From assembly GCA_950295325.1 (NCBI GenBank), contig OX485806.1, positions 38,874,001 through 38,938,000 of the forward strand: a DNA stretch of 64,000 nucleotides. Direction: 5' to 3'. The notes beneath the pieces were generated by a model. It was not told the origin of the DNA and ran no database searches. It saw nothing but the letters and a program-made list of their open reading frames with translations. Position 1 is the first letter of the stretch; each line of letters starts with the position of its first letter. The position numbers and the translations under genes were made by a program. The stretch is from Polytrichum commune (Eukaryota; Streptophyta; Polytrichopsida; Polytrichales; Polytrichaceae). Shown here piece by piece: positions 1 to 64,000 of this stretch.

Positions 1-181
1 GTGTTAGTAAGTGTGTTTAGTCAAGTGGAACCGGGGCTTGTTTCTTTTCTAGTTTCCTTTTCTTTAGGATTAATTATGTTAGGTACCTTATAGAAATTTG
101 CGAGAAGGATTCCATTAGTTTATGGATTTTGGGGTTGGGGATTTGTAGGTCTTGGAGGAGGTTAATAGTTGTTGTATGTAT
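1..181 (-). pseudogene. 3' terminal part of a degraded LINE (copy A, part 1)
   Basis: Read on the minus strand, this stretch gives a helix-rich peptide containing IHKLMESFSQISIRYLT and ILKKRKLEKK. It aligns with the extreme C-terminus of the big LINE at 46.4-59.5 kb (INTIAIQYAM and ILLHKRRIEN, near 59225-59290). Stop codons interrupt it. It is the continuation of the fragment at 591-1610, from which it is separated by a MITE. The window edge cuts it, so the true 3' end is not visible. Confidence 0.7.
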
Positions 182-590
182 AAGGTAGGGGTGGCAATTT
201 CCGTGCGGGTCCTAAAGTTGACCCCTATGTCGGAAGCACCTTTTTAGGTGCTTTTACCTGAGTTTACAAAAGCACCTATCAAGGTGCTTTTACCGTTCAC
301 AGCGCTGCCAGCATTTCATTGGCTGCCAACGGTCGGTTTAATGCTGCCAGCAGTTGGCTTTAGAAATCCACCCTGTGGATATACCACGTACCCTATGTGC
401 GAGTGTTGGTCACTCTACAAGGTTTCCTTTAAAATTTTGTAGGAAATCATAAACATGCTTGAAATTTTTGATTTTTTCATAGTTGCTCTTGCACCAGCTT
501 TGCGGAGCGCTCAAAATTTATAAAAAAAATAGTTTCAGCATCCCAACTAGGCACATCTGAAATTTGGACGGAAATAACCACCCCTACCTT
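182..590. mobile_element. MITE with inverted ends, inserted in LINE copy A
   Basis: The left end contains GGTAGGGGTGGCAATTTCC (about 185) and the right end is its near inverse (about 569-590), giving terminal inverted repeats of roughly 20 bp. The GGGGTGGCAA-like terminus resembles plant hAT MITEs. The interior has no credible ORF and contains a duplicated phrase about cctttttaggtgc/caaggtgctttta. LINE copy A resumes in register on the far side, which shows it is an insertion. I could not find a clean target-site duplication, so the superfamily is uncertain. Confidence 0.65.
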
Positions 591-1610
591 AGTGCCCCTT
601 ATTCCTACTGTGATCATAATGGGTGATAGTACAATGCACTCTAGTTGGGATAGGAGTAGGTGGAGAATGGCGTATGTATCAAATTCTTAGTTGGTTGCTT
701 TTACGGGGAATCTATCATTGTAGTAAGTGAATTCAAATATTTGTACTTTGTGGTTTGGGTTGGGTGTGAAGGGTGGTTTATCTGTACGTGGTGCTTCGAA
801 AATGCATAATACATTGGGTCTAAGTCAAGTTGGGCATTTACATCTTGGTGGATAGTATGTGCATGGGAGTAGCCATGAGGGTATGGTATTGTCATGTGTG
901 CAATATTTAATGTTATTGGCGTTGATTAGGGTAAAGCAATAGGTTGTGGGGTGGGCTAGTAGTGTGTTCGCTAGTGTGTGTATTATTTTATTGCATTGAT
1001 TTGTCCTTATATTGTTTATGTGTTTATTAATGCAACATGATAGTAGGTAGAGGCATGTGTCATTTTGGTGAGATGTGCATAAGTTACATGTTGGGGATAT
1101 GTCTTGTTTGAAAAAGTGTTTTCTTTAGTAGTTCCCTAAGTATCTTCCATATCTAAATTTGAGGGTTTGTGTTATTTGCGCATTAGTAATCTAGGGGGCA
1201 TCCCATAATAGATTTTTCATTTTATGTAGATTTTGTCATTGGATTATGAGGAACTTATTTGGGTAGTTATATTGTGAGGATGGGTATTTTATGTCCCTGA
1301 GGGGAATATATATGTTGTTGAGGCTATACATGAATATGAATGTATCCGTTGGGAGCGTTTTGGTGTATTCGTGGCGATCATGATTGTGTATAATTTTGCT
1401 ATGAGAATATTGGGGCATCCGGGTAGGCGAGCACCGATATTGATTTGTAGTAGTTCATTGAAAAATCCGGCTCATGTGATATTGCCTTTTCCTTCTCCAT
1501 CCGGTGGTGTAAATTAAACAAGTGGGAAGTGTAAGGGGAGAAAGGTTGATGTTACAGTTGGTGGTGTGTGTGTGGGGGGCAGAGGGAGGGGGGGGGGGGT
1601 TGATTCATTG
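591..1610 (-). pseudogene. Degraded LINE copy A, part 2: RNase H to restriction-like endonuclease
   Basis: On the minus strand the order is RNase H remnant, then zinc/RLE region, as in the intact LINE. Recognisable pieces are WRRKRQYHMS (compare WRRERAGYGI), FIFMYSLNNIY at about 1315-1345 (compare FIFTYSLNVLY), and IFEFTYYNDRF at about 705-740 (compare FIEFTYCNDRF, the RLE core). Between them sit a Cys-rich LLPCTYYPPRCKC match and RPNVLCI (compare RPDILCV). Several stops and frameshifts make it a dead fragment. The third RNase H catalytic position is Tyr here, as in the large copy. Confidence 0.75.
1564..1604. repeat. GT/G-rich microsatellite
   Basis: A short (GT)n run followed by almost pure G lies at the upstream edge of LINE copy A. 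Confidence 0.8.
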
Positions 1611-2511
1611 TCAACAAATATGATGGAGCAAAACACCTATCCCTCCTTAGATACCATGCTTACCCTAGATTACCCACCACAAGAGCCCTTTACATCCTAA
1701 AAATACAAGTTGACACTCACATAGACACTACCTTCCCCCTCTACCAATCACTTCTCCACATTGTTTGGCACAAAATTCCCATCTACACATCCTCATTGCC
1801 CACCAAAAATCCAACATGAAGGAATCCATCTAAAATCTAGCCACGGTCAATATCACCTCTCTACCCCAAATACAAAACCCCTCTAGCACATACATACTCA
1901 CCCTACAAAAATTTCAAGAAAAACACAATAATCAAATCAAGAATAATAAAAATGCCCTACTACAAGCATCACTGTCTTCCCCCTCCCCCCCCCCCATTAC
2001 CTACTCTACTCCGCCTAGCAGCCAACAACCACCACCCCCCACACAACCAAAACATCCCATAATCCCTAGACAACATATTGAACCCCCAACCATTACCTAC
2101 AGGAACTGATCCAACAACCAAATGACACCCTACATCGCACATATGTATGGAATACAATATGCACGGCTGCCTGGCCTTGGCAGCCTCGCCTTCGCCGTCG
2201 CAACCTCGCCCTCGCCGTCGCAACCTCGCGCTCACCGTTGCAACCTAGAGAAAGGACCAGGTACACTTTGACGGGGCGGTAACCGGCCATTGCAGGTGAA
2301 GTGCATTTACAAGACCGGCCATTGCAGGTCAACATAGGACATCGTGCCGGACGGGCTTCGGGGGCCTGCCCGCTGAAAAAAAAAGGAGCGGGCCGCCGTG
2401 TCCCGCATGCCCTTGTCCATGCCTCAACTCCAAGGCCAAGGCATTACTCAACACTAGGCTTGGGAGTATATTATGAGGGAAATTGATCCTTGAAATAGAA
2501 TGGATCTTTAT
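1611..2511. other. Intergenic; partly a dispersed repeat shared with 8.1-8.2 kb
   Basis: No credible gene is seen. The block at about 2138-2240 (ending in repeated CCTCGCC..CCGTCGCAA motifs) reappears inverted at about 8095-8220, including the phrase ATGGAATACAATATGCACGG. Two direct copies of CCGGCCATTGCAGGT lie at about 2283 and 2317. The C-rich run at 1980-1995 is simple sequence. Confidence 0.55.
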
Positions 2512-3083
2512 CACGGGGGGTGCACCTACACTTAATTTATGTATACATGTGCGAGAACCCCCTATTTAATGGGGGGTATTTACCTTCCTTCGTTGAATAT
2601 TTTCTACCCTATAAGTAGTTAAATTTCTACTGAATGGTATTTTCTAACACCCTGTCATTGTATATAAATTTAAAGATGTATGGTTTTAATCACCCTATCT
2701 TATTTATAAATAATAAAGAGTTGTGGGTTTAGGGTAGGGTTTAGGGTACTTTTCATCCAGGTAACCGTTTCAACAACTTCATTCACATGTTCACATACAT
2801 TTGTTTATTTCTCATCCAATGCCACTAATGACACATAATTTATGTTGAACCTATAAATATTAAAAAATTAATTTTATTTTTATTTATGCTACTTTATATC
2901 TAAATAATAATAAATACCACAACTTAAACCATACCATACATTATATATAATTCCCAAACTTACATTTAGAGGACGCTATTGTATATCTAAAAGAATGTAA
3001 AAATTATGTGTCTTGAATAAAATCCACCCTATATTTTCTCGCACGTGGTTTTCTAAATTTTTGCCAGTGACCCCCCCCCGGTG
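2512..3083. mobile_element. hAT-like non-autonomous element, 572 bp, with 8-bp duplication
   Basis: The ends are CACGGGGGGTGCAC on the left and an inverse of the form GTGACC..C-run..GGTG on the right. The flanks are identical 8-mers ATCTTTAT at 2504-2511 and 3084-3091, a perfect target-site duplication of hAT size. The interior is AT-rich with no coding capacity and contains a short telomere-like run GGGTTTAGGGTAGGGTTTAG at about 2725. A second element with the same terminal motif and its own 8-bp duplication lies at 39887-40609. Confidence 0.8.
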
Positions 3084-3091
3084 ATCTTTAT

Positions 3092-4028
3092 TTTAAAGAT
3101 ATAGTCCAATCTCTATTCAATATATGTCCTTTTGGCATAATATAATCATATTCAAATATTATATTATTCAAATATCTATTGTCAACTCATGTATCATCAT
3201 GAAAAGTAGGTATATTGCTAGCGTATTGGGGGTCCGCCCATACAATTCAATTATGAATCAACCAAATAGTTCAAATCTTGGAACTATGTCCAAATTTAAT
3301 CCAAAAAACGTTCATTGTCCCCAATCAATATATGCATGGCTATAACCCAATGAAAATGAAGGTGTATGTGTCCAACCATGAGGCCCAATTGCTTGCCTCT
3401 CATTTGAGAGTTCTAATGATAAAATGAGGTAGCGGGGGATGTCAATCCAACTACACTCTTTGGACTCCTCTATCAAGAGTTTTTGAAAATATTTGTATTT
3501 GTTTGGAGTTACAAGCTCTTATTTCATACCATCTATATTGCCTAAACTTGTTGTATATATATGTTTAAGCTCATATTTATTGTGATGATTTTGTATTCCC
3601 TCAGTAATATGACAACTTTACGCCACTTGTCATATGAATGAGAAGACGACACCTAGATAACATGACCTTTTTGTGTTTCTCACACGTGTCATACTGAAGA
3701 GGGTGAACAATAATGACATTCATGTTCTGTTTGGATGAATTTGCATGTTAATCTCTTTAATTCTTGGAGGACATAACTCTCCTCCGTCACTTAAGGTCGT
3801 CCTAAGCCGGTATCAATAAGATAACCTCGAAGTGCAAGGCTTGGAAGAAATTTCACCAGATTTTAAGAAGAACAACATAATACTATGGGTTAAGGGTTTA
3901 GGGTTTAGGGTTTAAGGTTTAAGGGGTTTAGCATGAATGCAAGAACATTGAGTGAGCATTCTTACTTGGTTCAAGGACAATGTAATTGGCATATTGTAGT
4001 TTGCGCTTGGGTCAAGATAGTGGTATTT
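3092..4028. other. Intergenic, AT-rich, with interstitial telomere-like repeats
   Basis: No gene is supported. At 3886-3932 there is a run of about six degenerate plant telomere units (TTTAGGG/TTTAAGG). This is interstitial, since ordinary sequence continues on both sides. Confidence 0.6.
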
Positions 4029-4364
4029 GAGTTATCCTTTAATTCAACATGACTTTTGGTAGGGAGTTGGTTGTTTTGCTTACAAAACCTTCCATGTTTG
4101 GTAAGTTTTTGGTGCATGCGTGGAGGTGGTGTGGAGGTTTGAACAAAGAACATTATATATTGGTTCATGGAGGGTCAAACTCATTTTGGCATGCCAAGAG
4201 GTTCTAAAATGAGTTTGACCCTCCATGAACCAATATATAATGTTCTTTGTTCAAACCTCCACACCACCTCCACGCATGCACCAAAAACTTACCAAACATG
4301 GAAGGTTTTGTAAGCAAAACAACCAACTCCCTACCAAAAGTCATGTTGAATTAAAGGATAACTC
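4029..4364. repeat. Perfect 159-bp inverted repeat with 18-nt loop
   Basis: Arm 1 is 4029-4187 and arm 2 is 4206-4364. I compared them base by base and found no mismatch over the part from GTTATCC to the inner end CATTTT. The 18-nt spacer contains GGCATGCC. RNA from either strand would form a fully paired hairpin of about 159 bp. The arms carry no convincing ORF. Possible explanations are a very recent inverted duplication, a siRNA or young MIRNA-type locus, or a fold-back artefact of sequencing or assembly. Confidence 0.9.
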
Positions 4365-5185
4365 TATTATTTGATGTAAAGTGTAGACAACCAATCTCTG
4401 GTTATATTTGGTTATTAGATGCCTATATTTGAGTAGCACGTGGTTTGGTGTGCTGTCTACAAAGTAAGAATCAGTATTGTCGGCCCCATGCAATGGCTAA
4501 AATTATATGTGGATTTGGAAGTGCATGCAATAGGCCCACATACTTCTACTCCAATCCATGAAAACAATGGTCTTCGCAATGGTGATTGTGATGTGGTCCT
4601 AGTCTCACTGCACATTTGAGAGGCCATAGAACCTGCTCCATCATTCTCATGTGATGAAAGATAGTGGATGTGATTAAGATATGTTTTTACAATATATTGG
4701 ACTCGTGTTCAAATCACTTAATTATTCTAGATTTAATAGTCAACACGGTCGGAGATTCTATATGATCCTTTAATGAGCACAAGAATCTTTGCTTTGACAT
4801 TGCATGAAGATATTCATACGAGCTCCACAAATCATAAGGAGAGTTGCTAAAACCTCAATTTAGGGTCTAACCATCTTGAGCTCAAGTCTCATAGTGTGTT
4901 TCATATCTTACAAGAAGTAGGGTAGTTGGAAAAAATAACAATTTAAAGACTCATCTACCTAACATTACAATGGGTCATTCAACAATTGGTTACGCAACCG
5001 CAATAGTGAAATGCTTGCATAAAGTGCGAAGTGGCCATTTTAAGAAAGGCTCATGGTAACACATCAAATAGCAATCTTGAGCCATATTGTTAAATTGGGA
5101 ATACCAATCACCAAGAGAGTAGACCCTATACATATTCTACATGCTCGCTCTACACAAAGCACTTCAAGGTGTGGGACCATTAAGC
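4365..5185. other. Intergenic, no feature recognised
   Basis: Low-GC DNA with short ORFs only; I see no gene, repeat boundary or RNA. Confidence 0.5.
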
Positions 5186-5188
5186 TTA

Positions 5189-5937
5189 TGGTGAGTTTCC
5201 ATGTAGGCTGCTCATCCATTAGATTTTAGAAAATATTGGGTTGGAGGGGTTTGTATGTAGTTAAGCATAAGCCGTCATCCAAACACATTATGGCAGTCCG
5301 CTAGAATGTGGGGGGCCATGGACACATGCCGCTAAATTTCCATGCATCCACTAAAAAATCTTTAACTTACACGTTTCGGACACCAAAGGATTGAAGACCC
5401 AATTTTAGCATGGAGGAGGTTACTAATGGGCCTAAATTCATAAGTTGGGAGTAGCTACACTAAATATGATATTTAGTGCCACCAATGTTAATTGTCTTGC
5501 TCAATACCAATTGTAAACTATGGTAGTGTCACCAACACTAGATGTTAAGTTAACATTATTTGTCATTCCTTGTAATATTTTTGGAAGATTAAAGATTTAC
5601 AGTGTTGTAATTACCGTCACTAACCAAGTGATTTTTCATCCAAATTTGAGTCATCCATGACAATATTTCATCACAAATGACTAACAAGAGAAGGTAGGGC
5701 TATGAACAATGGATGAACTCATCCATCATCAATGACAATATTTGTTGACTTATTCACAAGAAGTGCCATCCAAAAAGTTACCATAGTGACATTAAGTATC
5801 ATATGACACTGAATATCATGTTTAGTGTAGTTGGCACATGCAAACCCTACCCACTAGATTCCCTCTACATTTGGGCGGGTTTGTCCTTATTAATAATAGA
5901 ATATGGCAGGCAAGGGGCCTACATGAAAACTCATCCT
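5189..5937. mobile_element. Tourist/Harbinger-like MITE (M4), split by a nested MITE
   Basis: The left end GGTGAGTTTCCATGTAGGC and the inverted right end GGCCTACATGAAAACTCATCC match the ends of the better-preserved copy at 8470-8846, and the interior matches that copy read in reverse. TTA lies at the left boundary and near the right one. The interior is interrupted at 5456 by a 370-bp TA-type MITE. Removing that insert restores collinearity with the 8470-8846 copy. Confidence 0.7.
5458..5827. mobile_element. TA-inserting MITE (M6), 370 bp, nested
   Basis: Ends are CACTAAATATGATATTTAG and its near inverse, flanked by TA on both sides. The sister of the surrounding MITE (8470-8846, read in reverse) has the uninterrupted text GAGTAGCTAGTTGGC at this place. 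This copy reads GAGTAGCTA-element-TAGTTGGC. That empty site shows TA target duplication, the hallmark of Tc1/mariner-type (Stowaway-like) elements. A second copy of nearly equal length is at 42973-43343. Confidence 0.85.
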
Positions 5938-6185
5938 TTTATGAACTTGCAAAACACGAGCTTTTGCATAGAAAAATGGAGCTAAAATTCTATTTGGTCA
6001 AAGATTACAAATTATTGATGGTTGATTCCTTTATGTAGGGGTGAAGATCTCATACACTCCATATGTTGCATATTTGAAGGGGAGAAGCCAACTTCTATTT
6101 TGCGAGGATGGATCATGGGAACATGTGAATGACTGCTCTTTGGTTCAAATTCAACCTTCAACATACAATTGGAGATGTTGGTATT

Positions 6186-7214
6186 CAGGGTTGTCTATTG
6201 TGTCGTGACGGAGGGTAATCCCGACATAATGTCGTGCCGTCACGACACGTATCCGTCACGACATTATGCCGGATGCTGTCTTTATCCTGACGGACTTGAA
6301 TTTTACCGATTTTTTTGTGTAATTACATTAACCCATTTCTGACACGTAGGATTTACAATGTCCACGTGTGATGACATGTCAGCAAAGTAAAGGTAAAGTG
6401 GGGAAAAATTTACTAGAGCCCGTCCGCCCCCCCGTCCGCCTCCGTTCCCAACCCCCGTTCGCCCCTGTTCCCCCCCGTCCGCTCCCGTTCACAATCCCCG
6501 TTCGCCACCGTTCCCCCCCGTCCGCTCCCGTTCCCAACCCCGTCCGCTCCCCCCTCTCCCGTCCGCCCCCCCCCCCCCGTCCGTCCGCTCCCCCGTCCGC
6601 CCCCCCCCCCCTCCCCCGTCCGCTCCCCCACCCCCGTCCGCTCCCCCGTCCGCCCCCCCGTCCGCTCCCCCCCTCTGTCCGCTTCCCCGTCCGCTCCCCC
6701 CCGTCCGTCCGCTCCCCCCCCCTCCGTCCGCTCCACCCCCGTCCGTCCGCCCCACCCCCGTCCGCTCCACCCCCCTCCCCCGTCCGCTCCACCCCCCTCC
6801 GTCCGCCCCACCCCCGTCCGCTCCACCCCCTCCGTCCGCCCCACCCCCGTCCGCTCCACCCCCCTCCCCCGTCCGCACCACCCCCCTCCGCCGTCCGCAC
6901 CACCCCCCTCTCCCGTCCGCCCCACCGTCCGCCCCACACCTTCCTTAGTCATATTTTTCTACTTTGATTTTAACAGAACCCTAAACACAATGGCAAAATG
7001 GTTTACTTGGCAAGGGAAATATGCACATCCACGTCGGCGTTTTCTGCCACATAGGACGCCACCTTGGCAAGAAGGTAAGTATTTTACCCACCCTAGTCCA
7101 TTCCCCCTATGTTGACCCTACGTGGACCCTATTGTGTCGTGACGGAGGGGTCCGTCACGACACGACCTGACATGACGGCACGACACCGTCATGACGTCGC
7201 GATAGACAACCCTG
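6186..7214. mobile_element. hAT-type non-autonomous element with GC-rich minisatellite core, 1,029 bp
   Basis: It starts CAGGGTTGTCTAT and ends with the inverse ATAGACAACCCTG. It is flanked by a perfect 8-bp duplication TTGGTATT (6178-6185 and 7215-7222). Subterminal regions are packed with repeated CGTCACGAC/GTCGTGACGG motifs that could be transposase-binding sites. The centre (6418-6945) is a C-rich array. No transposase is encoded. A second, shorter copy is at 25073-25715 with its own 8-bp duplication. Confidence 0.9.
6418..6945. repeat. CCGTCCGCC-type minisatellite
   Basis: About 530 bp of irregular CCCCCGTCCGCTCC-like units lie inside the hAT element. The array lacks stop codons in several frames, so it yields long but meaningless Pro/Arg or Gly/Arg reading frames. 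In the sister element the same place holds only about 130 bp, so array length accounts for the size difference between copies. Confidence 0.9.
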
Positions 7215-7222
7215 TTGGTATT

Positions 7223-8249
7223 GACAACATGTCCCAACATTGTCTAGTGCTCTAACCATGTTTTAGGATTGCCAAGGTGAGATTTTACAAAGTAGGTATG
7301 CACACATTATCGTTATTTGCAAATTAGAGATGTTATTTCCATTTTAAACTCTCCCAACCCCTTCAAAATGCAACATAGAGGGGGGACAATATCAACTCTT
7401 ATATAATAAGAGAACCATTCCCCACTTATGTCATGATTTTGATTAATATGAAGTCATGGTTTCAAAAAAAAAAATTGGAACTCTTATGTATTGCAAGAAA
7501 CTAGTTGTAACTCGTGCCATCCCAATATGTTGCACCCTTGCATATGAAATATGAAAACATTAAATGAAGTCCGCTTGTGATCTAAGCTGACCCCTTTGCT
7601 CATGTTCTTAGAATGATGGGACAAGGCCCTCACACCCACCAACTACAACTATGTTGTATATATAATTTACTTTTACGTATTTTAGAATAGATCATAAGAC
7701 CCAAAGCTTGAAGTGCTCATATAGAGTGAATGTGTGGAACACATAGATGTAAAGTGACACTCACATCATGAAATATCACATAATTGGTGTGTGGGTTTAG
7801 ATTTTAGTACAACTACTGAGTTTAAAACGTTTTTGGCCCTTGAGTTTGATTAGGTCAATGAGTTTTTGTGTGTCATGAGATGTAAAATGGAACTCACATC
7901 ATGAGTTTTTGTTTGTGATGCGATTTAAAATGACACTCACATCATGAGCATGAGTTCCTCCATGTCTCTTTGGGGAGGGGACGTCATTACCCTTGCATTT
8001 TCCTCGGGTAGGCTTGGTTGCCCGGGCGATGTCAATGACGCCCAAGTACAACCGGTTGCTCCGGTAGCCACCCATCAACGATGACGGGCGTACTCACCAA
8101 CCGCGGGTGCAAGGGTACAGCAACGAGAGCGAGGCTACGACGGCAAGAGCGAGGCTGCGACCGCGAGCACCTGCTGCGAAAGCCAAGCAACCGTGCATAT
8201 TGTATTCCATACATATGTTACCCTGCCTGATTATCATCCCACTTGTCAA
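7223..8249. other. Intergenic; contains inverted copy of the 2.1-kb repeat
   Basis: No gene seen. The block at about 8095-8220 is the inverted counterpart of 2138-2240 (GC-rich, with GAGCGAGGCT repeats). The rest is unremarkable AT-rich DNA. Confidence 0.5.
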
Positions 8250-9235
8250 CATGTAATACGACATTCTCGCCCCTTCTCTCATGTAATAATGAGAAAGTAC
8301 CACTTAACCCCTCCATCCTACTTCTCTCAAGCATGCCAAACCTAGCACACACCTCTTTCTTCATACACAAACTCCTAAACACACTCCTTCCTCTATGCAC
8401 CACATACCCGATCAAACATCACCACAAGAGAACACACCTAACACCAAAGTCCCTAAATAATGGCACTAAAGGTGAGTTTCCATGTAGGCCACTCACCCAC
8501 CGGATTCTGGTGTGAATAAGGACAAACTTGCCCAAATGCGAAGGGGATTTGGTCGGTTGATTTGCATATGCCAACTAGCTACTCCCATCTTCTCAAATAT
8601 GTGCCCACCTACTAACCTCCTCCCCTTTCTAAAATCGTTATGCAATCCTTCGGTGATCGAGGCTTGTAGATTAAAAATTATTTAGTGAGCACATGAAAGT
8701 CTATCAGCATGTATCCATGGCCCTCTATTTTTAGTAGACTATCATAATGTGGTTGAATGGTGACTTGTGCTCAACTACATGTGAAGACCTCCAACCCACT
8801 ATTTTCTAGAATCTAGTGGGTGAGTGGCCTACATGGAAACTCAGCCTAAGCACAACCCTTGCCACTTATTCCACTACCCAATATCACTCTACCCCTCTTA
8901 CCATCTATAATGAACTTACGATTCCCACCGGACCGTTCATATTACACATATGGCTCTTTCACCCCTTGGATGAAAATGGTCACGGAAACATTACGGGCTC
9001 CGGAGTATTCAATGACCCCTCACAAACCAACATAGCAGCTAAATTACCTACATATCCAAAACATCTTCCGAGCATAATTACATGCACTACTTCTTGTGGT
9101 AGAACACACTAAATCCCTCTCCATTAACACATTTATCTTCATTGATAGCCTCAACATCATATACTTTCTACTAAACCACATCATAAACCCGTCCGCACAA
9201 AATAACCATATCACATGGCACACATCATAAACGCG
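8250..9235 (+). pseudogene. Degraded LINE copy B, part 1: RNase H region
   Basis: The stretch just before 8940 aligns with the segment upstream of RNase H in the large LINE. YYTYGSF at about 8938-8960 matches the RNase H motif YYTDGSF, with the first catalytic Asp changed to Tyr. FIFIDSLNIIYFLLN at about 9129-9170 matches the third-Asp region and keeps the Asp. Stops and frameshifts are frequent. The copy is interrupted by a MITE at 8470-8846, breaks off at 9235 where a solo LTR begins, and resumes at 10923. The part left of 8470 is assigned with less certainty. Confidence 0.65.
8470..8846. mobile_element. Tourist/Harbinger-like MITE (M4), 377 bp
   Basis: About 40-bp inverted ends (left GAGTTTCCATGTAGGCCACT, right its inverse) are flanked by TAA at 8467-8469 and 8847-8849, the 3-bp duplication usual for PIF/Harbinger elements. 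No ORF. It interrupts LINE copy B and is the intact relative of the split element at 5189-5937. A shortened relative is at about 22960-23075. Confidence 0.8.
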
Positions 9236-10917
9236 TGTGAGGCCAAACCCCCCACCCTTAAGCGTCCGTAGTCCGAGTAGTGGGTTTGGGCTCACATTCC
9301 TCCGCGGTATTGGATTTGGACTTGGATGAGTCCATAGTGCAAGGTTCACCCTTCAAGTGGTATTGGATTTAACTGGAATTTCACTTTTAACAACTCAATG
9401 TACGATTTCAATACGTATGTGGAGAATGCACAAGTTAACTATTTAACCTCCTTATGCTCGGGTGCTATTTTGTCTTTGTTTGCTTCTAACGTCCACCCAG
9501 CTTCTTAGCTTCTAACTAGACAAACCCAGCTCCTTCATAAACCCAGCTTCTTAGCTTCTAACTAAACAAACCCAGCTCCTTCATAAACCCAGCTCCTTCA
9601 TGAACCCAGCTCCTCAGCTTCTAACTAAACAAACCCAGGTCCTTCATAAACCCAGCTCTTTACTTTCTAACTAAACAAACCCAGCTCCTTCATGAACCCA
9701 CAACTTTGTAGTTGTAATCCCCAACTACCTCACTAATTATTCAAGCCCTTAACTAATCTTCCTACCTAATTTCCCTAATTCTACTAACAACCCCTTTCTA
9801 ATCACACAATTCTTCTCTAATCCTAAAATCCTAAAATCCTAGAGAGGAGAGGGGGAGAGAGAATTTCCTAACTTCACTAAGACTAACTAATCCACACAAG
9901 TATATTTTTGCACTCATCACAACATCAAGTGCTCAACTCTTAAACATGGAACTTGCAACCACGTGTATTCAAAACATGAACTTTAAGTACCACAAATTGG
10001 AATCATGAATTAACTTTAAAATCCTTCACGTCAACACTAATTCTACCAAGAGGTCAAGCCCTCTTCAAGGCTAACAAGCCTTGGCTCTCAAACTAAAAAC
10101 TAAGCACACACATGTGCTCCAATATGGCTTCCCACACCCACACTTATAACTCGTGGGGTGCCTTGGAGCACAAAGGAAAGAGAGGATGAGTGAGGGAAGA
10201 ATGAGGGATTATATAGTAAGCTTGAGGGGGTGAGCACCCTCAAGGCTCACGATAAGCCCTTGAGATTTCCTCCTACTTAGTAGGCTCCAATCCTATCTTC
10301 TAAGCCTTCCTCCCTCAAATGATCAACAAGGATCCTAATTTGAACATTTAACTAGCCTTGGCTTTCTACCTACCACACTTTACCAAACTTGGGATGCTTC
10401 AACCCAAACTTAGCCTCCTTCGCTTTCCGCCGCTATAACTTTCTCCCCTTACTTTCCCAAATCGTCGCTCACCACTTAATTCAAACCACGATGCTTAACT
10501 CGTGATTTGATTGGTGCTTTGAGAATTTGCTTATCCTCCACCTTGCATTCTTCCTTGGGCCTTCCCCATTAAGTGGCCATGATGAGGTGGTCCACTTGTG
10601 TGCTCCATGTGATCCTCCATTCATCCCAATTCGAATGCACTTGCCTCTTGAGTCACTTTGGTTGTCTCCATCCATTTGTACTAGCCTACTCACTAACTAC
10701 TCAATCCAAGTTCTCCTTACCTATCCTCATTCACTCAAATCCTTCCGAAGGTAAAAACACAATAACAACTCACATCCTAGCCTCTTACAACATGGTACTT
10801 CTAAGACTAACATTTCACTCTTTTTATATTTTTGTGAAGTAACATGCTACTTCAAAGTGCATCAACTAACGTTTCAAGGATCTAAGACTAAATGTGGGCA
10901 CCCTTTTGGGCTCACAA
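9236..10917. mobile_element. Solo LTR, 1,682 bp, in LINE copy B
   Basis: It begins TGTGAGGCC and ends GGGCTCACA (inverted termini, TG..CA) and is flanked by a perfect 5-bp duplication ACGCG at 9231-9235 and 10918-10922. LINE copy B stops on one side in the middle of RNase H and resumes on the other side near its end. No internal retrotransposon genes are present and the second LTR is absent, as expected after recombination between LTRs. It contains a tandem array at 9500-9705 and a TATATA-like sequence at about 10212. Orientation is not determined. Confidence 0.85.
9495..9710. repeat. Tandem repeat with CCCAGCTCCTTCAT units
   Basis: Four to five imperfect copies of a roughly 45-bp unit, built from CTTCTAACTAAACAAACCC and one or two CAGCTCCTTCATAAACC blocks, lie inside the solo LTR. 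Confidence 0.85.
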
Positions 10918-10922
10918 CGCGG

Positions 10923-12035
10923 TAAAAAAAGACTCCCACAAAATTATTATAAGAAAAAGTCAAACCCCAAGTAAACATTCTAGGAAATGAAGAAGTTGAC
11001 AAACTAGCCAAAAAGTGAGCCAAAGAACCACATATCATACATATTACATTCCACCGTGTAGGACATCAAATACCATTCCAACCTCCATCGAACATGATGG
11101 CTCCATCCTTTACCTAAAAGGATACATAGAACCATAATGCAAAAGTGCCCTCATATCACATGCCACAAACACAATACCCAATGTCAGCAAAATGGCTATC
11201 CTCCAACCATATACACTCAAAATGGACAAAACTCTTATCGGATGCATATTGGATTATTGATGCCCAAATTACACAAGTGCTTAAATTAATGTATGGAAGA
11301 TATCTAGGTATTTATAGAAAGAAAAAAACACGTACTCAAACAAGACATCCCCTCAATGCAACCTCTACACAACCTGACAAAATATTAATTGTCTCCACTT
11401 TACAATCTTATTACAAGAATAAACACATAAATAACCTAAGAACCAACAAACAAAACAAAGTAGTACATGCACTTGCCCACACACTATTAGCCCACCCACA
11501 TACATTGCTTCACACTAATTAACCCTGGCAAATTTGAAGATTGCTCCCTAGATAACCCTATACCCTCATGGTCGCTCCCATGCTCATGCTTCCTCCCACG
11601 GTGCAAATATCCGGCCAAACTATGCTACAATATTTTACCCTATCGGTGCAACACCCACAACCAAAACCCCTTTCTCTCCCAATCCCCACCGAAAAGTCTA
11701 TGTCATAAAATTCACCTATTGTAATGACCGCTCTCTCCCACATAAGCTCTTTCTCACAAACTCAACAAATACGCTATATTACAACCACTCCCAATTCAAA
11801 AAGGTTAGGAAGTGCTATCACCGGCCATCATAACTGCAAGCATTAGAGGCTATCCTTAGGCACATTGTGAAGTACCTCAAAGATCTAAATGTAACCACCC
11901 ATAACATTCATAAACTCATGGAGACCTTCTTACAAATAGCCATTAGATATGTAACACACACTATACTAAACAAACATAAACTTGAGAAAAACACCCACCG
12001 GTCCCACTCGACTAAACCACCCATCACAACCATTA
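10923..12035 (+). pseudogene. Degraded LINE copy B, part 2: end of RNase H, RLE, C-terminus
   Basis: GNEEVDKLAKK at about 10990-11025 matches the closing RNase H motif (GNEKADKLAKEG). VYVIKFTYCNDRS at about 11700-11740 matches the RLE core. DLNVTTHNIHKLMETFLQIA followed by TILNKHKLEKN at about 11885-11990 matches the C-terminal helix. Stops and frameshifts intervene. It follows directly on the duplicated ACGCG after the solo LTR and ends shortly before a TA-type MITE remnant. Confidence 0.7.
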
Positions 12036-12159
12036 AGATAAATATTGTTACTACAATCCACCTGTTGACAATAAACATCAAGCAACTCCCTACCCTCTTG
12101 TCCACGTGGACGCAGATTGGATTTGGTGAAAGGACATCGCATGTCACTGTTATACACAT

Positions 12160-12385
12160 TAACCTTCTTTGTATTTATTATGGGTATGTGACAAAAGTAG
12201 CACAAAATAAAATAATCACCAACATGAATTTTATAGGAAAAAAATAATTATTGTGACCCACACTAATTTTCTACTAGAAGTTTAGCGTGGTTTGAAAATT
12301 AATGTGGCTCATATTGTTTCTCAATATGAAAATTCGCATAGGCTCTAGAAAATTACTATGACCCACGGTAATAGGACTATTTAAT
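12160..12385. mobile_element. TA-type MITE (M5), left-truncated or diverged
   Basis: The right end TAGGACTATTTAATG is followed by TA. The interior phrases GACCCACACTAATTTTCTAC and TCTAGAAAATTA match copies at 62240-63514, about 45990-46270 and about 35740-35843. The left terminus is not clear. Confidence 0.6.
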
Positions 12386-13244
12386 GTAATTCCGATGTCA
12401 AATTAACTCTAGAGGTAAATTGCGGATTGCACGCTATTTAGGGTTTTCATGTTGGACAACGAATGAGAGGGCTGGGGTGAACCAACCCGCACATTGGTTC
12501 CTTGGAGGCAAGGGTTGAAACATCCAATAAGGAACACGTGTATGGGTTGGTTCGCCCAAATCTAAGGGCCAAGTTCCGTGTACCAGACCTGGTCCATTTT
12601 TTAAGTGGGTGAGAAACGGGTGACATCATCCAAAAAATGGGTGATGTCACCCATTTAATGGATGGGTACTTCTATGTGGGGTGCTAGTTTATTTCAATTT
12701 CCTACTTTCTCACCAAATTTGGTGAGTAATAAGATATCACACCTTATGAAGGTGACCGGTAATGAAGGTCATCATCATTTAACTTTTGGTATTTGATTTG
12801 CTCATGATTTTTTGTATATTTATAGAATGAATTACAAATTATGTGTTATTGGTGTTCATAGGTTGGTACCAATGTCATCTATGCAAATATATAAATATTT
12901 ATATATTTTACTTTCAGTTGAAATCATGATTTTATGTTGTTTATAAGTGATTTTTGATACATTTGAATAGTCTTTGATTTTTTTTATTAAACCCGACACT
13001 TACTATCACATTACATTTTATATATGTATTTTTTTTATTATTAATATCCGAATTCTCGAAAACATCATATAATAAATGTTCCCACGAATTCACTTTAGTT
13101 CACGATGAGAACCCCTACAATATAAAATATAATCATCTTCTATTTCTTCTTTCCTTTTCACTTGAATAATAACTAAATGATTGTTCATGCATTAATAAAC
13201 TCAAGAGAGTAATAAGTAATCCTAATATTGCATCACACTTGCAA

Positions 13245-13570
13245 AATCTCATGTAGGTGATTGATGTGTACCTTGCGCTTCACTAAAGAATGCCACTATA
13301 CCGCAAGGAGCCCTAGGGGTACCCCTCAAAAGAAAGTACTTGAAGAACAATATGGCCTTTAGTACCCAAGGTGACCGGACGGCCCAATCACCAGAGCTTT
13401 CTAACCAGCACATGTCCTTCTTTTGACCGTTAGGACGGCCTGTCCTTTGGCACCCGTCCTTACACAACGTACAATGCATGACACCCATCCATGTGGGGTA
13501 CCAGTCGTTGGGTGAGGGGGATGGGCACATGGCACCACCCTTTTCCCAGCCACCCAGAGTCCAGGGAGTT
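13245..13570 (-). repeat. Dispersed repeat, inverted relative of 16640-16930
   Basis: Shared phrases read on opposite strands include GTGCCCATCCCCCTCA, ACCCCACATGGATGGGTGTC, GAAGGACATGTGCT and the stretch around CACCTTGGGTAC. The identity is clear but patchy, so both are old copies of one family. Confidence 0.75.
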
Positions 13571-14022
13571 TTGTAGAGAACGGATAATTTCCTAGCTCCT
13601 AGGAGGTGGCTTGGATTTTTTCAAATTTTACCCGAAAGTGGGCCTGGAGTAGATTTTATCGGGCGACGTCCCCCATTTCCTAATGTATTTAGGCAATTAA
13701 CCGACATTTCCTTTTTCATTTATCCAATTTCCTAAATGTCTAAAATAGGGCCGGTTTTGTATTTTGGTGGTGGATGTTTATTCCCTCCCCATTCCCCCCC
13801 CCCTTTAAGTTTCATTATCATACATTTTTATTTTTATTTTCAAGTGTTTAGGGTTAAAGAATGTCGGCATTCACTCTCTATTTTTTTTGTTTAAATAATA
13901 TCCTTAGTAGGAGTTGAAATTGGCAAAGCCCCTACCATCTTAGGGCCAAGGATGTAGCCTTCAGACAATACAAGATCCACAAAGGGTCCAAGTATTTTCT
14001 AGAGGTTACTTAGTATTGAAAG

Positions 14023-14337
14023 TTATGAAATTTGCGTACCATTGCCATTAGTATCAACCGCCCCAAACGAACAAGATTCATCACTCACACTCGGCGTATT
14101 AGGAGAACTCAGATAAGAAGAGGGATTAACATACAGAAAACGATACTTGCTATCATTCTTCCAAAGCGGGACAACGCCATTGATAATGTCACCTATCCCC
14201 TCATTTGGCCCTTCCAAGGCAATTTGCAGCATTGCCTCGAGCTTCTTACTCCAACACTCACAAAGATGCAAACTCACTTGATCACTCAACCGATTCAACT
14301 TCAACACTCGGACAACCCTAAACCCTAAAGCCAACAA
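14023..14337 (-). CDS. Unrecognised ORF, 104 codons
   Basis: The predicted peptide has a normal amino-acid mix (for example LHLCECWSKKLEAMLQIALE and DIINGVVPLWKNDSKYRFLY), unlike the low-complexity frames around it. I recognise no domain. It lies inside the putative element at 12566-14696, so it could be a captured host-gene fragment. Upstream on its strand lie short open stretches with stops; no promoter or splice signals were identified. It may be a chance ORF. Confidence 0.25.
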   Translation of the reverse strand: MLALGFRVVRVLKLNRLSDQVSLHLCECWSKKLEAMLQIALEGPNEGIGDIINGVVPLWKNDSKYRFLYVNPSSYLSSPNTPSVSDESCSFGAVDTNGNGTQIS

Positions 14338-14696
14338 GCCAACGGTAACTCCAACTGTGCATAGTATTAAAAAAATTACCTACAAAGTATATGTCCAGTC
14401 GGCGGGCCACCATGAAAAATGCCTTTCAATCAGTAATTTGCCATGGATACTCCTAGGGCAACTTGCCTAAATGCCGACACTTTTTCTTCTTCTAATCGTC
14501 CCATTTCCAAAATCCTTGAATTTTCTTCGAGAACTCCTTCCTAAACATTTCTATTTCATTCGGAGATTCTCAAACTCAACCAGCTAGCTTAAAACTAACT
14601 GCTGGCACTCTCCGTTTAATACACCCGCCCAACACCCATTTATTTTTCAAAAAATGGACCGGGACCGGGACCGGTTCATGGAACCTCTCCCCCCGC

Positions 14697-14720
14697 CCCC
14701 CCCCCCCCCCCCCCGCGCCC
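14697..14720. repeat. C-homopolymer tract
   Basis: A near-pure run of C obscures the end of the adjacent inverted-repeat terminus. Confidence 0.9.
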
Positions 14721-16345
14721 CCTTTTGTTATATAGGTACGCTTTGTATACATACGAGGATTCCTTCCCTCTCCCCGGTTTGCCTAGGGTAAAAAGAATTC
14801 ATCCAATTCCCTAAAATTCTATTCACCTACCCCACCCTTTTCTAAGGAGCCACATCGGGGGCCGACCAGACAATAATAATATATGCAGTCCACAGGAAAC
14901 ACGTTTAACGGCTGCTCCTCCTGCACGCTGCAGGATCCACTGCATGCGCACCTCACCCACTAGCATTGATGACGTGGAAGTTACGAGCTCACCAATCATA
15001 TGCGCACACGTGCTGTCGTCGAATCTTGGTCGATACGGACAGTGACACCTGGCACCAGAGGAAAGGTAGCTAGGGTAATATTAATTAAGGTAGGAAAGGA
15101 TCACAGGGTGGCGGCTGCCAGTCCCCGGAAGCCTGGAGAAAAGATCATGCCCGGGCTGCACTGTGTATTCATAATTAATAAGGGTCATATAAGGCCGAAA
15201 AGCAATCACCAAGTGCATTAATAAGGACCAAGGAAGACGGGCCCATGTGGCGCAACAAAGTGGAGGCTAGGCGTGCCACAACGGCCCATAAAGGTAGTGT
15301 AACAACAACGACCAAAGTAAACACATACCTAATAATAATATGGGATAACCCACCAAAAATCATCTAACCAACGACCATCCCCACCCCACCGACCAAGGAC
15401 AACTCCCCAAAGCACTGAGAAACAAACCAAAGGGACCGACAACTCACAACCATCGTTGTTTCCAATGCCAAGCGAGCGACTGCTCTTACCAACACCCCTT
15501 ATGACCATCGCCTTTTGGGAATGGAGCCGTGAGGACTTCGGATGACTTGGATTGTGATGGCAGGGTGTTCGACCACGAACAATGACCTCGTTGTGTATGT
15601 GTATGTGAAGATGGCTTGGGCTAGGGTGCTTAAGTTGGTTAGGATGAGTGGCGACTTAGTTGAGGCCCTGCTCAAAGGGACATCCGTGTAGTGTTTATGG
15701 ACGTATAGGAATTCGTGTAGTTGCCATATTACTTCCTCATCCGTTCTTTGATATGCTCTCTTCTGTTTTTGTGATTTTTTGCAACACAAAGTGGGACTGG
15801 TAGTTGTTTCTCAACTAATGAGAATTTAGGAAGCAATGGTCATGGTCATTGGTCACTAGTGTAAACAAGCCCTCGCATGCATTTCAACTTGAAGTGCACC
15901 ATAATAAATGCATTTCCAAAGTACTTTTACTTTTCCATAGCCCTTCACACAAGTACATTTACTTGTACTCGGTGTTTATAAAAATCATGCAAGTACATGC
16001 AACATTTTATTGGAATTGTCTTACCAAGTTATACCCCACATCATTTGCGATGCATCATTTGAAATCACTCATCATGATGTTTTAATGGGATAGGGCTGCA
16101 ATAGTATTTCATTTAGGTGTTTCCTTAGGGTGGGATATGCATTGTTCTTGAATGTGGTCTTGTTTCTATATGCATGGGCCTTTGGGTGGCCTCAACTACT
16201 AGATTGAAGTGTATTATATATATATAGTTGTTGAATATGAGCATGTATCTTGCGTTACAAGTGATGTTTTTGGTCCAAAAATAACTTTTCTAACAAAAAT
16301 AGGCAAAAATAAACACCCTCTTAACACACATATATACCACAAAAT
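14721..16345. other. Intergenic, no gene recognised
   Basis: GC is slightly higher at 14870-15480. Short ORFs only. A phrase around GGTCATGGTCATTGGTC at about 15838 recurs at about 42955. Confidence 0.45.
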
Positions 16346-16346
16346 A

Positions 16347-16930
16347 TACCAAGGGCGAGGTTCCATGTACCGGTCCCAATCCACTTTTTGAAAAATAAAA
16401 TGAGTGGGCGGGTGGGGAAAGGGTGGTGCCATGTGCCCTATGTCCGGGATGAACCGGCGGTTAGTTACAAATGAACTGGTTGAGTTTGACAAATAACCTG
16501 CTGAAGTTGGAGACTTTAGGAGAACCACCGATCATTTTAGGGGAATCTATAGAATATACCTCAAATGAATAAATCAAGACCGGAAGATGCCACCGGTTGG
16601 TTTTAGAATCACTAGGATCTTGACCGACTATCCCCAAAAACTCCCCGGGCACTACAGGTGCCCATCCCCCTCATCCAAGGACCAGTACCCCACATGGATG
16701 GGTGTCCCACATTGCCACTGTGCAAGGACAGGCGGCAAAGGACGGGCCATCCTAATGATCAAGAGAAGGACATGTGCTAGTTAGAGAGCTCTAGTGACCG
16801 GACCGGTTGGTGACCTTGGGTACGTAGACCCTTGGGTACTAAAAGCCATATTATTCTCCAAGTCCTTTCTTATGAGTTCTTTCAAGTACTAAGTGCCCAC
16901 CCCGATTACCAATTACAAAAGCTTATGAAA
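16347..16930 (+). repeat. Composite dispersed repeat (terminus, ACCGGTT module, 13.3-kb-type module)
   Basis: It opens with GGGCGAGGTTCCATGTACCG, like the ends at 12566 and 14690. It continues with an ACCGGTT-type module (about 16455-16640, also at 18915-19095, 28868-29175, 37184-37335 and 45290-45455). It finishes with the module shared with 13245-13570. No coding potential is evident. Confidence 0.6.
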
Positions 16931-18914
16931 TCCAATTGAACTAGACTCACACTTGAGAAGAAGCTTTTTGACAATTTGTTGCATGAAAAATTAACTTAAG
17001 TAAGGTTGATTCATGTTATAATGGAAACGTGATTTAATTTGAATCCTAAAGGTCTCATACTACTTGATAAACATGCGTCTCATATTGTTTAGGTTGGGCT
17101 TTCTTAGTAATTTGATGTTGGGTTAGCTTCAAAGACCCCAAGTTAGTTGAATGGGACACATTACCTATAGAAGACATTTATTATTAACATGCATGGATGA
17201 GAGGTACGCTGTATCCGATGATTTCCTCTCATTATGAAATTGTCAAGGGCATTTTTTAGGATTAACCTTCTTGAAAGGGAAGTTATGCTTTGATGAGCTT
17301 TGCAAACTTCAGAATATAATGCAAAGTCCATGCCAATGCATGCAACGGCATAAGATTCTACATATGATCTTATATCAATAAACAAATTTTGCAAGTGTCG
17401 AGGCATTGAATGTGATAAAGTGAACATAGTAAGCCGACATGAACATGCAACCAATCATATTGAAGTTGATACTTATTGCATTTTTAACTTCCCCCTTGGA
17501 CTTGGTGTGAGAATGTTTTTCCTCTTGAGAAAGTTAAAACAATCCCATCTCATGAAATGCTTATGATATATGAACATTGTTGGGATTGAAAATATTGTTT
17601 CCTTTCATTATGACCACGACCACAAACCCCTCCCCCCCCCCCCCCCCGCCCAAAAAAAAAAGGAAAAAAATTCAAAAGTTGCTCCTTTTGTGGGGCCACA
17701 TGCAACCTTCAGCAAGACTCTCCATCAACAACAAGTGGAAATCACCCAAATACGGGAACATTGTTGCATGATTTGAGGGGTTTTCTAGTAAATGCACACA
17801 TTGATACAATATTGCTAGACATGTAGTATTGTACAATAGCAGTGTCAACGTAGAGTGTATTCACCTTATGTTTAGAGACCTACAACCTAGTGAACGGATT
17901 CTCAAAAGAAGTTGCCATGTATGCTATCTCTTAGTGATTTGCCCATGCAACTCATAGACTACATTATTATATGTTAAAGGAATGAGATGAGGTTGCCTTG
18001 ATACAGGGCTTGAAGTTGCTTGCACATTATGCTACCCGTAACACATGCTCCTTGTGACTATGGTTCCTTTACATGGATTGGGCTTGGTTCCTCTTTGCAA
18101 TTCAATTGATTTCAAATCTAGGAATTTCAAGGTCATGGGACTAGAAGTGCTTCAAGGCTAAGTCAAAAATACTAATCTCCTAGATTAATGGAGTGCAGTG
18201 CCTTATGTGAGATAAGGACTAATATCAAGTTGGTAGCAAACATGAGACTACGCAATTCTACATTTTAAAATAGGAAAGTAAACCTCTCTCTAATAAGTCA
18301 TAAAAGGAGCATTCTAACACAGAAGTATGCCTCATTTTCGACTTTGTTATATGAGCAAGCGTGACACAATATGTAATCTGTAGGGATTGAGATTGGCATT
18401 GGGATTGGGATTGGCAATGCAATTGTTGTGTTGGGATAAAATGTCATACAAGGAGTTAGTTTTTTTAAAATGTTATTGTAGTGTGCACCAATACTGGAAT
18501 TACTGTGGATGGGAATGAGACATAACTGTGGGACATTATCCTAGAGAATTCATTTCATATTAACTACTGTTGTTTCCCAATTTGACATCTGATTGCTGAA
18601 AAAGTACCACTTTTGGCAAGGTGTGACATGCTTGCTTGGGGGCCCAGCCTGCGTCCCCTCAAAGTCGGTGTGCTCTTTTCTTTTGGTTTAATTAATTCTT
18701 GGTACTGGCTGATTGACTTTCTGTCTCAAAAGAAAAGCAAAGAAAAGGATTGGCCACGTGAATCTTGACTTGATAGTTTCATGTTTGTATAAATGTTCTG
18801 CAATCACATCAAAAAACCTGCAGGACAGTTTGAACGAATTCTCCCATGCAATTCCCACAGCACAGCACATTGACTGAAGCTTTGTCCTTATGGAGGAGAA
18901 AGGACACTTGAGAC
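16931..18914. other. Intergenic, AT-rich; C/A simple run at about 17630
   Basis: No gene is supported. A poly-C followed by poly-A tract sits at about 17628-17670. Confidence 0.45.
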
Positions 18915-19095
18915 CAAGGAACGGATGAACCGATTGTGTTTGAGAAATAACCGGTGGAAGTTCAAGACTTCAGGAAAATCACTGTACACTCTAAAGGGAT
19001 CTATGAAATATACCTCAAGTTAGTAAAGGAAAACCGAAAGATCACAACATGTAACCGGTTAGACTTGGAAACACAAGGATTTTGAACGATTATGC
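18915..19095 (+). repeat. ACCGGTT-family dispersed repeat
   Basis: Contains GAGAAATAACCGG, GAAGTTCAAGACTTCAGG, ATCTATGAAATATACCTCAA and AACCGGTTAGACTTGGAAAC, all of which recur in order at 16455-16640 and, inverted, at 28868-29010, 37184-37335 and 45290-45455. Confidence 0.8.
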
Positions 19096-19099
19096 CCAG

Positions 19100-19406
19100 A
19101 AATCTCCCCGGACACTGCTTGAAACAGGTTGACAGGATTTTCTGAAATAGTCACTATTTTGATGGTACGAGGAATAGAAATAACAAGATCCCCAGAGTGT
19201 CCAGACACTTTGAAGGACTCGCATGTTAAGTGTACTGTTGAGCAAATTCCAGTAAACCCATCAGAAGGGGCACCCTTGACAGAAATCTGCAAGCACTTGA
19301 GGGGCTGATGAATTCCAGAACCCAATCTTTTGTGTGGAGTACTCATGCTGATAGCAGATTGATAAAATGTAAGATGGTACAAGCAAAATAAACCCCAGGT
19401 TTTCAA
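19100..19406 (-). pseudogene. Unrecognised minus-strand ORF, possible exon remnant
   Basis: A 115-codon frame (19059-19406) opens on the minus strand; its last part runs into the ACCGGTT repeat. The unique part has a gene-like composition. The order APSDGFTGIC, STVHLTCESFKVS, GHSGD, ENPVNL faintly recalls a central segment of the plant sliding clamp PCNA (PS-x-EF-x-x-IC, TV-x-IS..VKFS, GD, EPVSL), but spacing differs and I would not name it on this basis. Confidence 0.2.
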
Positions 19407-20026
19407 ATAATAACTATGGCAGCCGAATATACTTCAAATGCGACCATAGCCCTGTGCACACTTCAATTCAAATAGGATGAGAGGTGGACACTGACAAAAT
19501 GCAACGTAGATGAACCACGACGAGAGAATATTCTACACAACTCTGTTAAACCGGTGGGGTGACAATGAAATACATTTATAAGAACGTAGGTAACTTATAT
19601 TCAGTGCCTTCAGTTGTTCATAAACAAACAATACACAGACATTACTACGGAAGTGCACCCTGTATAGACAGATACAATCAAGGTTGCTTATTCTGATCAA
19701 TATCTAAATAAAAGTGCTTGAATGGTTTCACTGCAACTCTGATTCCAGTTCGAGAATGTTTGAAAGAGGAGGACATAAGTTCATGGCCAAATAGGGAAAA
19801 CGAAGCATATAACGAACGTTGCATCACTCTCAGCCAATCATATTCGTATGAAGTTTGGAACGACCTACAAGGATATCTAGCGCTTCAGAGCACGGTTTTG
19901 GCCTACTGGCCATAGCCGGCATAGAAAAGTCGTGGCCACTAGAGCAAGAATGGTCTCCATATTCGGTGCAGGGACCTGGTGTATGCTGAATACTTGAGGA
20001 TAATGTTAAGGACGAAGATATTGCAT

Positions 20027-20248
20027 TCACTGATCGTGGGCGCGGAGGTGAATTTCCTCGGCGGGTGAGGGAATCGGTGGCAAAATCATATTCGCTCTAG
20101 GTTCAGGAAAAACGTCAAGAAGACCACAGACGAAGTCTTCCCCTTCGTGTTGAGCAGCATTCGGTGGTCCGAGTCCATTGGCATCAGCTACATGATCCAC
20201 TACATTGCCACGGTTCGCGTCTGCCGGTATCTCTTCACCGCAAACTCT
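20027..20248 (-). CDS. Possible last exon of an unrecognised gene
   Basis: On the minus strand a frame runs from a candidate acceptor (CACTGCAG) to a TGA at 20027. Its peptide includes RVCGEEIPADANRGNV, VADANGLGPPNAAQHEGED and ILPPIPSPAEEIHLRAHDQ. It resembles the ORF at 60507-60860 in VADANGLGPPNAAQHEGED versus VTADAFGQPNAVHNEGGD, each preceded by a Cys-Gly. Possible upstream exons are at 20352-20495 and 20787-20870. The exon joins are not proven and phases do not all agree. Confidence 0.3.
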   Translation of the reverse strand, partial: RVCGEEIPADANRGNVVDHVADANGLGPPNAAQHEGEDFVCGLLDVFPEPRANMILPPIPSPAEEIHLRAHDQ

Positions 20249-20351
20249 GCAGTGCTAGGAGTTTCACAAATTCAGAGAGCGAGGAATCAATCCTGGAGGC
20301 AGGACAAGGAAATGCGGGTTTAGGAAGTCTTGAAACACAAACAAAGAAGTG

Positions 20352-20512
20352 AATACCTCACCTTTTTCTCCCAGAGACATCCACAAGCGGTGCCCGACGT
20401 CTTTTTCCTGGTACAGTCGAGCTAGAACGCCTTGGCTTTCGCCTACCCCGTCCATGGCCGCGCCTTCCTCTGGAAAATAGGGTGCCGCGCGAGTCAGCAA
20501 TGTGTCATCCAA
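20352..20512 (-). CDS. Possible internal exon of the same locus
   Basis: The minus-strand frame contains RAAPYFPEEGAAMDGVGES and YQEKDVGHRLWMSLGEK, followed immediately by a donor-like G|GTGAGG. Another donor-flanked frame at 20787-20870 (PAAPYFPTRTLELSAMEM, then GTGAGT, preceded by a CTTCAG acceptor) shares AAPYFP. This suggests duplicated or alternative exons. The regional GC is higher than its surroundings, which fits a genic or formerly genic stretch. Function unknown. Confidence 0.3.
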
Positions 20513-20786
20513 AGTTTTCCTCTTGACCCCTATAACGCTTTGAGCATGTCCAATGTACTAGTTGTGTATACTCTCTTTACCTTGGACAGTGTGAAATCTT
20601 CCTCAAACTCTTTCCAAGCTAGTTTGTGTCCAGGTGTCAACAAGACTAACCTTTGCAAGACAACAACCTTTCACTATCTACCAAAAAGTCACATCAAAAT
20701 CTGCATTCAAGTTGTACAATTTCAAAATACCGTATGTAATAGAGACCTAAAACGGGCTCCAAAAGTGACAATACATAATACACTCA

Positions 20787-20870
20787 CTTCTCCTTCGCCT
20801 CCGCCGAGGCCATCTCCATTGCTGAAAGCTCCAGGGTTCTGGTTGGAAAGTATGGAGCGGCAGGTTCCGC
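20787..20870 (-). CDS. Possible 84-bp exon of the same locus
   Basis: On the minus strand TTTTCTTCAG precedes an open 28-codon stretch starting AEPAAPYFP and ending AEAKEK, followed by GTGAGTGT, a good plant donor. It lies upstream of the candidate exon at 20352-20512 on the same strand. Short length makes this a suggestion only. Confidence 0.28.
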
Positions 20871-20974
20871 CTGAAGAAAATCACCTCACAAATTGGAGTA
20901 CTGTAAGTTTCAGATGCACAGTCAAATCTCCAACCACAACTTTCCACAGATTGAAAGTGGTGCAAAAATCCTAA

Positions 20975-21866
20975 GAGATACTAACGAGGATCAAGCACCA
21001 AATGCAGCATTAATCTTCAAAACACTCGCAATGATTATGGCGGCCTCGCAATTTACTTCCGAAACAATGTGGAGAGATATAGAGCACAATAGCTGATATG
21101 CCACGGTTTCGGGAGCATATAAACCCTCCGAAGACCACATTAGAAAATCCCTCACTGCTCTCTAAACGACAAAAAATCTTCATGGCAGACGAAATCCCAC
21201 TTGCCTCCACAACTTCAGTGGGGTATAAATCTCAACAGAGATCCAGCCAAGGTCGGATTAGGTCAAAATGGTCAAAGGAGGAAGACGTATGGAAGTGCTC
21301 TACCACACAGAAAACTACGCCCCTACAATGGAGGAATTGCTCAAGCATGGAGCGAAAACCCCCAAACCACACGACTCGACTCTTGTCGCTCAACCTCGCA
21401 CACATCCAGCAAGATATACGAACCACATGTGGTACGTAGAAGATTCAGAAGAGAGCAGCGAATACTGTACCCCTACAGTGTGTCGATCAACCCTGCCTTT
21501 CGATCAAACACTCCAAAGCTCAAAGCGACGAGAGAAAATCGAAACACGGTATTTAAACGAAATAAGAGTTGGACTGGCCGATGCGATGACGTGACGAGGT
21601 CCTTGCCGGGACCTCTTGGAAATTGCTATTGTATTGGGGTGGTGGCGTCGGAGACACATATAGAAAGAGTATTTCAAGGGACGTGAGAGCGGGCTAATGT
21701 ACCAGTTACTGTACGGAGGTCTTCCTCGCCGTAATTATCGCTACCGACACTATACTAGCTAGGGTGGAGGCGCCCCTAATCACTTAATTAATTAAGAGAT
21801 TCTGCGTCAAGTTTGTGGAAGCATAATGAACGCAGTGCAGTTTTCCCTCGTGGAAGGTAGGCTGAG
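20975..21866. other. Moderate-GC stretch, no certain gene
   Basis: Several overlapping ORFs of 100-160 codons exist on the + strand (for example 21201-21686), but overlapping frames show equal openness and none has a recognisable domain. It may be the 5' region of the putative minus-strand locus or old gene debris. Confidence 0.35.
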
Positions 21867-22353
21867 GGGCCACTGCACACACGAGACTGAGAGCCCGTGA
21901 CACTCTCATTGGTGGAAAAGGCGGAGCCGGTCCCAGTTCGCTTCCCACTACGCTTGAGGGACCAATGGAGTATGTGAATGCAAGATGGATGTAAAAGCCT
22001 ACATGGACTCCTACATGGCATCCAAATGGATCACGTTTCATGGTTACTTGGACTATTTTCAAAAACCGTCTCTTGGAGGAAGGCCTAACACAAAACCGGG
22101 AGACCATGGCGCTCCGAATGCTCACAACCATTGGTTTATTATATTTTATCATGTGGGAGGACTCCGCATGAATAGAGGTTCATTGAAATAGCATTTGGTT
22201 GAGGACCCGGTCATGTATGTCTTCACACTACACTTGAGGATCCGTGACCACACTGCATGATTTCGGAAGTGCCTTGGGACGGCCGTGGGACGATTTCTTT
22301 TGGGCTCTCACAATTTCATGGTCACGGTTCTTGGCTCGTGTGTGAAGTGGCCC
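21867..22353 (+). mobile_element. Harbinger-like MITE (M2) copy 1
   Basis: The left end GGGCCACTGCACACACGAG and the right end (inverse of GGGCCACTTCACACACGAG) match the element at 36101-36599, read in opposite orientation, through most of their length. No clear duplication flanks this copy, unlike the other. No protein is encoded. Confidence 0.75.
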
Positions 22354-25064
22354 TTGTGAGGACTGAACAATTCTTTTGGCAATTCTATTCCTTAAATTGG
22401 AATTATTATAAACTCTTGAGACCAAAAGTTGGTTCAAACATATTATCAATGTCTAGAGTATCTCATAACTGCTCATTTTAACCACTCATTCCTCCTCACT
22501 TCAACACCCAAAACCATGACATGCATCATGCCACTATTGGTTCCGGCCTAATCGAAATTCCGGTACCCTATAGATTGCCGATGGGGTCTTGATCAAGAAT
22601 AGGTGCCTCTATTATAAAAAGCGTATTCTTTGTCCTAACAATGTATTGAGCTGCAACAATTACAAACATTTTAGAGTCACACCGCCTATTCCCAATTAGG
22701 ATCCCATCATAAATCTATAGGGTGCCATAAATTGATCATGCTCTAACTAATTTTGATAATATTTTTTCGTGGGTGGTTAAATTAAGGTTCCACATTTCAC
22801 AATTTCTAAGGGCTAGTGTCCATAACATTACTGAGCTCATAAGTTGTGTTCATAGGCCCAACAATAGCTTTGAGAATATAAACTCCAGATGTTGGAATCC
22901 CACTAATTCAAACTAAATTTGAAGTAAGGGCAATGAGCACTCAACAATTGAGTAATGTTATGTCATGTAGGCTGCTTCGCCCACCGTATTATATTGGAAT
23001 GTGGATGCCACCATGTTAGAATTTACATTTCCACTAGAATTTGGTGGGCAAAGTAGCCTACATAGGAAGTAATCCTAAGTCTCCAACTTCGGTTATGGTA
23101 TCACTAGGGAATTGACAGTGGCATGACACATGCCCCCGGTTTTGAGTGCTAAAGTGAGGAGGAGTTTGTCTCAAAATGAGTGGTTATGGCAGTCTCTAGA
23201 CATTGGTAATGTGTTCGGACCAACTTTTGGATTCAATTATAATTTCAATTTAAGGAATAATATTATTGAAAAAATTGTAGTCCTCCTTATTACTATCTTC
23301 CTACACGGGAAAAATTGCATCGCCTTATACTTCTCCAAATTTGACACAAAGTATCTTAAGCGATTGGTTATGGCCGCATCTACTCTATTTCAATACATAA
23401 CTCTGTATAACAGCCTTGAACTCACAAGTCATGTGTTTCCTATGACGTGGCAATAATAGAGAAGGTTCATTGGTTATATGTATCTTAATAAATGCATGAG
23501 GGGAAGGCAGAAAGGCAAGTCCTGGGATTAAGATAACTTATGTGGGTGCTATTTGGTTTGTTTTTCATGTTCTCCAACTTCTACTAATTAGATTTACACC
23601 ACAAAATGCATGTTGCATTAGCAAATCTATGATGAAACATACGCAAAATTTGGATTAAAAATTTGGACCTCCTCTAATTTAGTTATGGTTATCGGAAGTG
23701 CATGTTTGTTGATTTCTTAATTAGATACATAGGTCCTTCCAATAGTGTTCATTATCGAGTGTAAAGAAGTTATTAATATTTGAAGACCTAATCCAATCTC
23801 TTTTAAACAAATGTCTTTATGTTGTTTGCTCTTTTATACTCATTGTACCACATACCAAACAAACATACGGGTCCAATTAAGAAAACAAGCCACATAAGAC
23901 TCATCTATCTTAACGACGACTAAGGTAGACATGCCTAATCTAGTTACTCATCTTAATCGGATACCTATATTTGAGTGATAAATGATTGGATTTGGTTTCA
24001 AGAATGGGAACTAGAATGAATTCAAAATGTATTTGAAATATATTTAAAAGTGATTGGACTACATGCTCACAAAAAAGACTACCATTCTAGATTCAATAGT
24101 TAACATAATTGCATGACTATTTATGACCATGAGAAGATTCTTCAATTTGATAATGAATAAGATATTTACATGAACATAGACTATGAGGACATCGGTGATG
24201 GCCTAAATATGGATTTGGTAACTATCTCGTACTACTACAAGTCTTTTATACCTTAGGAGAAGTGGACTAATTAGGAAAGATAATCATTTAAGATTGATCT
24301 ACCTTAGTAAACACAACCCCTTTATAGGTTTAGGTCTAGATTCAATTTTTTATGTTTGACATGGCATGAAAAATATAAAAGGGGGGGGGGGGGGGAGACA
24401 TGTCACAAGGGCGCCTCATGAACCTAAGCACAATTGCGATATGGCCCATGGAAGTGCCCAAGGAAATCAATGGTGGAGGGAGGAGGCGAGCAACCCCAAG
24501 GGCTCGTGGGCAAGGGAGGGCCCGGGATGCTCCCAACAAGCTTCAACAATAATATCTTGTTGCTTTCATCAAACGCCTTGGGTGTTGTGGGGGACCTAAG
24601 TGTGTTTGGGTGATATTGTGGCTCGTTGAATTTTCAGTGTGTATAACTTGCGATGTAATCTAGACCTCTTGATCTAGGTTGTTGAAGTTTTTGGATTGTG
24701 ACTGTCAATTTCTTGTGGTTGGGTTGAAGAGTTTTGGAGGATGGCATGGCAGCCAGCCAACCGGAGTAGTTTGGGACCTTGTCCCATCCACCCTAGATGG
24801 CCGGCCCCATTTGCATGGGAGGGGGGGCACCGGGCTGGCTGGCTAGGGGGGTGATTGGACCCCCTAGTGTGGTTGTGGTATGAGTGTGTTGGTAACTTTG
24901 GGCAACTAAAATAAGTTGTGAAGAATTATGTGTGTGGATTTGATGGGCGCGAGACTTTAATTTGTGTGAATTTGTGAAGGAAAGGTTGGTGTTGGAAATT
25001 GGGTTGTAAAATTTCAGGGTGTTTGGGTACTAGATTTGTGTGAATAATTTGTATTGACATGTGA
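22354..25064. other. Intergenic; short M4-derived MITE at about 22960-23075
   Basis: CATGTAGGCTGC..CGCCCACC and the inverse GGTGGGC..GCCTACAT at 22960-23075 are ends of a shortened M4-type MITE. A pure G run lies at 24380-24396. No genes are supported. Confidence 0.5.
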
Positions 25065-25072
25065 GAAGGAAA

Positions 25073-25715
25073 CATGGTTGTCTATTGTGTCGTGACGGAG
25101 GCTAATCTCGGCATAATGTCGTGCCGTCACGACACGTATCCGTCACGACATTATGTCGGATGTTGTCTTTATCCTGACGGACTTGAATTTTACCGAATTC
25201 TGTGTGTAATTACATTACCCCATTTCGGACACGTAGGATGTAAGATGTCCACGTGTGATGACATGTCAGCAAAGTAGAGGTAAAGTGGGGAAAAAATTAC
25301 TAGCGCCCGTCTGCCCCCCGTCCGCACCCGTTCCCGCCCCCGTTCCCCCCGTCCGCCCTGTTCCCACCCCCGTTCCCGCCCCATCCGCCCCTGTCCCCCC
25401 CCCCCCCCCCCCCCCCCGTCCGCCCCCGTCCGCCCCACACCCTCCTTAGTCATATTTTACTACTTTGATTTTAACAGAATGATAAACAGAATGGCAAAAT
25501 GGTTTACCTAGCGCTAGGCATATCCACGTCCACGTCGGCCTTTTCTACCACATAGGACGCCACCTTGGCAAGAAGGTAAGTATTTTACCCACCCTACTAG
25601 CTTCCCCCTAGGTTGACCCTACGTGGACCCTATTGTGTCGTGACGGAGGGGTCCGTCACGACACGACACGTCATGACCGCACGACACCGTCATGACGTCG
25701 GGATAGACAACCCTG
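25073..25715. mobile_element. hAT-type non-autonomous element, 643 bp (second copy)
   Basis: It starts CATGGTTGTCTAT (one mismatch to the family terminus CAGGGTTGTCTAT) and ends ATAGACAACCCTG. It is flanked by a perfect 8-bp duplication GAAGGAAA at 25065-25072 and 25716-25723. The sequence matches 6186-7214 throughout, except that the CCGTCCGCC array (about 25310-25440) is much shorter and partly pure C. A hAT-transposase-like remnant lies only 270 bp to the right. Confidence 0.9.
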
Positions 25716-25987
25716 GAAGGAAATTACAACCAAAAAAAAAACAAAACAAAAAAAAATAGCAATTCTCGTCCTCAAATACGTGGACACGCCCTTGAAACAA
25801 TGTTCAAGATTGAAGCCCTCATATGAGTTTCATTTTGAAGGGCTCTCAATTTTAAGCCCTTCAGTTGAAAGGTTGGTTCAAATCCAAGACGCCAATCCAA
25901 GAATATAGAAATGATAAACATAATGCATACTAAACTTGTGCATGAATTATATGGTTCATGCTTCCAGTACATGTGTAGAATTAAGAA

Positions 25988-26350
25988 TCAACTATCTAAC
26001 TCCACTTCTTGTAATGATAATGCCTTATGCTTGTTGGTTCTTGTGGTGGTTTTCCAAGATTCAAAAATGCCATTCCAATCCATGAATTCAACTCGAAACT
26101 CATTTAGACTAACCCTCATTAAAGCATCTAGTGTGTCAAGGTTGAGTCTAGTTCTTCTTTCGCTCTTAAACCAATTATGCCTCAAAAAACCATGCTCACA
26201 AACATCAGTCCTAGTTGAGATCACAAGTTTGGCTTGCCATAGCGACATTAGAGATGGCCAATTAATCATGAACTCCCGGTCATTGCCACAAAAAACCCAA
26301 GCTTTGTGCAAACCTCGGTGTTCACAAACAGAAGAGAACATCTCCACAAA
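25988..26350 (-). pseudogene. hAT transposase C-terminal (dimerisation) region, decayed
   Basis: The 119-codon minus-strand frame contains DVCEHGFLRHNWFKSERRTR followed by LNLDTLDALMRVSLN. This is the signature of the hAT C-terminal dimerisation domain (usually CERGFS-x2-N-x-IK-x4-NRL-x4-LDALMRIS). Cys and Glu of CERGF are kept and Arg is His. The upstream part of the transposase should lie at 26350-27000 on the same strand, but stops prevent a reliable reading. It could be a domesticated hAT-like gene fragment rather than a transposon. It is too broken to have mobilised the adjacent MITE. Confidence 0.6.
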
Positions 26351-27263
26351 TTATAGCCATTCCACATTGCAATGATTAACAAGGTCATCACTCTAACGGA
26401 AATGTGTCACCAACTAGTTCAACCATTGCTCGGTTAATGTCCTTTTGTCCAATTCATCTACGGGATAGTGCTTCGGGCTAAAAACCTAACTACATTGAAT
26501 AACCTCTCATAGTTAGTTCTATCTTTGCATGTTCAACATTCTCTTGAGCTCTGATACTACAAAATCTTTTGACATGGTTACTTAAATGAATTGAGACCCC
26601 CTAATCCCTACAACCATCATCAATGCATGTTTGCAATAGCCCTAGAATACTCTTGTGTGTCACTTCTCACCATTGGGGGCATAACATCATAACTCAATGA
26701 AAGTAAAGTGAGTTTCTACAATTAAGATCATCATTGTCATCACAAACGCCCACGAAGGATGATCCACAACATAGCAATAGCGCTTGAACAAATTATACGG
26801 TGAAAAAATCATCCTTACAATCATCTATTTAACCGTTGATCCTCCCCTGCTGCTACTCCCTCACATTCCTCATGAACCCGAATAATTCCAGGTTAATCTC
26901 CACATCTCCATCATAAAACTAATAGAGAAAACTCACTATCTAGCCATACAACTACCCATTTGAACCTATTTCTAGATTCCACTCCAAACATGACCACCTT
27001 GAATTTGGAAACTCTTGGATCTAGGTCCCGGTTATAATCCTTGCATTAACAGTTGAGCATTTAGGCATGTGGTAATCCAAACCCTTGCATGCCCACCCGT
27101 CCCCTAGTAGTGTGAAGTAGATCGATTCGGAAGCCACCGATTCGGCGTGTTCGAATGGCAAACAAAACAAATCGATCTAACGTACTTCTCAATGTTGAGG
27201 TGTGTGGTCATGGAAATGAAGCAAATGGCAGATCCGGAGGAGAGGGGTATCTGGGGGGGAGTC
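26351..27263 (-). other. Probable decayed upstream part of the hAT-like gene
   Basis: No open frame of useful length. Position and strand suggest it is the degenerate body of the hAT-like sequence at 25988-26350. I cannot point to the DDE residues. Confidence 0.25.
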
Positions 27264-27266
27264 TAA

Positions 27267-27632
27267 GGGCAAGCCCAGTGGCCCTGGATCCGCATATGCA
27301 TCTGCACTTTTTCATCCGCGATGCAGATGCAGATCCAGGTAAGAGGCCCAGTGGTCCCTGTTAAGGATAATTTCGGATGAAATTTTAAGCAGGAACTGAC
27401 GCCCTCCTTGCATAACGCCGACTTATGCAGGGAGTCTACTATTTCAATAAGACGCGGTACTTGTCAGATAAGACAAGCCAACTATCGACTTCGTAGTGCC
27501 TGCCCTTCCCTTGCATTGGAGCAACTTTTGCTTGTATGCATGCATGACTGGCTAACTTACCTGCATCCCGGATGGAGCCCACTTTCCATTCCCGGATGCA
27601 AATGCATGTGCTGGAAGTCACCGGGCTTGCTC
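27267..27632. mobile_element. Tourist/Harbinger-like MITE (M1), 366 bp
   Basis: Ends are GGGCAAGCCCAGTGGCCC and the inverse GTCACCGGGCTTGCTC, flanked by TAA at 27264-27266 and 27633-27635. Inside each end lie repeated GGATGCAGATGC-like motifs. A longer relative is at 30272-30879. Confidence 0.85.
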
Positions 27633-27635
27633 TAA

Positions 27636-28597
27636 GAGAGTACAAGTGCAGGGACGGAGGTGATAGTGAGGAAGCAAAGGGAGGGTCTCTTGACTCTCGA
27701 GTCTCCGCTCTCCAGGGACGAATGAAATTTGACTGATCAATTTACGTATGAACAATACTTGACGGTCATAAATATATTGAAGATTTCAAGTGACGTCTTC
27801 ATTTTCAATTTGGGGTTGTGTTTTGAATGGTTGTTTCGAGAGAGGTGTATTTCAAAGGGCCAAATCGTGTTTGAAGGGCATTGAAGACTTCAATCTGGAA
27901 CACAGCCTTGAAAGTGTCGGCATTCTTGTTCTGACATATTTCACACATTTGAGGAGTGGTGGCCATAATTTTATTTGGATTTTGTTGTCTGACATGACAT
28001 GTAAGAGGGGGGGGGGTTCATGTCAGCCTTATGTATCACCGTGTCACCCTGGCACTAAAGTCCATTAGCTCATTGATCATTGGGAAACAATCCTATTGAA
28101 AAAGCAAGCGCAAAAGCAATGCAGATTCATGGTGTGTTCTCTTGCTCCCATGTCAAAAAGGATGCCACCTTTTGTAGTCGATCCCAAACTTTTCGTCACC
28201 TTCTACCAGTCAAGTGTGGAGGTTGGTGAGGAAGTCAGTACTAAATTAAGTAGCTAGGTCAGTAGGTCGGTGGCCTTCTATGGTCGAGTGTTCGCGCTCA
28301 TAGCAATCACAATATTGTGATTCATAGCCTCCCCACACCTGCTAGTGGTGAGGCTAGTCGGCGATTCCCACCAGCAAGGTCGAGTTTTTAAGTGACTTTA
28401 TTGCGGTGGCAACGACTGGTCACATCGGTCTTGCCACTCGCTCGTTCACTGCTGTGAACGGTAATTTCACACGCCAGATACTTTCATATTATTAGATAAT
28501 CTTGAACGAGACAATTTCAAGCGAGATAAATCACTACATTTTCACCTTCGCAATGAGTGAGTCTACATAGAGGCCACGAATTCATCTCTGTATAACT
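27636..28597. other. Intergenic, no gene recognised
   Basis: A short poly-G tract is at 28008-28016. An inexact palindrome-rich GC stretch at 28330-28450 shows nothing identifiable. Confidence 0.45.
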
Positions 28598-28823
28598 ATA
28601 GTGAATATGATATTCAGGCAAAGCTTATTATGTGGAATTATGCAATGCTATATCTATTTACTGTACGTCTCATATTTTACCAACAAATATTAAATTGATA
28701 GTTTGGACATTGTAAAACATTGACAACTTTACTTGGTAGAATATATTGCATTAGTAAAAGGACATAGCACCTTGTAAATCCAAATAGTAAGTCATACTAA
28801 ACATCATATTTGAATAACTGTCC
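28598..28823. mobile_element. M6-like MITE relative, degraded
   Basis: Ends AGTGAATATGATATTCAGG and the inverse ACTAAACATCATATTTG resemble M6 termini. Its interior (ATGCAATGCTATATCTATTTAC, TTTGGACATTGTA) matches 60131-60353 in inverse orientation. Confidence 0.6.
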
Positions 28824-28867
28824 ATGGAGATTTTTTGGCATGATTGGTTATAATTCTATCCTTTCCA

Positions 28868-29175
28868 AGTCCGATTGGTTACATGTTGTGTGAACTTTCA
28901 GTTTTTTCTTTATTAATTTAAGGTATATTCTCTATATTCCTCTAGAACGCTTGATAAGTTTTGTGAGGTCTTGTTCAACCGGGTTATTTCTCAAACTCAC
29001 CGGTTCATCTTTGTAACTTAAGGTACCAAATTATCATGAAGCCTCGATTAGGAACTTCAACCGGGTTATTTCTCAAAATCAACCAGTTCATCTTTGTAAC
29101 TTTAGGTACCAAATTCTCGTGAAGTCTTGAACTTCAACCATGTTATTTCTCAAAATCAACCAGTTCATCTGGAAG
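28868..29175 (-). repeat. ACCGGTT-family repeat with tandem end
   Basis: Matches the 16455 and 18915 copies in inverse orientation. Its end is amplified into about three units, each with CCGGGTTATTTCTCAAA and AGTTCATCTTTGTAAC, spaced about 65-70 bp. Confidence 0.8.
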
Positions 29176-30268
29176 TAAGCGCGAGTTCTCCCCGGTTCTC
29201 GCCCACACTTACTGGCGGCAGTGAACGGAGTTTGCCCGTTCATTGCTACCCACCACCAGTATGTGTGGGCGGCCTATAAGTTATAAATTTTATTGTAATG
29301 TACAAAGTTTGAAATTTCTAAACATTGGTGTCTCATGTGCATTCATGCTTGTACTATTCTTGTGTAAAAGAGGAACATGACACTTGTTTCCCTCCCAATG
29401 CTCCACCGGGCTACCGGTTCTAACATGTTACCACCATCCGCTATTGCTTTTGTCACTTGTTCATGGTCCTAGTTTTACTCCTTTACCAAATACTACTACC
29501 ACTACACCATTTATGGTATTTAGTCACGTACATTGTTTGCAAAGGGTTTAAACTACATGCCAAGAGGCCTCGAAGTGTCATGCCCGCTAATTGCCAATAT
29601 GATTCCATTTGTCAACACAAGTGACATTTTAAAGTGAAAATACCTACATTATGATATTTAAAGTAGCACATTGGAATTCATCAGATGATAGCCTTACATC
29701 TTAGTATGCAAGGGGAAGACTTTTTTGAGCGTACTAATGCCAAGTGTCATTTGTGTACACTTTAGTTAGCCGGGAGACCATTACATAACATAGGCATACA
29801 CCTCATAAAACTATTGAACATACTCATGCCTCAAATTGAGGTAAGTGACATTATTACGCATGCGACACTAAGCACCATAAATGATGTAGTGTACCTACTA
29901 GCTACGAAGTCTCTCTACCAATTTGTTGCCCATTGCTTCCCCTTCCTAGTACTAGTGCAACTCATATGTCAATTCTCCCTTGGTTTTCTTCCCTTCCGGT
30001 AGGTGATGTCACCTACCTTACTAGACCAATGCCCCCTTCCCACCTGACTTTACCAAATCACTAAAGTATTTCCTTAAAACCAGGTAAAGCTCCCTCGGTT
30101 ATAGCGGAGGCATCCAGCTATCCCAATGCACCTACAAGAACTTTCTCCGGAGATTTTCAAGAAGGTTTTAGTTAAGTAGCTTTCACACATGTTCATTGTT
30201 TTATCTACCAAGCAATGAATGTTGGGTAGTTTTTGTCCCATCCCCAAATGCCTTACTACTCACCTATC
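29176..30268. other. Intergenic, no gene recognised
   Basis: CCCACACTTACTGG and its inverse-like CCAGTATGTGTGGGC at 29205-29275 form a short inverted pair; related CCCACACTTAC text occurs at about 37815. No coding evidence. Confidence 0.45.
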
Positions 30269-30271
30269 TTA

Positions 30272-30879
30272 GGGCAAGCCCAGTGACCCTGCACCTGCAT
30301 TTGCATTTGTGCTTTTTCATCCGCAATGCGGATGCAGATGTAGGATATTGGCCTAGTGACCCTGCTATTTGCTTTTAACTAAAGACAACTCAATATGGTA
30401 GGGTCCTAGTGAATGATGAGGTTTAGGGTAAACCATGAGATAATTATAGTTACGCGCAAAATTAGGGGTGAGTTTGAGAAATAACCGGTTGAACCGGTTG
30501 AGGTTTAGGGTAAACCAAGAGATAATTATATTCATGTGCAAATTACGGATGAGCTTGAGAAATAACCAGTTGAGGTTTAGGGTAACCCAAGAAATAATTA
30601 TAGTTACGCATGAAGCATGGATGAGCTTGAAAATAATCAGTTATAGTTTAGGGTAAACCAGGAAAAAAATACTAGTTACGCATGAAGCACAAATGAGTTT
30701 GAGAACTAACCGGTTGAAGTTCATGACTTCAAAAAACTACAAATAATTTTAGAGGAAGTTCTGATGAAAACAATGCAGAATGAGCGGCAGTTTTGCTTGG
30801 GTCTGCATCTGCATTCTGGATGGAGGTTGTTTTTCATTCCTGGATGCATATTCAAATCCAGGAACGACTGGGCTTGCTC
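30272..30879. mobile_element. Tourist/Harbinger-like MITE (M1), 608 bp, carrying a minisatellite
   Basis: Ends GGGCAAGCCCAGTGACCCTG and the inverse GACTGGGCTTGCTC are flanked by TTA at 30269-30271 and 30880-30882. It is longer than the copy at 27267-27632 because of a tandem array at about 30405-30740. Confidence 0.85.
30405..30740. repeat. About 70-bp tandem repeat with ACCGGTT and TTTAGGGTAAACC
   Basis: Four to five imperfect units contain GAGTTTGAGAAATAACCGG, AGGTTTAGGGTAAACCA and GAGATAATTATAGTTACGC. The ACCGGTT phrase is the same as in the dispersed ACCGGTT family. Confidence 0.85.
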
Positions 30880-31550
30880 TTACCATTAGTTTTTGTTAAT
30901 GAAGCTCCTTGTGCCCTCATAGCTAAGTGTAGAGCCACTGAGTTGGCATCGAGAGCGGCACCGAGGCCGTGAGCGGAGAAGACTGGGAGGGCGAGCTCAA
31001 GTGACTAAGGGCCGGCGAAGTGACTGAGGGCCGGCTCAGGACCCGGGAACGCGACGGGAACGTGGCAGTTGATCCGGGAACGTGACGGGATGAAGCCGAA
31101 AGGAACGGACTCATAGGGAACGCCATCATGATCCCAAGCGGGAACGGACATGGGCAATAGTGGGATATGATAGTTAGAAAGTAGTAAAGACCTAGTCACC
31201 TTGGGCGAGGGTAGATGAAAGGACATACCCAAGGGATGATAATCCCTTAGGATGAACATAAACTAATCCCACCCCCTTCAATGAATATATACATCTTGGA
31301 TGAATGAGGTACACAGAGGATAACCGTACCCACATGGCACATCTAGGGAAAACAAAGAATCCCACCCAATGAACCCCATAAGAACATTCCATGTCTAAAC
31401 ATATCATTACTGTAAATAGATCCGTCCGTGCTAAAATTAGACTGTATTTACATTCGGGCTAAAAATAGACAAATTGCACATATGGCATTAGGGGACTAAG
31501 GCCTAACCGCCACATCAAGCTAATGGTAGATAATGGAGACTATATAAAGA

Positions 31551-31558
31551 GGCCAAGT
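31551..31558 (+). promoter_or_regulatory. TATA box
   Basis: TATATAAA in a GC-balanced context, followed after about 30 bp by CTAACACACTTCA, is the best-looking RNA polymerase II core promoter in the window. It is probably the promoter of an LTR. Confidence 0.45.
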
Positions 31559-31786
31559 TGAGGGCCCTAACACACTTCATTTGCTACCGATCAACCAACG
31601 TGAAGCGTCAAGAAGGCTACCTTAGGATTAACTTTAGAAAGCTTTAGGAGGTCGGACAAGAAACCTTTGGAGACCAAAGGACTCGTGAACCTCAAAGCAA
31701 ATTAGGATTCTAAGCTAGGAAATAGACAAGCCAATTCAAGGCTTAGGAAAGGCCAACGAAGTGAATTCCAAAGGGAATTGAAAGGA

Positions 31787-31930
31787 AAACTCTTAGAATT
31801 CACAAGATGAGAAACAATTAGAGAAAATACACAAAGGATACCGGAAAACTTATATGGACCCAAAAGGAAAACTCTTAGGATTCACAAGAGGTGGAAATGA
31901 GAAACAATTAGAGAAAATATACAAAGGATG
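31787..31930. repeat. Tandem duplication of about 75 bp
   Basis: AGGAAAACTCTTAG..ATTCACAAGA..GAGAAACAATTAGAGAAAAT..ACAAAGGAT..CCG occurs twice in a row, with small differences. Confidence 0.85.
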
Positions 31931-32177
31931 CCGAATAATTTAAGTGGACTCAAAAATGAAACTTGAGGAACGGCCGAACAATTAGAAGGGCCAATCAAGT
32001 GTAGTAAGATAAGAATCCAACAACAAATTGGCGGAGGATATTTCCACAAACACCAAAGAAAAGACAAAAGAGCAACATAGCTCCAACAAGATTCATAATT
32101 TGGAAATAGAAGAAAAGGGATACCTAACCACAAAGGATTTCCCGAGAACTTGAAGAATGGGAAACCAACTCAATTAC

Positions 32178-34990
32178 CAAGTGACGGGAAAAAACAAGAG
32201 CTCAAAGGAGGAAATGCAAAAGGAATCTACATCACCACCGGCGCTCCACCCTACTCAATTAAGATCTCTTTTCATCAAGCTGAGAGGATTGTAGATATTT
32301 AAGAATATCAAGTAGAGAATATAGGAACATTGACATTTGAGACATTGAAGTTTACAAATGAATGATGATGAGTAATGTTCAAACAACTTGGATGAAAGTA
32401 ACTTGTACTTGATGAATGTTGAGATAGGTGAATTTACATAATCAAGTACTTCCCAATGGAATTGCATTAGTGAGGGAGTATGTTTGAATTCCAAAAGACC
32501 TTAGTACTACATTCTTGGATTTGGAACGGAATAAGAATACTTTGCAAGACATTCAAACCATGAAAGATAGAGGAGTAAGTGTTATTGAATGTAGGAATGT
32601 ACTCCATTCCAAAAGCACTTAACCTTGACATTAGGATTTAGGAGAACATAAACTTGCAAACTTAGGTCAACTACTACTCCTTAAGAGTTCAAAAGAGCAC
32701 GAAAGTAATGTGTCACAAATCTAAATGCTAGTATACAAGCAACCACCTTCATAGAAATGGAAACCTAGAATGATATAATTTTGGTGGGAGTGACTTCCAT
32801 GTAAACCGGTTCAGCAGCGGGTTACACCGTCTAAGGCTGAGGGTTGAAGGTGACCTCGACACTAAGACTAAAAAGCAACCAATCACAACGGCAGGAGGTG
32901 ACACTTTTGAAGGTCCTATATTCTTGCCTCATGTTTAGATACCGATGGGAGGGTCGGTGCTTGAGACTTAAAACCTCCACTTTTAAACCATGCCACATCA
33001 TTAGTCAACTAGGCTCGACACTAGATAATGTCGATGGTGTGAAGACAAGGTTGTTAGAACCAACTTTTAGTCTTAGCTAAAGTCAGGCGGGAAGGGGGCA
33101 CAATAGTCTAATGTCATCCCTGAAGTCTGTCATCCAACTTGGTACTCCTCATCTCTTGGAATGTACTAAATAAGTAGCTATTACACTTTTGGTCCTTCAT
33201 GCAGTACTCCAATTATCGGTACCATGCCCTACCTCACCTTATTGGTATGGTAACCTTGGTCTTTATTCCAAGTGGTCCATATGGCACCACGCGCGATACA
33301 TTCTACCGCCCTAATACCATTCTTCCAAAAAAAAATCCTAAGTCTTTGCCCCTCTTGGCTACCTACCCAACTATTGTTTTGATATCACTCAAAGTGTTAA
33401 CATTATCTAGAACCTAAAGTCAAACTCCCTTGTACTTTTGGACTTATATAATGTCATCGCATTCTTCCTGCTACCTTATATGAATTCAATATCTTATTTG
33501 AATACCGCTCTCCACCTTCTATGAGTTAATCACGTGTTATTTCTTCCTTGCTCATGTTTACCAAGACTTCATCCGATTGATTGATATTTATTGCATTTGC
33601 CAATGCGGATGTGAGGGAGTGGTTCAACCCTACCATTCAACATGCACAATACACAATCTTGAACTATAAGTATCTATCATTGTACATACCTTCTCTTAAA
33701 CCCATCCTCAAGAATAAGTGCAACTCACACTCCATGAGATAACCAAACATGGGTTCATCGTACAAAAATCGGTCACCCCAAACATTGTTCCTCTTCCCCT
33801 TAAATCTCTCTCAAATTCCAACCCAATCCCTACTCCCTAATCTCACCAATGTAAAAACTCATGGTCCCTTCTTAATGGAACCTTCTATCTTATCCCTACT
33901 AAATTCTCTTCCTAATCCTTATCTACATACTTTTTCCTTTCTCATACTCCTGGTAAAAGTAAGGTTCTTTATTATGTTAACACTCTACATAGAAATAGTT
34001 GAAAGCCAAGATCCTATTTTGGTACCATTGGTGGGGTTTTCTTGTATGTATGTACATAATCATGGGGTTAGTATTTGGAGGTATCCCACTTTATAGCTTG
34101 TCATACTACAATGGGTGAGCCAAGCTAGCCTTCATTAGCGTTTATCATTGAGAGACTTTACGCATAACTCTAATAGAGTTGACCGTAAAGCCAACAAAAG
34201 TGGGGATCAGATCTCCAAATGTGAAGGAGTGTCCCATATATGCCACTTCTAACACTTGTGATAGTGATCCAAAAAACAAGTGAGCATACTCCTTTTATTA
34301 TGATTCCAAGGCTACAAAACTTTGAGAACTTTCAAGTTCTAATCTTGAGTTGGATATATCTAGGGAGTTCACAAGTGAGTAGAGGAGCCAACAAGTCCTA
34401 GTTAAAACATTTGTGTACAAGTGGCAAAGAAAATGTGAAACTTCATCAATTGTATCCATATAAAACATATTGATGCCTAAACCTCAAAGAAGCCCTCCGG
34501 AACATTTTGGTTATACTCAAACAAAGGACTAGTAAGGGATTTCGACCCCAATTCATCCCCATACTTGACGATTAACTCTAACAACCAACAAACCTAAGTT
34601 GTCAATTTCCATATGTACCAATGCCATACGCCACAACTGGCACACACTAAAAGAAAATTTGTCCATTCTCAACCATTTGTTGCAACTGTAGGCAAAAAAA
34701 ATCCATAAAAAAATCATTATAATTGCCAACTAGAGATGCTTGGTTAAGAATCTCCCAAAATTACAACAAAAAACCTTCATTTGACAACCAAAATGATCGA
34801 TTTGCTGAGTACAAGCACATTTGTAATTGATCTTCTTGTTATACCAGGAGTTATGATATGGTGTGCAATCCCACATGCTCATTATGGTCGAATGTGTGTG
34901 CAAAATTGATTGAATATGTGCTCTTGTTTCCTTGATGTCGACCATTTGGTAAAGTCGTAGGTAAGACATATGATTTGATTTGCGGTGATG
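32178..34990. other. Intergenic, no feature recognised
   Basis: Only scattered short frames are present, none with a recognisable domain. The longest (33749-34096, + strand) is rich in Leu, Ser and Phe, as expected from CT-rich DNA. Confidence 0.45.
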
Positions 34991-34993
34991 TTA

Positions 34994-35500
34994 GGGCCGC
35001 TTTACACCTAGAGGCCGGGCCAATTCGTTGTGTAAGAGGCTTGAAATCCTCACTTGTGATTGGCCAAAAGGTTGAAATCGGCCCCAACCCCTTTACACCT
35101 AGAGGCCGGGCCGATTTGGTGGTATGAATTTTTTAATCAAGAAATGTATGGTATGACAAGGCCCGAGCTTATTGAATTGGGTGCACCCAAAATGGAAGGC
35201 CAATGTCAAATTTCAATATTTTTTTAATAATATACGATTTTTTAGTGAACCATATCCATTGGATTATGTGGAAAAATGAACAACTCTATGCTAGATTATG
35301 CTAGATCCGTTGGATTATGCTAGATTTATTGAATTGGCCTAGCTTCTTGGCCATAAGGCCTTTACATATGGGAAAATTGGCCCCATTATAATCTTATTAT
35401 AATGTGTAGTTGAGGCCGGCCTCCAACCCAAAAGGGGATGAAAATTTCATGCAATCAGCCTCAAGGGGAATTGGCCCCGTCTCTAGGTGTAAAGCAACCC
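34994..35500. mobile_element. Tourist/Harbinger-like MITE (M3), 507 bp
   Basis: Ends GGGCCGCTTTACACCTAGAG and the inverse CTCTAGGTGTAAAGCAACCC are flanked by TTA at 34991-34993 and 35501-35503. The terminal phrase TTTACACCTAGAGGCCGGGC is repeated internally at about 35090, so a second terminus or partial duplication lies within. Confidence 0.85.
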
Positions 35501-35503
35501 TTA

Positions 35504-36097
35504 GTATTGTGAACTTGGACTAACTATTTCTTGTGTGCAGGGTAGTGTCACGCATTATAGTCGGTTAGAGCCTTTGCATTGCAAAAGGCTGGGGTTCTAA
35601 CCACCCCCTTCGTGGCTCAAATCTCTCCATCACCCTCCACCAACACCACTCCCTCCCCCTTCCCCTTCAAGTGTCCTTTTCTTGTCCATTACTTGTTATC
35701 TTTTTCAATCAATTACAAAGAATGTAATGTAGCCTATTTACACATGGGCCCATGTTAATTCCACCTTGATTAGAAAATTAGTAAGGTCCAAATAAATTAT
35801 TTCTAGGCTTATTTTTCACTCACATTAATAAGACTATTTAATGTAGTAGCCACGTGAAGCATGCGCAATATGACTGAGATATGCATGGAACTCTTCCATC
35901 ATTTTTGCTTTAATCTTGCAGAATGTCCCCAAAAAGTGGAAACAAAACGCTATGAATTACCCTCCCCCTCCCCCTACTCTTATCTTAAGATGAATTGTTA
36001 ACTTATTTAGTATGGCCATGGGCTCTAGCTTCGTGGCAGGTCCTTAGCTGTGTAGTATTTTAAATGGTTTGCATACGCCTGTGGCCCGTAACATTCT
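35504..36097. other. Intergenic with M5 fragment at about 35740-35843
   Basis: The piece ending GACTATTTAATG before TA at about 35843, with TTGATTAGAAAATTAGT and CACATTAATAAG, is a partial M5 MITE. Nothing else recognised. Confidence 0.5.
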
Positions 36098-36100
36098 TTA

Positions 36101-36599
36101 GGGCCACTTCACACACGTGCCAAGAGCCGTGACCATGAAATTGTGAGAGCCCACTAGAAAGTGTTCAAAGGCCGTCCCAAGACACCTTGAAAATCATGTA
36201 GTGTGGTCACAAACCCTCAAGTGTAGTGTGAAGCCATATCTGACCGAGCCCTCAACCAAATGCTATTTCAATGATTTTCTATTCATGTGGGTCCTTGCAC
36301 ATGATAAAATAGAATAAACCAATAGTTGTGAATGTTCAGAGTGCCATAGTCTCCCAATTGTGTGTTAGACCTACCTCAAAGAGGTGGGTTTTGAGAATAA
36401 TCCAAGTGACCATGAAACATGGTCCATTCGATGCCATGTAGGAATCCATGGAGACTTTACATCCATCTTGCATTCACATACTCAGTTGGTCCCTGAAACG
36501 TGGTGTGAAGTGAACTTGGACCAGCTCCGCCTTTTCCACAAATGAGAGTGCTTGAAGTGTACTGGTCACGGGCTCTCAGTCTCGTGTGTGAAGTGACCC
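36101..36599 (-). mobile_element. Harbinger-like MITE (M2) copy 2, 499 bp
   Basis: Ends GGGCCACTTCACACACG and the inverse CGTGTGTGAAGTGACCC are flanked by TTA at 36098-36100 and 36600-36602. It is collinear with 21867-22353 in opposite orientation, including AGACCATGG/CCATAGTCTCC-type text and the phrase ATGCAAGATGGATGTAAA. Confidence 0.85.
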
Positions 36600-36602
36600 T
36601 TA

Positions 36603-38020
36603 GCAAGGGAGGGCCGTTCCCAAGCCCAAAGGCGCTCAATGCCGGGGAGGGGTTGTTGCCACGCAGGGATGGGCTTTCATGCTACCTTTGCAGCCGGTCT
36701 CTCCACCGGCACCCTGATGCATGGGCCCGCAGCAAGTAGCCCGAGCGGGTCTGTGGGCCTGCGAAGGGCTCCTCTCCTTCATATTCAAAACCCCTTATGC
36801 AGCTTTCTTCCACCTTTCTGCTTGCAGAGTGGGAACAGTTTTTTGGGAGATTTTTGGGCATGACGGATTAGGTTAGGACAATCTTCGCAAAATCGATATC
36901 AAAATGCAACCCACTTGGTGTTTATCTGTGCTGTAAGTTAGTACAACTTGAGGATCACAGAATTTGTGACCAGAAATTTGAGTGTTATCCAAGCTCCTGT
37001 CTTTCTGGCCTGAATCATGTGTTTGCCGAATGCGGATGTTGCCACGACTGATTTCTTGCCGTTTGAGAGCTAAGAGTTACTATCGACGAATAGCACCTTG
37101 GTGTGCAACAGAATACCTTCTGTCTGTGATGATCATTCTCTTCACTATCACTTTGTATATTGCTTGAATCCTGTTGAGATCCTAGTGTTTCCAAGTCCAA
37201 CTGGTTGCGAGGTGACATCTTTCAGTTTTTCCTCAGGAATTTGAAGTACATTATACTGTATGTATTCCTCTGAAACGATCAGTAAAGTTCCTGAAGTCTT
37301 TGAACTCTGACCGGTTATTGCTCAAACACAACCCAACCGGTGGATATGTGACTAGCGGTCGGATCTCCCCATTCATCGCTGCTTTCAATTCTGCTCTAAT
37401 TCTAAATCCCTCCCTGAAGTGGGGTCCATCAGATCCAGCTGATCCGCTCAGGATCGGACCTCAGCACACTTTCGCGAGCTCCTCCAGGCCGCAAATCAGG
37501 TTAAGGAGAGTTGGCATCGATTCTACGACGTAAAAAAACTCAACGATGTTGTTGGCTGCCCTGAACTGATTGGTAATTCTGCCTCGAGTCTTGAATTTGA
37601 ACCGGTTATTTCTCAAACTCAACCGGTCCATCTGTCAGGTGGGGATGATGAACCTGGTCCCGCCTCCGCTGGGACCACGCACTGGACGCACAAACTAAGT
37701 ATAGGCTCTGAAGCTGACATAGGTCACTCGCCTTCACAGCTGCTGGCCCCCACGCTGGGGCCATTCCAGAGTTTCAGGCTCTGGCACTGCAGCCGCCCGG
37801 GAATAATAGCCCACCCACACTTACCTTACTGGTTGGTCCTGGTGCGGACCACCAGGGAACAATTCCTATCAGCAGGGGTCACTTTTAGAGCTGGTTTAGC
37901 CAGAGAGCGTCACTGCTGATGTATACTGTTCATTGGTGGCCCACATAAGTAAGTGTGGGTGAATTAAAAGTCAGGAATGTGCTCGCACAACATGGCCAAA
38001 AACCCGGGCCCATCGCACAT
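36603..38020. other. Intergenic with two ACCGGTT-family segments
   Basis: The segment 37184-37335 is a minus-oriented ACCGGTT repeat (CAAGTCCAACTGGTTGC..GACCGGTTATTGCTCAAAC). A further fragment is at 37595-37635. GC is higher here than in most of the window, but no gene was recognised. Confidence 0.5.
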
Positions 38021-38023
38021 TCA

Positions 38024-38598
38024 TAGGCTGCACCATGGACCATGAAATCGTCCCAAGGCCCTACAAAATCTATGATTGGCTGTTGAACTCGTCGTGGGAC
38101 CACTGCGATTTACATCAAGGAAAAAAATGTTAGAGTGACCATGGAGTTTGAGGTCCCCAAAAATATATATATTTAAAGGCCTCCATTATCCACTGACGTA
38201 GTCCAATGAGTTTTGTGGTGGGAGGCAAAAGAGATCATCTGGTAGAATAAGGTAGGGCCCATGGCAAAATAATGGTTGTCATAATAGAATTTTTAATGAA
38301 GATGTTTTTGGGGAAGAGAAGGTGAAAATAAGAGAATGATCTTTTTTTTTTCTTTTTTTTTCCTTTTTTTCAAGACTGGCCTTTTTGGACATATGTTAAA
38401 AAAAATCAGCACAATCAATTTTTTGGTGCATGGTCATTCCTCTTGGTCCACATTTGGTTTACACCTAACGAGGGGCCCAAAAACTTTGTAAAATGATTAA
38501 AAAAAAATAGACCATGGAAGTTGGACCATGAAGTTGGACCATGCAAAAAGACCATCTTCCATAGTCCGACTTCATGATCCATGGTGTAAAGTGGCCCT
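38024..38598. mobile_element. Possible MITE with ACCATGGACCATGAA ends
   Basis: The left GCACCATGGACCATGAAATCG and right TTCATGATCCATGGTGTAAAG are near inverses, followed by GGCCCTCA on the right. A 3-bp TCA match may be the duplication. It includes a long T-rich run at 38341-38390. Boundaries are approximate. Confidence 0.45.
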
Positions 38599-38599
38599 C

Positions 38600-39878
38600 A
38601 TGGATGATGTTATGCCAACCCTAAGGACCGAGTGCACTGAGCTTACTGGAACCTCAAGCTACTTAGGCTTTGAGAGTGCATGGTAAGGGCGGTTACCGTC
38701 CAGACTTTATGCTATGGCTCACGAAGTGCATTGGTGGGTGAGATCCCAAAAACAAAGGCCAACGAGAAATTCATAATTCCTCATAGTGTCCATGATGTTC
38801 GGCCAAAGATCTGCATTGTTTTACACGAACTCATATCCTAGGAAGGAGAAAACACACCAAAGTAATGTATGCTTAAAATTATAGATCTTCATTGATGGAT
38901 TTCCCATAAATAGCATCAAACACCTCGATTTAGTCTTGTGCGTCCTAGTTAGAATGAATCAGTCTCTCTAACATATAGGAGACTTGTTTTCATTGAGCCC
39001 CCTTATCCACAATGAATGAATTTACATAAACGACACAAACCGCAAATCACGTATAAATTATGGAGGCATTTGCTTGCCTTGTGGCAAGTCAACATGCAAT
39101 GATGAGCATGTGAATAAAGTTGCACACTAGTGAAGGACTAGTCAACCCTCTAAAAACCAAGCATTGGCAAGTGCAAATCTCATAAGGCACATTGTTTATA
39201 AAAATCATGACATGAAAGATTCACTATTCCAAGACTCACCATAAGTTTCTAATTAAGTGCATATATAAGGTAAGCGGTACTTAAAGCAACACCCCAAGTA
39301 TTTTATGAGTTTTGGGATTCTTATCAATTTGTAGATTATCAAGAAATTTAACCCAAGTTAGTAATTGGGCTAAAAACATGATCATTAAAAAATAAAATCT
39401 ATGATGATTGTTGTAAATTATCCAAGTGCACTGTAACATTGGGTTTTTGGGTGTCAAGTAGGGTCTACTAGTGTTGTCTTGTCAGGTGAAAAATCACCTC
39501 AATCAATCTTTTAGTGTCCGAGAGTCTTCTATTAAATGAGGATAGTATTCACCTTTTGTGGAACACTTCTTATACCACCTCGTTAAGCTGGTAGATCCCA
39601 TATTGTCCGAAAGTTGGAGTTCTCATTAAATTGGTCTTACATCTTTCCTTCTTACACGGCCACTATGATTGGCCAACATGGTGTTATTTTATACTTAGTT
39701 CCACATATGAATGATGGTCTTTTAACTTTGGCTTACTTAGTGTACTACCACCCTAACTTGTTGACTCTTTAAAGATGAAATATAGGTCTTGCTTTAAAGT
39801 TGGTGTTACTTTTAGGCACATATACCTTATCAATCACAACTCACCAATGATCTCTCTTTTTTCTAAAATTTTCAAGAG
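38600..39878. other. Intergenic, no feature recognised
   Basis: AT-rich, with no open frame of note. Confidence 0.45.
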
Positions 39879-39886
39879 AGCAGCTC

Positions 39887-40609
39887 CTCGGGGGGTGCAC
39901 TGTACTAAACATGTACGAGTATACGTGAGTGCACAGGAGGGGTATTGATTTGGACCTTGCCGTATTACGTATACATATGGTATACATGTTATAATTTATA
40001 GTTACGTACATATATGGAAGGCCTTTAAAAAATATACAATAATTGTATTTGTATGGTACTGTTACTATACTACATATCATAAGTTTTCAGATTGGATGAA
40101 ATCGTTTGGAAATCGTTTGGTAATCATTGGGTGGAGTATAGGGATCCAATTGACTTGATGGACCGTCCATCAAACGTGGAGATTGGTTTATGTTGGTATC
40201 AAAAAGGGGCTAACAACAAGTGGACATATGATCTTACTGATCATTTGATGATAGACTTAGAGACAATAATTGCATTGGCTACAATGACATATATTGGTGA
40301 ATCAAATGTTTATGAATTACATCCAGGAGATGAAATTTTTTTCAACAACTTTGCTGATGAAAGCTAGGATATTTTGTTATACATATTATAGGGGTTGATT
40401 ATTGTTCAAAAGTATATTTGTATACTTATGTTAATGACTATATATGAATGGATGTTTTTTGTGTATACATATTGTCACTTGTATATTTATTGTTGCAATT
40501 GTATGTGTATTACTTCATTTCACAAAAAATAACTTGTATATAGGGGGTTTTTAGAGTATGCAGTGAACGCACGTGATTCTAGGTTTTAATGAAAGGTGCA
40601 CCCCCCGAG
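39887..40609. mobile_element. hAT-like element, 723 bp, with 8-bp duplication and internal ORF
   Basis: Ends CTCGGGGGGTGCAC and the inverse GTGCACCCCCCGAG are flanked by a perfect 8-bp duplication AGCAGCTC at 39879-39886 and 40610-40617. The terminus is shared with 2512-3083 (CACGGGGGGTGCAC). The element is unusual in carrying a clear ORF (40092-40367) between AT-rich arms full of TATACAT motifs. Confidence 0.85.
40092..40367 (+). CDS. 91-codon ORF inside the hAT-like element
   Basis: The frame starts MDEIVWKSFGNHWVEYRD and ends NVYELHPGDEIFFNNFADES. It is acidic, with a normal amino-acid mix, four Trp and no repeats, quite unlike chance frames nearby. I recognise no hAT, THAP or BED motif and cannot assign a function. 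It occupies the centre of a 723-bp element too short for a transposase. It may be the end of a transposase or accessory ORF kept by internal deletion, or a captured host fragment. The ATG lies just inside the left AT-rich arm. Confidence 0.45.
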   Translation: MDEIVWKSFGNHWVEYRDPIDLMDRPSNVEIGLCWYQKGANNKWTYDLTDHLMIDLETIIALATMTYIGESNVYELHPGDEIFFNNFADES

Positions 40610-40617
40610 AGCAGCTC

Positions 40618-42969
40618 TAGCTACAATCATTAGAGGGTTTAAAATATTAATACAAAATTTCCATTCATACAAATCCATTCCAAATTTGATGATTTCATCC
40701 ATTTTCTATGTATTTTAGAAGTTTTTGACGACTTTATCTATGAGTACATGGAAAAAATATTGTACAAACTAGCAAACATTGCCACTTACTTATCTTAATC
40801 ATACACCTATATTTGAGGAGTAATATAATCCTCTTAGCAAATTTTGTACACCCCCATCCACTTGGGATTTGTGATGTCTATGTAATCTCATCCATCATGG
40901 ATAAAAGTGCTTCAACAAAAAATTCTCCCTTACAAGATTGAGGGCCGATTCATTCCAATTTGACACCACTAGACTAATGCATAGTCTTTGACTCTATTTT
41001 CGGAGCCAACCTATCTAGAACTAATTATTTAAAGATTCTATTATAATTCCATGTGTTTTTAACTGCTGCAATGATTGAGGTCACCTAGACACCATGAATC
41101 CCTAGCCCCCCCCTCCAACCCCCGCCCACCCCCCCATCCGGCGGTGCTCAAGACACATGTTCATGTGGAAACCTTCCCACCAAACATAAAGAATGAGCCT
41201 AAGTATTTAACGGATACACCTTTGACATGCACATCGCCACCTAGTCCATCCCACAAGGGATGAGCGATTTACATTGCTACCGATGCAATTTTGAGAATCC
41301 CAACACAAAAGAACATCTTAAGAAGGTGGTGCAAAAATATAGCAAATGAGTATGTGTATTCTTTGATACTTAACTCATTATTGGCAATTGGCAATTGGGC
41401 TAACAACGTAGGATATAAATAGAAGGCATCCGATCCACTATGATAATTCAAGAACCACATGAATAAATCCGTGGGAAAAATTCCAGAAGAATGTCAAAGG
41501 TCGGTGACCTCCCGGACGACGGAGCCAATGTACGGAGAAAACCGACCTCTATGTAGGAGTGAATGTTATCTAGGTTGAAGTGGAAAATAAGGCGGTTCCG
41601 ATTTTTATTTCCTTGGAAAAAAGCCAACCATTTTCATTGACCAAAGAGAACGATTCAACCTTTTTATGACTCAACAAATAGACTACTGCGAAAAGGGAAA
41701 TCGAAAAAGGAAAATAAAATTGGTTAGCTTTGGAAGACTTCAAGAAGCTCAAGCTAGCAATATGTGGTCGACATATTGGTAGCATTTTCTTAAGTGTCCA
41801 ACCTTGATTATAGGGTGTAGGACAGAGCCCAACATTTTCCTTTAAATTGCACCCATACCCAGACCATGCCCATCAGCAACGACCTATGCCCACCCATGTC
41901 CACCCATGAACAATAATATCGCACCCATGCCCACCCAAAACCCATGGGCATGGGCATGGGTATGGGCACCCAATGTAGGGCTCTAGTGTAGGAGGTAGGA
42001 CACCTCTCTCCAATTACTGATAACTTAAGCAATTTTGCATAAGTATGGTACATGTGTAATAATGGAATGTGGTTCAACAAAATATCACAATTTTCTCTGA
42101 AGTAATGAAATTATAATAAAATTTCCGAAGGCAAGATTTTTCCTAATCCATATTCACCACATAGGTCGACTTATTTTTGCTAATTGGTAAATGAAAATTT
42201 GAGTACAAGCAATGCCCTTTTCAAAAAACTCAAATATGTGCCATTTAACTTACTTTTTCTATCACGTTGAACCCCTCAACAATTATGACTGCTCTCTTGC
42301 TTAGTCACTACCTATTTTCAACCTTTTAAATTACAGAATGAGAGCTACATGTGTGGACCTTCATGGCTTTAGGGGACTCTGTGTATTAAGGTTGGGGGTG
42401 ATTATCAAAAATGGGTTTGTTTGCCATATTGACTTGGAACCTCTCTATTCATGGTCGTTTTACCCACATGACCAAGGGCTATGAGAAAAACAATTCAAGA
42501 CTTCTTATGGTCATGGTCAACGGTGCGAAGACCATGACCAAGAGAAATGCATATCACATTTTAAGAGTCTTGGTCACGGGACATAGTGTAAAGCGGACTT
42601 AGATAAGGTTGTAATATTTTTAAAGAAATCCAAAATAAGACTAAAATAAGACTAAACTATTAAAAAACAAAATTACTATAATTAAAAATTACTAATAGAG
42701 TTTTGATAATATCAAATTTTGACATAGCTGCTTAATATCCATTGAGACAACTTATTTGGGTTCTCTTGCCACAAAATCTAGGTGACCACCAAACAATATC
42801 CATTTCAAAATATGTAGGATTCCATGTCACTTTCTCATCCAATTTTTGGACATGGTCACCCATGGTCGCTTTAAATATCGGTGACCTTGTGTAAACAAGG
42901 TGGGACCGCCACTCATATCTCATTGTCCAATGAAAGAGATTAGAAAGCAGTGGTCATGGTCATTGGTCC
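40618..42969. other. Intergenic; short tandem/palindromic CCCATG region at about 41850-41975
   Basis: CACCCATGCCCACC repeats are followed by their inverse GGGCATGGGCATGGG. C-rich simple sequence is at 41105-41145. No gene is supported. Confidence 0.5.
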
Positions 42970-42972
42970 CTA

Positions 42973-43343
42973 CACTAGATGTTAGTATCACCAATTCCAA
43001 TTGACTTGCTCAATACTAATTGTATACCGCCCATGGAGTGTCAAGAAATACTAAATGTAAATTTAACATTATTTGTCATTCTTTTTGAACAATTTGGGCA
43101 TTATAAACTTACAAGGTTGCAAGAATTGTCACTTACTAAGTGATTTTTCATCCAAATTTCAATCATTCATGACAATACTTCATTACATGAATGTTAGGAT
43201 GCAAAATATACCAATCTAGAAGTGGATGAACTAAAAGTAAGCGAGAATGACAGTACTTGTAAACTTATTCATAACAAGTGTCATTAGAAAAGCTACCACA
43301 GTGACATTAAATACCATATGACACTACAATACAATATTTAGTG
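42973..43343. mobile_element. TA-inserting MITE (M6), 371 bp
   Basis: Starts CACTAGATG and ends ATATTTAGTG, with TA on each side (42971-42972, 43344-43345). It matches 5458-5827 along its whole length, for example AACATTATTTGTCATTC and AAGTGATTTTTCATCCAAAT. Confidence 0.8.
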
Positions 43344-43782
43344 TAGTGTAAACTAAGACCATAGTATATTTAGTTTGAAGTGTACAACAACAGAATTGTG
43401 CTTGGTTTATTCGCGCACAAACATGCAAGATACTTGAGCCCACCTAGTTCAGTTGCACCACTCATTCATGCTATGATCATATTTACACCACCCCTAGTGT
43501 AAACAACCCTTGACATAGCCAAACATAGCCTCAAGATGCAAACAATATAGGATAAATCTACTCCTTGGTGAATGGAACGAGGTTGACACTTATTAGCCGA
43601 TAAGCTTGCAAGCTCGATGGCCCAAAAAGTGCAAAAGGAACTCGGACCCTTACATGTGCCTTGAATGATAGAGCTTCGGTTCCTCATGATTTGGGCTTGT
43701 TTTTCAAGTCCAAGTCCAAAGGTGATCTTGTTGCCGACGGACTTGATGAAATCCAAACAATCCAAACAAGGATAGACCCACC

Positions 43783-43925
43783 TAAGCTCCAACATCTTTG
43801 GCCTACATTAGCTCCAACATCTTTGGCATAAGCGTCAAAGCTCCAACCTCTTTGACCAACCTAAGCTTCAAACCTCTAACCTTTTTGACCTACCTTGAGG
43901 TTCAAAGCTTCAACATCTAATCCAC
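43783..43925. repeat. Degenerate minisatellite, about 35-bp units
   Basis: Three to four units of the type AAGCTCCAACATCTTTGGCC with variants (AACCTCTTTGACC). Confidence 0.7.
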
Positions 43926-45985
43926 TTGTCAGATTCTTTTCATGTTGGCCGACCAAACTTGCATGGTTGAGCTTGGGCTCAAGTTGTGTGTGGCAAGGGC
44001 ATGGTACACATGATTGTCTGTTTTAGCACATTCATTTCTTGTACATGCAAGTTTTTTAATGTAAGCATGTAACTTGATACACTTGGTTTACACAAGGCAT
44101 AAATCTAGATTAAGCATTCTTTACTGGTGTGCGCATGCACAAAAGGACATGTTAAAGAAGACCACGTTTTCTTACTACAGTGAGAATACGCTAATAAGGG
44201 TGTTCAGTGTGGAGAAGTGTATGGTGCAACTACCCCTAAGCAAATCTATAATGTGGTCCACAATATACACTGTCATGCAAGAAAATAGTGCACCACCCTA
44301 ATCCCCCCTAGTTGCACACTTGTCATGCCCCTCATAATATACCCATTTGTTTCCCTTAGATTAAGTAGTATGTGCCACTTCTTTTAAATACATATTACCT
44401 AAATACCATAGAATCAATGTAACTTATTACATGGAACTTTAATTTTGAATATTGCAGGTTGGTGAATAGTGTGCACCTACACTGTTATCTCCAATATTTT
44501 GTGTGTGGAAATAAGCTTCATGGTGTGGCCCACTAAGGACAAGGCATCCGTAGATGACCATGTTCATTGAACCACTCACTAGGGTCATGCAATGCCGACA
44601 TAGATGAGATCTATGTCTTTAAGGCGAACAAAGTTAAAGTTTATGCGGTGGTGGCTTGTGATTGATTATCCCCATAAGGGTCTTGACAATTGTTGTAGCT
44701 AAGGAGTAGCATTTAGATGAGCAATTGTAGGTTAACCTATATATCGACTATGTGTAACCCTAAAATTTACGGTTCAAAATATGTAGCAATTTCCGTATTC
44801 ATGAATTTTTTAATAAAATAATTACATTCTCACTAGAATATGTTCACTTCACAAGAAAAACAATTCCCCGCTATTACTCCTCCTAAATAGATGCAAAATC
44901 TCTTATTTTATCGATCATAGATGCCTCAACCATATATCTTATTCATCATCAAGTGGATTCCAGTATAAACATACACTAGTAGAAAACTTGTCCATTACAA
45001 TCATTTGTTGCGACATGGCCATTGCAAATCTTTATAGAAAATGTATGAATAAATTATTTTGGTTGTCAGCCAAAGCGTTCTGGTTGTGGTTTTTGAACAA
45101 TTGGCAATTGAAACCCTTTGATTGACGACCAAAATGATTTTATTTATGCATTTTCTCGCCATGAGTCACAATGGCAAGTCGCAATGGATGGTTGTAATGG
45201 ACAAGTTTTCTTCTAGTGATAAGACACTTCTATGTGGAAGAGGGGGTAGTGGTAGGATGTGGACAATATATGTGGAGGTTTTAGACAAATTTGGTTGAGA
45301 TCCAAGTGTTTCAAAGTCCAACTGATTGCATGTTGATACCTTTCGGTTCTCCTCTATTAAACTAAGATATATCATATAGATTCCTCTAAAATGATCAACA
45401 ATTTGCATGAATCTTGAACATGAACCGGTCACTTCTAAAACTTAACCAACCCATCTATAACTACAATCTTTCTTCATTTTGGTGTGGGCTCTCTCAAATG
45501 TGCCATCATATTAAGGCATACATCATGTGTAGGATTCTCCTAAACTCTCCCCACAACTAGCTCTACCAAAATTTTGATTGACCTCTCTTATCCAACCTTG
45601 AACCATGTCTGCAGTGATTGCTTGTACATCATCATTAATGTGACTGAATACAATGATTCCTTCTTCGGCTTGCTTCTAGCTTTGAGGTATTGTAATGAAA
45701 GACCAAAGAAAAATCGACATCAACGCTAGAGGTAAAGGTCCGCTATCATGGAATTGAGGTGTGTCACATGTAAAGTTGGCTTGGAAGAATCATGAACTAA
45801 TTTAGAAGGTCCATGAAATTGGTAGAACAATATGGTAAAAATTGGTTGGAAGGTTCATGAATTTGCTCAGAACCTTCATGAAATTGAGTATGCACTGTTG
45901 TGAAATCATCTTACCAAAGGATTAAGTTGGGAGTCATGACTTTTAAGAGTTAAATACAAAAATCCCAACATGGGATCAAGGCTTA
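43926..45985. other. Intergenic with ACCGGTT-family copy at 45290-45455
   Basis: The segment GATCCAAGTGTTTCAAAGTC..GAACCGGTCACTTCTAAAAC is a minus-oriented member of the ACCGGTT family. No gene recognised. Confidence 0.5.
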
Positions 45986-45989
45986 ATAA

Positions 45990-46270
45990 AAATTCACATG
46001 GGCCCCATTAATCTCCAACCCACACTAAATATATAGTAGAAATTAGCGTGTGCCACATTAATTATTTTCCAAAAAATTAGTGTGGGTGGTTATTTAATTT
46101 CATGCTACTTTTGCCAGGCTCTAACTCATATTCAACGTGTTGGTTGGAAACTTTCTTAAAGACTTAGGGTTTGGACCTATGTTAATTCCACCTTGACTAG
46201 AAAATCAGTGTGGTTCACTCTAATTATTTTCATGCTAACTATCCACCCACACTAATAGGACAATTCAGTG
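45990..46270. mobile_element. TA-type MITE (M5) copy
   Basis: The right end CACCCACACTAATAGGACAA..CAGTG is followed by TA. The interior AAAAAATTAGTGTGGGTGG and TTCCACCTTGACTAGAAAA match the M5 copies at 62.2 kb, 35.8 kb and 12.2 kb. The left end is unclear. Confidence 0.6.
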
Positions 46271-46420
46271 TAGTTGTCAGTTCTCCCCATTCATGGAAGG
46301 AAGTCACGTGCGGGGTCAAATGTACATTGGCAATTGATTGTACTTGCAACAAAAATTGGATGGGTTTACTAAACCAAATTCTATCCTCCACCACTGAAAT
46401 GGCAGTCTGGTGAATGAGTA

Positions 46421-46430
46421 CTAAAGGAGC
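46421..46430. repeat. Left target-site duplication of the 13.1-kb LINE
   Basis: CTAAAGGAGC here is repeated at 59545-59554 directly after the LINE tail; the two bases before it (TA) also match, so the duplication is 10-12 bp. Confidence 0.88.
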
Positions 46431-47217
46431 GTAATTGTGATAGGGATTTGATGAGGAGCTGCTAAGGGCTCCGTATTTTCTGGTATGGTGTGAGATTGTG
46501 AAGTAAGCCGCTGGAGACTAGTGCATGTGCTGCCAGGAGCTGGCCTCGCAGTGACCCCGCATACACTAGACAACAGATGGTCAGGGTGCTTGAAGAGGTG
46601 ATTGGATGTGTTGAGGGGTACCTGTGAATGCTCAAAGTCCCAGATCTAGAGACTCAAGCGTGTAAATGATAGTTAGATCTCAAGGGGAAGAGTACTCTGA
46701 AAGAGCTGGGGCTCCGATTGGTTGTGATTGAGATTAAAACTTCATTTTTGCTTGTAGTTATCTAGATCTGAGATTTCTATGCAAACACGGCGGGAGAGGT
46801 AGCAAACACCCAGGACTCAGGCACATTGATACTTCCGATCGTCACATTGTACTAGAATTACAGTTTCAGCAATAGCCAGAGAGTCGCTCAAAAGAAGGCT
46901 CCTTTTCTCTTTCATTTATATCATTAATACATTTATCTTGCTTTTCAAACATAGCATAGATGCATGTCCCCTAGATCTAGAACTAAACCCTTGTCACAAG
47001 CCCGATCCACTGGTGGGAGAACCATCGACCCAAGATAGTGGAGCGCAAGAAGGGATCGTTGCAGAAGGTGGAAGAGGTTGCAGAAAGGGTGTCGTAGAAG
47101 AAATCCAAGGAGATTACAAAAAAGACGACGCCCCACATCGAGAAGTACGCAGAAGAGGAGTAACCCACAGCAAAATAGGCAGATCTCGCACACACTGCAA
47201 TCAGGGAGTAGAGCAGC
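46431..47217 (+). promoter_or_regulatory. LINE 5' leader / probable internal promoter region
   Basis: Relatively GC-rich DNA follows the target duplication and precedes the 168-bp units. LINE promoters are internal, so promoter activity is expected here, but no specific element can be pinpointed. A small frame from 46938 runs into the first tandem unit. Confidence 0.4.
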
Positions 47218-47943
47218 ATCAGAAAACCTGCGATTACACCGAATTTGGCACCGAGCTCACTGGACAACAAACCCATCACCGAGACAACGAGTGGAGCTGG
47301 AGAAGAGGTGGAGTAATCCCTAGCAATACAGGTAGATCTCATACACATTGTATTCGGGAAGGTGAGCAACACCGAATCACCTGTGAGTGCACCAGAGCAA
47401 GGAGAGCGGTACCTGAGCACCCACAGCCCCGACCTTGCAGATCAGACAACCTGCGATTACACCGAATCTAGCACCGAGCTCACTGGGCAACAAACCCATC
47501 ACCGAAACAGAGGCTACATTCTACACCGAGACAACGAGTGGAGTTGGAGAAGAGGTGGAGTAATCCCTAGCAATACAGGCAGATCTCATACACATTGTAT
47601 TCGGGAAGATCAGACAACCTGCGATTACACCGAATCTGGCACCGAGCTCACTGGGCAACAAACCCATCACCGAAACAGAGGCTACATTCTACACCGCGAC
47701 AACGAGTGGAGCTGGAGAAGAGGCGGAGTAATCCCTAGCAGTACAGGCAGATCTCATACACATTGTATTCGGGAAGATCAGACAACCGGCAATTACACCG
47801 AATCTGGCACCGAGCTCACTGGGCAACAAACCTATCACCGAAACAAAGGCTACATTCTACACCGAGACAACGAGTGGAGCTGGAGAAGAGGCGGAGTAAT
47901 CCCTAGCAGTACAGGCAGATCTCATACACATTGTACTCGGAAA
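47218..47943 (+). repeat. 168-bp tandem units in the LINE 5' region
   Basis: Full units start at 47440, 47608 and 47776 (GATCAGACAACC..), each exactly 168 bp. A shortened first unit begins about 47218 and lacks roughly 24 bp around AGGCTACATTCTAC. Because 168 is a multiple of three, the frame stays open and encodes 56-residue repeats (NEWSWRRGGVIPS, TELTGQQTHHRN). Flanking phrases (GAGCAACACCGAA..GGAGAGCGGTACC..CCTTGCAGATC) also occur twice, so a larger unit was duplicated too. This resembles 5' promoter monomers of some animal LINEs. Confidence 0.92.
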
Positions 47944-48072
47944 AGTGAGCAACACCGAAACACATGTGAGTGCACCGAACCAGAGAAAGGAGAGCGGTAC
48001 CAGAGCACACACAGCCCCGACCTTGCAGATCCCACAAGCAGAAGCAGACCCCGAAGCCCAAACTTAACTGAG

Positions 48073-49875
48073 ATGGCCGCGTCAAGAGCCCCTCCCCGAG
48101 ATAACAACAACATGGAGGGAAGGGACCTGATTCCGAAAACCCTAGCAAAGGTTTTTGGTGACGAGGAAGACATAATGGAGATTGACTCGCCTACTCAGAG
48201 CCTAAAGAAACTCCTTGCAGAGAAGGCCAAAACAAATGCCCGAGCTGCAGCCAATGGGAAGAGAGCTAGAGACCGGGCCGGGACATCCTCACCCTCGAAT
48301 TCCCACAAGGTGATCTCTCCCCGTAATGTAGTTCATGCCACAAAGCCCACATCAGACCCAAAACTCAAATTATGGTTAGGATTTGAAGTCATGGAAAAAC
48401 TTGCAATTGAGCAAGGAACTGATGAGTTATTTAATGATGAAACCATTGCTGATAGAACCACAAGAGGCATCCCCCGTAAGGAAGCCGAGGAATTAGAGAG
48501 TGTAAGCATTTCATACCCAAGAGTGCCACAAACTTTGTACCCAAGTGAGAGAAGTGATGGATTACCGGGTCAACATCTTAACCTCACTCAACTTCCATCA
48601 GAGATAGAAACTGACCCCATCTCTTGCATGTCCCTAGACTTTCAAATTGCCATTCATTTTCAACTCCCCAACAACCCCCTATTTCATAACCATGTCAAAG
48701 AGCTTGTTAAAGAGAGGCTAAATGCCATGCACATTCCACTAGGAACTAACCTCATCGAACCTATCTCGGTTCTATGCATGAGTATTAAGAGAGGAGGGGT
48801 TAAGGGCGTTTGGGCTGGGATAGTCAAACTCCACCTCCTTCACCCCCAAACCGATGGAGTAGCCTTACTCACGGGTCTTAGACCCTTCATTCTCCACCTT
48901 GAGCCCCACTCAAATGTTGGAAGCCTAGGCAAGATATGTAAATCATATCACTCCATTGCTAGGAATAACAACCTCTCCATCAAAATTTCAAATGACACTC
49001 TAGTAGGATTGACATCTCATGCTCTCTTTCTTGATATCCTTGAAAATAGCTTTAGAAGAGGTCATAACTTTGAAATTGTAGAAATACAAAAGACCACCGC
49101 TAACAACCATGCCTACATTGTTGCTCCTACCCCCCTACAAGCTAAGAAAATACAAACCCTCCAAATATCCACACACCACCAAATTCTTGATGGGCAAGTA
49201 ACAAAGGGCCCCTTTCTTACTATGGAGCAAAAGGCAAGGAAAGAGGCTCTTACCCTAACTTTCTACAACCTCCCCATTTTGATGAATATTGAAGACACCT
49301 CCCTTGAAATTTGCAAGGTACTAGGAACCAAAAATGTGGTATCCATTTGGTTCCACAAGCAAGATGGCTTGAGACACAATGGGAGTGCCAATGTGGAATG
49401 CCTCAACCCCTTTGTGTATAGGAAGTTTGTGGGTAAAGAAGCAAAAATTGGGGCCTACCATGTGGAAATTACCCCACACCGCCGTAGCCTAGATGGTAAT
49501 GACAAACCCCCCAAAGAGTTACTAATCAAATTTGGTTTTGAAGATACTAATACGTGTTTAGTAAACACAATTGAAGCCATCCAAAACCAAACACAAGGAG
49601 AAGAAAGTGCAACAAAGGGGGATGTTCTTACCGTCATGAAAGAGGCCATTGAGGAAGGTAACAAAAAACTCAAACTTGAACTCCACAAGGATATGGAGTT
49701 AAAAGATGACATAGTAAGAGAAGCACACATCTATGCGGATGAAATAAACGATAAACTCAAAAAACAGATGATGGACATCCAAAGCACCTTGACTTTGGCA
49801 CTTACGGGAATGCAACAAATTACGGGTGTGGTTAAACCAAACCTTATGCTAAAGGACCAACCAAATGTGGATTGA
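48073..49875 (+). CDS. LINE ORF1 protein, 600 codons from the chosen ATG
   Basis: The frame is open from 47362, but the first part is repeat-encoded. I choose the ATG at 48073 (MAASRAPPRDNNNMEGRD), which opens the non-repetitive part. The protein has an N-terminal basic, Ala-rich tract (LAEKAKTNARAAANGKRARD), then a globular region with alternating strand/helix character (SCMSLDFQIAIHFQLP; EALTLTFYNLPILMNIEDTS) that may hold an RRM-like or esterase-free nucleic-acid-binding fold, and a charged C-terminal helix likely to form a coiled coil (EEGNKKLKLELHKDMELKDD). In LINEs, ORF1 proteins bind element RNA and form multimers. No zinc knuckle was seen. It is intact in this copy, unlike ORF2. Confidence 0.75.
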   Translation: MAASRAPPRDNNNMEGRDLIPKTLAKVFGDEEDIMEIDSPTQSLKKLLAEKAKTNARAAANGKRARDRAGTSSPSNSHKVISPRNVVHATKPTSDPKLKLWLGFEVMEKLAIEQGTDELFNDETIADRTTRGIPRKEAEELESVSISYPRVPQTLYPSERSDGLPGQHLNLTQLPSEIETDPISCMSLDFQIAIHFQLPNNPLFHNHVKELVKERLNAMHIPLGTNLIEPISVLCMSIKRGGVKGVWAGIVKLHLLHPQTDGVALLTGLRPFILHLEPHSNVGSLGKICKSYHSIARNNNLSIKISNDTLVGLTSHALFLDILENSFRRGHNFEIVEIQKTTANNHAYIVAPTPLQAKKIQTLQISTHHQILDGQVTKGPFLTMEQKARKEALTLTFYNLPILMNIEDTSLEICKVLGTKNVVSIWFHKQDGLRHNGSANVECLNPFVYRKFVGKEAKIGAYHVEITPHRRSLDGNDKPPKELLIKFGFEDTNTCLVNTIEAIQNQTQGEESATKGDVLTVMKEAIEEGNKKLKLELHKDMELKDDIVREAHIYADEINDKLKKQMMDIQSTLTLALTGMQQITGVVKPNLMLKDQPNVD

Positions 49876-50752
49876 CCACAAACCGCCAAGAAAAAAAAAG
49901 TATTTATCACAATACTACCATATACATATATACATATATAGACATATACATGAAACATATACTGGAATAACTACAAAATACCATAACAACAAAGAAGGTA
50001 TTCCACAACACCCAAAAAACCATATGGAATACAAATACAAAACATGCCTCATATACCCGAATAAATACAATATACAACAAAAAACTACATACCCAATACT
50101 CAAACCAAAATACAATCCCCACATACAAAACAACAAACATAGAAAGTACTACCATTCAACGTACAATGGTCACACAAAGCATACCCTCAACTCAAAATAC
50201 CTCCCACCTCATTCAAAAAACAATCTCCATACGAAATACGGTAAGTGCCCAAAACGCATACTCCATCCAACGAACGGATGTCATCTAAAACGCATATTTC
50301 ATCCAAAACATAGTTCACACCCAAAACAAGCAACACATCCCAACTCAAAACCACACCTACAAAATAAACTTCACTCTAAACACAACCCACATCTAAACCC
50401 CAAACCCTGCCCCCTCTCAAACCCTAACTCCTATTTCAATCACAAAAGACACCCAAAAAGCAAAATGGCATCGGCCTACCGGCCTTACCACAATCCTAAT
50501 GGCCAACATCACTTCATAAATAATTGGAAACCTCACTCAATAACAATTCAAATACCAACAAACCATGCAAAATTACACTCCGTACCCAAACAACCAAAAA
50601 ACATTATACCCACCCTACCCAATATCCCTCCCATAACAAAACTTGCACTCACCAAAAACCAAATAAGAAAAAACCAAAGATACTCAACTTATATAAATAC
50701 TACCTCATTACATCAAGTATATCAAGTACGCATCAAAAACCTCGCACAATAA
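49865..50752 (+). CDS. Inter-ORF frame, His-Pro-Lys hexapeptide repeats (part a)
   Basis: This overlaps the end of ORF1 by 11 bases in another frame. The 295-codon frame is built largely of degenerate six-residue units such as SHPKQA, LHSKHN and PHLNPK (18-bp DNA period), rich in His, Pro, Lys, Asn and Thr and nearly free of acidic residues. It contains the first MASAYRP module (ATG at 50465). It may be coding, or a repeat-expanded spacer in which stops are rare because the DNA lacks G. In favour of coding is the precise MASAYRP start repeated four times; against it is the frame break at 50752. Confidence 0.45.
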   Translation: MWIDHKPPRKKKYLSQYYHIHIYIYRHIHETYTGITTKYHNNKEGIPQHPKNHMEYKYKTCLIYPNKYNIQQKTTYPILKPKYNPHIQNNKHRKYYHSTYNGHTKHTLNSKYLPPHSKNNLHTKYGKCPKRILHPTNGCHLKRIFHPKHSSHPKQATHPNSKPHLQNKLHSKHNPHLNPKPCPLSNPNSYFNHKRHPKSKMASAYRPYHNPNGQHHFINNWKPHSITIQIPTNHAKLHSVPKQPKNIIPTLPNIPPITKLALTKNQIRKNQRYSTYINTTSLHQVYQVRIKNLAQ

Positions 50753-52053
50753 CAACGTACATCCCTAAAGACAATAAATTACATCCTAAACATCATTCAC
50801 ACCCAAAGTACAAACAATACTCAACAAACAAAATGGCCTCGGCCTACCGGCCTCGCCATAAAACTAACCGCAAACTCCACCTCACTAATTGGAAACCTAC
50901 CCCAATAACAAACCAAACATCTAAACACGATGCAAACGCATACCCCTTAACCAAACAACAAGAAAACATAATACCTGCCCTACATCACACCTCCTCTAAA
51001 ATTAACCGCGCACTCATTAAAATACCAAAAATCAAAACAACTAACCTACATAAATACTACCCCTCTACCTCAAGTACAACAAAAGTAAATCAAATATCTA
51101 TAAACAAACCAAATTACACTAACCACCCACACAACAACAACCCAAAACATACTCTCCGAACAAAACACACCACACATCCAAATTATACTTCTCATCCAAA
51201 ACACAAAATACAACGGCCTCACTCACAATGTAGGTACCTCACAAGCAACGAACTTCATCCTACATCCAAACCGCATCCAAAATATAGGCTACACCCTAAA
51301 CAAAGGCCACACCCACAACTAAATCCCCCCCTCACATCTAAACAATCAAGTAACATTACACATGCCCTGAATTACGGAAAGTACCCAAAACACATACCAC
51401 ATCCAATGAACTACCTTCATCCAAGATATGGATCCCATCCAAAACACATAAGCCACTCAACACATATATCTCATCCAAAACATAACCCACATCATGAACA
51501 AGGAACCTACCCTAACCTAAAGGCATGCCAACAAAATAGACTACATCCTAAACATAAACCCCAACAAAAATCCGTACTCTACCCCCACTCACAACCAGAC
51601 CCCTACTCAAAATACAAACAACACCCAACAAACAAAATGGCCTCGGCCTACCGGCCTCGCCACAAAACTAACCGAAAAAATCACCTCACCAACTGGAAAC
51701 CTACCTTAGTAACAAATCAAGTACCTAAATACTATGTGAACTCACGCCCCTTATCTAAACAACAAGAAAACATAATACCCACCCTACACCACATCCCCTC
51801 TACAACAAAACTAACATTCATCAAAAATCAAAAACCAAGTAAGACACAACCAAAAACAACTAACCTATATAGATACTTCCCTACTATCTCAAGTACATCA
51901 AATATTAAACTTATAAATGTACCAAATTACTCTAACAACTACACAAAATACAACCCCCGAACACAACACACTACGCACCCAAATTTTACCACCCATCCAA
52001 AACAAAAAAATACAACGGCCTCTCTCACAATACAAGTACTCATCAAAAAATAG
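50524..52053 (+). CDS. Inter-ORF frame, His-Pro-Lys repeats with two MASAYRP modules (part b)
   Basis: The 509-codon frame contains MASAYRPRHKTNRK modules at 50833 and 51637. Each is followed by LTNWKP, then a run up to a Tyr-Tyr motif (LHKYYPSTSS; LYRYFPTISS), then hexapeptide units (LHPKHK, PHPKYR, LHPKQR). The modules correspond to the start of ORF2 at 52652 but lack its 2A tail. The region thus looks like successive duplications of an ORF2 leader plus hexapeptide DNA. Whether it is translated is unknown. Confidence 0.45.
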   Translation: METSLNNNSNTNKPCKITLRTQTTKKHYTHPTQYPSHNKTCTHQKPNKKKPKILNLYKYYLITSSISSTHQKPRTITTYIPKDNKLHPKHHSHPKYKQYSTNKMASAYRPRHKTNRKLHLTNWKPTPITNQTSKHDANAYPLTKQQENIIPALHHTSSKINRALIKIPKIKTTNLHKYYPSTSSTTKVNQISINKPNYTNHPHNNNPKHTLRTKHTTHPNYTSHPKHKIQRPHSQCRYLTSNELHPTSKPHPKYRLHPKQRPHPQLNPPLTSKQSSNITHALNYGKYPKHIPHPMNYLHPRYGSHPKHISHSTHISHPKHNPHHEQGTYPNLKACQQNRLHPKHKPQQKSVLYPHSQPDPYSKYKQHPTNKMASAYRPRHKTNRKNHLTNWKPTLVTNQVPKYYVNSRPLSKQQENIIPTLHHIPSTTKLTFIKNQKPSKTQPKTTNLYRYFPTISSTSNIKLINVPNYSNNYTKYNPRTQHTTHPNFTTHPKQKNTTASLTIQVLIKK

Positions 52054-52558
52054 ATTCCACCCTAAACTCAAACCACATCCAAAGCATAGTTTACATCCTA
52101 AACACAATACACAACCAAAACCTAAACCTTCCCCCGCACCTAAACAACCTAGTAACATCACACACACCCCACCCAACCCGATTACCATAATTAAAACCAT
52201 AAGCATGAAAAACCTAAAAACAAACAAAACACGCCCTTCACCCAATCAATTAGGAAATATAACACCCCCCTCACAACAAGATTCCTACCCAAAACAAAAA
52301 ATACCTCGGTCCCACCCACAATACTATTCTCATCCAAGATATAGCCCTCACCAAAAGCACAATCTTCATCCAAGGGGTAAGCTTCATCCAAACCATAGAG
52401 TCCACCTAAAACATATACTTCATCCAAAAGCCAAAATATACCCAAAACACAAATACCAACAACCGTATTGGTACCAACCAAAACAAGAAACCCAATCCAA
52501 CTCAAAATCTCACAAGCCTCACCCTACATACAACTTGTACCTAAACCCCACACCTTAA
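51917..52558 (+). CDS. Inter-ORF frame, His-Pro-Lys repeats (part c)
   Basis: The 213-codon frame continues the hexapeptide pattern (LHPKHN, HPRYSP, LHPRGK, LHPNHR, ILHPKA) up to just before the ORF2 leader. Same composition and the same doubt about translation as the preceding frames; the frame changes between parts suggest indels in repeat DNA. Confidence 0.4.
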   Translation: MYQITLTTTQNTTPEHNTLRTQILPPIQNKKIQRPLSQYKYSSKNRFHPKLKPHPKHSLHPKHNTQPKPKPSPAPKQPSNITHTPPNPITIIKTISMKNLKTNKTRPSPNQLGNITPPSQQDSYPKQKIPRSHPQYYSHPRYSPHQKHNLHPRGKLHPNHRVHLKHILHPKAKIYPKHKYQQPYWYQPKQETQSNSKSHKPHPTYNLYLNPTP

Positions 52559-52651
52559 CCCCACTCCAAACACCACCTACACCCTAAATACAAACCCTAC
52601 CAAAAACATAAACACCCATATTCAAAATACAATCCCTACCCAAATAACAAA

Positions 52652-54178
52652 ATGGCCTCGGCCTACCGGCCTCGCCACATAAATAACACATACCACTTCA
52701 TAAAAAATTGGAAACCTAACTCAGTAACAAACCCACTACCTACAAACAATGCAACGTCACACTTCTTACCCGAACTAGTAGAAAAAACCACTCCCGCTAT
52801 GCCTAACCTCTTTTCCACAACCAAATTCACATGTTTGAAATATCTTAAAATAAATATGAGAAAACCAAAAACACTTCAATTCTACGGATATTACTTCATT
52901 GACATACTAGATCTACTAAAATGCGGAGATATCGAACTTAACCCGGGACCAATGCCTGATATTCTACGAACACACCCTATTACACAAAAAAAAAGAGCCA
53001 ACACGTATTTTGTCCCAAATACTATAAAACTACAACCTGAATACCAACACCTAGCAAATACATTCGTCCCTATCCTAAAACACACACACCCACTACACCT
53101 CCAAGCAATCACCACATACCCACATCTACACCATTATACCCAAACACAAAACCAGTCGCCACCAACCCATATGCTATACGCCCTAATTATTACCATCCAC
53201 CCCGCAATGGACATATGCAATAACATGCTAGTCCAACCCCAAAACTACCACTTTAATAACATATGGACCAACACGTTAATCATTAGGCTAGCTAACCTCA
53301 CCAACCCCCCCGAGCGACACATACTGACACCGCACCCCTACACAACATTCATAGAAAACAATCAACATATAATACTCCCTCAAAACTCAATACACACAAA
53401 AATATACGAATTCATCCACAACCAAGAAACCACACCCACATCAACCACCCTCAAGAAAGAATTCCCTTTCCTCCCAAACCAGTTGATAACCGAAACACTT
53501 AGATGTTTAGAAAACATCAGCGAATACTCACACCCACCCCCACTCCCAGCCGCTCCCACACCAATCACAAGAATAAACACCAACACCGAACATGAAACAA
53601 TCATAATAACTTGGAATGCGTCATCACTCAACACATCATTACCAAACTTACAAAGCTTAATAAACAACTATCTAAACAACACAACAATCATACACATCCA
53701 AGAAACCAAACTTACTGCAAACAAATCTACGAAATATATACAAAATCTATTCCCGGAATTCAAACTCATTTTCAACAACACACACGCACTCACAAGGTGC
53801 ATCCAACAAATGATGCCTTATACCCCCGGAAGAGGTGGCCTACTTACACTTATCCATCATAAATATGCATTCCCAGGGAATGTCACCAAAATCCCCACAC
53901 CAGCAAACATCTCCCCATATCTACAAATAATAAAAATAAATAACCACCCACTAATCATACACATGTATATGCCCACGCACTTAGAAGACACATATCTTAT
54001 CCCACACCTTAAGAATGAAATCACTAACCAAATCACTATACACCCTAATCACATATATACACTATGCGGAGACTTTAACAGAGATATTGCACTCAGGGGC
54101 AGACAAAATAACAACACTAACACCCCCCATAAGAAGAAGACTTCCAATGGAAAAACTTCACCACATCTCTCAACTTAG
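52652..54178 (+). CDS. ORF2 fragment: leader, 2A peptide, AP endonuclease N-terminal part
   Basis: Residues 1-99 form the leader, ending LLKCGDIELNPG, and residue 100 is the 2A Pro. The APE motifs follow: ITWNASSLN (about 53605), IHIQETKL with catalytic Glu codon 53702-53704, GRGGLLTLIH, MYMPTH, and GDFN at 54068-54079. The frame then fails near 54120-54135; the rest of the domain (TSLIDGFYI, SDHYPVTL with SDH at 54319-54327) is in another frame. APE nicks target DNA to start target-primed reverse transcription. All visible catalytic residues are kept. Confidence 0.85.
   Translation: MASAYRPRHINNTYHFIKNWKPNSVTNPLPTNNATSHFLPELVEKTTPAMPNLFSTTKFTCLKYLKINMRKPKTLQFYGYYFIDILDLLKCGDIELNPGPMPDILRTHPITQKKRANTYFVPNTIKLQPEYQHLANTFVPILKHTHPLHLQAITTYPHLHHYTQTQNQSPPTHMLYALIITIHPAMDICNNMLVQPQNYHFNNIWTNTLIIRLANLTNPPERHILTPHPYTTFIENNQHIILPQNSIHTKIYEFIHNQETTPTSTTLKKEFPFLPNQLITETLRCLENISEYSHPPPLPAAPTPITRINTNTEHETIIITWNASSLNTSLPNLQSLINNYLNNTTIIHIQETKLTANKSTKYIQNLFPEFKLIFNNTHALTRCIQQMMPYTPGRGGLLTLIHHKYAFPGNVTKIPTPANISPYLQIIKINNHPLIIHMYMPTHLEDTYLIPHLKNEITNQITIHPNHIYTLCGDFNRDIALRGRQNNNTNTPHKKKTSNGKTSPHLST
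52928..52951 (+). other. 2A ribosome-skipping peptide (DIELNPGP)
   Basis: The canonical 2A signature D-(V/I)-E-x-N-P-G-P is complete, preceded by the hydrophobic FIDILDLLKCG. Known 2A peptides make the ribosome skip the bond before the last Pro, releasing the upstream peptide (here 99 residues) from the downstream enzyme. 2A peptides occur in LINEs of trypanosomes and several animals. ATG follows immediately after the Pro codon. Confidence 0.88.
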
Positions 54179-54401
54179 AATATATTCAAACCAATACTAG
54201 TATCTCCAGACAAGGTGGATACAACTACACATCAACAAGCCTAATAGATGGTTTTTATATTCACTCCCCAGACAACAACAAATTTACCTCCACTACAAAT
54301 ACAAACATGAATCTAAATTCAGATCACTATCCAGTCACATTACATATTCCACACAACACACTTATAGCCAGACCCCACCCCCTACAAACACCTCACCAAC
54401 T

Positions 54402-55991
54402 AGAATACTGAACCCGATACCACCTGAAAACCTAGAAAAATTCAACATAACATTCTTTGAAGAAAACTCCACCCAACTTAAAATACTTACCACACTATTA
54501 GAAAACCACCAACACTTAACATCTGATCAATGGCAAGTTGCATGTACATCACTGGACTACATTATAAACAAAATCTCAGAAACAATTGAAAAAACCTGCA
54601 AAGCAGACCCACTACCCAACCTTACAACCAGAACATCGCAACAAGGTGGTTTTCTACCACGCAAACTAGCTAGAGAATGGAAAAGACACCTCAACACATA
54701 TCACCTCATTAGGAAAGCCATTTACATAGCACAACATGACCCACGCTGGCAAGTGCACCCCATCCTAAACGATATCCGAAACCACCAACACGTCAGCATT
54801 CCGCACCCACCCGCTACAGCAGCATCCCCTGATGAATGGATTAACACAATAGCGGCCATCGCAAAAATTGCAAATAAAGAAGCCAGAAAAATCACCACAA
54901 AATATACTAGAGACTGCATTCTAAAAGCCGTATCGAAATACCGCCAAATGTATGAAAAAAACTCCAAGAAAATAAACCGAAAAGTAATTGCAGCGCTTGA
55001 AGACGCAAGACTCACAAACCAAGATATATACATTCTTTACATTGACTTCAAAAACGCCTTTGGCTCCATTGACCACGCCAGACTCTTAGCCATAATGAAA
55101 GACTTGGGTTATCCCAATGACTCAATAAACCTCATATGAAACATATACTTACAATCTTCAACCATATTCACTGGCGAACACTTCGGAAAAACCCTACCAA
55201 TTCATATCCAAAAAGGTACAATACAAGGCGATACCCTTAGCCCATACTTATTCATCATATTTCTAGAACCCCTACTCAGATGGCTACAACAAGGAAACAA
55301 TGGATATACTTTCGGTACGTCCAGAGTTAAAATCTCATCAGCTGCATATGCAGACGACCTTGCAGCAATCGCCAACAAACTAGAGACACTACAAACACAA
55401 TTAAATAAACTAGACATATTCTGCGAATGGACAGGAATGGATTTAGGAATACCAAAATGCGCAGGAACTGGATGCCCAAACAAATCTAAACTTAACCCCA
55501 CAACCTTCAAGGCCCTAATCCAATCCACCAACATAAACTATAGAAACCAACCTATACCAGTCCTAAACCAACACGAACCCTACACATACCTAGGAATAAA
55601 TCTTGCACCATCACTTAAGTGGAAAACACAAATAAATACCACTACAGCTAAAGTAATCAAACAATGTCAAGCCCTCGTAGCATGCCCAGTTACTATGAAA
55701 CAAAAAATCAACATGGCTGATACAGTCATACGCGCTGGAATAGCATATAGCTTTTATGCAGTACCATACTCCATACCAACCATAAAAAAACTTGACAAAA
55801 AGATCATCGCACTCCATAAAACAATATGCGGAATACCCAAATGCACATCTAATATTACTACACAACTCCCCCACAACCTATTTGGAATTGAAGTATTTTC
55901 ACTACAAATGCCTACCTACGGTGTATTGGAGAGCAACTACAAAACGCCCTTAACGATAAAGGCCGAATTGGGAAAATTTATACCGGCCTAA
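54402..55991 (+). CDS. ORF2 fragment: linker and reverse transcriptase
   Basis: After a helical linker (PRKLAREWKRHLNTYHLIRK) the sequence jumps from KKINRKVI directly to AALEDARLTNQD and the palm motif YIDFKNAFGSIDH (first Asp at about 55042). Motif B is GTIQGDTLSPYLF (about 55213) and the catalytic YADD is at 55347-55358. The fingers motifs that normally precede the first Asp are missing, which I read as an internal deletion. A TGA at 55137 (probably from TGG) interrupts the frame. The thumb-like sequence then continues (YTYLGINLAPSLKWKTQI) until the frame shifts near 55920. Confidence 0.85.
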
Positions 55992-58900
55992 CGCAATTTA
56001 TACTTGCCAAATACGGAGGTTCTAAAGAAATTACCCGTATTAAATACTACCATTGTGTTAGATCACCTATTACTAGAACATTATTTCTGCTCAAGCATGA
56101 AGCAGGAGTCCACCTTAAAAGTACAATAAACAACTTCCTCCTACACCCATCCCCACTTGAAAACGCGTGGATGCAAGAAGCACAAATGCTACAGGGTCTA
56201 AATCCCAACACCTCACTTAAGCTATTACACAAATTGCTCATACATAATATAACAACACTAGACCAAATTACCATGCCTAATGGCACCACACTAATGAACC
56301 TAGATGAATTCAAAATCTACCACTCCACCCCTTCCAAACTCATCCAAAGTGCACTAAACATCGCTAATCAACTATTTTGCCAACCTCTCTGTAATCCCGA
56401 ATGCCCCCTACCATGCCAACGACACCATCCACCCAGATCCCTCAAAGACAAATATATACTAAGACACCACAACATTCTACCTCACCTACCGACTCCCCCC
56501 ATACACCCCCCAAATCCTCCCATCCCCCCTCTACCCCCTCCCCCCAACAACATACTTAAGGACCCCCGACAATATCCCATATACAAAATACTTGATCACA
56601 AACAAAAACAATCTACCGACCATAATGGAATAAAAAGAACAGTCACGTCATACCTATGTCAATGGACTACAATAAATAACCACACATACAACAAATGGCA
56701 AACCCCAAGGGACCTATACCCCTATTGTGATGCCAACACATGCAACCACAATACCACCCTACTTACCTACTACTACACGGAAAGACAACACAAACACTTC
56801 TCAAACATTATTAATGCCTACTTCTCCACCGAACAACAAAGAGACACGAGATATGTCATACCTACCACAATAATCCCACTAGCACATATCTCTATTAATG
56901 AGTGTAACCCAGAAAATGACATCGAAACCAACTCCGATACTATCCAAATACAATTCGACGTCGCTCACATATACGAAGATAATGGTAGGCACCTCATCAC
57001 CATCCCGAAAACCAGACTAATGTGGTTATGGAAACAATACCAATTGGCAAAAAATACCACACATGGTCTAGAACCGCCCACCCAATCTTTCGAAACCGAA
57101 ATGGTTTGGCTATATCAAAGATACAAATACCGAATCCCGAAAAATGACCCACTCAAACGTGCCCAATACACAATACCAACCCCAATATTAGATCTCCTAA
57201 TAACCACATTCAATATCAACCAGTCATACTTCTCATCCCCAGTGACATGCCCCACGCAACTCACCCAATTCTACTCGCCATTCTCACGGGACATAATATT
57301 TGGATCCTTAGGGAAAGCATTCGACCACAAATGGCAAGGAAAAGGATACGCTTACCCCCACAACGCAACAGACTTACAACAAGCCATTCACTGGGCTCGC
57401 ATGGCGGCCCAAAATGATCCATATACAATCACTATACTTATATCTCCGGATACCGACTGGTACAAAAACCCAAACCCGCACATAGGTCCATTCTTGGACA
57501 CACACATCATTGCCCAATTTGCAGCCGATACGATTGCATATGAAGAACCCACAATACCTCCCGAACTCAATATTACAAGAAAAGAACCGTCTACCCTACA
57601 AATATTTTGTATCCACCACCAAAACAATAATATAGGCACCTATGAACAAATGAAATTACTAAAGGACATAGCAGACAATCTCCAAATATTACAAAGCCAC
57701 ACCCAAATTGCACCACCCACCCCTTCAAACATCATAGTGAACTCTAGTAAAAAATGGTCTAAATCAAATTACCCAAAGATACCCCCAAACAATAACACCC
57801 CCACCCCACAACTCCCAAATTACCAAACGAACCTACCACTAAAATTCCACCCCCAATTCAGCTACTACACTGATGGCTCCTTTATGAAACCCAAAGAAAT
57901 AGCCCCTGGGGAATGGAGAAGAGAAAGAGCTGGATACGGTATCTACAGCCCCAAAGGGCTAAACATCGCCAATAGATTACATGGACATCAAAACATATTA
58001 CGAGCAGAAATGATTGCTATACACGAAACACTAAGCATCATCAACACACAATATCCCAACGAACCCGCATTCATATTCACATACAGTCTAAATGTATTAT
58101 ACCTACTTAACACTCAAATTAAACACCCCACACTTCATAATAGTCACCCAGACCAAACCACACTAGCCTCCATGGTAAAAACTCTTCAAAAAAAGACACA
58201 ACCAATTACACTATACAAAGTTAGAGCACACGTCAACATTGACGGCAATGAAAAAGCAGACAAACTAGCAAAAGAAGGATTAGAATTAGAGCACAGAATT
58301 GCCGCCCACCCATACGAACATGCCCACGCCACCCCTTACTATTACCAAAAAGACGTATGGGCCTCGATGGAAGACGTTCCGGACAAAGGCCCAGTTAGAT
58401 TCTTAGAAAAACAAATTAAAAAATATGATAGGGAAAAGAACCTAGCAATCATGGCCACACAAACCCCCAACACCTGTAAATGGACAGAAAACATAGAGAT
58501 AGACAACGAGTTGTCGAACGAGTTCTGGACAGATCCCGCTGTCACCGACAAACAAAAATCATGCCTCATCAAATTCCGCACAGGAACCTACATGGGGAAT
58601 GCGAGAAAACAAATGTTTTTTGGCCACCAAAGATTTCCCACTATCATGTGCCCCATATGCAACTCAAATGAACCAGATACATGGATACATGTATTACTTA
58701 CATGTAAACACCAACATATACACTCACTTAGAGTTAAAAGACATAACAAAGCAGTCGGAGAAATTAGGAAGCTCCTAATCTCATCAGAAAAATCCCGATG
58801 CTTTACTCTCATGAATGTTGGCACCTTCAATAACAACCCCCAAGAAAACACAGTCCCCAATTGGCTACTCCCCTGCACATGTAGTACACAAAGATGTCAC

Positions 58901-59053
58901 TGCAACGCAAGATTTAGACCTGATATCCTCTGTGTTAAAGGACTACCCTATCAAAATGCCCCTCCCAGAGATGTCGACCCTAACCTTACCATACAATTCA
59001 TTGAATTCACATACTGCAATGACAGATTCTCCCCAGAAGCAATTGAAGCATAA
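55931..59053 (+). CDS. ORF2 fragment: chromodomain-like, unknown, RNase H, CCHC and RLE
   Basis: Open for over 1,000 codons, including upstream of the first ATG at 56171. Chromodomain-like: YPIYKILDHK..SYLCQW..NKWQTPRDLY. Unknown domain: IPTPILDLLITTFN..YSPFSRDIIFG..FDHKWQGKGYAYP..ILISPDTDWY. RNase H: YTDGS, LRAEM, GNEKAD present, but the third Asp is Tyr (58082-58084). Zinc motif: CPIC..WIHVLLTC, then RHNKAV as in R2 proteins. RLE: RPDILCV, then FIEFTYCNDRF. A TAA at 59051 cuts off the RLE Lys (59060-59062) and the C-terminal helix. Confidence 0.85.
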   Translation, partial: EQLQNALNDKGRIGKIYTGLTQFILAKYGGSKEITRIKYYHCVRSPITRTLFLLKHEAGVHLKSTINNFLLHPSPLENAWMQEAQMLQGLNPNTSLKLLHKLLIHNITTLDQITMPNGTTLMNLDEFKIYHSTPSKLIQSALNIANQLFCQPLCNPECPLPCQRHHPPRSLKDKYILRHHNILPHLPTPPIHPPNPPIPPLPPPPNNILKDPRQYPIYKILDHKQKQSTDHNGIKRTVTSYLCQWTTINNHTYNKWQTPRDLYPYCDANTCNHNTTLLTYYYTERQHKHFSNIINAYFSTEQQRDTRYVIPTTIIPLAHISINECNPENDIETNSDTIQIQFDVAHIYEDNGRHLITIPKTRLMWLWKQYQLAKNTTHGLEPPTQSFETEMVWLYQRYKYRIPKNDPLKRAQYTIPTPILDLLITTFNINQSYFSSPVTCPTQLTQFYSPFSRDIIFGSLGKAFDHKWQGKGYAYPHNATDLQQAIHWARMAAQNDPYTITILISPDTDWYKNPNPHIGPFLDTHIIAQFAADTIAYEEPTIPPELNITRKEPSTLQIFCIHHQNNNIGTYEQMKLLKDIADNLQILQSHTQIAPPTPSNIIVNSSKKWSKSNYPKIPPNNNTPTPQLPNYQTNLPLKFHPQFSYYTDGSFMKPKEIAPGEWRRERAGYGIYSPKGLNIANRLHGHQNILRAEMIAIHETLSIINTQYPNEPAFIFTYSLNVLYLLNTQIKHPTLHNSHPDQTTLASMVKTLQKKTQPITLYKVRAHVNIDGNEKADKLAKEGLELEHRIAAHPYEHAHATPYYYQKDVWASMEDVPDKGPVRFLEKQIKKYDREKNLAIMATQTPNTCKWTENIEIDNELSNEFWTDPAVTDKQKSCLIKFRTGTYMGNARKQMFFGHQRFPTIMCPICNSNEPDTWIHVLLTCKHQHIHSLRVKRHNKAVGEIRKLLISSEKSRCFTLMNVGTFNNNPQENTVPNWLLPCTCSTQRCHCNARFRPDILCVKGLPYQNAPPRDVDPNLTIQFIEFTYCNDRFSPEAIEA

Positions 59054-59500
59054 AATAATAAATACAACTCACTAATTGCTAGCATTGCTTCCAAAGGATG
59101 GAAAATCGAACCACTTATTGTTATCACTGCTGGTGCCAGAGCGACTGCCCACATCCCATCTATGAAAGCACTAGAGACCAACTTCAAAATACCTATGGCC
59201 ACCATCAAAAATACTTTCAAAAATATTAACACCATTGCAATACAATATGCTATGTCTATTCTCCTCCATAAAAGGAGAATTGAAAACCACCAACCACTCC
59301 CCCAAAATCCAGACCCCCCATAACTCAGAACTTAAAAGTTAGGGTAAGGGGCAAAGGGTATTATATTAGGCGTAGGTTACATTACTGGTTTCTTGTGTCT
59401 AAAGTGTCTACTCTCGAAAGGGGGGAGTAGATCTTCTCCTTCATACCTTTGTCCTGTGGGCTTGGGATTGAAGGTAGATCGAACAGACACTTAATTCACG

Positions 59501-59521
59501 TCGGTCTCCTTCGGAGACCGA
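59501..59521 (+). other. 3' hairpin of the LINE
   Basis: TCGGTCTCC and GGAGACCGA pair perfectly over 9 bp around a TTC loop, just 5 bases before the (TTA)n tail. Many LINEs have a conserved 3' stem-loop recognised by their own RT; this is the obvious candidate. Confidence 0.85.
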
Positions 59522-59526
59522 AGTTG

Positions 59527-59544
59527 TTATTATTATTATTATTA
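59527..59544 (+). repeat. (TTA)6 tail of the LINE
   Basis: Six TTA units end the element and abut the right target-site duplication. Short simple-repeat tails instead of poly(A) are known in several LINE clades. Confidence 0.9.
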
Positions 59545-59554
59545 CTAAAGGAGC
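59545..59554. repeat. Right target-site duplication of the LINE
   Basis: CTAAAGGAGC, identical to 46421-46430. Confidence 0.88.
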
Positions 59555-59908
59555 TTCCCATGAGTTTGCAGGATCAATTGTGGCTCACAAAACATAACGC
59601 AACAAAACAAGTTAGTCACATGTGGCATGTACATTAGATCAGTAAGGCTAAGGGAGATCTCGAATTCATTCAATATAAATGCCATGAAATATCATGTAGG
59701 TTCGACTTTGTACATGCAAATGAATGTGCAAAATTAAACTAGATGTAAACCAAACTTGCTATATATGAAGGGGAAGTCAACTGTTACTTTAAAAAATGTC
59801 CATTTCAAAAAATGCAACGAAGCAGAGCATGAGAATCTATCATCTTTCCTCTTCGTTCAGAAGTAGATTGTCAGACATTCTCGCACGCTCTGTTTAAGCT
59901 ACTTTGTG

Positions 59909-59988
59909 TGACGGCTGCGGGGTTTGAACCCACGCCCTTTCGGACTGGAGCCTAAATCCAGCGCCTTAGACCACTCGGCCAAACCGTC
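59909..59988 (-). tRNA. tRNA-Leu (anticodon UAG)
   Basis: On the minus strand the acceptor stem GACGGTT pairs with AGCCGTC (one G-U) and the discriminator is A, as in all tRNA-Leu. The A box is TGGCCGAGTGG, the anticodon loop ATTTAGG gives UAG, the long variable arm (CCGAAAGGGC) makes it class II, and the B box is GGTTCAAACCC. The gene is intronless with no encoded CCA, typical of a nuclear plant tRNA gene. No T-run terminator is seen close downstream; the first good one on this strand is about 100 bp away. It lies 355 bp beyond the LINE duplication, on the opposite strand. Confidence 0.95.
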
Positions 59989-60130
59989 AGATGTGCAATG
60001 CAATTTCACAATTTATTACCAGACCAAAGTAGATTACTTGACAACATCGAATGGTTGCAGTCAATAACTCAATTCTTAACAAACAAAAAGCACACAGATT
60101 TGGTTGACTGATCACAAGCGATCACTCGGA

Positions 60131-60353
60131 GAACTACACTAAGTATGCTATAATTTAGTTCCACTTGCTACTTGGAGTTACACAATGCAATATCTTTTTA
60201 CTACTAATGTAATTCTTTTACCAAGTAAAGTTGTTATTGTTCTATAATGTCCAAACAACCAATTTGACATTGTGAGCAAAATATGAGATATACAGTAGAT
60301 AGATATAGCATTGCGTAATTCCAAGTAAGTAAGTGAGACTAAATACGATATAA
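60131..60353. mobile_element. M6-like MITE relative
   Basis: ACTACACTAAGTATGCTATA at the left and GACTAAATACGATATAAAGC at the right are near inverses. The interior matches 28598-28823 in inverse orientation (TTTGGACATTATAGAAC, GCAATGCTATATCTATC). Confidence 0.6.
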
Positions 60354-60506
60354 AGCGTACACCTACGGGAGTGAGTGGAGTTCTTTGGTTTCGATCGTCG
60401 TCGAGACACAAGTTGGTTGATCTTTGTTGCTTCACCTCCGTTGCAAATCTGTGAACTCAATCAAACTTGCATGATTTACTCTCAGCTAAACACACTAGGC
60501 GATCAT

Positions 60507-60860
60507 TTACTGCTTCACAACAGGGGAGCCGTCATTAACAGCAACCTCGATCGAGCTAAAATGTCTCCAGTGTCGCATAGATCCGTTGTTTCGTGGGTTC
60601 AGGTAGATCGACAAGAGCTCAAGGATAGTGTCATGTCCAGGTACAAGTTGCACATCTCCAGCCCACTGGTTTCTTGCTTCAGGAGCATTGTCCTCTCCAG
60701 TGGCATCACCATCTAGATTGGGGTCGTCCTGATCGCCACCCTCGTTGTGAACAGCATTCGGCTGTCCAAAAGCATCCGCGGTGACCACATAGTTGTGCTC
60801 TCCAATGCCACACATTGAGGGGTTGATTCTTGCAGTATCTGTGTGAGAGAGATCCTGCAC
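60507..60860 (-). CDS. Unrecognised ORF related to the one at 20.0-20.25 kb
   Basis: A 117-codon frame begins MQDLSHTDTARINPSMCGIG and includes VTADAFGQPNAVHNEGGDQD, PNLDGDATGEDNAPEARNQW and LELLSIYLNPRNNGSMRHW. It is acidic in the middle, with a normal composition. It resembles the minus-strand exon candidate at 20027-20248 around the GPPNAAQHEGED motif. TGTGCAG directly upstream of GATCTC could be a splice acceptor, so this may be an exon. I recognise no family; related sequence at two loci suggests either a gene family or a mobile gene fragment. Confidence 0.35.
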   Translation of the reverse strand: MQDLSHTDTARINPSMCGIGEHNYVVTADAFGQPNAVHNEGGDQDDPNLDGDATGEDNAPEARNQWAGDVQLVPGHDTILELLSIYLNPRNNGSMRHWRHFSSIEVAVNDGSPVVKQ

Positions 60861-61547
60861 AGCAGTTTGCCCAATTTAGAATCGAGTATCTGGGTAAGGG
60901 TTTAGGTGTTTAGGTTGGTTGCATTGGGCAATCTGCCCAATTAATGAAAACATACAAAGACTGGAAGTTTTGGGGATGTATATTCTGTGTCCCTGTAAAT
61001 CGAGACTTGACTCATTAGCACCAGCGTCGCTCTCTCAAGAAGCTTGCGTAAAGGGAAGAAAAGCAAAGGAACCACGTCTTTGACGAGTGGAGTTTTTCGA
61101 TGGGCACTTGGCTCAAAGTGCGCACTTTATTATTGGACTAGTGCAAAGGAAAAGTCCTCTTGAAGAAGGGTGCTCTCATATTTGTGTGCAAGCATCTAAA
61201 TGTTGAAGTAACTAACCTACTTGGCAATCATTTCCTTGCTCGATACAGACAACTATCCACATGTCGGTTCCAGTTCAGCAACAAGTGGCGTCGCTTCTTC
61301 TCCGTGGTTCGTAGTTCTGATTGTTAAGTGAACCGAAGGCCGATAAGATGTTCAACCAAGACATCGAATATGAATTATAATCCTTCCGCAAAAACATATG
61401 CTTCTTGTGGACCCACCCTATCTATTACCAAACCGATTCAAATCAAACTGTCGTAGAGATGTATTGAGAAATACACAGCACACCTGAATCCTGAACCAGC
61501 GTCGATTATTGGAGTAATCAGGCTACGCGGCGCGTGCGCCGCGTGAG
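60861..61547. other. Intergenic, no gene recognised
   Basis: Moderate GC, short frames only. Confidence 0.4.
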
Positions 61548-62227
61548 AATCCGTCGTGAGAAAGGTCTGAATGTGCGTTGGGAATCGACACTCGCTCCCT
61601 CCTCCTTTCTCCATCTCCTTTCACACCTACCGAAGCACATCGCCAGCTCTCCACTCACCATCAAACGAGATACAAAAGAGAGACCTTCCGAAATTTACAG
61701 ACACATCCTACTTTGCCACTACCTCCATCGGATCAAGCTGCTGTTTATTTGTTTTTCGAGGGGTTTTTTTTTTGGGTCTACTTTCACACATCTCTACCCC
61801 ATGCCCACGACTCAAATGTGGTAAGAAAATAAAAATCAATATGGGAGTTTAGTGCGATCAAACAGTAGAGTGAGCAAGCTTACCCTCCCCTGGCGCAGCT
61901 ATGCCCACCTCCCGGCAACCGCTACCAAACGCGAAGACTACACCTCCCCAATCTAAGTCAGCGGGTGTTTTCCTTCTCCGATGCTTACCACTCGGCCGGA
62001 GATGCCACCTGAACTCAAACCACCCCATGACTGATATACCACTTAGGATTCGTAAGCACAATAGCTTCTTCCGAATGTGCGCCGGGAGTCGACTCACACT
62101 CCCTTCTACCTTCTCCACTCTCCTTCTTCCACACTTACCAAGCACATAAGCACCTCTCCAAATATGAGCAAACGACAAACAAAAGAGAAACCTTTCAAGT
62201 TGAACTTTATCACGAACTCTACTTGGC
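61548..62227 (+). repeat. Direct repeat, about 180 bp, spaced by about 500 bp
   Basis: 61548-61727 and about 62045-62227 share AGAATCCGT/GGATTCGTA, GAATGTGCG..GGGA.TCGAC, CTCACCATCAAACGA-like and AAAAGAGA.ACCTT phrases in the same order. Small frames in each copy (starting MCVGNRHS and MCAGSRLT) are alike but short. Confidence 0.65.
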
Positions 62228-62239
62228 CACTAATAACTA

Positions 62240-63514
62240 CACTAAATAGTCCTATTAGGGCGGGTAAAAGATTAGCGGGGAAATAATTAGCCTGGGCCAC
62301 ACTAATTTTCTAGTCAAGGTGGAAGTAACGTAGGTCCAAGACCCCAGGTCTTCCCCTAAGTCTTTATGAAGATTTATGATCATTACATTGAATATTAGTT
62401 ATAGAACAAAAGTAGCACAAAAATAAACTAATCATCAACATTAATTTTCTAAAAAAAAATTAATGTGGTCCATGCTAATTTTCTACTAGAAATTTAGAAT
62501 GGGTTGAAAATATGTGTGGGTTCTAGAAAATTATTGTGGCCCACTGTCACGCACCTCTCCATGAGGAGTGCCCGCAACACCATGGGCACAAGGGGGACCC
62601 CGGAGTGACACCCGGGACTTGTGGCGCCATTGGTGAGAGGGCCCAAGTACTCTTAGTGTGGGTGAGGGCCCCGAGCGTTGAGAATGCCTCTCACCCACGG
62701 AGACTAAGAGTCATGAGGGTAAGGCCATGAGCTACTCATAGCTCATGGCGGCGGAATTCTAGAATGCTAAGGAACACCTCAATCGGAGGTGCGAGCTAGG
62801 AGATATGGCAATTTGAGTGGGGCGCTGTCCCGGGACAGCACCCTGGGACAGCAGTGACCTGGGAGTGGCGTCTGGGACTGCCAAGGTTTGAAGAGCCATA
62901 ACTTCCTCAATACTTGCCTGAATGGGGCAAATGAGGGGTTTATTGGCATCTACACAAAGAGTAGATGACGATAGAGTGGTCGCTTGATAGCATCAGACAT
63001 CATATATAAAAGTTATGGTGGTTTGAAGCTGCTGGGGGGTTCTAGCCCTAGCGGCTAAGGGAAAATGTCTACTTGGCCCCAACCCTTGTAGAGAGACAAA
63101 AAGATACTTGACGGTGGGGTAGGGGCCCCGCCCAAAGCCCTAGAGGCTTATATGGGTGAGGCGGCTTAGCCGACTGACCCCCCCGGAACCCCCGGAACAT
63201 ACTTGGCAATGTGCTCCGGGTAGTTGTAGTGTTGTTTTGGCAACACAATGATCAACTTAAGAGTGGACTTCCATGGATGGAAGTCCACCTTAGCCATTGG
63301 CTACCTACTAAGGGGAGAGTCCCGAACGCCTGTGTAGGAGGGTTTGGTGACTAAGCTATGAGCTTGAAGGTCCGCGGTTTTCGGAGCTAATCATGCATGT
63401 GCGTGGGATGTGCAGGTTAGCGCTCGTGGCACTTGCTAGGTTAGAAAGCGGTCAAGCTAAGTTAAGGAAAACTAGCAAGGGTTGCGACACCCACAATATT
63501 GGGACTATTTAATG
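62240..63514. mobile_element. TA-type MITE (M5), split by a solo LTR
   Basis: Starts CACTAAATAGTCCTATTAG and ends GGGACTATTTAATG, with TA on both outer sides (62238-62239 and 63515-63516). Without the LTR it is about 325 bp. The terminus shares CACTAAATA with M6, so the two families are related. Confidence 0.8.
62545..63489. mobile_element. Solo LTR, 945 bp, inside an M5 MITE
   Basis: Starts TGTCACGCACC and ends GTTGCGACA (TG..CA, inverted termini) with a perfect 5-bp duplication CCCAC at 62540-62544 and 63490-63494. The TGTCAC-type start is common among plant Ty3/gypsy LTRs. The host MITE reads on without a break on both sides. An inverted pair (CTCTTAGTGTGGGTGAGGGC and GCCTCTCACCCACGGAGACTA) lies near 62650-62710. 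Confidence 0.88.
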
Positions 63515-63516
63515 TA

Positions 63517-64000
63517 CATTTGGGCTCTCTACATATATCCATATATTTGGGAATCAACATATATATGGATCTAGATTCTATATGGGCCATGTTGTTTGTG
63601 ATATAGCCTACGCAAAAAATTCAATAGTTTTTTCCTAGTGCCCACAAAAAGCCAACTTATAAGACCATCAACTGGCCCACACCGGTGGAAGAGCTTCCAT
63701 CTTGATAGAGTTTTTGTCTAGTATGCATTGGCAAAAATATAGTATGTTTCAACCGGTAAGAATATTGTGAGTAGAACAAAAAATCCTTGCTGGTAGGAAC
63801 AAATTTTGGAAAGAGATACACTTTCAATATCAAGAGGGACTCCTCTTGCCCATGACCAACAACTAGCTTCTCCGTACTATGGCCATAGAACCGTTTGCTA
63901 ATATTGGGGAATCAAGTTTGTCAATCTCATAGGGATCTTCCCACATCATCACAAAGCAATTTTTTGGTAGGTCAAGAATTATTTAATGAAGCACTTAAAC
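63517..64000. other. Intergenic, nothing recognised
   Basis: AT-rich sequence to the window end. Confidence 0.5.

Follow-up and report, generated by a model that had tools for sequence, protein, structure and literature searches.

The window (the whole 64,000-nucleotide stretch of DNA that was analysed) harbors an element with two ORFs, a flanking 12-bp duplication, a 3' hairpin and a short-repeat tail (Table 1). We take it, with considerable assurance, to be a dead full-length copy of a non-LTR retrotransposon (LINE) with two endonucleases, one APE-type and the other restriction-like (RLE). The limits assigned by the first-pass annotation (46431-59544) fit an insertion: the perfect direct repeat TACTAAAGGAGC stands on both sides, and a (TTA)n run precedes its right copy. 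(A technical note: in a control for chance, 16 of 2,000 random pairs of segments matched in size to those compared here shared a 12-mer, pairs less than 1 kb apart being skipped.) The 3' UTR folds with a z of -2.5. Elements of this kind in the host measure 12-13 kb.

Table 1. Features of the window, with the basis on which they are placed
Feature	Position	Strand	Basis or remark
Degraded related copy B (knuckle to RLE)	591..1226	-	tblastn 2.3e-36; 1e-39 with L009
Degraded related copy C (RNase H end to RLE)	10932..12022	+	KLNKY in one frame
Left target-site duplication TACTAAAGGAGC	46419..46430	+	
Whole element, about 13.1 kb	46431..59542	+	flanking duplication and (TTA)n tail
LDLELNPC after hydrophobic stretch	46971..46994	+	upstream of ORF1
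ORF1, 852 aa stop to stop	47317..49875	+	
168-bp repeat, three copies	47439..47940	+	inside ORF1
A/C-rich, G-poor diverged repeat region, 804-bp spacing	49853..52558	+	between ORF1 and 2A
2A-like (StopGo) peptide, core DIELNPGP	52931..52951	+	near ORF2 start
APE-type endonuclease	53609..54333	+	frameshift near 54130; HIQETK 53693-53710, GDFN 54068-54079, SDHYP 54319-54333
RT deletion junction	54957..54986	+	L009 residues 752-954 gone; tblastn of L009 ORF2
Reverse transcriptase (RT) remainder	54978..55919	+	Pfam RVT_1 2.4e-22, read through TGA 55137
RT motifs	FKNAFGSIDH 55038-55076; YADD 55347	+	
Chromodomain-like stretch	56498..56812	+	Pfam Chromo
PCIF1-like domain (MT-A70-like methyltransferase fold)	57062..57346	+	Pfam PCIF1_WW 1.2e-09, above cut-off
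YPHN in place of catalytic NPPF	57353-57364	+	
RNase H	57860..58282	+	Pfam RNase_H 7.5e-12
R2-like CCHC zinc knuckle and RHN block	58649..58747	+	CCHC 58649-58705, KRHN 58736-58747
CxCx5CxC cluster	58874..58903	+	directly ahead of RPD
RLE core: RPD, EFTY, (stop)NNKY, GARA	58910..59143	+	RFRPDI 58910-58927, FIEFTY 58997-59014, KY at 59060
TAA where KX2KY catalytic Lys belongs	59051..59053	+	
ORF2 end	59054..59323	+	
Perfect 3'-terminal hairpin GGTCTCC-TTC-GGAGACC	59503..59519	+	
(TTA)n tail	59525..59542	+	abuts right copy of duplication
Right target-site duplication TACTAAAGGAGC	59543..59554	+	

ORF1 matches no Pfam family over cut-off; by eye only, it is similar to ORF1 (1,302 aa stop to stop) of a relative elsewhere in the host genome, locus L009. 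Compared for signs of coding, two repeats of the A/C-rich region differ, by codon position, at 44, 30 and 48 of about 181 sites each, too even a spread to settle the matter. The 2A-like peptide was recognized by a core motif as set out in a section of PMC12846837; LDLELNPC may perhaps be a degenerate peptide of the same type, a 2A remnant.

In L009, ORF2 is uninterrupted over 2,372 aa and runs 2A-like peptide, APE, RT, chromodomain-like module, PCIF1-like module, RNase H, zinc knuckle, RLE. Its Pfam matches are RVT_1 (1.4e-32), RNase_H (1.3e-14) and Exo_endo_phos_2 (9.7e-08, above cut-off), and its ends carry a 12-bp direct repeat located by a search without shuffle control. An apparently intact copy has thus been recovered from the host genome, as had been proposed. 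The first-pass claim that APE and RLE lie in one ORF2 holds for L009 and not for the window copy, whose coding is broken across frames 2, 1, 3 and 2 by three frameshifts plus stops (in frame, TGA at 55137 and TAA at 59051) and which, compared with L009, is short of about 204 RT codons. That annotation passed over the 2A-like peptide and two modules, one chromodomain-like and the other PCIF1-like; it also missed that RNase H and the RLE have lost residues here and that the window holds two more degraded copies. Copy B may span 26-1340, judging from weak pieces with E of 0.04 and 0.19. Pieces of the copy C type also lie at 1604-2047, with E 4e-06, and at 8850-9209, with E 2e-07.

The window APE keeps its catalytic E, D, N, D and H, and the motifs QET, GDFN and SDH are where they had been placed; the catalytic residues are kept in the 12 host copies that cover this domain, bar one D to H. 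Profile searches of the window copy recover RVT_1 and RNase_H; Exo_endo_phos, on the window APE with two frames joined, stays under cut-off (8.3e-05), but Exo_endo_phos_2 is above it in L009. A PDB search with the APE returned just Exodeoxyribonuclease III (E 0.26-0.35), ranked under a chance match. The window RT is nearer R2 than L1 (82 vs 34 bits), and the R2 RT is its closest among solved structures. In the window RNase H, the second catalytic Asp (TDS) has become Tyr.

At the C-terminus RPD, FIEFTY, CCHC and RHN had been placed correctly; what had been read as K..KY at 59060 is KY only, the first Lys being replaced by TAA, while all 13 host relatives have Lys at that position. The E of EFTY and the K and Y of KX2KY are likewise present in 13 of 13, the D of RPD in 10 of 13. 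The ordered motif did not occur in 200,000 shuffles of the 346-aa C-terminus, for a pattern composed after seeing the sequence; conservation among relatives is the better support. Knuckle and RLE together (12 copies) align with three R2 sequences by hhalign at E 1.8e-05, equalled by none of 200 column shuffles; similarity of the RLE core alone to R2 is not significant by sequence. A structure model of the RLE, built from window rows only and of low confidence (pLDDT 49.5; 29.7 for single-sequence AlphaFold of the C-terminus), retrieves R2Bm at the top of a fold search (E 4.6e-03, probability 1.00); its first eight rows contain nothing but R2 and a bunyaviral PD-(D/E)xK endonuclease, and rows 1-6 of VIA-align are R2 throughout, over R2's RLE. 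The PD-(D/E)xK fold expected here is accordingly not contradicted, R2 coming first and other PD-(D/E)xK nucleases after it, on a weak model. PDB searches with the C-terminus alone gave no match, and a Pfam match to L_protein_N (bunyaviral PD-(D/E)xK; E 0.08) was dropped because only 1 of 12 copies shows it. The central first-pass proposal, that a single LINE ORF2 encodes an APE together with an R2-type RLE, is backed by L009 ORF2, the R2 profile comparison and the fold search.

Two extra modules lie between RT and RNase H. The chromodomain-like one is weak: Pfam Chromo (PF00385) was matched by all 8 copies scanned, of 14, with a best E of 0.0021, below cut-off. For the other, PCIF1_WW (PF12237) scores 38.5 bits in the window copy against a cut-off of 31.1, and 27.4 bits (3e-06) in L009, under that cut-off. 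PDB 6irx aligns with the window domain in the same register (E 0.13); a nine-copy profile retrieved no PCIF1 from PDB. PCIF1 is a cap-adenosine N6-methyltransferase, and the LINE domain resembles it in that the sequence surrounding FGSxG and the NPPF site align in one register; it differs in being embedded in a LINE ORF2 and in having no catalytic NPPF, which is replaced by [FYH]P[TKH][DNY] in 14 of 14 copies. That replacement makes it distinctly improbable that the domain is an active m6A/m6Am methyltransferase marking the element's RNA or DNA, despite the above-cut-off match in the window copy and the purifying selection on the domain. A literature search of limited depth found no PCIF1-like module in a LINE.

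Of 150 listed RT matches, the 13 with a span of at least 800 nt were all fetched as relatives; loci L001-L008 and L031 are outside the comparisons. All 13 extend from RT to RLE and 12 have the APE as well, the thirteenth (L017) matching from the RT side onward only. The dual-endonuclease copies fall into several families, whose RLE regions share 73-84% identity. Median dN/dS against L009 is 0.15 for the APE (7 pairs), 0.15 for the RLE core (8), 0.06 for RT (7), 0.08 for RNase H (7), 0.13 for the chromodomain-like module (8), 0.18 for the PCIF1-like domain (8) and 0.03 for the knuckle/RHN block (6): the APE and the RLE core are both under purifying selection. In a 23-row tree the window RT sits, on a long branch, inside the host dual-endonuclease clade (99/99), which is apart from two R2s and from seven host loci of another LINE lineage (L022-L028), whose ORFs of 250 aa or more contain no EFTY or KX2KY. 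By eye, most relatives end in (TTTTC)n-like runs, and the 3' flanks of the 13 copies differ. Since at least one apparently intact relative exists, the dual-endonuclease LINE seems to have been active recently in this genome. That genome has (TTTAGGG)n telomeres at 3 of 4 chromosome ends examined and seven large sequences, which point to a plant host; the first-pass term 'streptophyte' goes further than this. No relatives were found in viral contigs, bacterial/archaeal genome contigs or plasmids. Rfam finds in the window a tRNA alone, with no rRNA match, and Pfam finds no family at E 0.01 in the flanks, for which two 15-kb stretches were scanned in four of the six frames each. The tRNA, a tRNA-Leu, lies 354 nt downstream of the element; targeting near tRNA genes was considered and rejected, the 14 loci (short flanks only) having no tRNA.

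Might the C-terminal block of an APE-type LINE have lost cutting and merely bind DNA or RNA beside the knuckle? The knuckle/RHN block is indeed far more conserved than the RLE core, the Asp of RPD is missing from 3 of the 13 host relatives, and on its own the core shows no significant likeness to R2. Yet the catalytic E, K and Y survive in all 13 of these relatives, the core is under purifying selection just as the APE is, and the structures that lie nearest to the model belong to PD-(D/E)xK nucleases; we judge a purely binding role unlikely. An R2/RLE-lineage element that acquired its APE by chance recombination in the window copy would account for an RT nearer R2 than L1 and for an R2-like knuckle, but such a one-off chimera is refuted by the 12 of 13 copies, of several families, that carry APE and RLE together, and selection on both nucleases speaks against it too; we give it almost no credence.

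How might a LINE with two working nucleases insert itself? 2A recoding would free ORF2p from the upstream peptide, and the RT would bind the 3' hairpin and tail. One endonuclease would nick the first strand, priming reverse transcription, and the other would cut the second strand 12 bp away, so that a 12-bp duplication would result; the order APE first, RLE second is weakly favoured. RNase H would clear the RNA, the chromodomain-like module may tether the protein to chromatin, and the PCIF1-like domain, lacking NPPF, may bind the capped or adenosine-rich 5' part of the element RNA with no methylation. Carried to its end, this line of thought yields a conjecture that we hold possible rather than probable: a recently active plant-lineage branch of dual-endonuclease LINEs captured a chromatin-reader-like domain and an altered PCIF1-like domain that recognizes the capped adenosine 5' end of its own RNA, the former cap methyltransferase checking template choice and completion of 12-kb insertions while APE and RLE split first- and second-strand cleavage.

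This is a second lineage that keeps both nucleases under selection, and its host genome offers several families and an open ORF2. Such a division of labour is thereby directly testable, and the pattern suggests that the double-nuclease state is lasting and not transitional. The position of Dualen has been used to argue that APE-bearing LINEs arose via RLE replacement (in a section of PMC4640811).

R2 elements have a single ORF and no APE, and insert in 28S rDNA. The window element shares with them the CCHC knuckle, RH(N), a PD-(D/E)xK with KX2KY and the nearest RT; in R2 the Lys of PD-(D/E)xK is displaced into KX2KY (as a passage of PMC5678591 describes). The host elements differ from R2 in their APE, their two ORFs, the differing flanks of their copies and the lack of an rRNA match in the window. 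With plant L1 and RTE LINEs the window element has APE, RT and RNase H in common, and two ORFs as in L1; unlike L1, the host elements have an RLE and no poly(A) tail. A passage of PMC9033089 gives plant L1 and RTE elements APE, RT and often RNase H, L1 two ORFs, and tails of (A)n or (GTT)n, and that passage does not name an RLE.

Dualen/RandI elements are known from green algae and have been annotated in cryptophytes. A cysteine protease was reportedly included in Dualen by Kojima and Fujiwara in 2005; Pfam finds no peptidase family in L009 ORF2 at E up to 1, a search that a divergent peptidase could escape. Passages of PMC4640811 and PMC3636483 define Dualen/RandI by APE and RLE together, the former adding RNase H, and part of PMC3747384 gives green-algal RandI families short 3' repeats such as (ATT)n. 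The host elements likewise have an APE N-terminal to RT, an RLE C-terminal in the same ORF and RNase H, and the window element a short (TTA)n tail; they differ, by description, in their PCIF1-like and chromodomain-like modules, 2A-like peptide, length of 12-13 kb, and a host whose telomeres are of the TTTAGGG type and whose large chromosomes number seven. Going by described architecture, the element works like Dualen/RandI and probably belongs with it: elements of this sort, known chiefly from green algae, seem to be represented here by a more elaborate form.

The first-pass annotation had placed an AP endonuclease (APE) and an R2-type restriction-like endonuclease (RLE) in a single ORF2 of the window's LINE. 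The APE and RLE motifs that it named were found again in the sequence, each where it had put them, but ORF2 of this copy is broken, and it is L009, a relative in the same genome, that encodes both nucleases in one frame (2,372 codons without a stop). The damage in the window is extensive: three frameshifts (tblastn pieces of L009 fall in frames 2, 1, 3 and 2), a TGA at 55137, a TAA at 59051 that takes the place of the catalytic Lys of the RLE, loss of the counterpart of L009 residues 752-954, and Tyr in place of the second Asp of RNase H. With ORF2 broken and the RNase H Asp and RLE Lys lost, the copy is unable to move alone; functional statements about this kind of element accordingly rest on its relatives. 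ORF1 is open for 852 codons, and the A/C-rich region carries KMASAYRPRH..NWKP units in diverged 804-bp repeats. The 3' UTR (fold z -2.5 relative to shuffles, 1 of 200 of which folded equally well) ends in a perfect hairpin, and the (TTA)n run lies directly ahead of the right repeat copy.

Features of the window (strand in brackets)
Feature	Position	Remarks
LINE element	46431-59542	bounded by direct repeat and (TTA)n run
12-bp direct repeat	46419-46430 and 59543-59554	perfect; flanks element
Three 168-bp repeats in ORF1	47439-47940	95-97% alike
A/C-rich, G-poor repeat region	49853-52558	GC skew about -0.68
tRNA-Leu gene	59908-59988 (-)	354 nt past right duplication
Two degraded copies of same LINE kind	591-1226 (-); 1604-2047, 8850-9209, 10932-12022 (+)	

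The host genome searched comprises 408 Mb in 64 contigs, seven of them 42-78 Mb; (TTTAGGG)n telomeres of 109-119 units stand at three of the four chromosome ends inspected, a repeat type compatible with a plant host but short of proof for a streptophyte. From 2,620 RT candidates 150 were scored, and all 13 with an RT match of at least 800 nt were taken as relatives (L009-L021), together with seven of the scored matches spanning 708-768 nt (L022-L028). RT, a PCIF1-like part, RNase H and RLE are present in all 13 of the former and APE in 12, the exception being L017, whose match to L009 begins at residue 679. L009 alone has ORF2 in one piece; its ORF1 runs 1,302 codons stop to stop, and the element, about 11.9 kb in total, has a 12-bp direct repeat at both ends and a (TTTTC)n-like tail. 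In three groups of copies the RLEs are 96-99% identical, suggesting that these moved recently. The window element, at 56-59% RLE identity to each of the 13, is thus a separate branch, older or faster; in the RT tree it lies on a long branch within the dual-endonuclease clade (99/99). The tail type seems to have switched inside this one clade, (TTTTC)n-like as against the (TTA)n of the window element. Inspected by eye, the 3' ends of the 13 carry (TTTTC)n-like tails in most cases, and their hairpin (about CGCCGGTAT..ATACGGGCG) is unlike that of the window element. No tRNA was found near relatives in the fetched loci, whose flanks are short.

Pfam Exo_endo_phos matches the two joined APE frames of the window at 8.3e-05, under the cut-off, and Exo_endo_phos_2 matches L009 at 9.7e-08, over it. 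The catalytic E, N, D and H of APE are retained in the window and in all 12 host copies covering them; the D of GDFN is present in the window and 11 of the 12. Median dN/dS against L009, a rough ratio because dS often exceeds 1, is 0.15 for APE (7 pairs) and for the RLE core (8 pairs), 0.06 for RT, 0.08 for RNase H and 0.03 for the R2-like CCHC knuckle (6 pairs), and 0.13 and 0.18 for a chromo-like and the PCIF1-like part respectively; the stretch ahead of APE stands at 0.36. (Eight of the other 12 copies supplied these medians; pairs uncovered or with uncomputably large dS were left out, and for even pair numbers the upper middle value is given.)

What is the PCIF1-like domain, which sits between RT and RNase H? 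Pfam PCIF1_WW matches it at 1.2e-09 in the window (over the cut-off) and 3e-06 in L009 (under it), and the sole PDB match of the window sequence alone is PCIF1 itself (6irx, E 0.13, same register); against this, a nine-copy profile of the domain had no PCIF1 match in PDB. The catalytic NPPF is replaced in all 14 copies, each of which has A-x-P where the enzyme has A-N-P-P-F (L009 ORF2 residues 1728-1732; window 57350-57364). Just ahead of it Pfam Chromo matches weakly in all eight copies scanned of the 14 (best 0.0021). A 2A-like peptide lies near the start of ORF2, canonical (DIELNPGP) in the window and of a looser pattern in 11 of the 13 relatives, six of which have two motifs; such peptides reportedly occur in APE-type LINEs.

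The pieces of the window's two degraded copies share 26-42% protein identity with the main element, and one of them, copy C, retains KLNKY in one frame. Elsewhere in the window, two C-rich arrays of the CCCGTCCGCC type lie at 6350-6967 and 25306-25436, and the sequence adjoining them is repeated between both places at 87-88% identity. L022-L028 are a second LINE lineage of the host: RT identity is about 25-29%, neither EFTY nor KX2KY occurs in ORFs of at least 250 aa at these seven loci, and in L023, the single locus among them given a Pfam scan, a 1,845-aa ORF encodes APE, RT and zf-RVT.

By analogy with the families concerned, an intact element would release its product through 2A, recognize its tail and hairpin, and insert by TPRT with RNase H acting; the PCIF1-like part might bind RNA 5' ends, a guess from the known substrate of PCIF1. 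APE and RLE in one LINE mark out Dualen/RandI (PMC4640811, PMC3636483), described from green algae (PMC3747384, PMC8226300) and annotated in cryptophytes (PMC12747079); the relevant passages of a review of land-plant elements name only L1 and RTE among LINEs (PMC9033089). The window element works alike, combining both nucleases, and is probably of the Dualen kind; since the likeness is one of description rather than of Dualen sequence, membership is not claimed.
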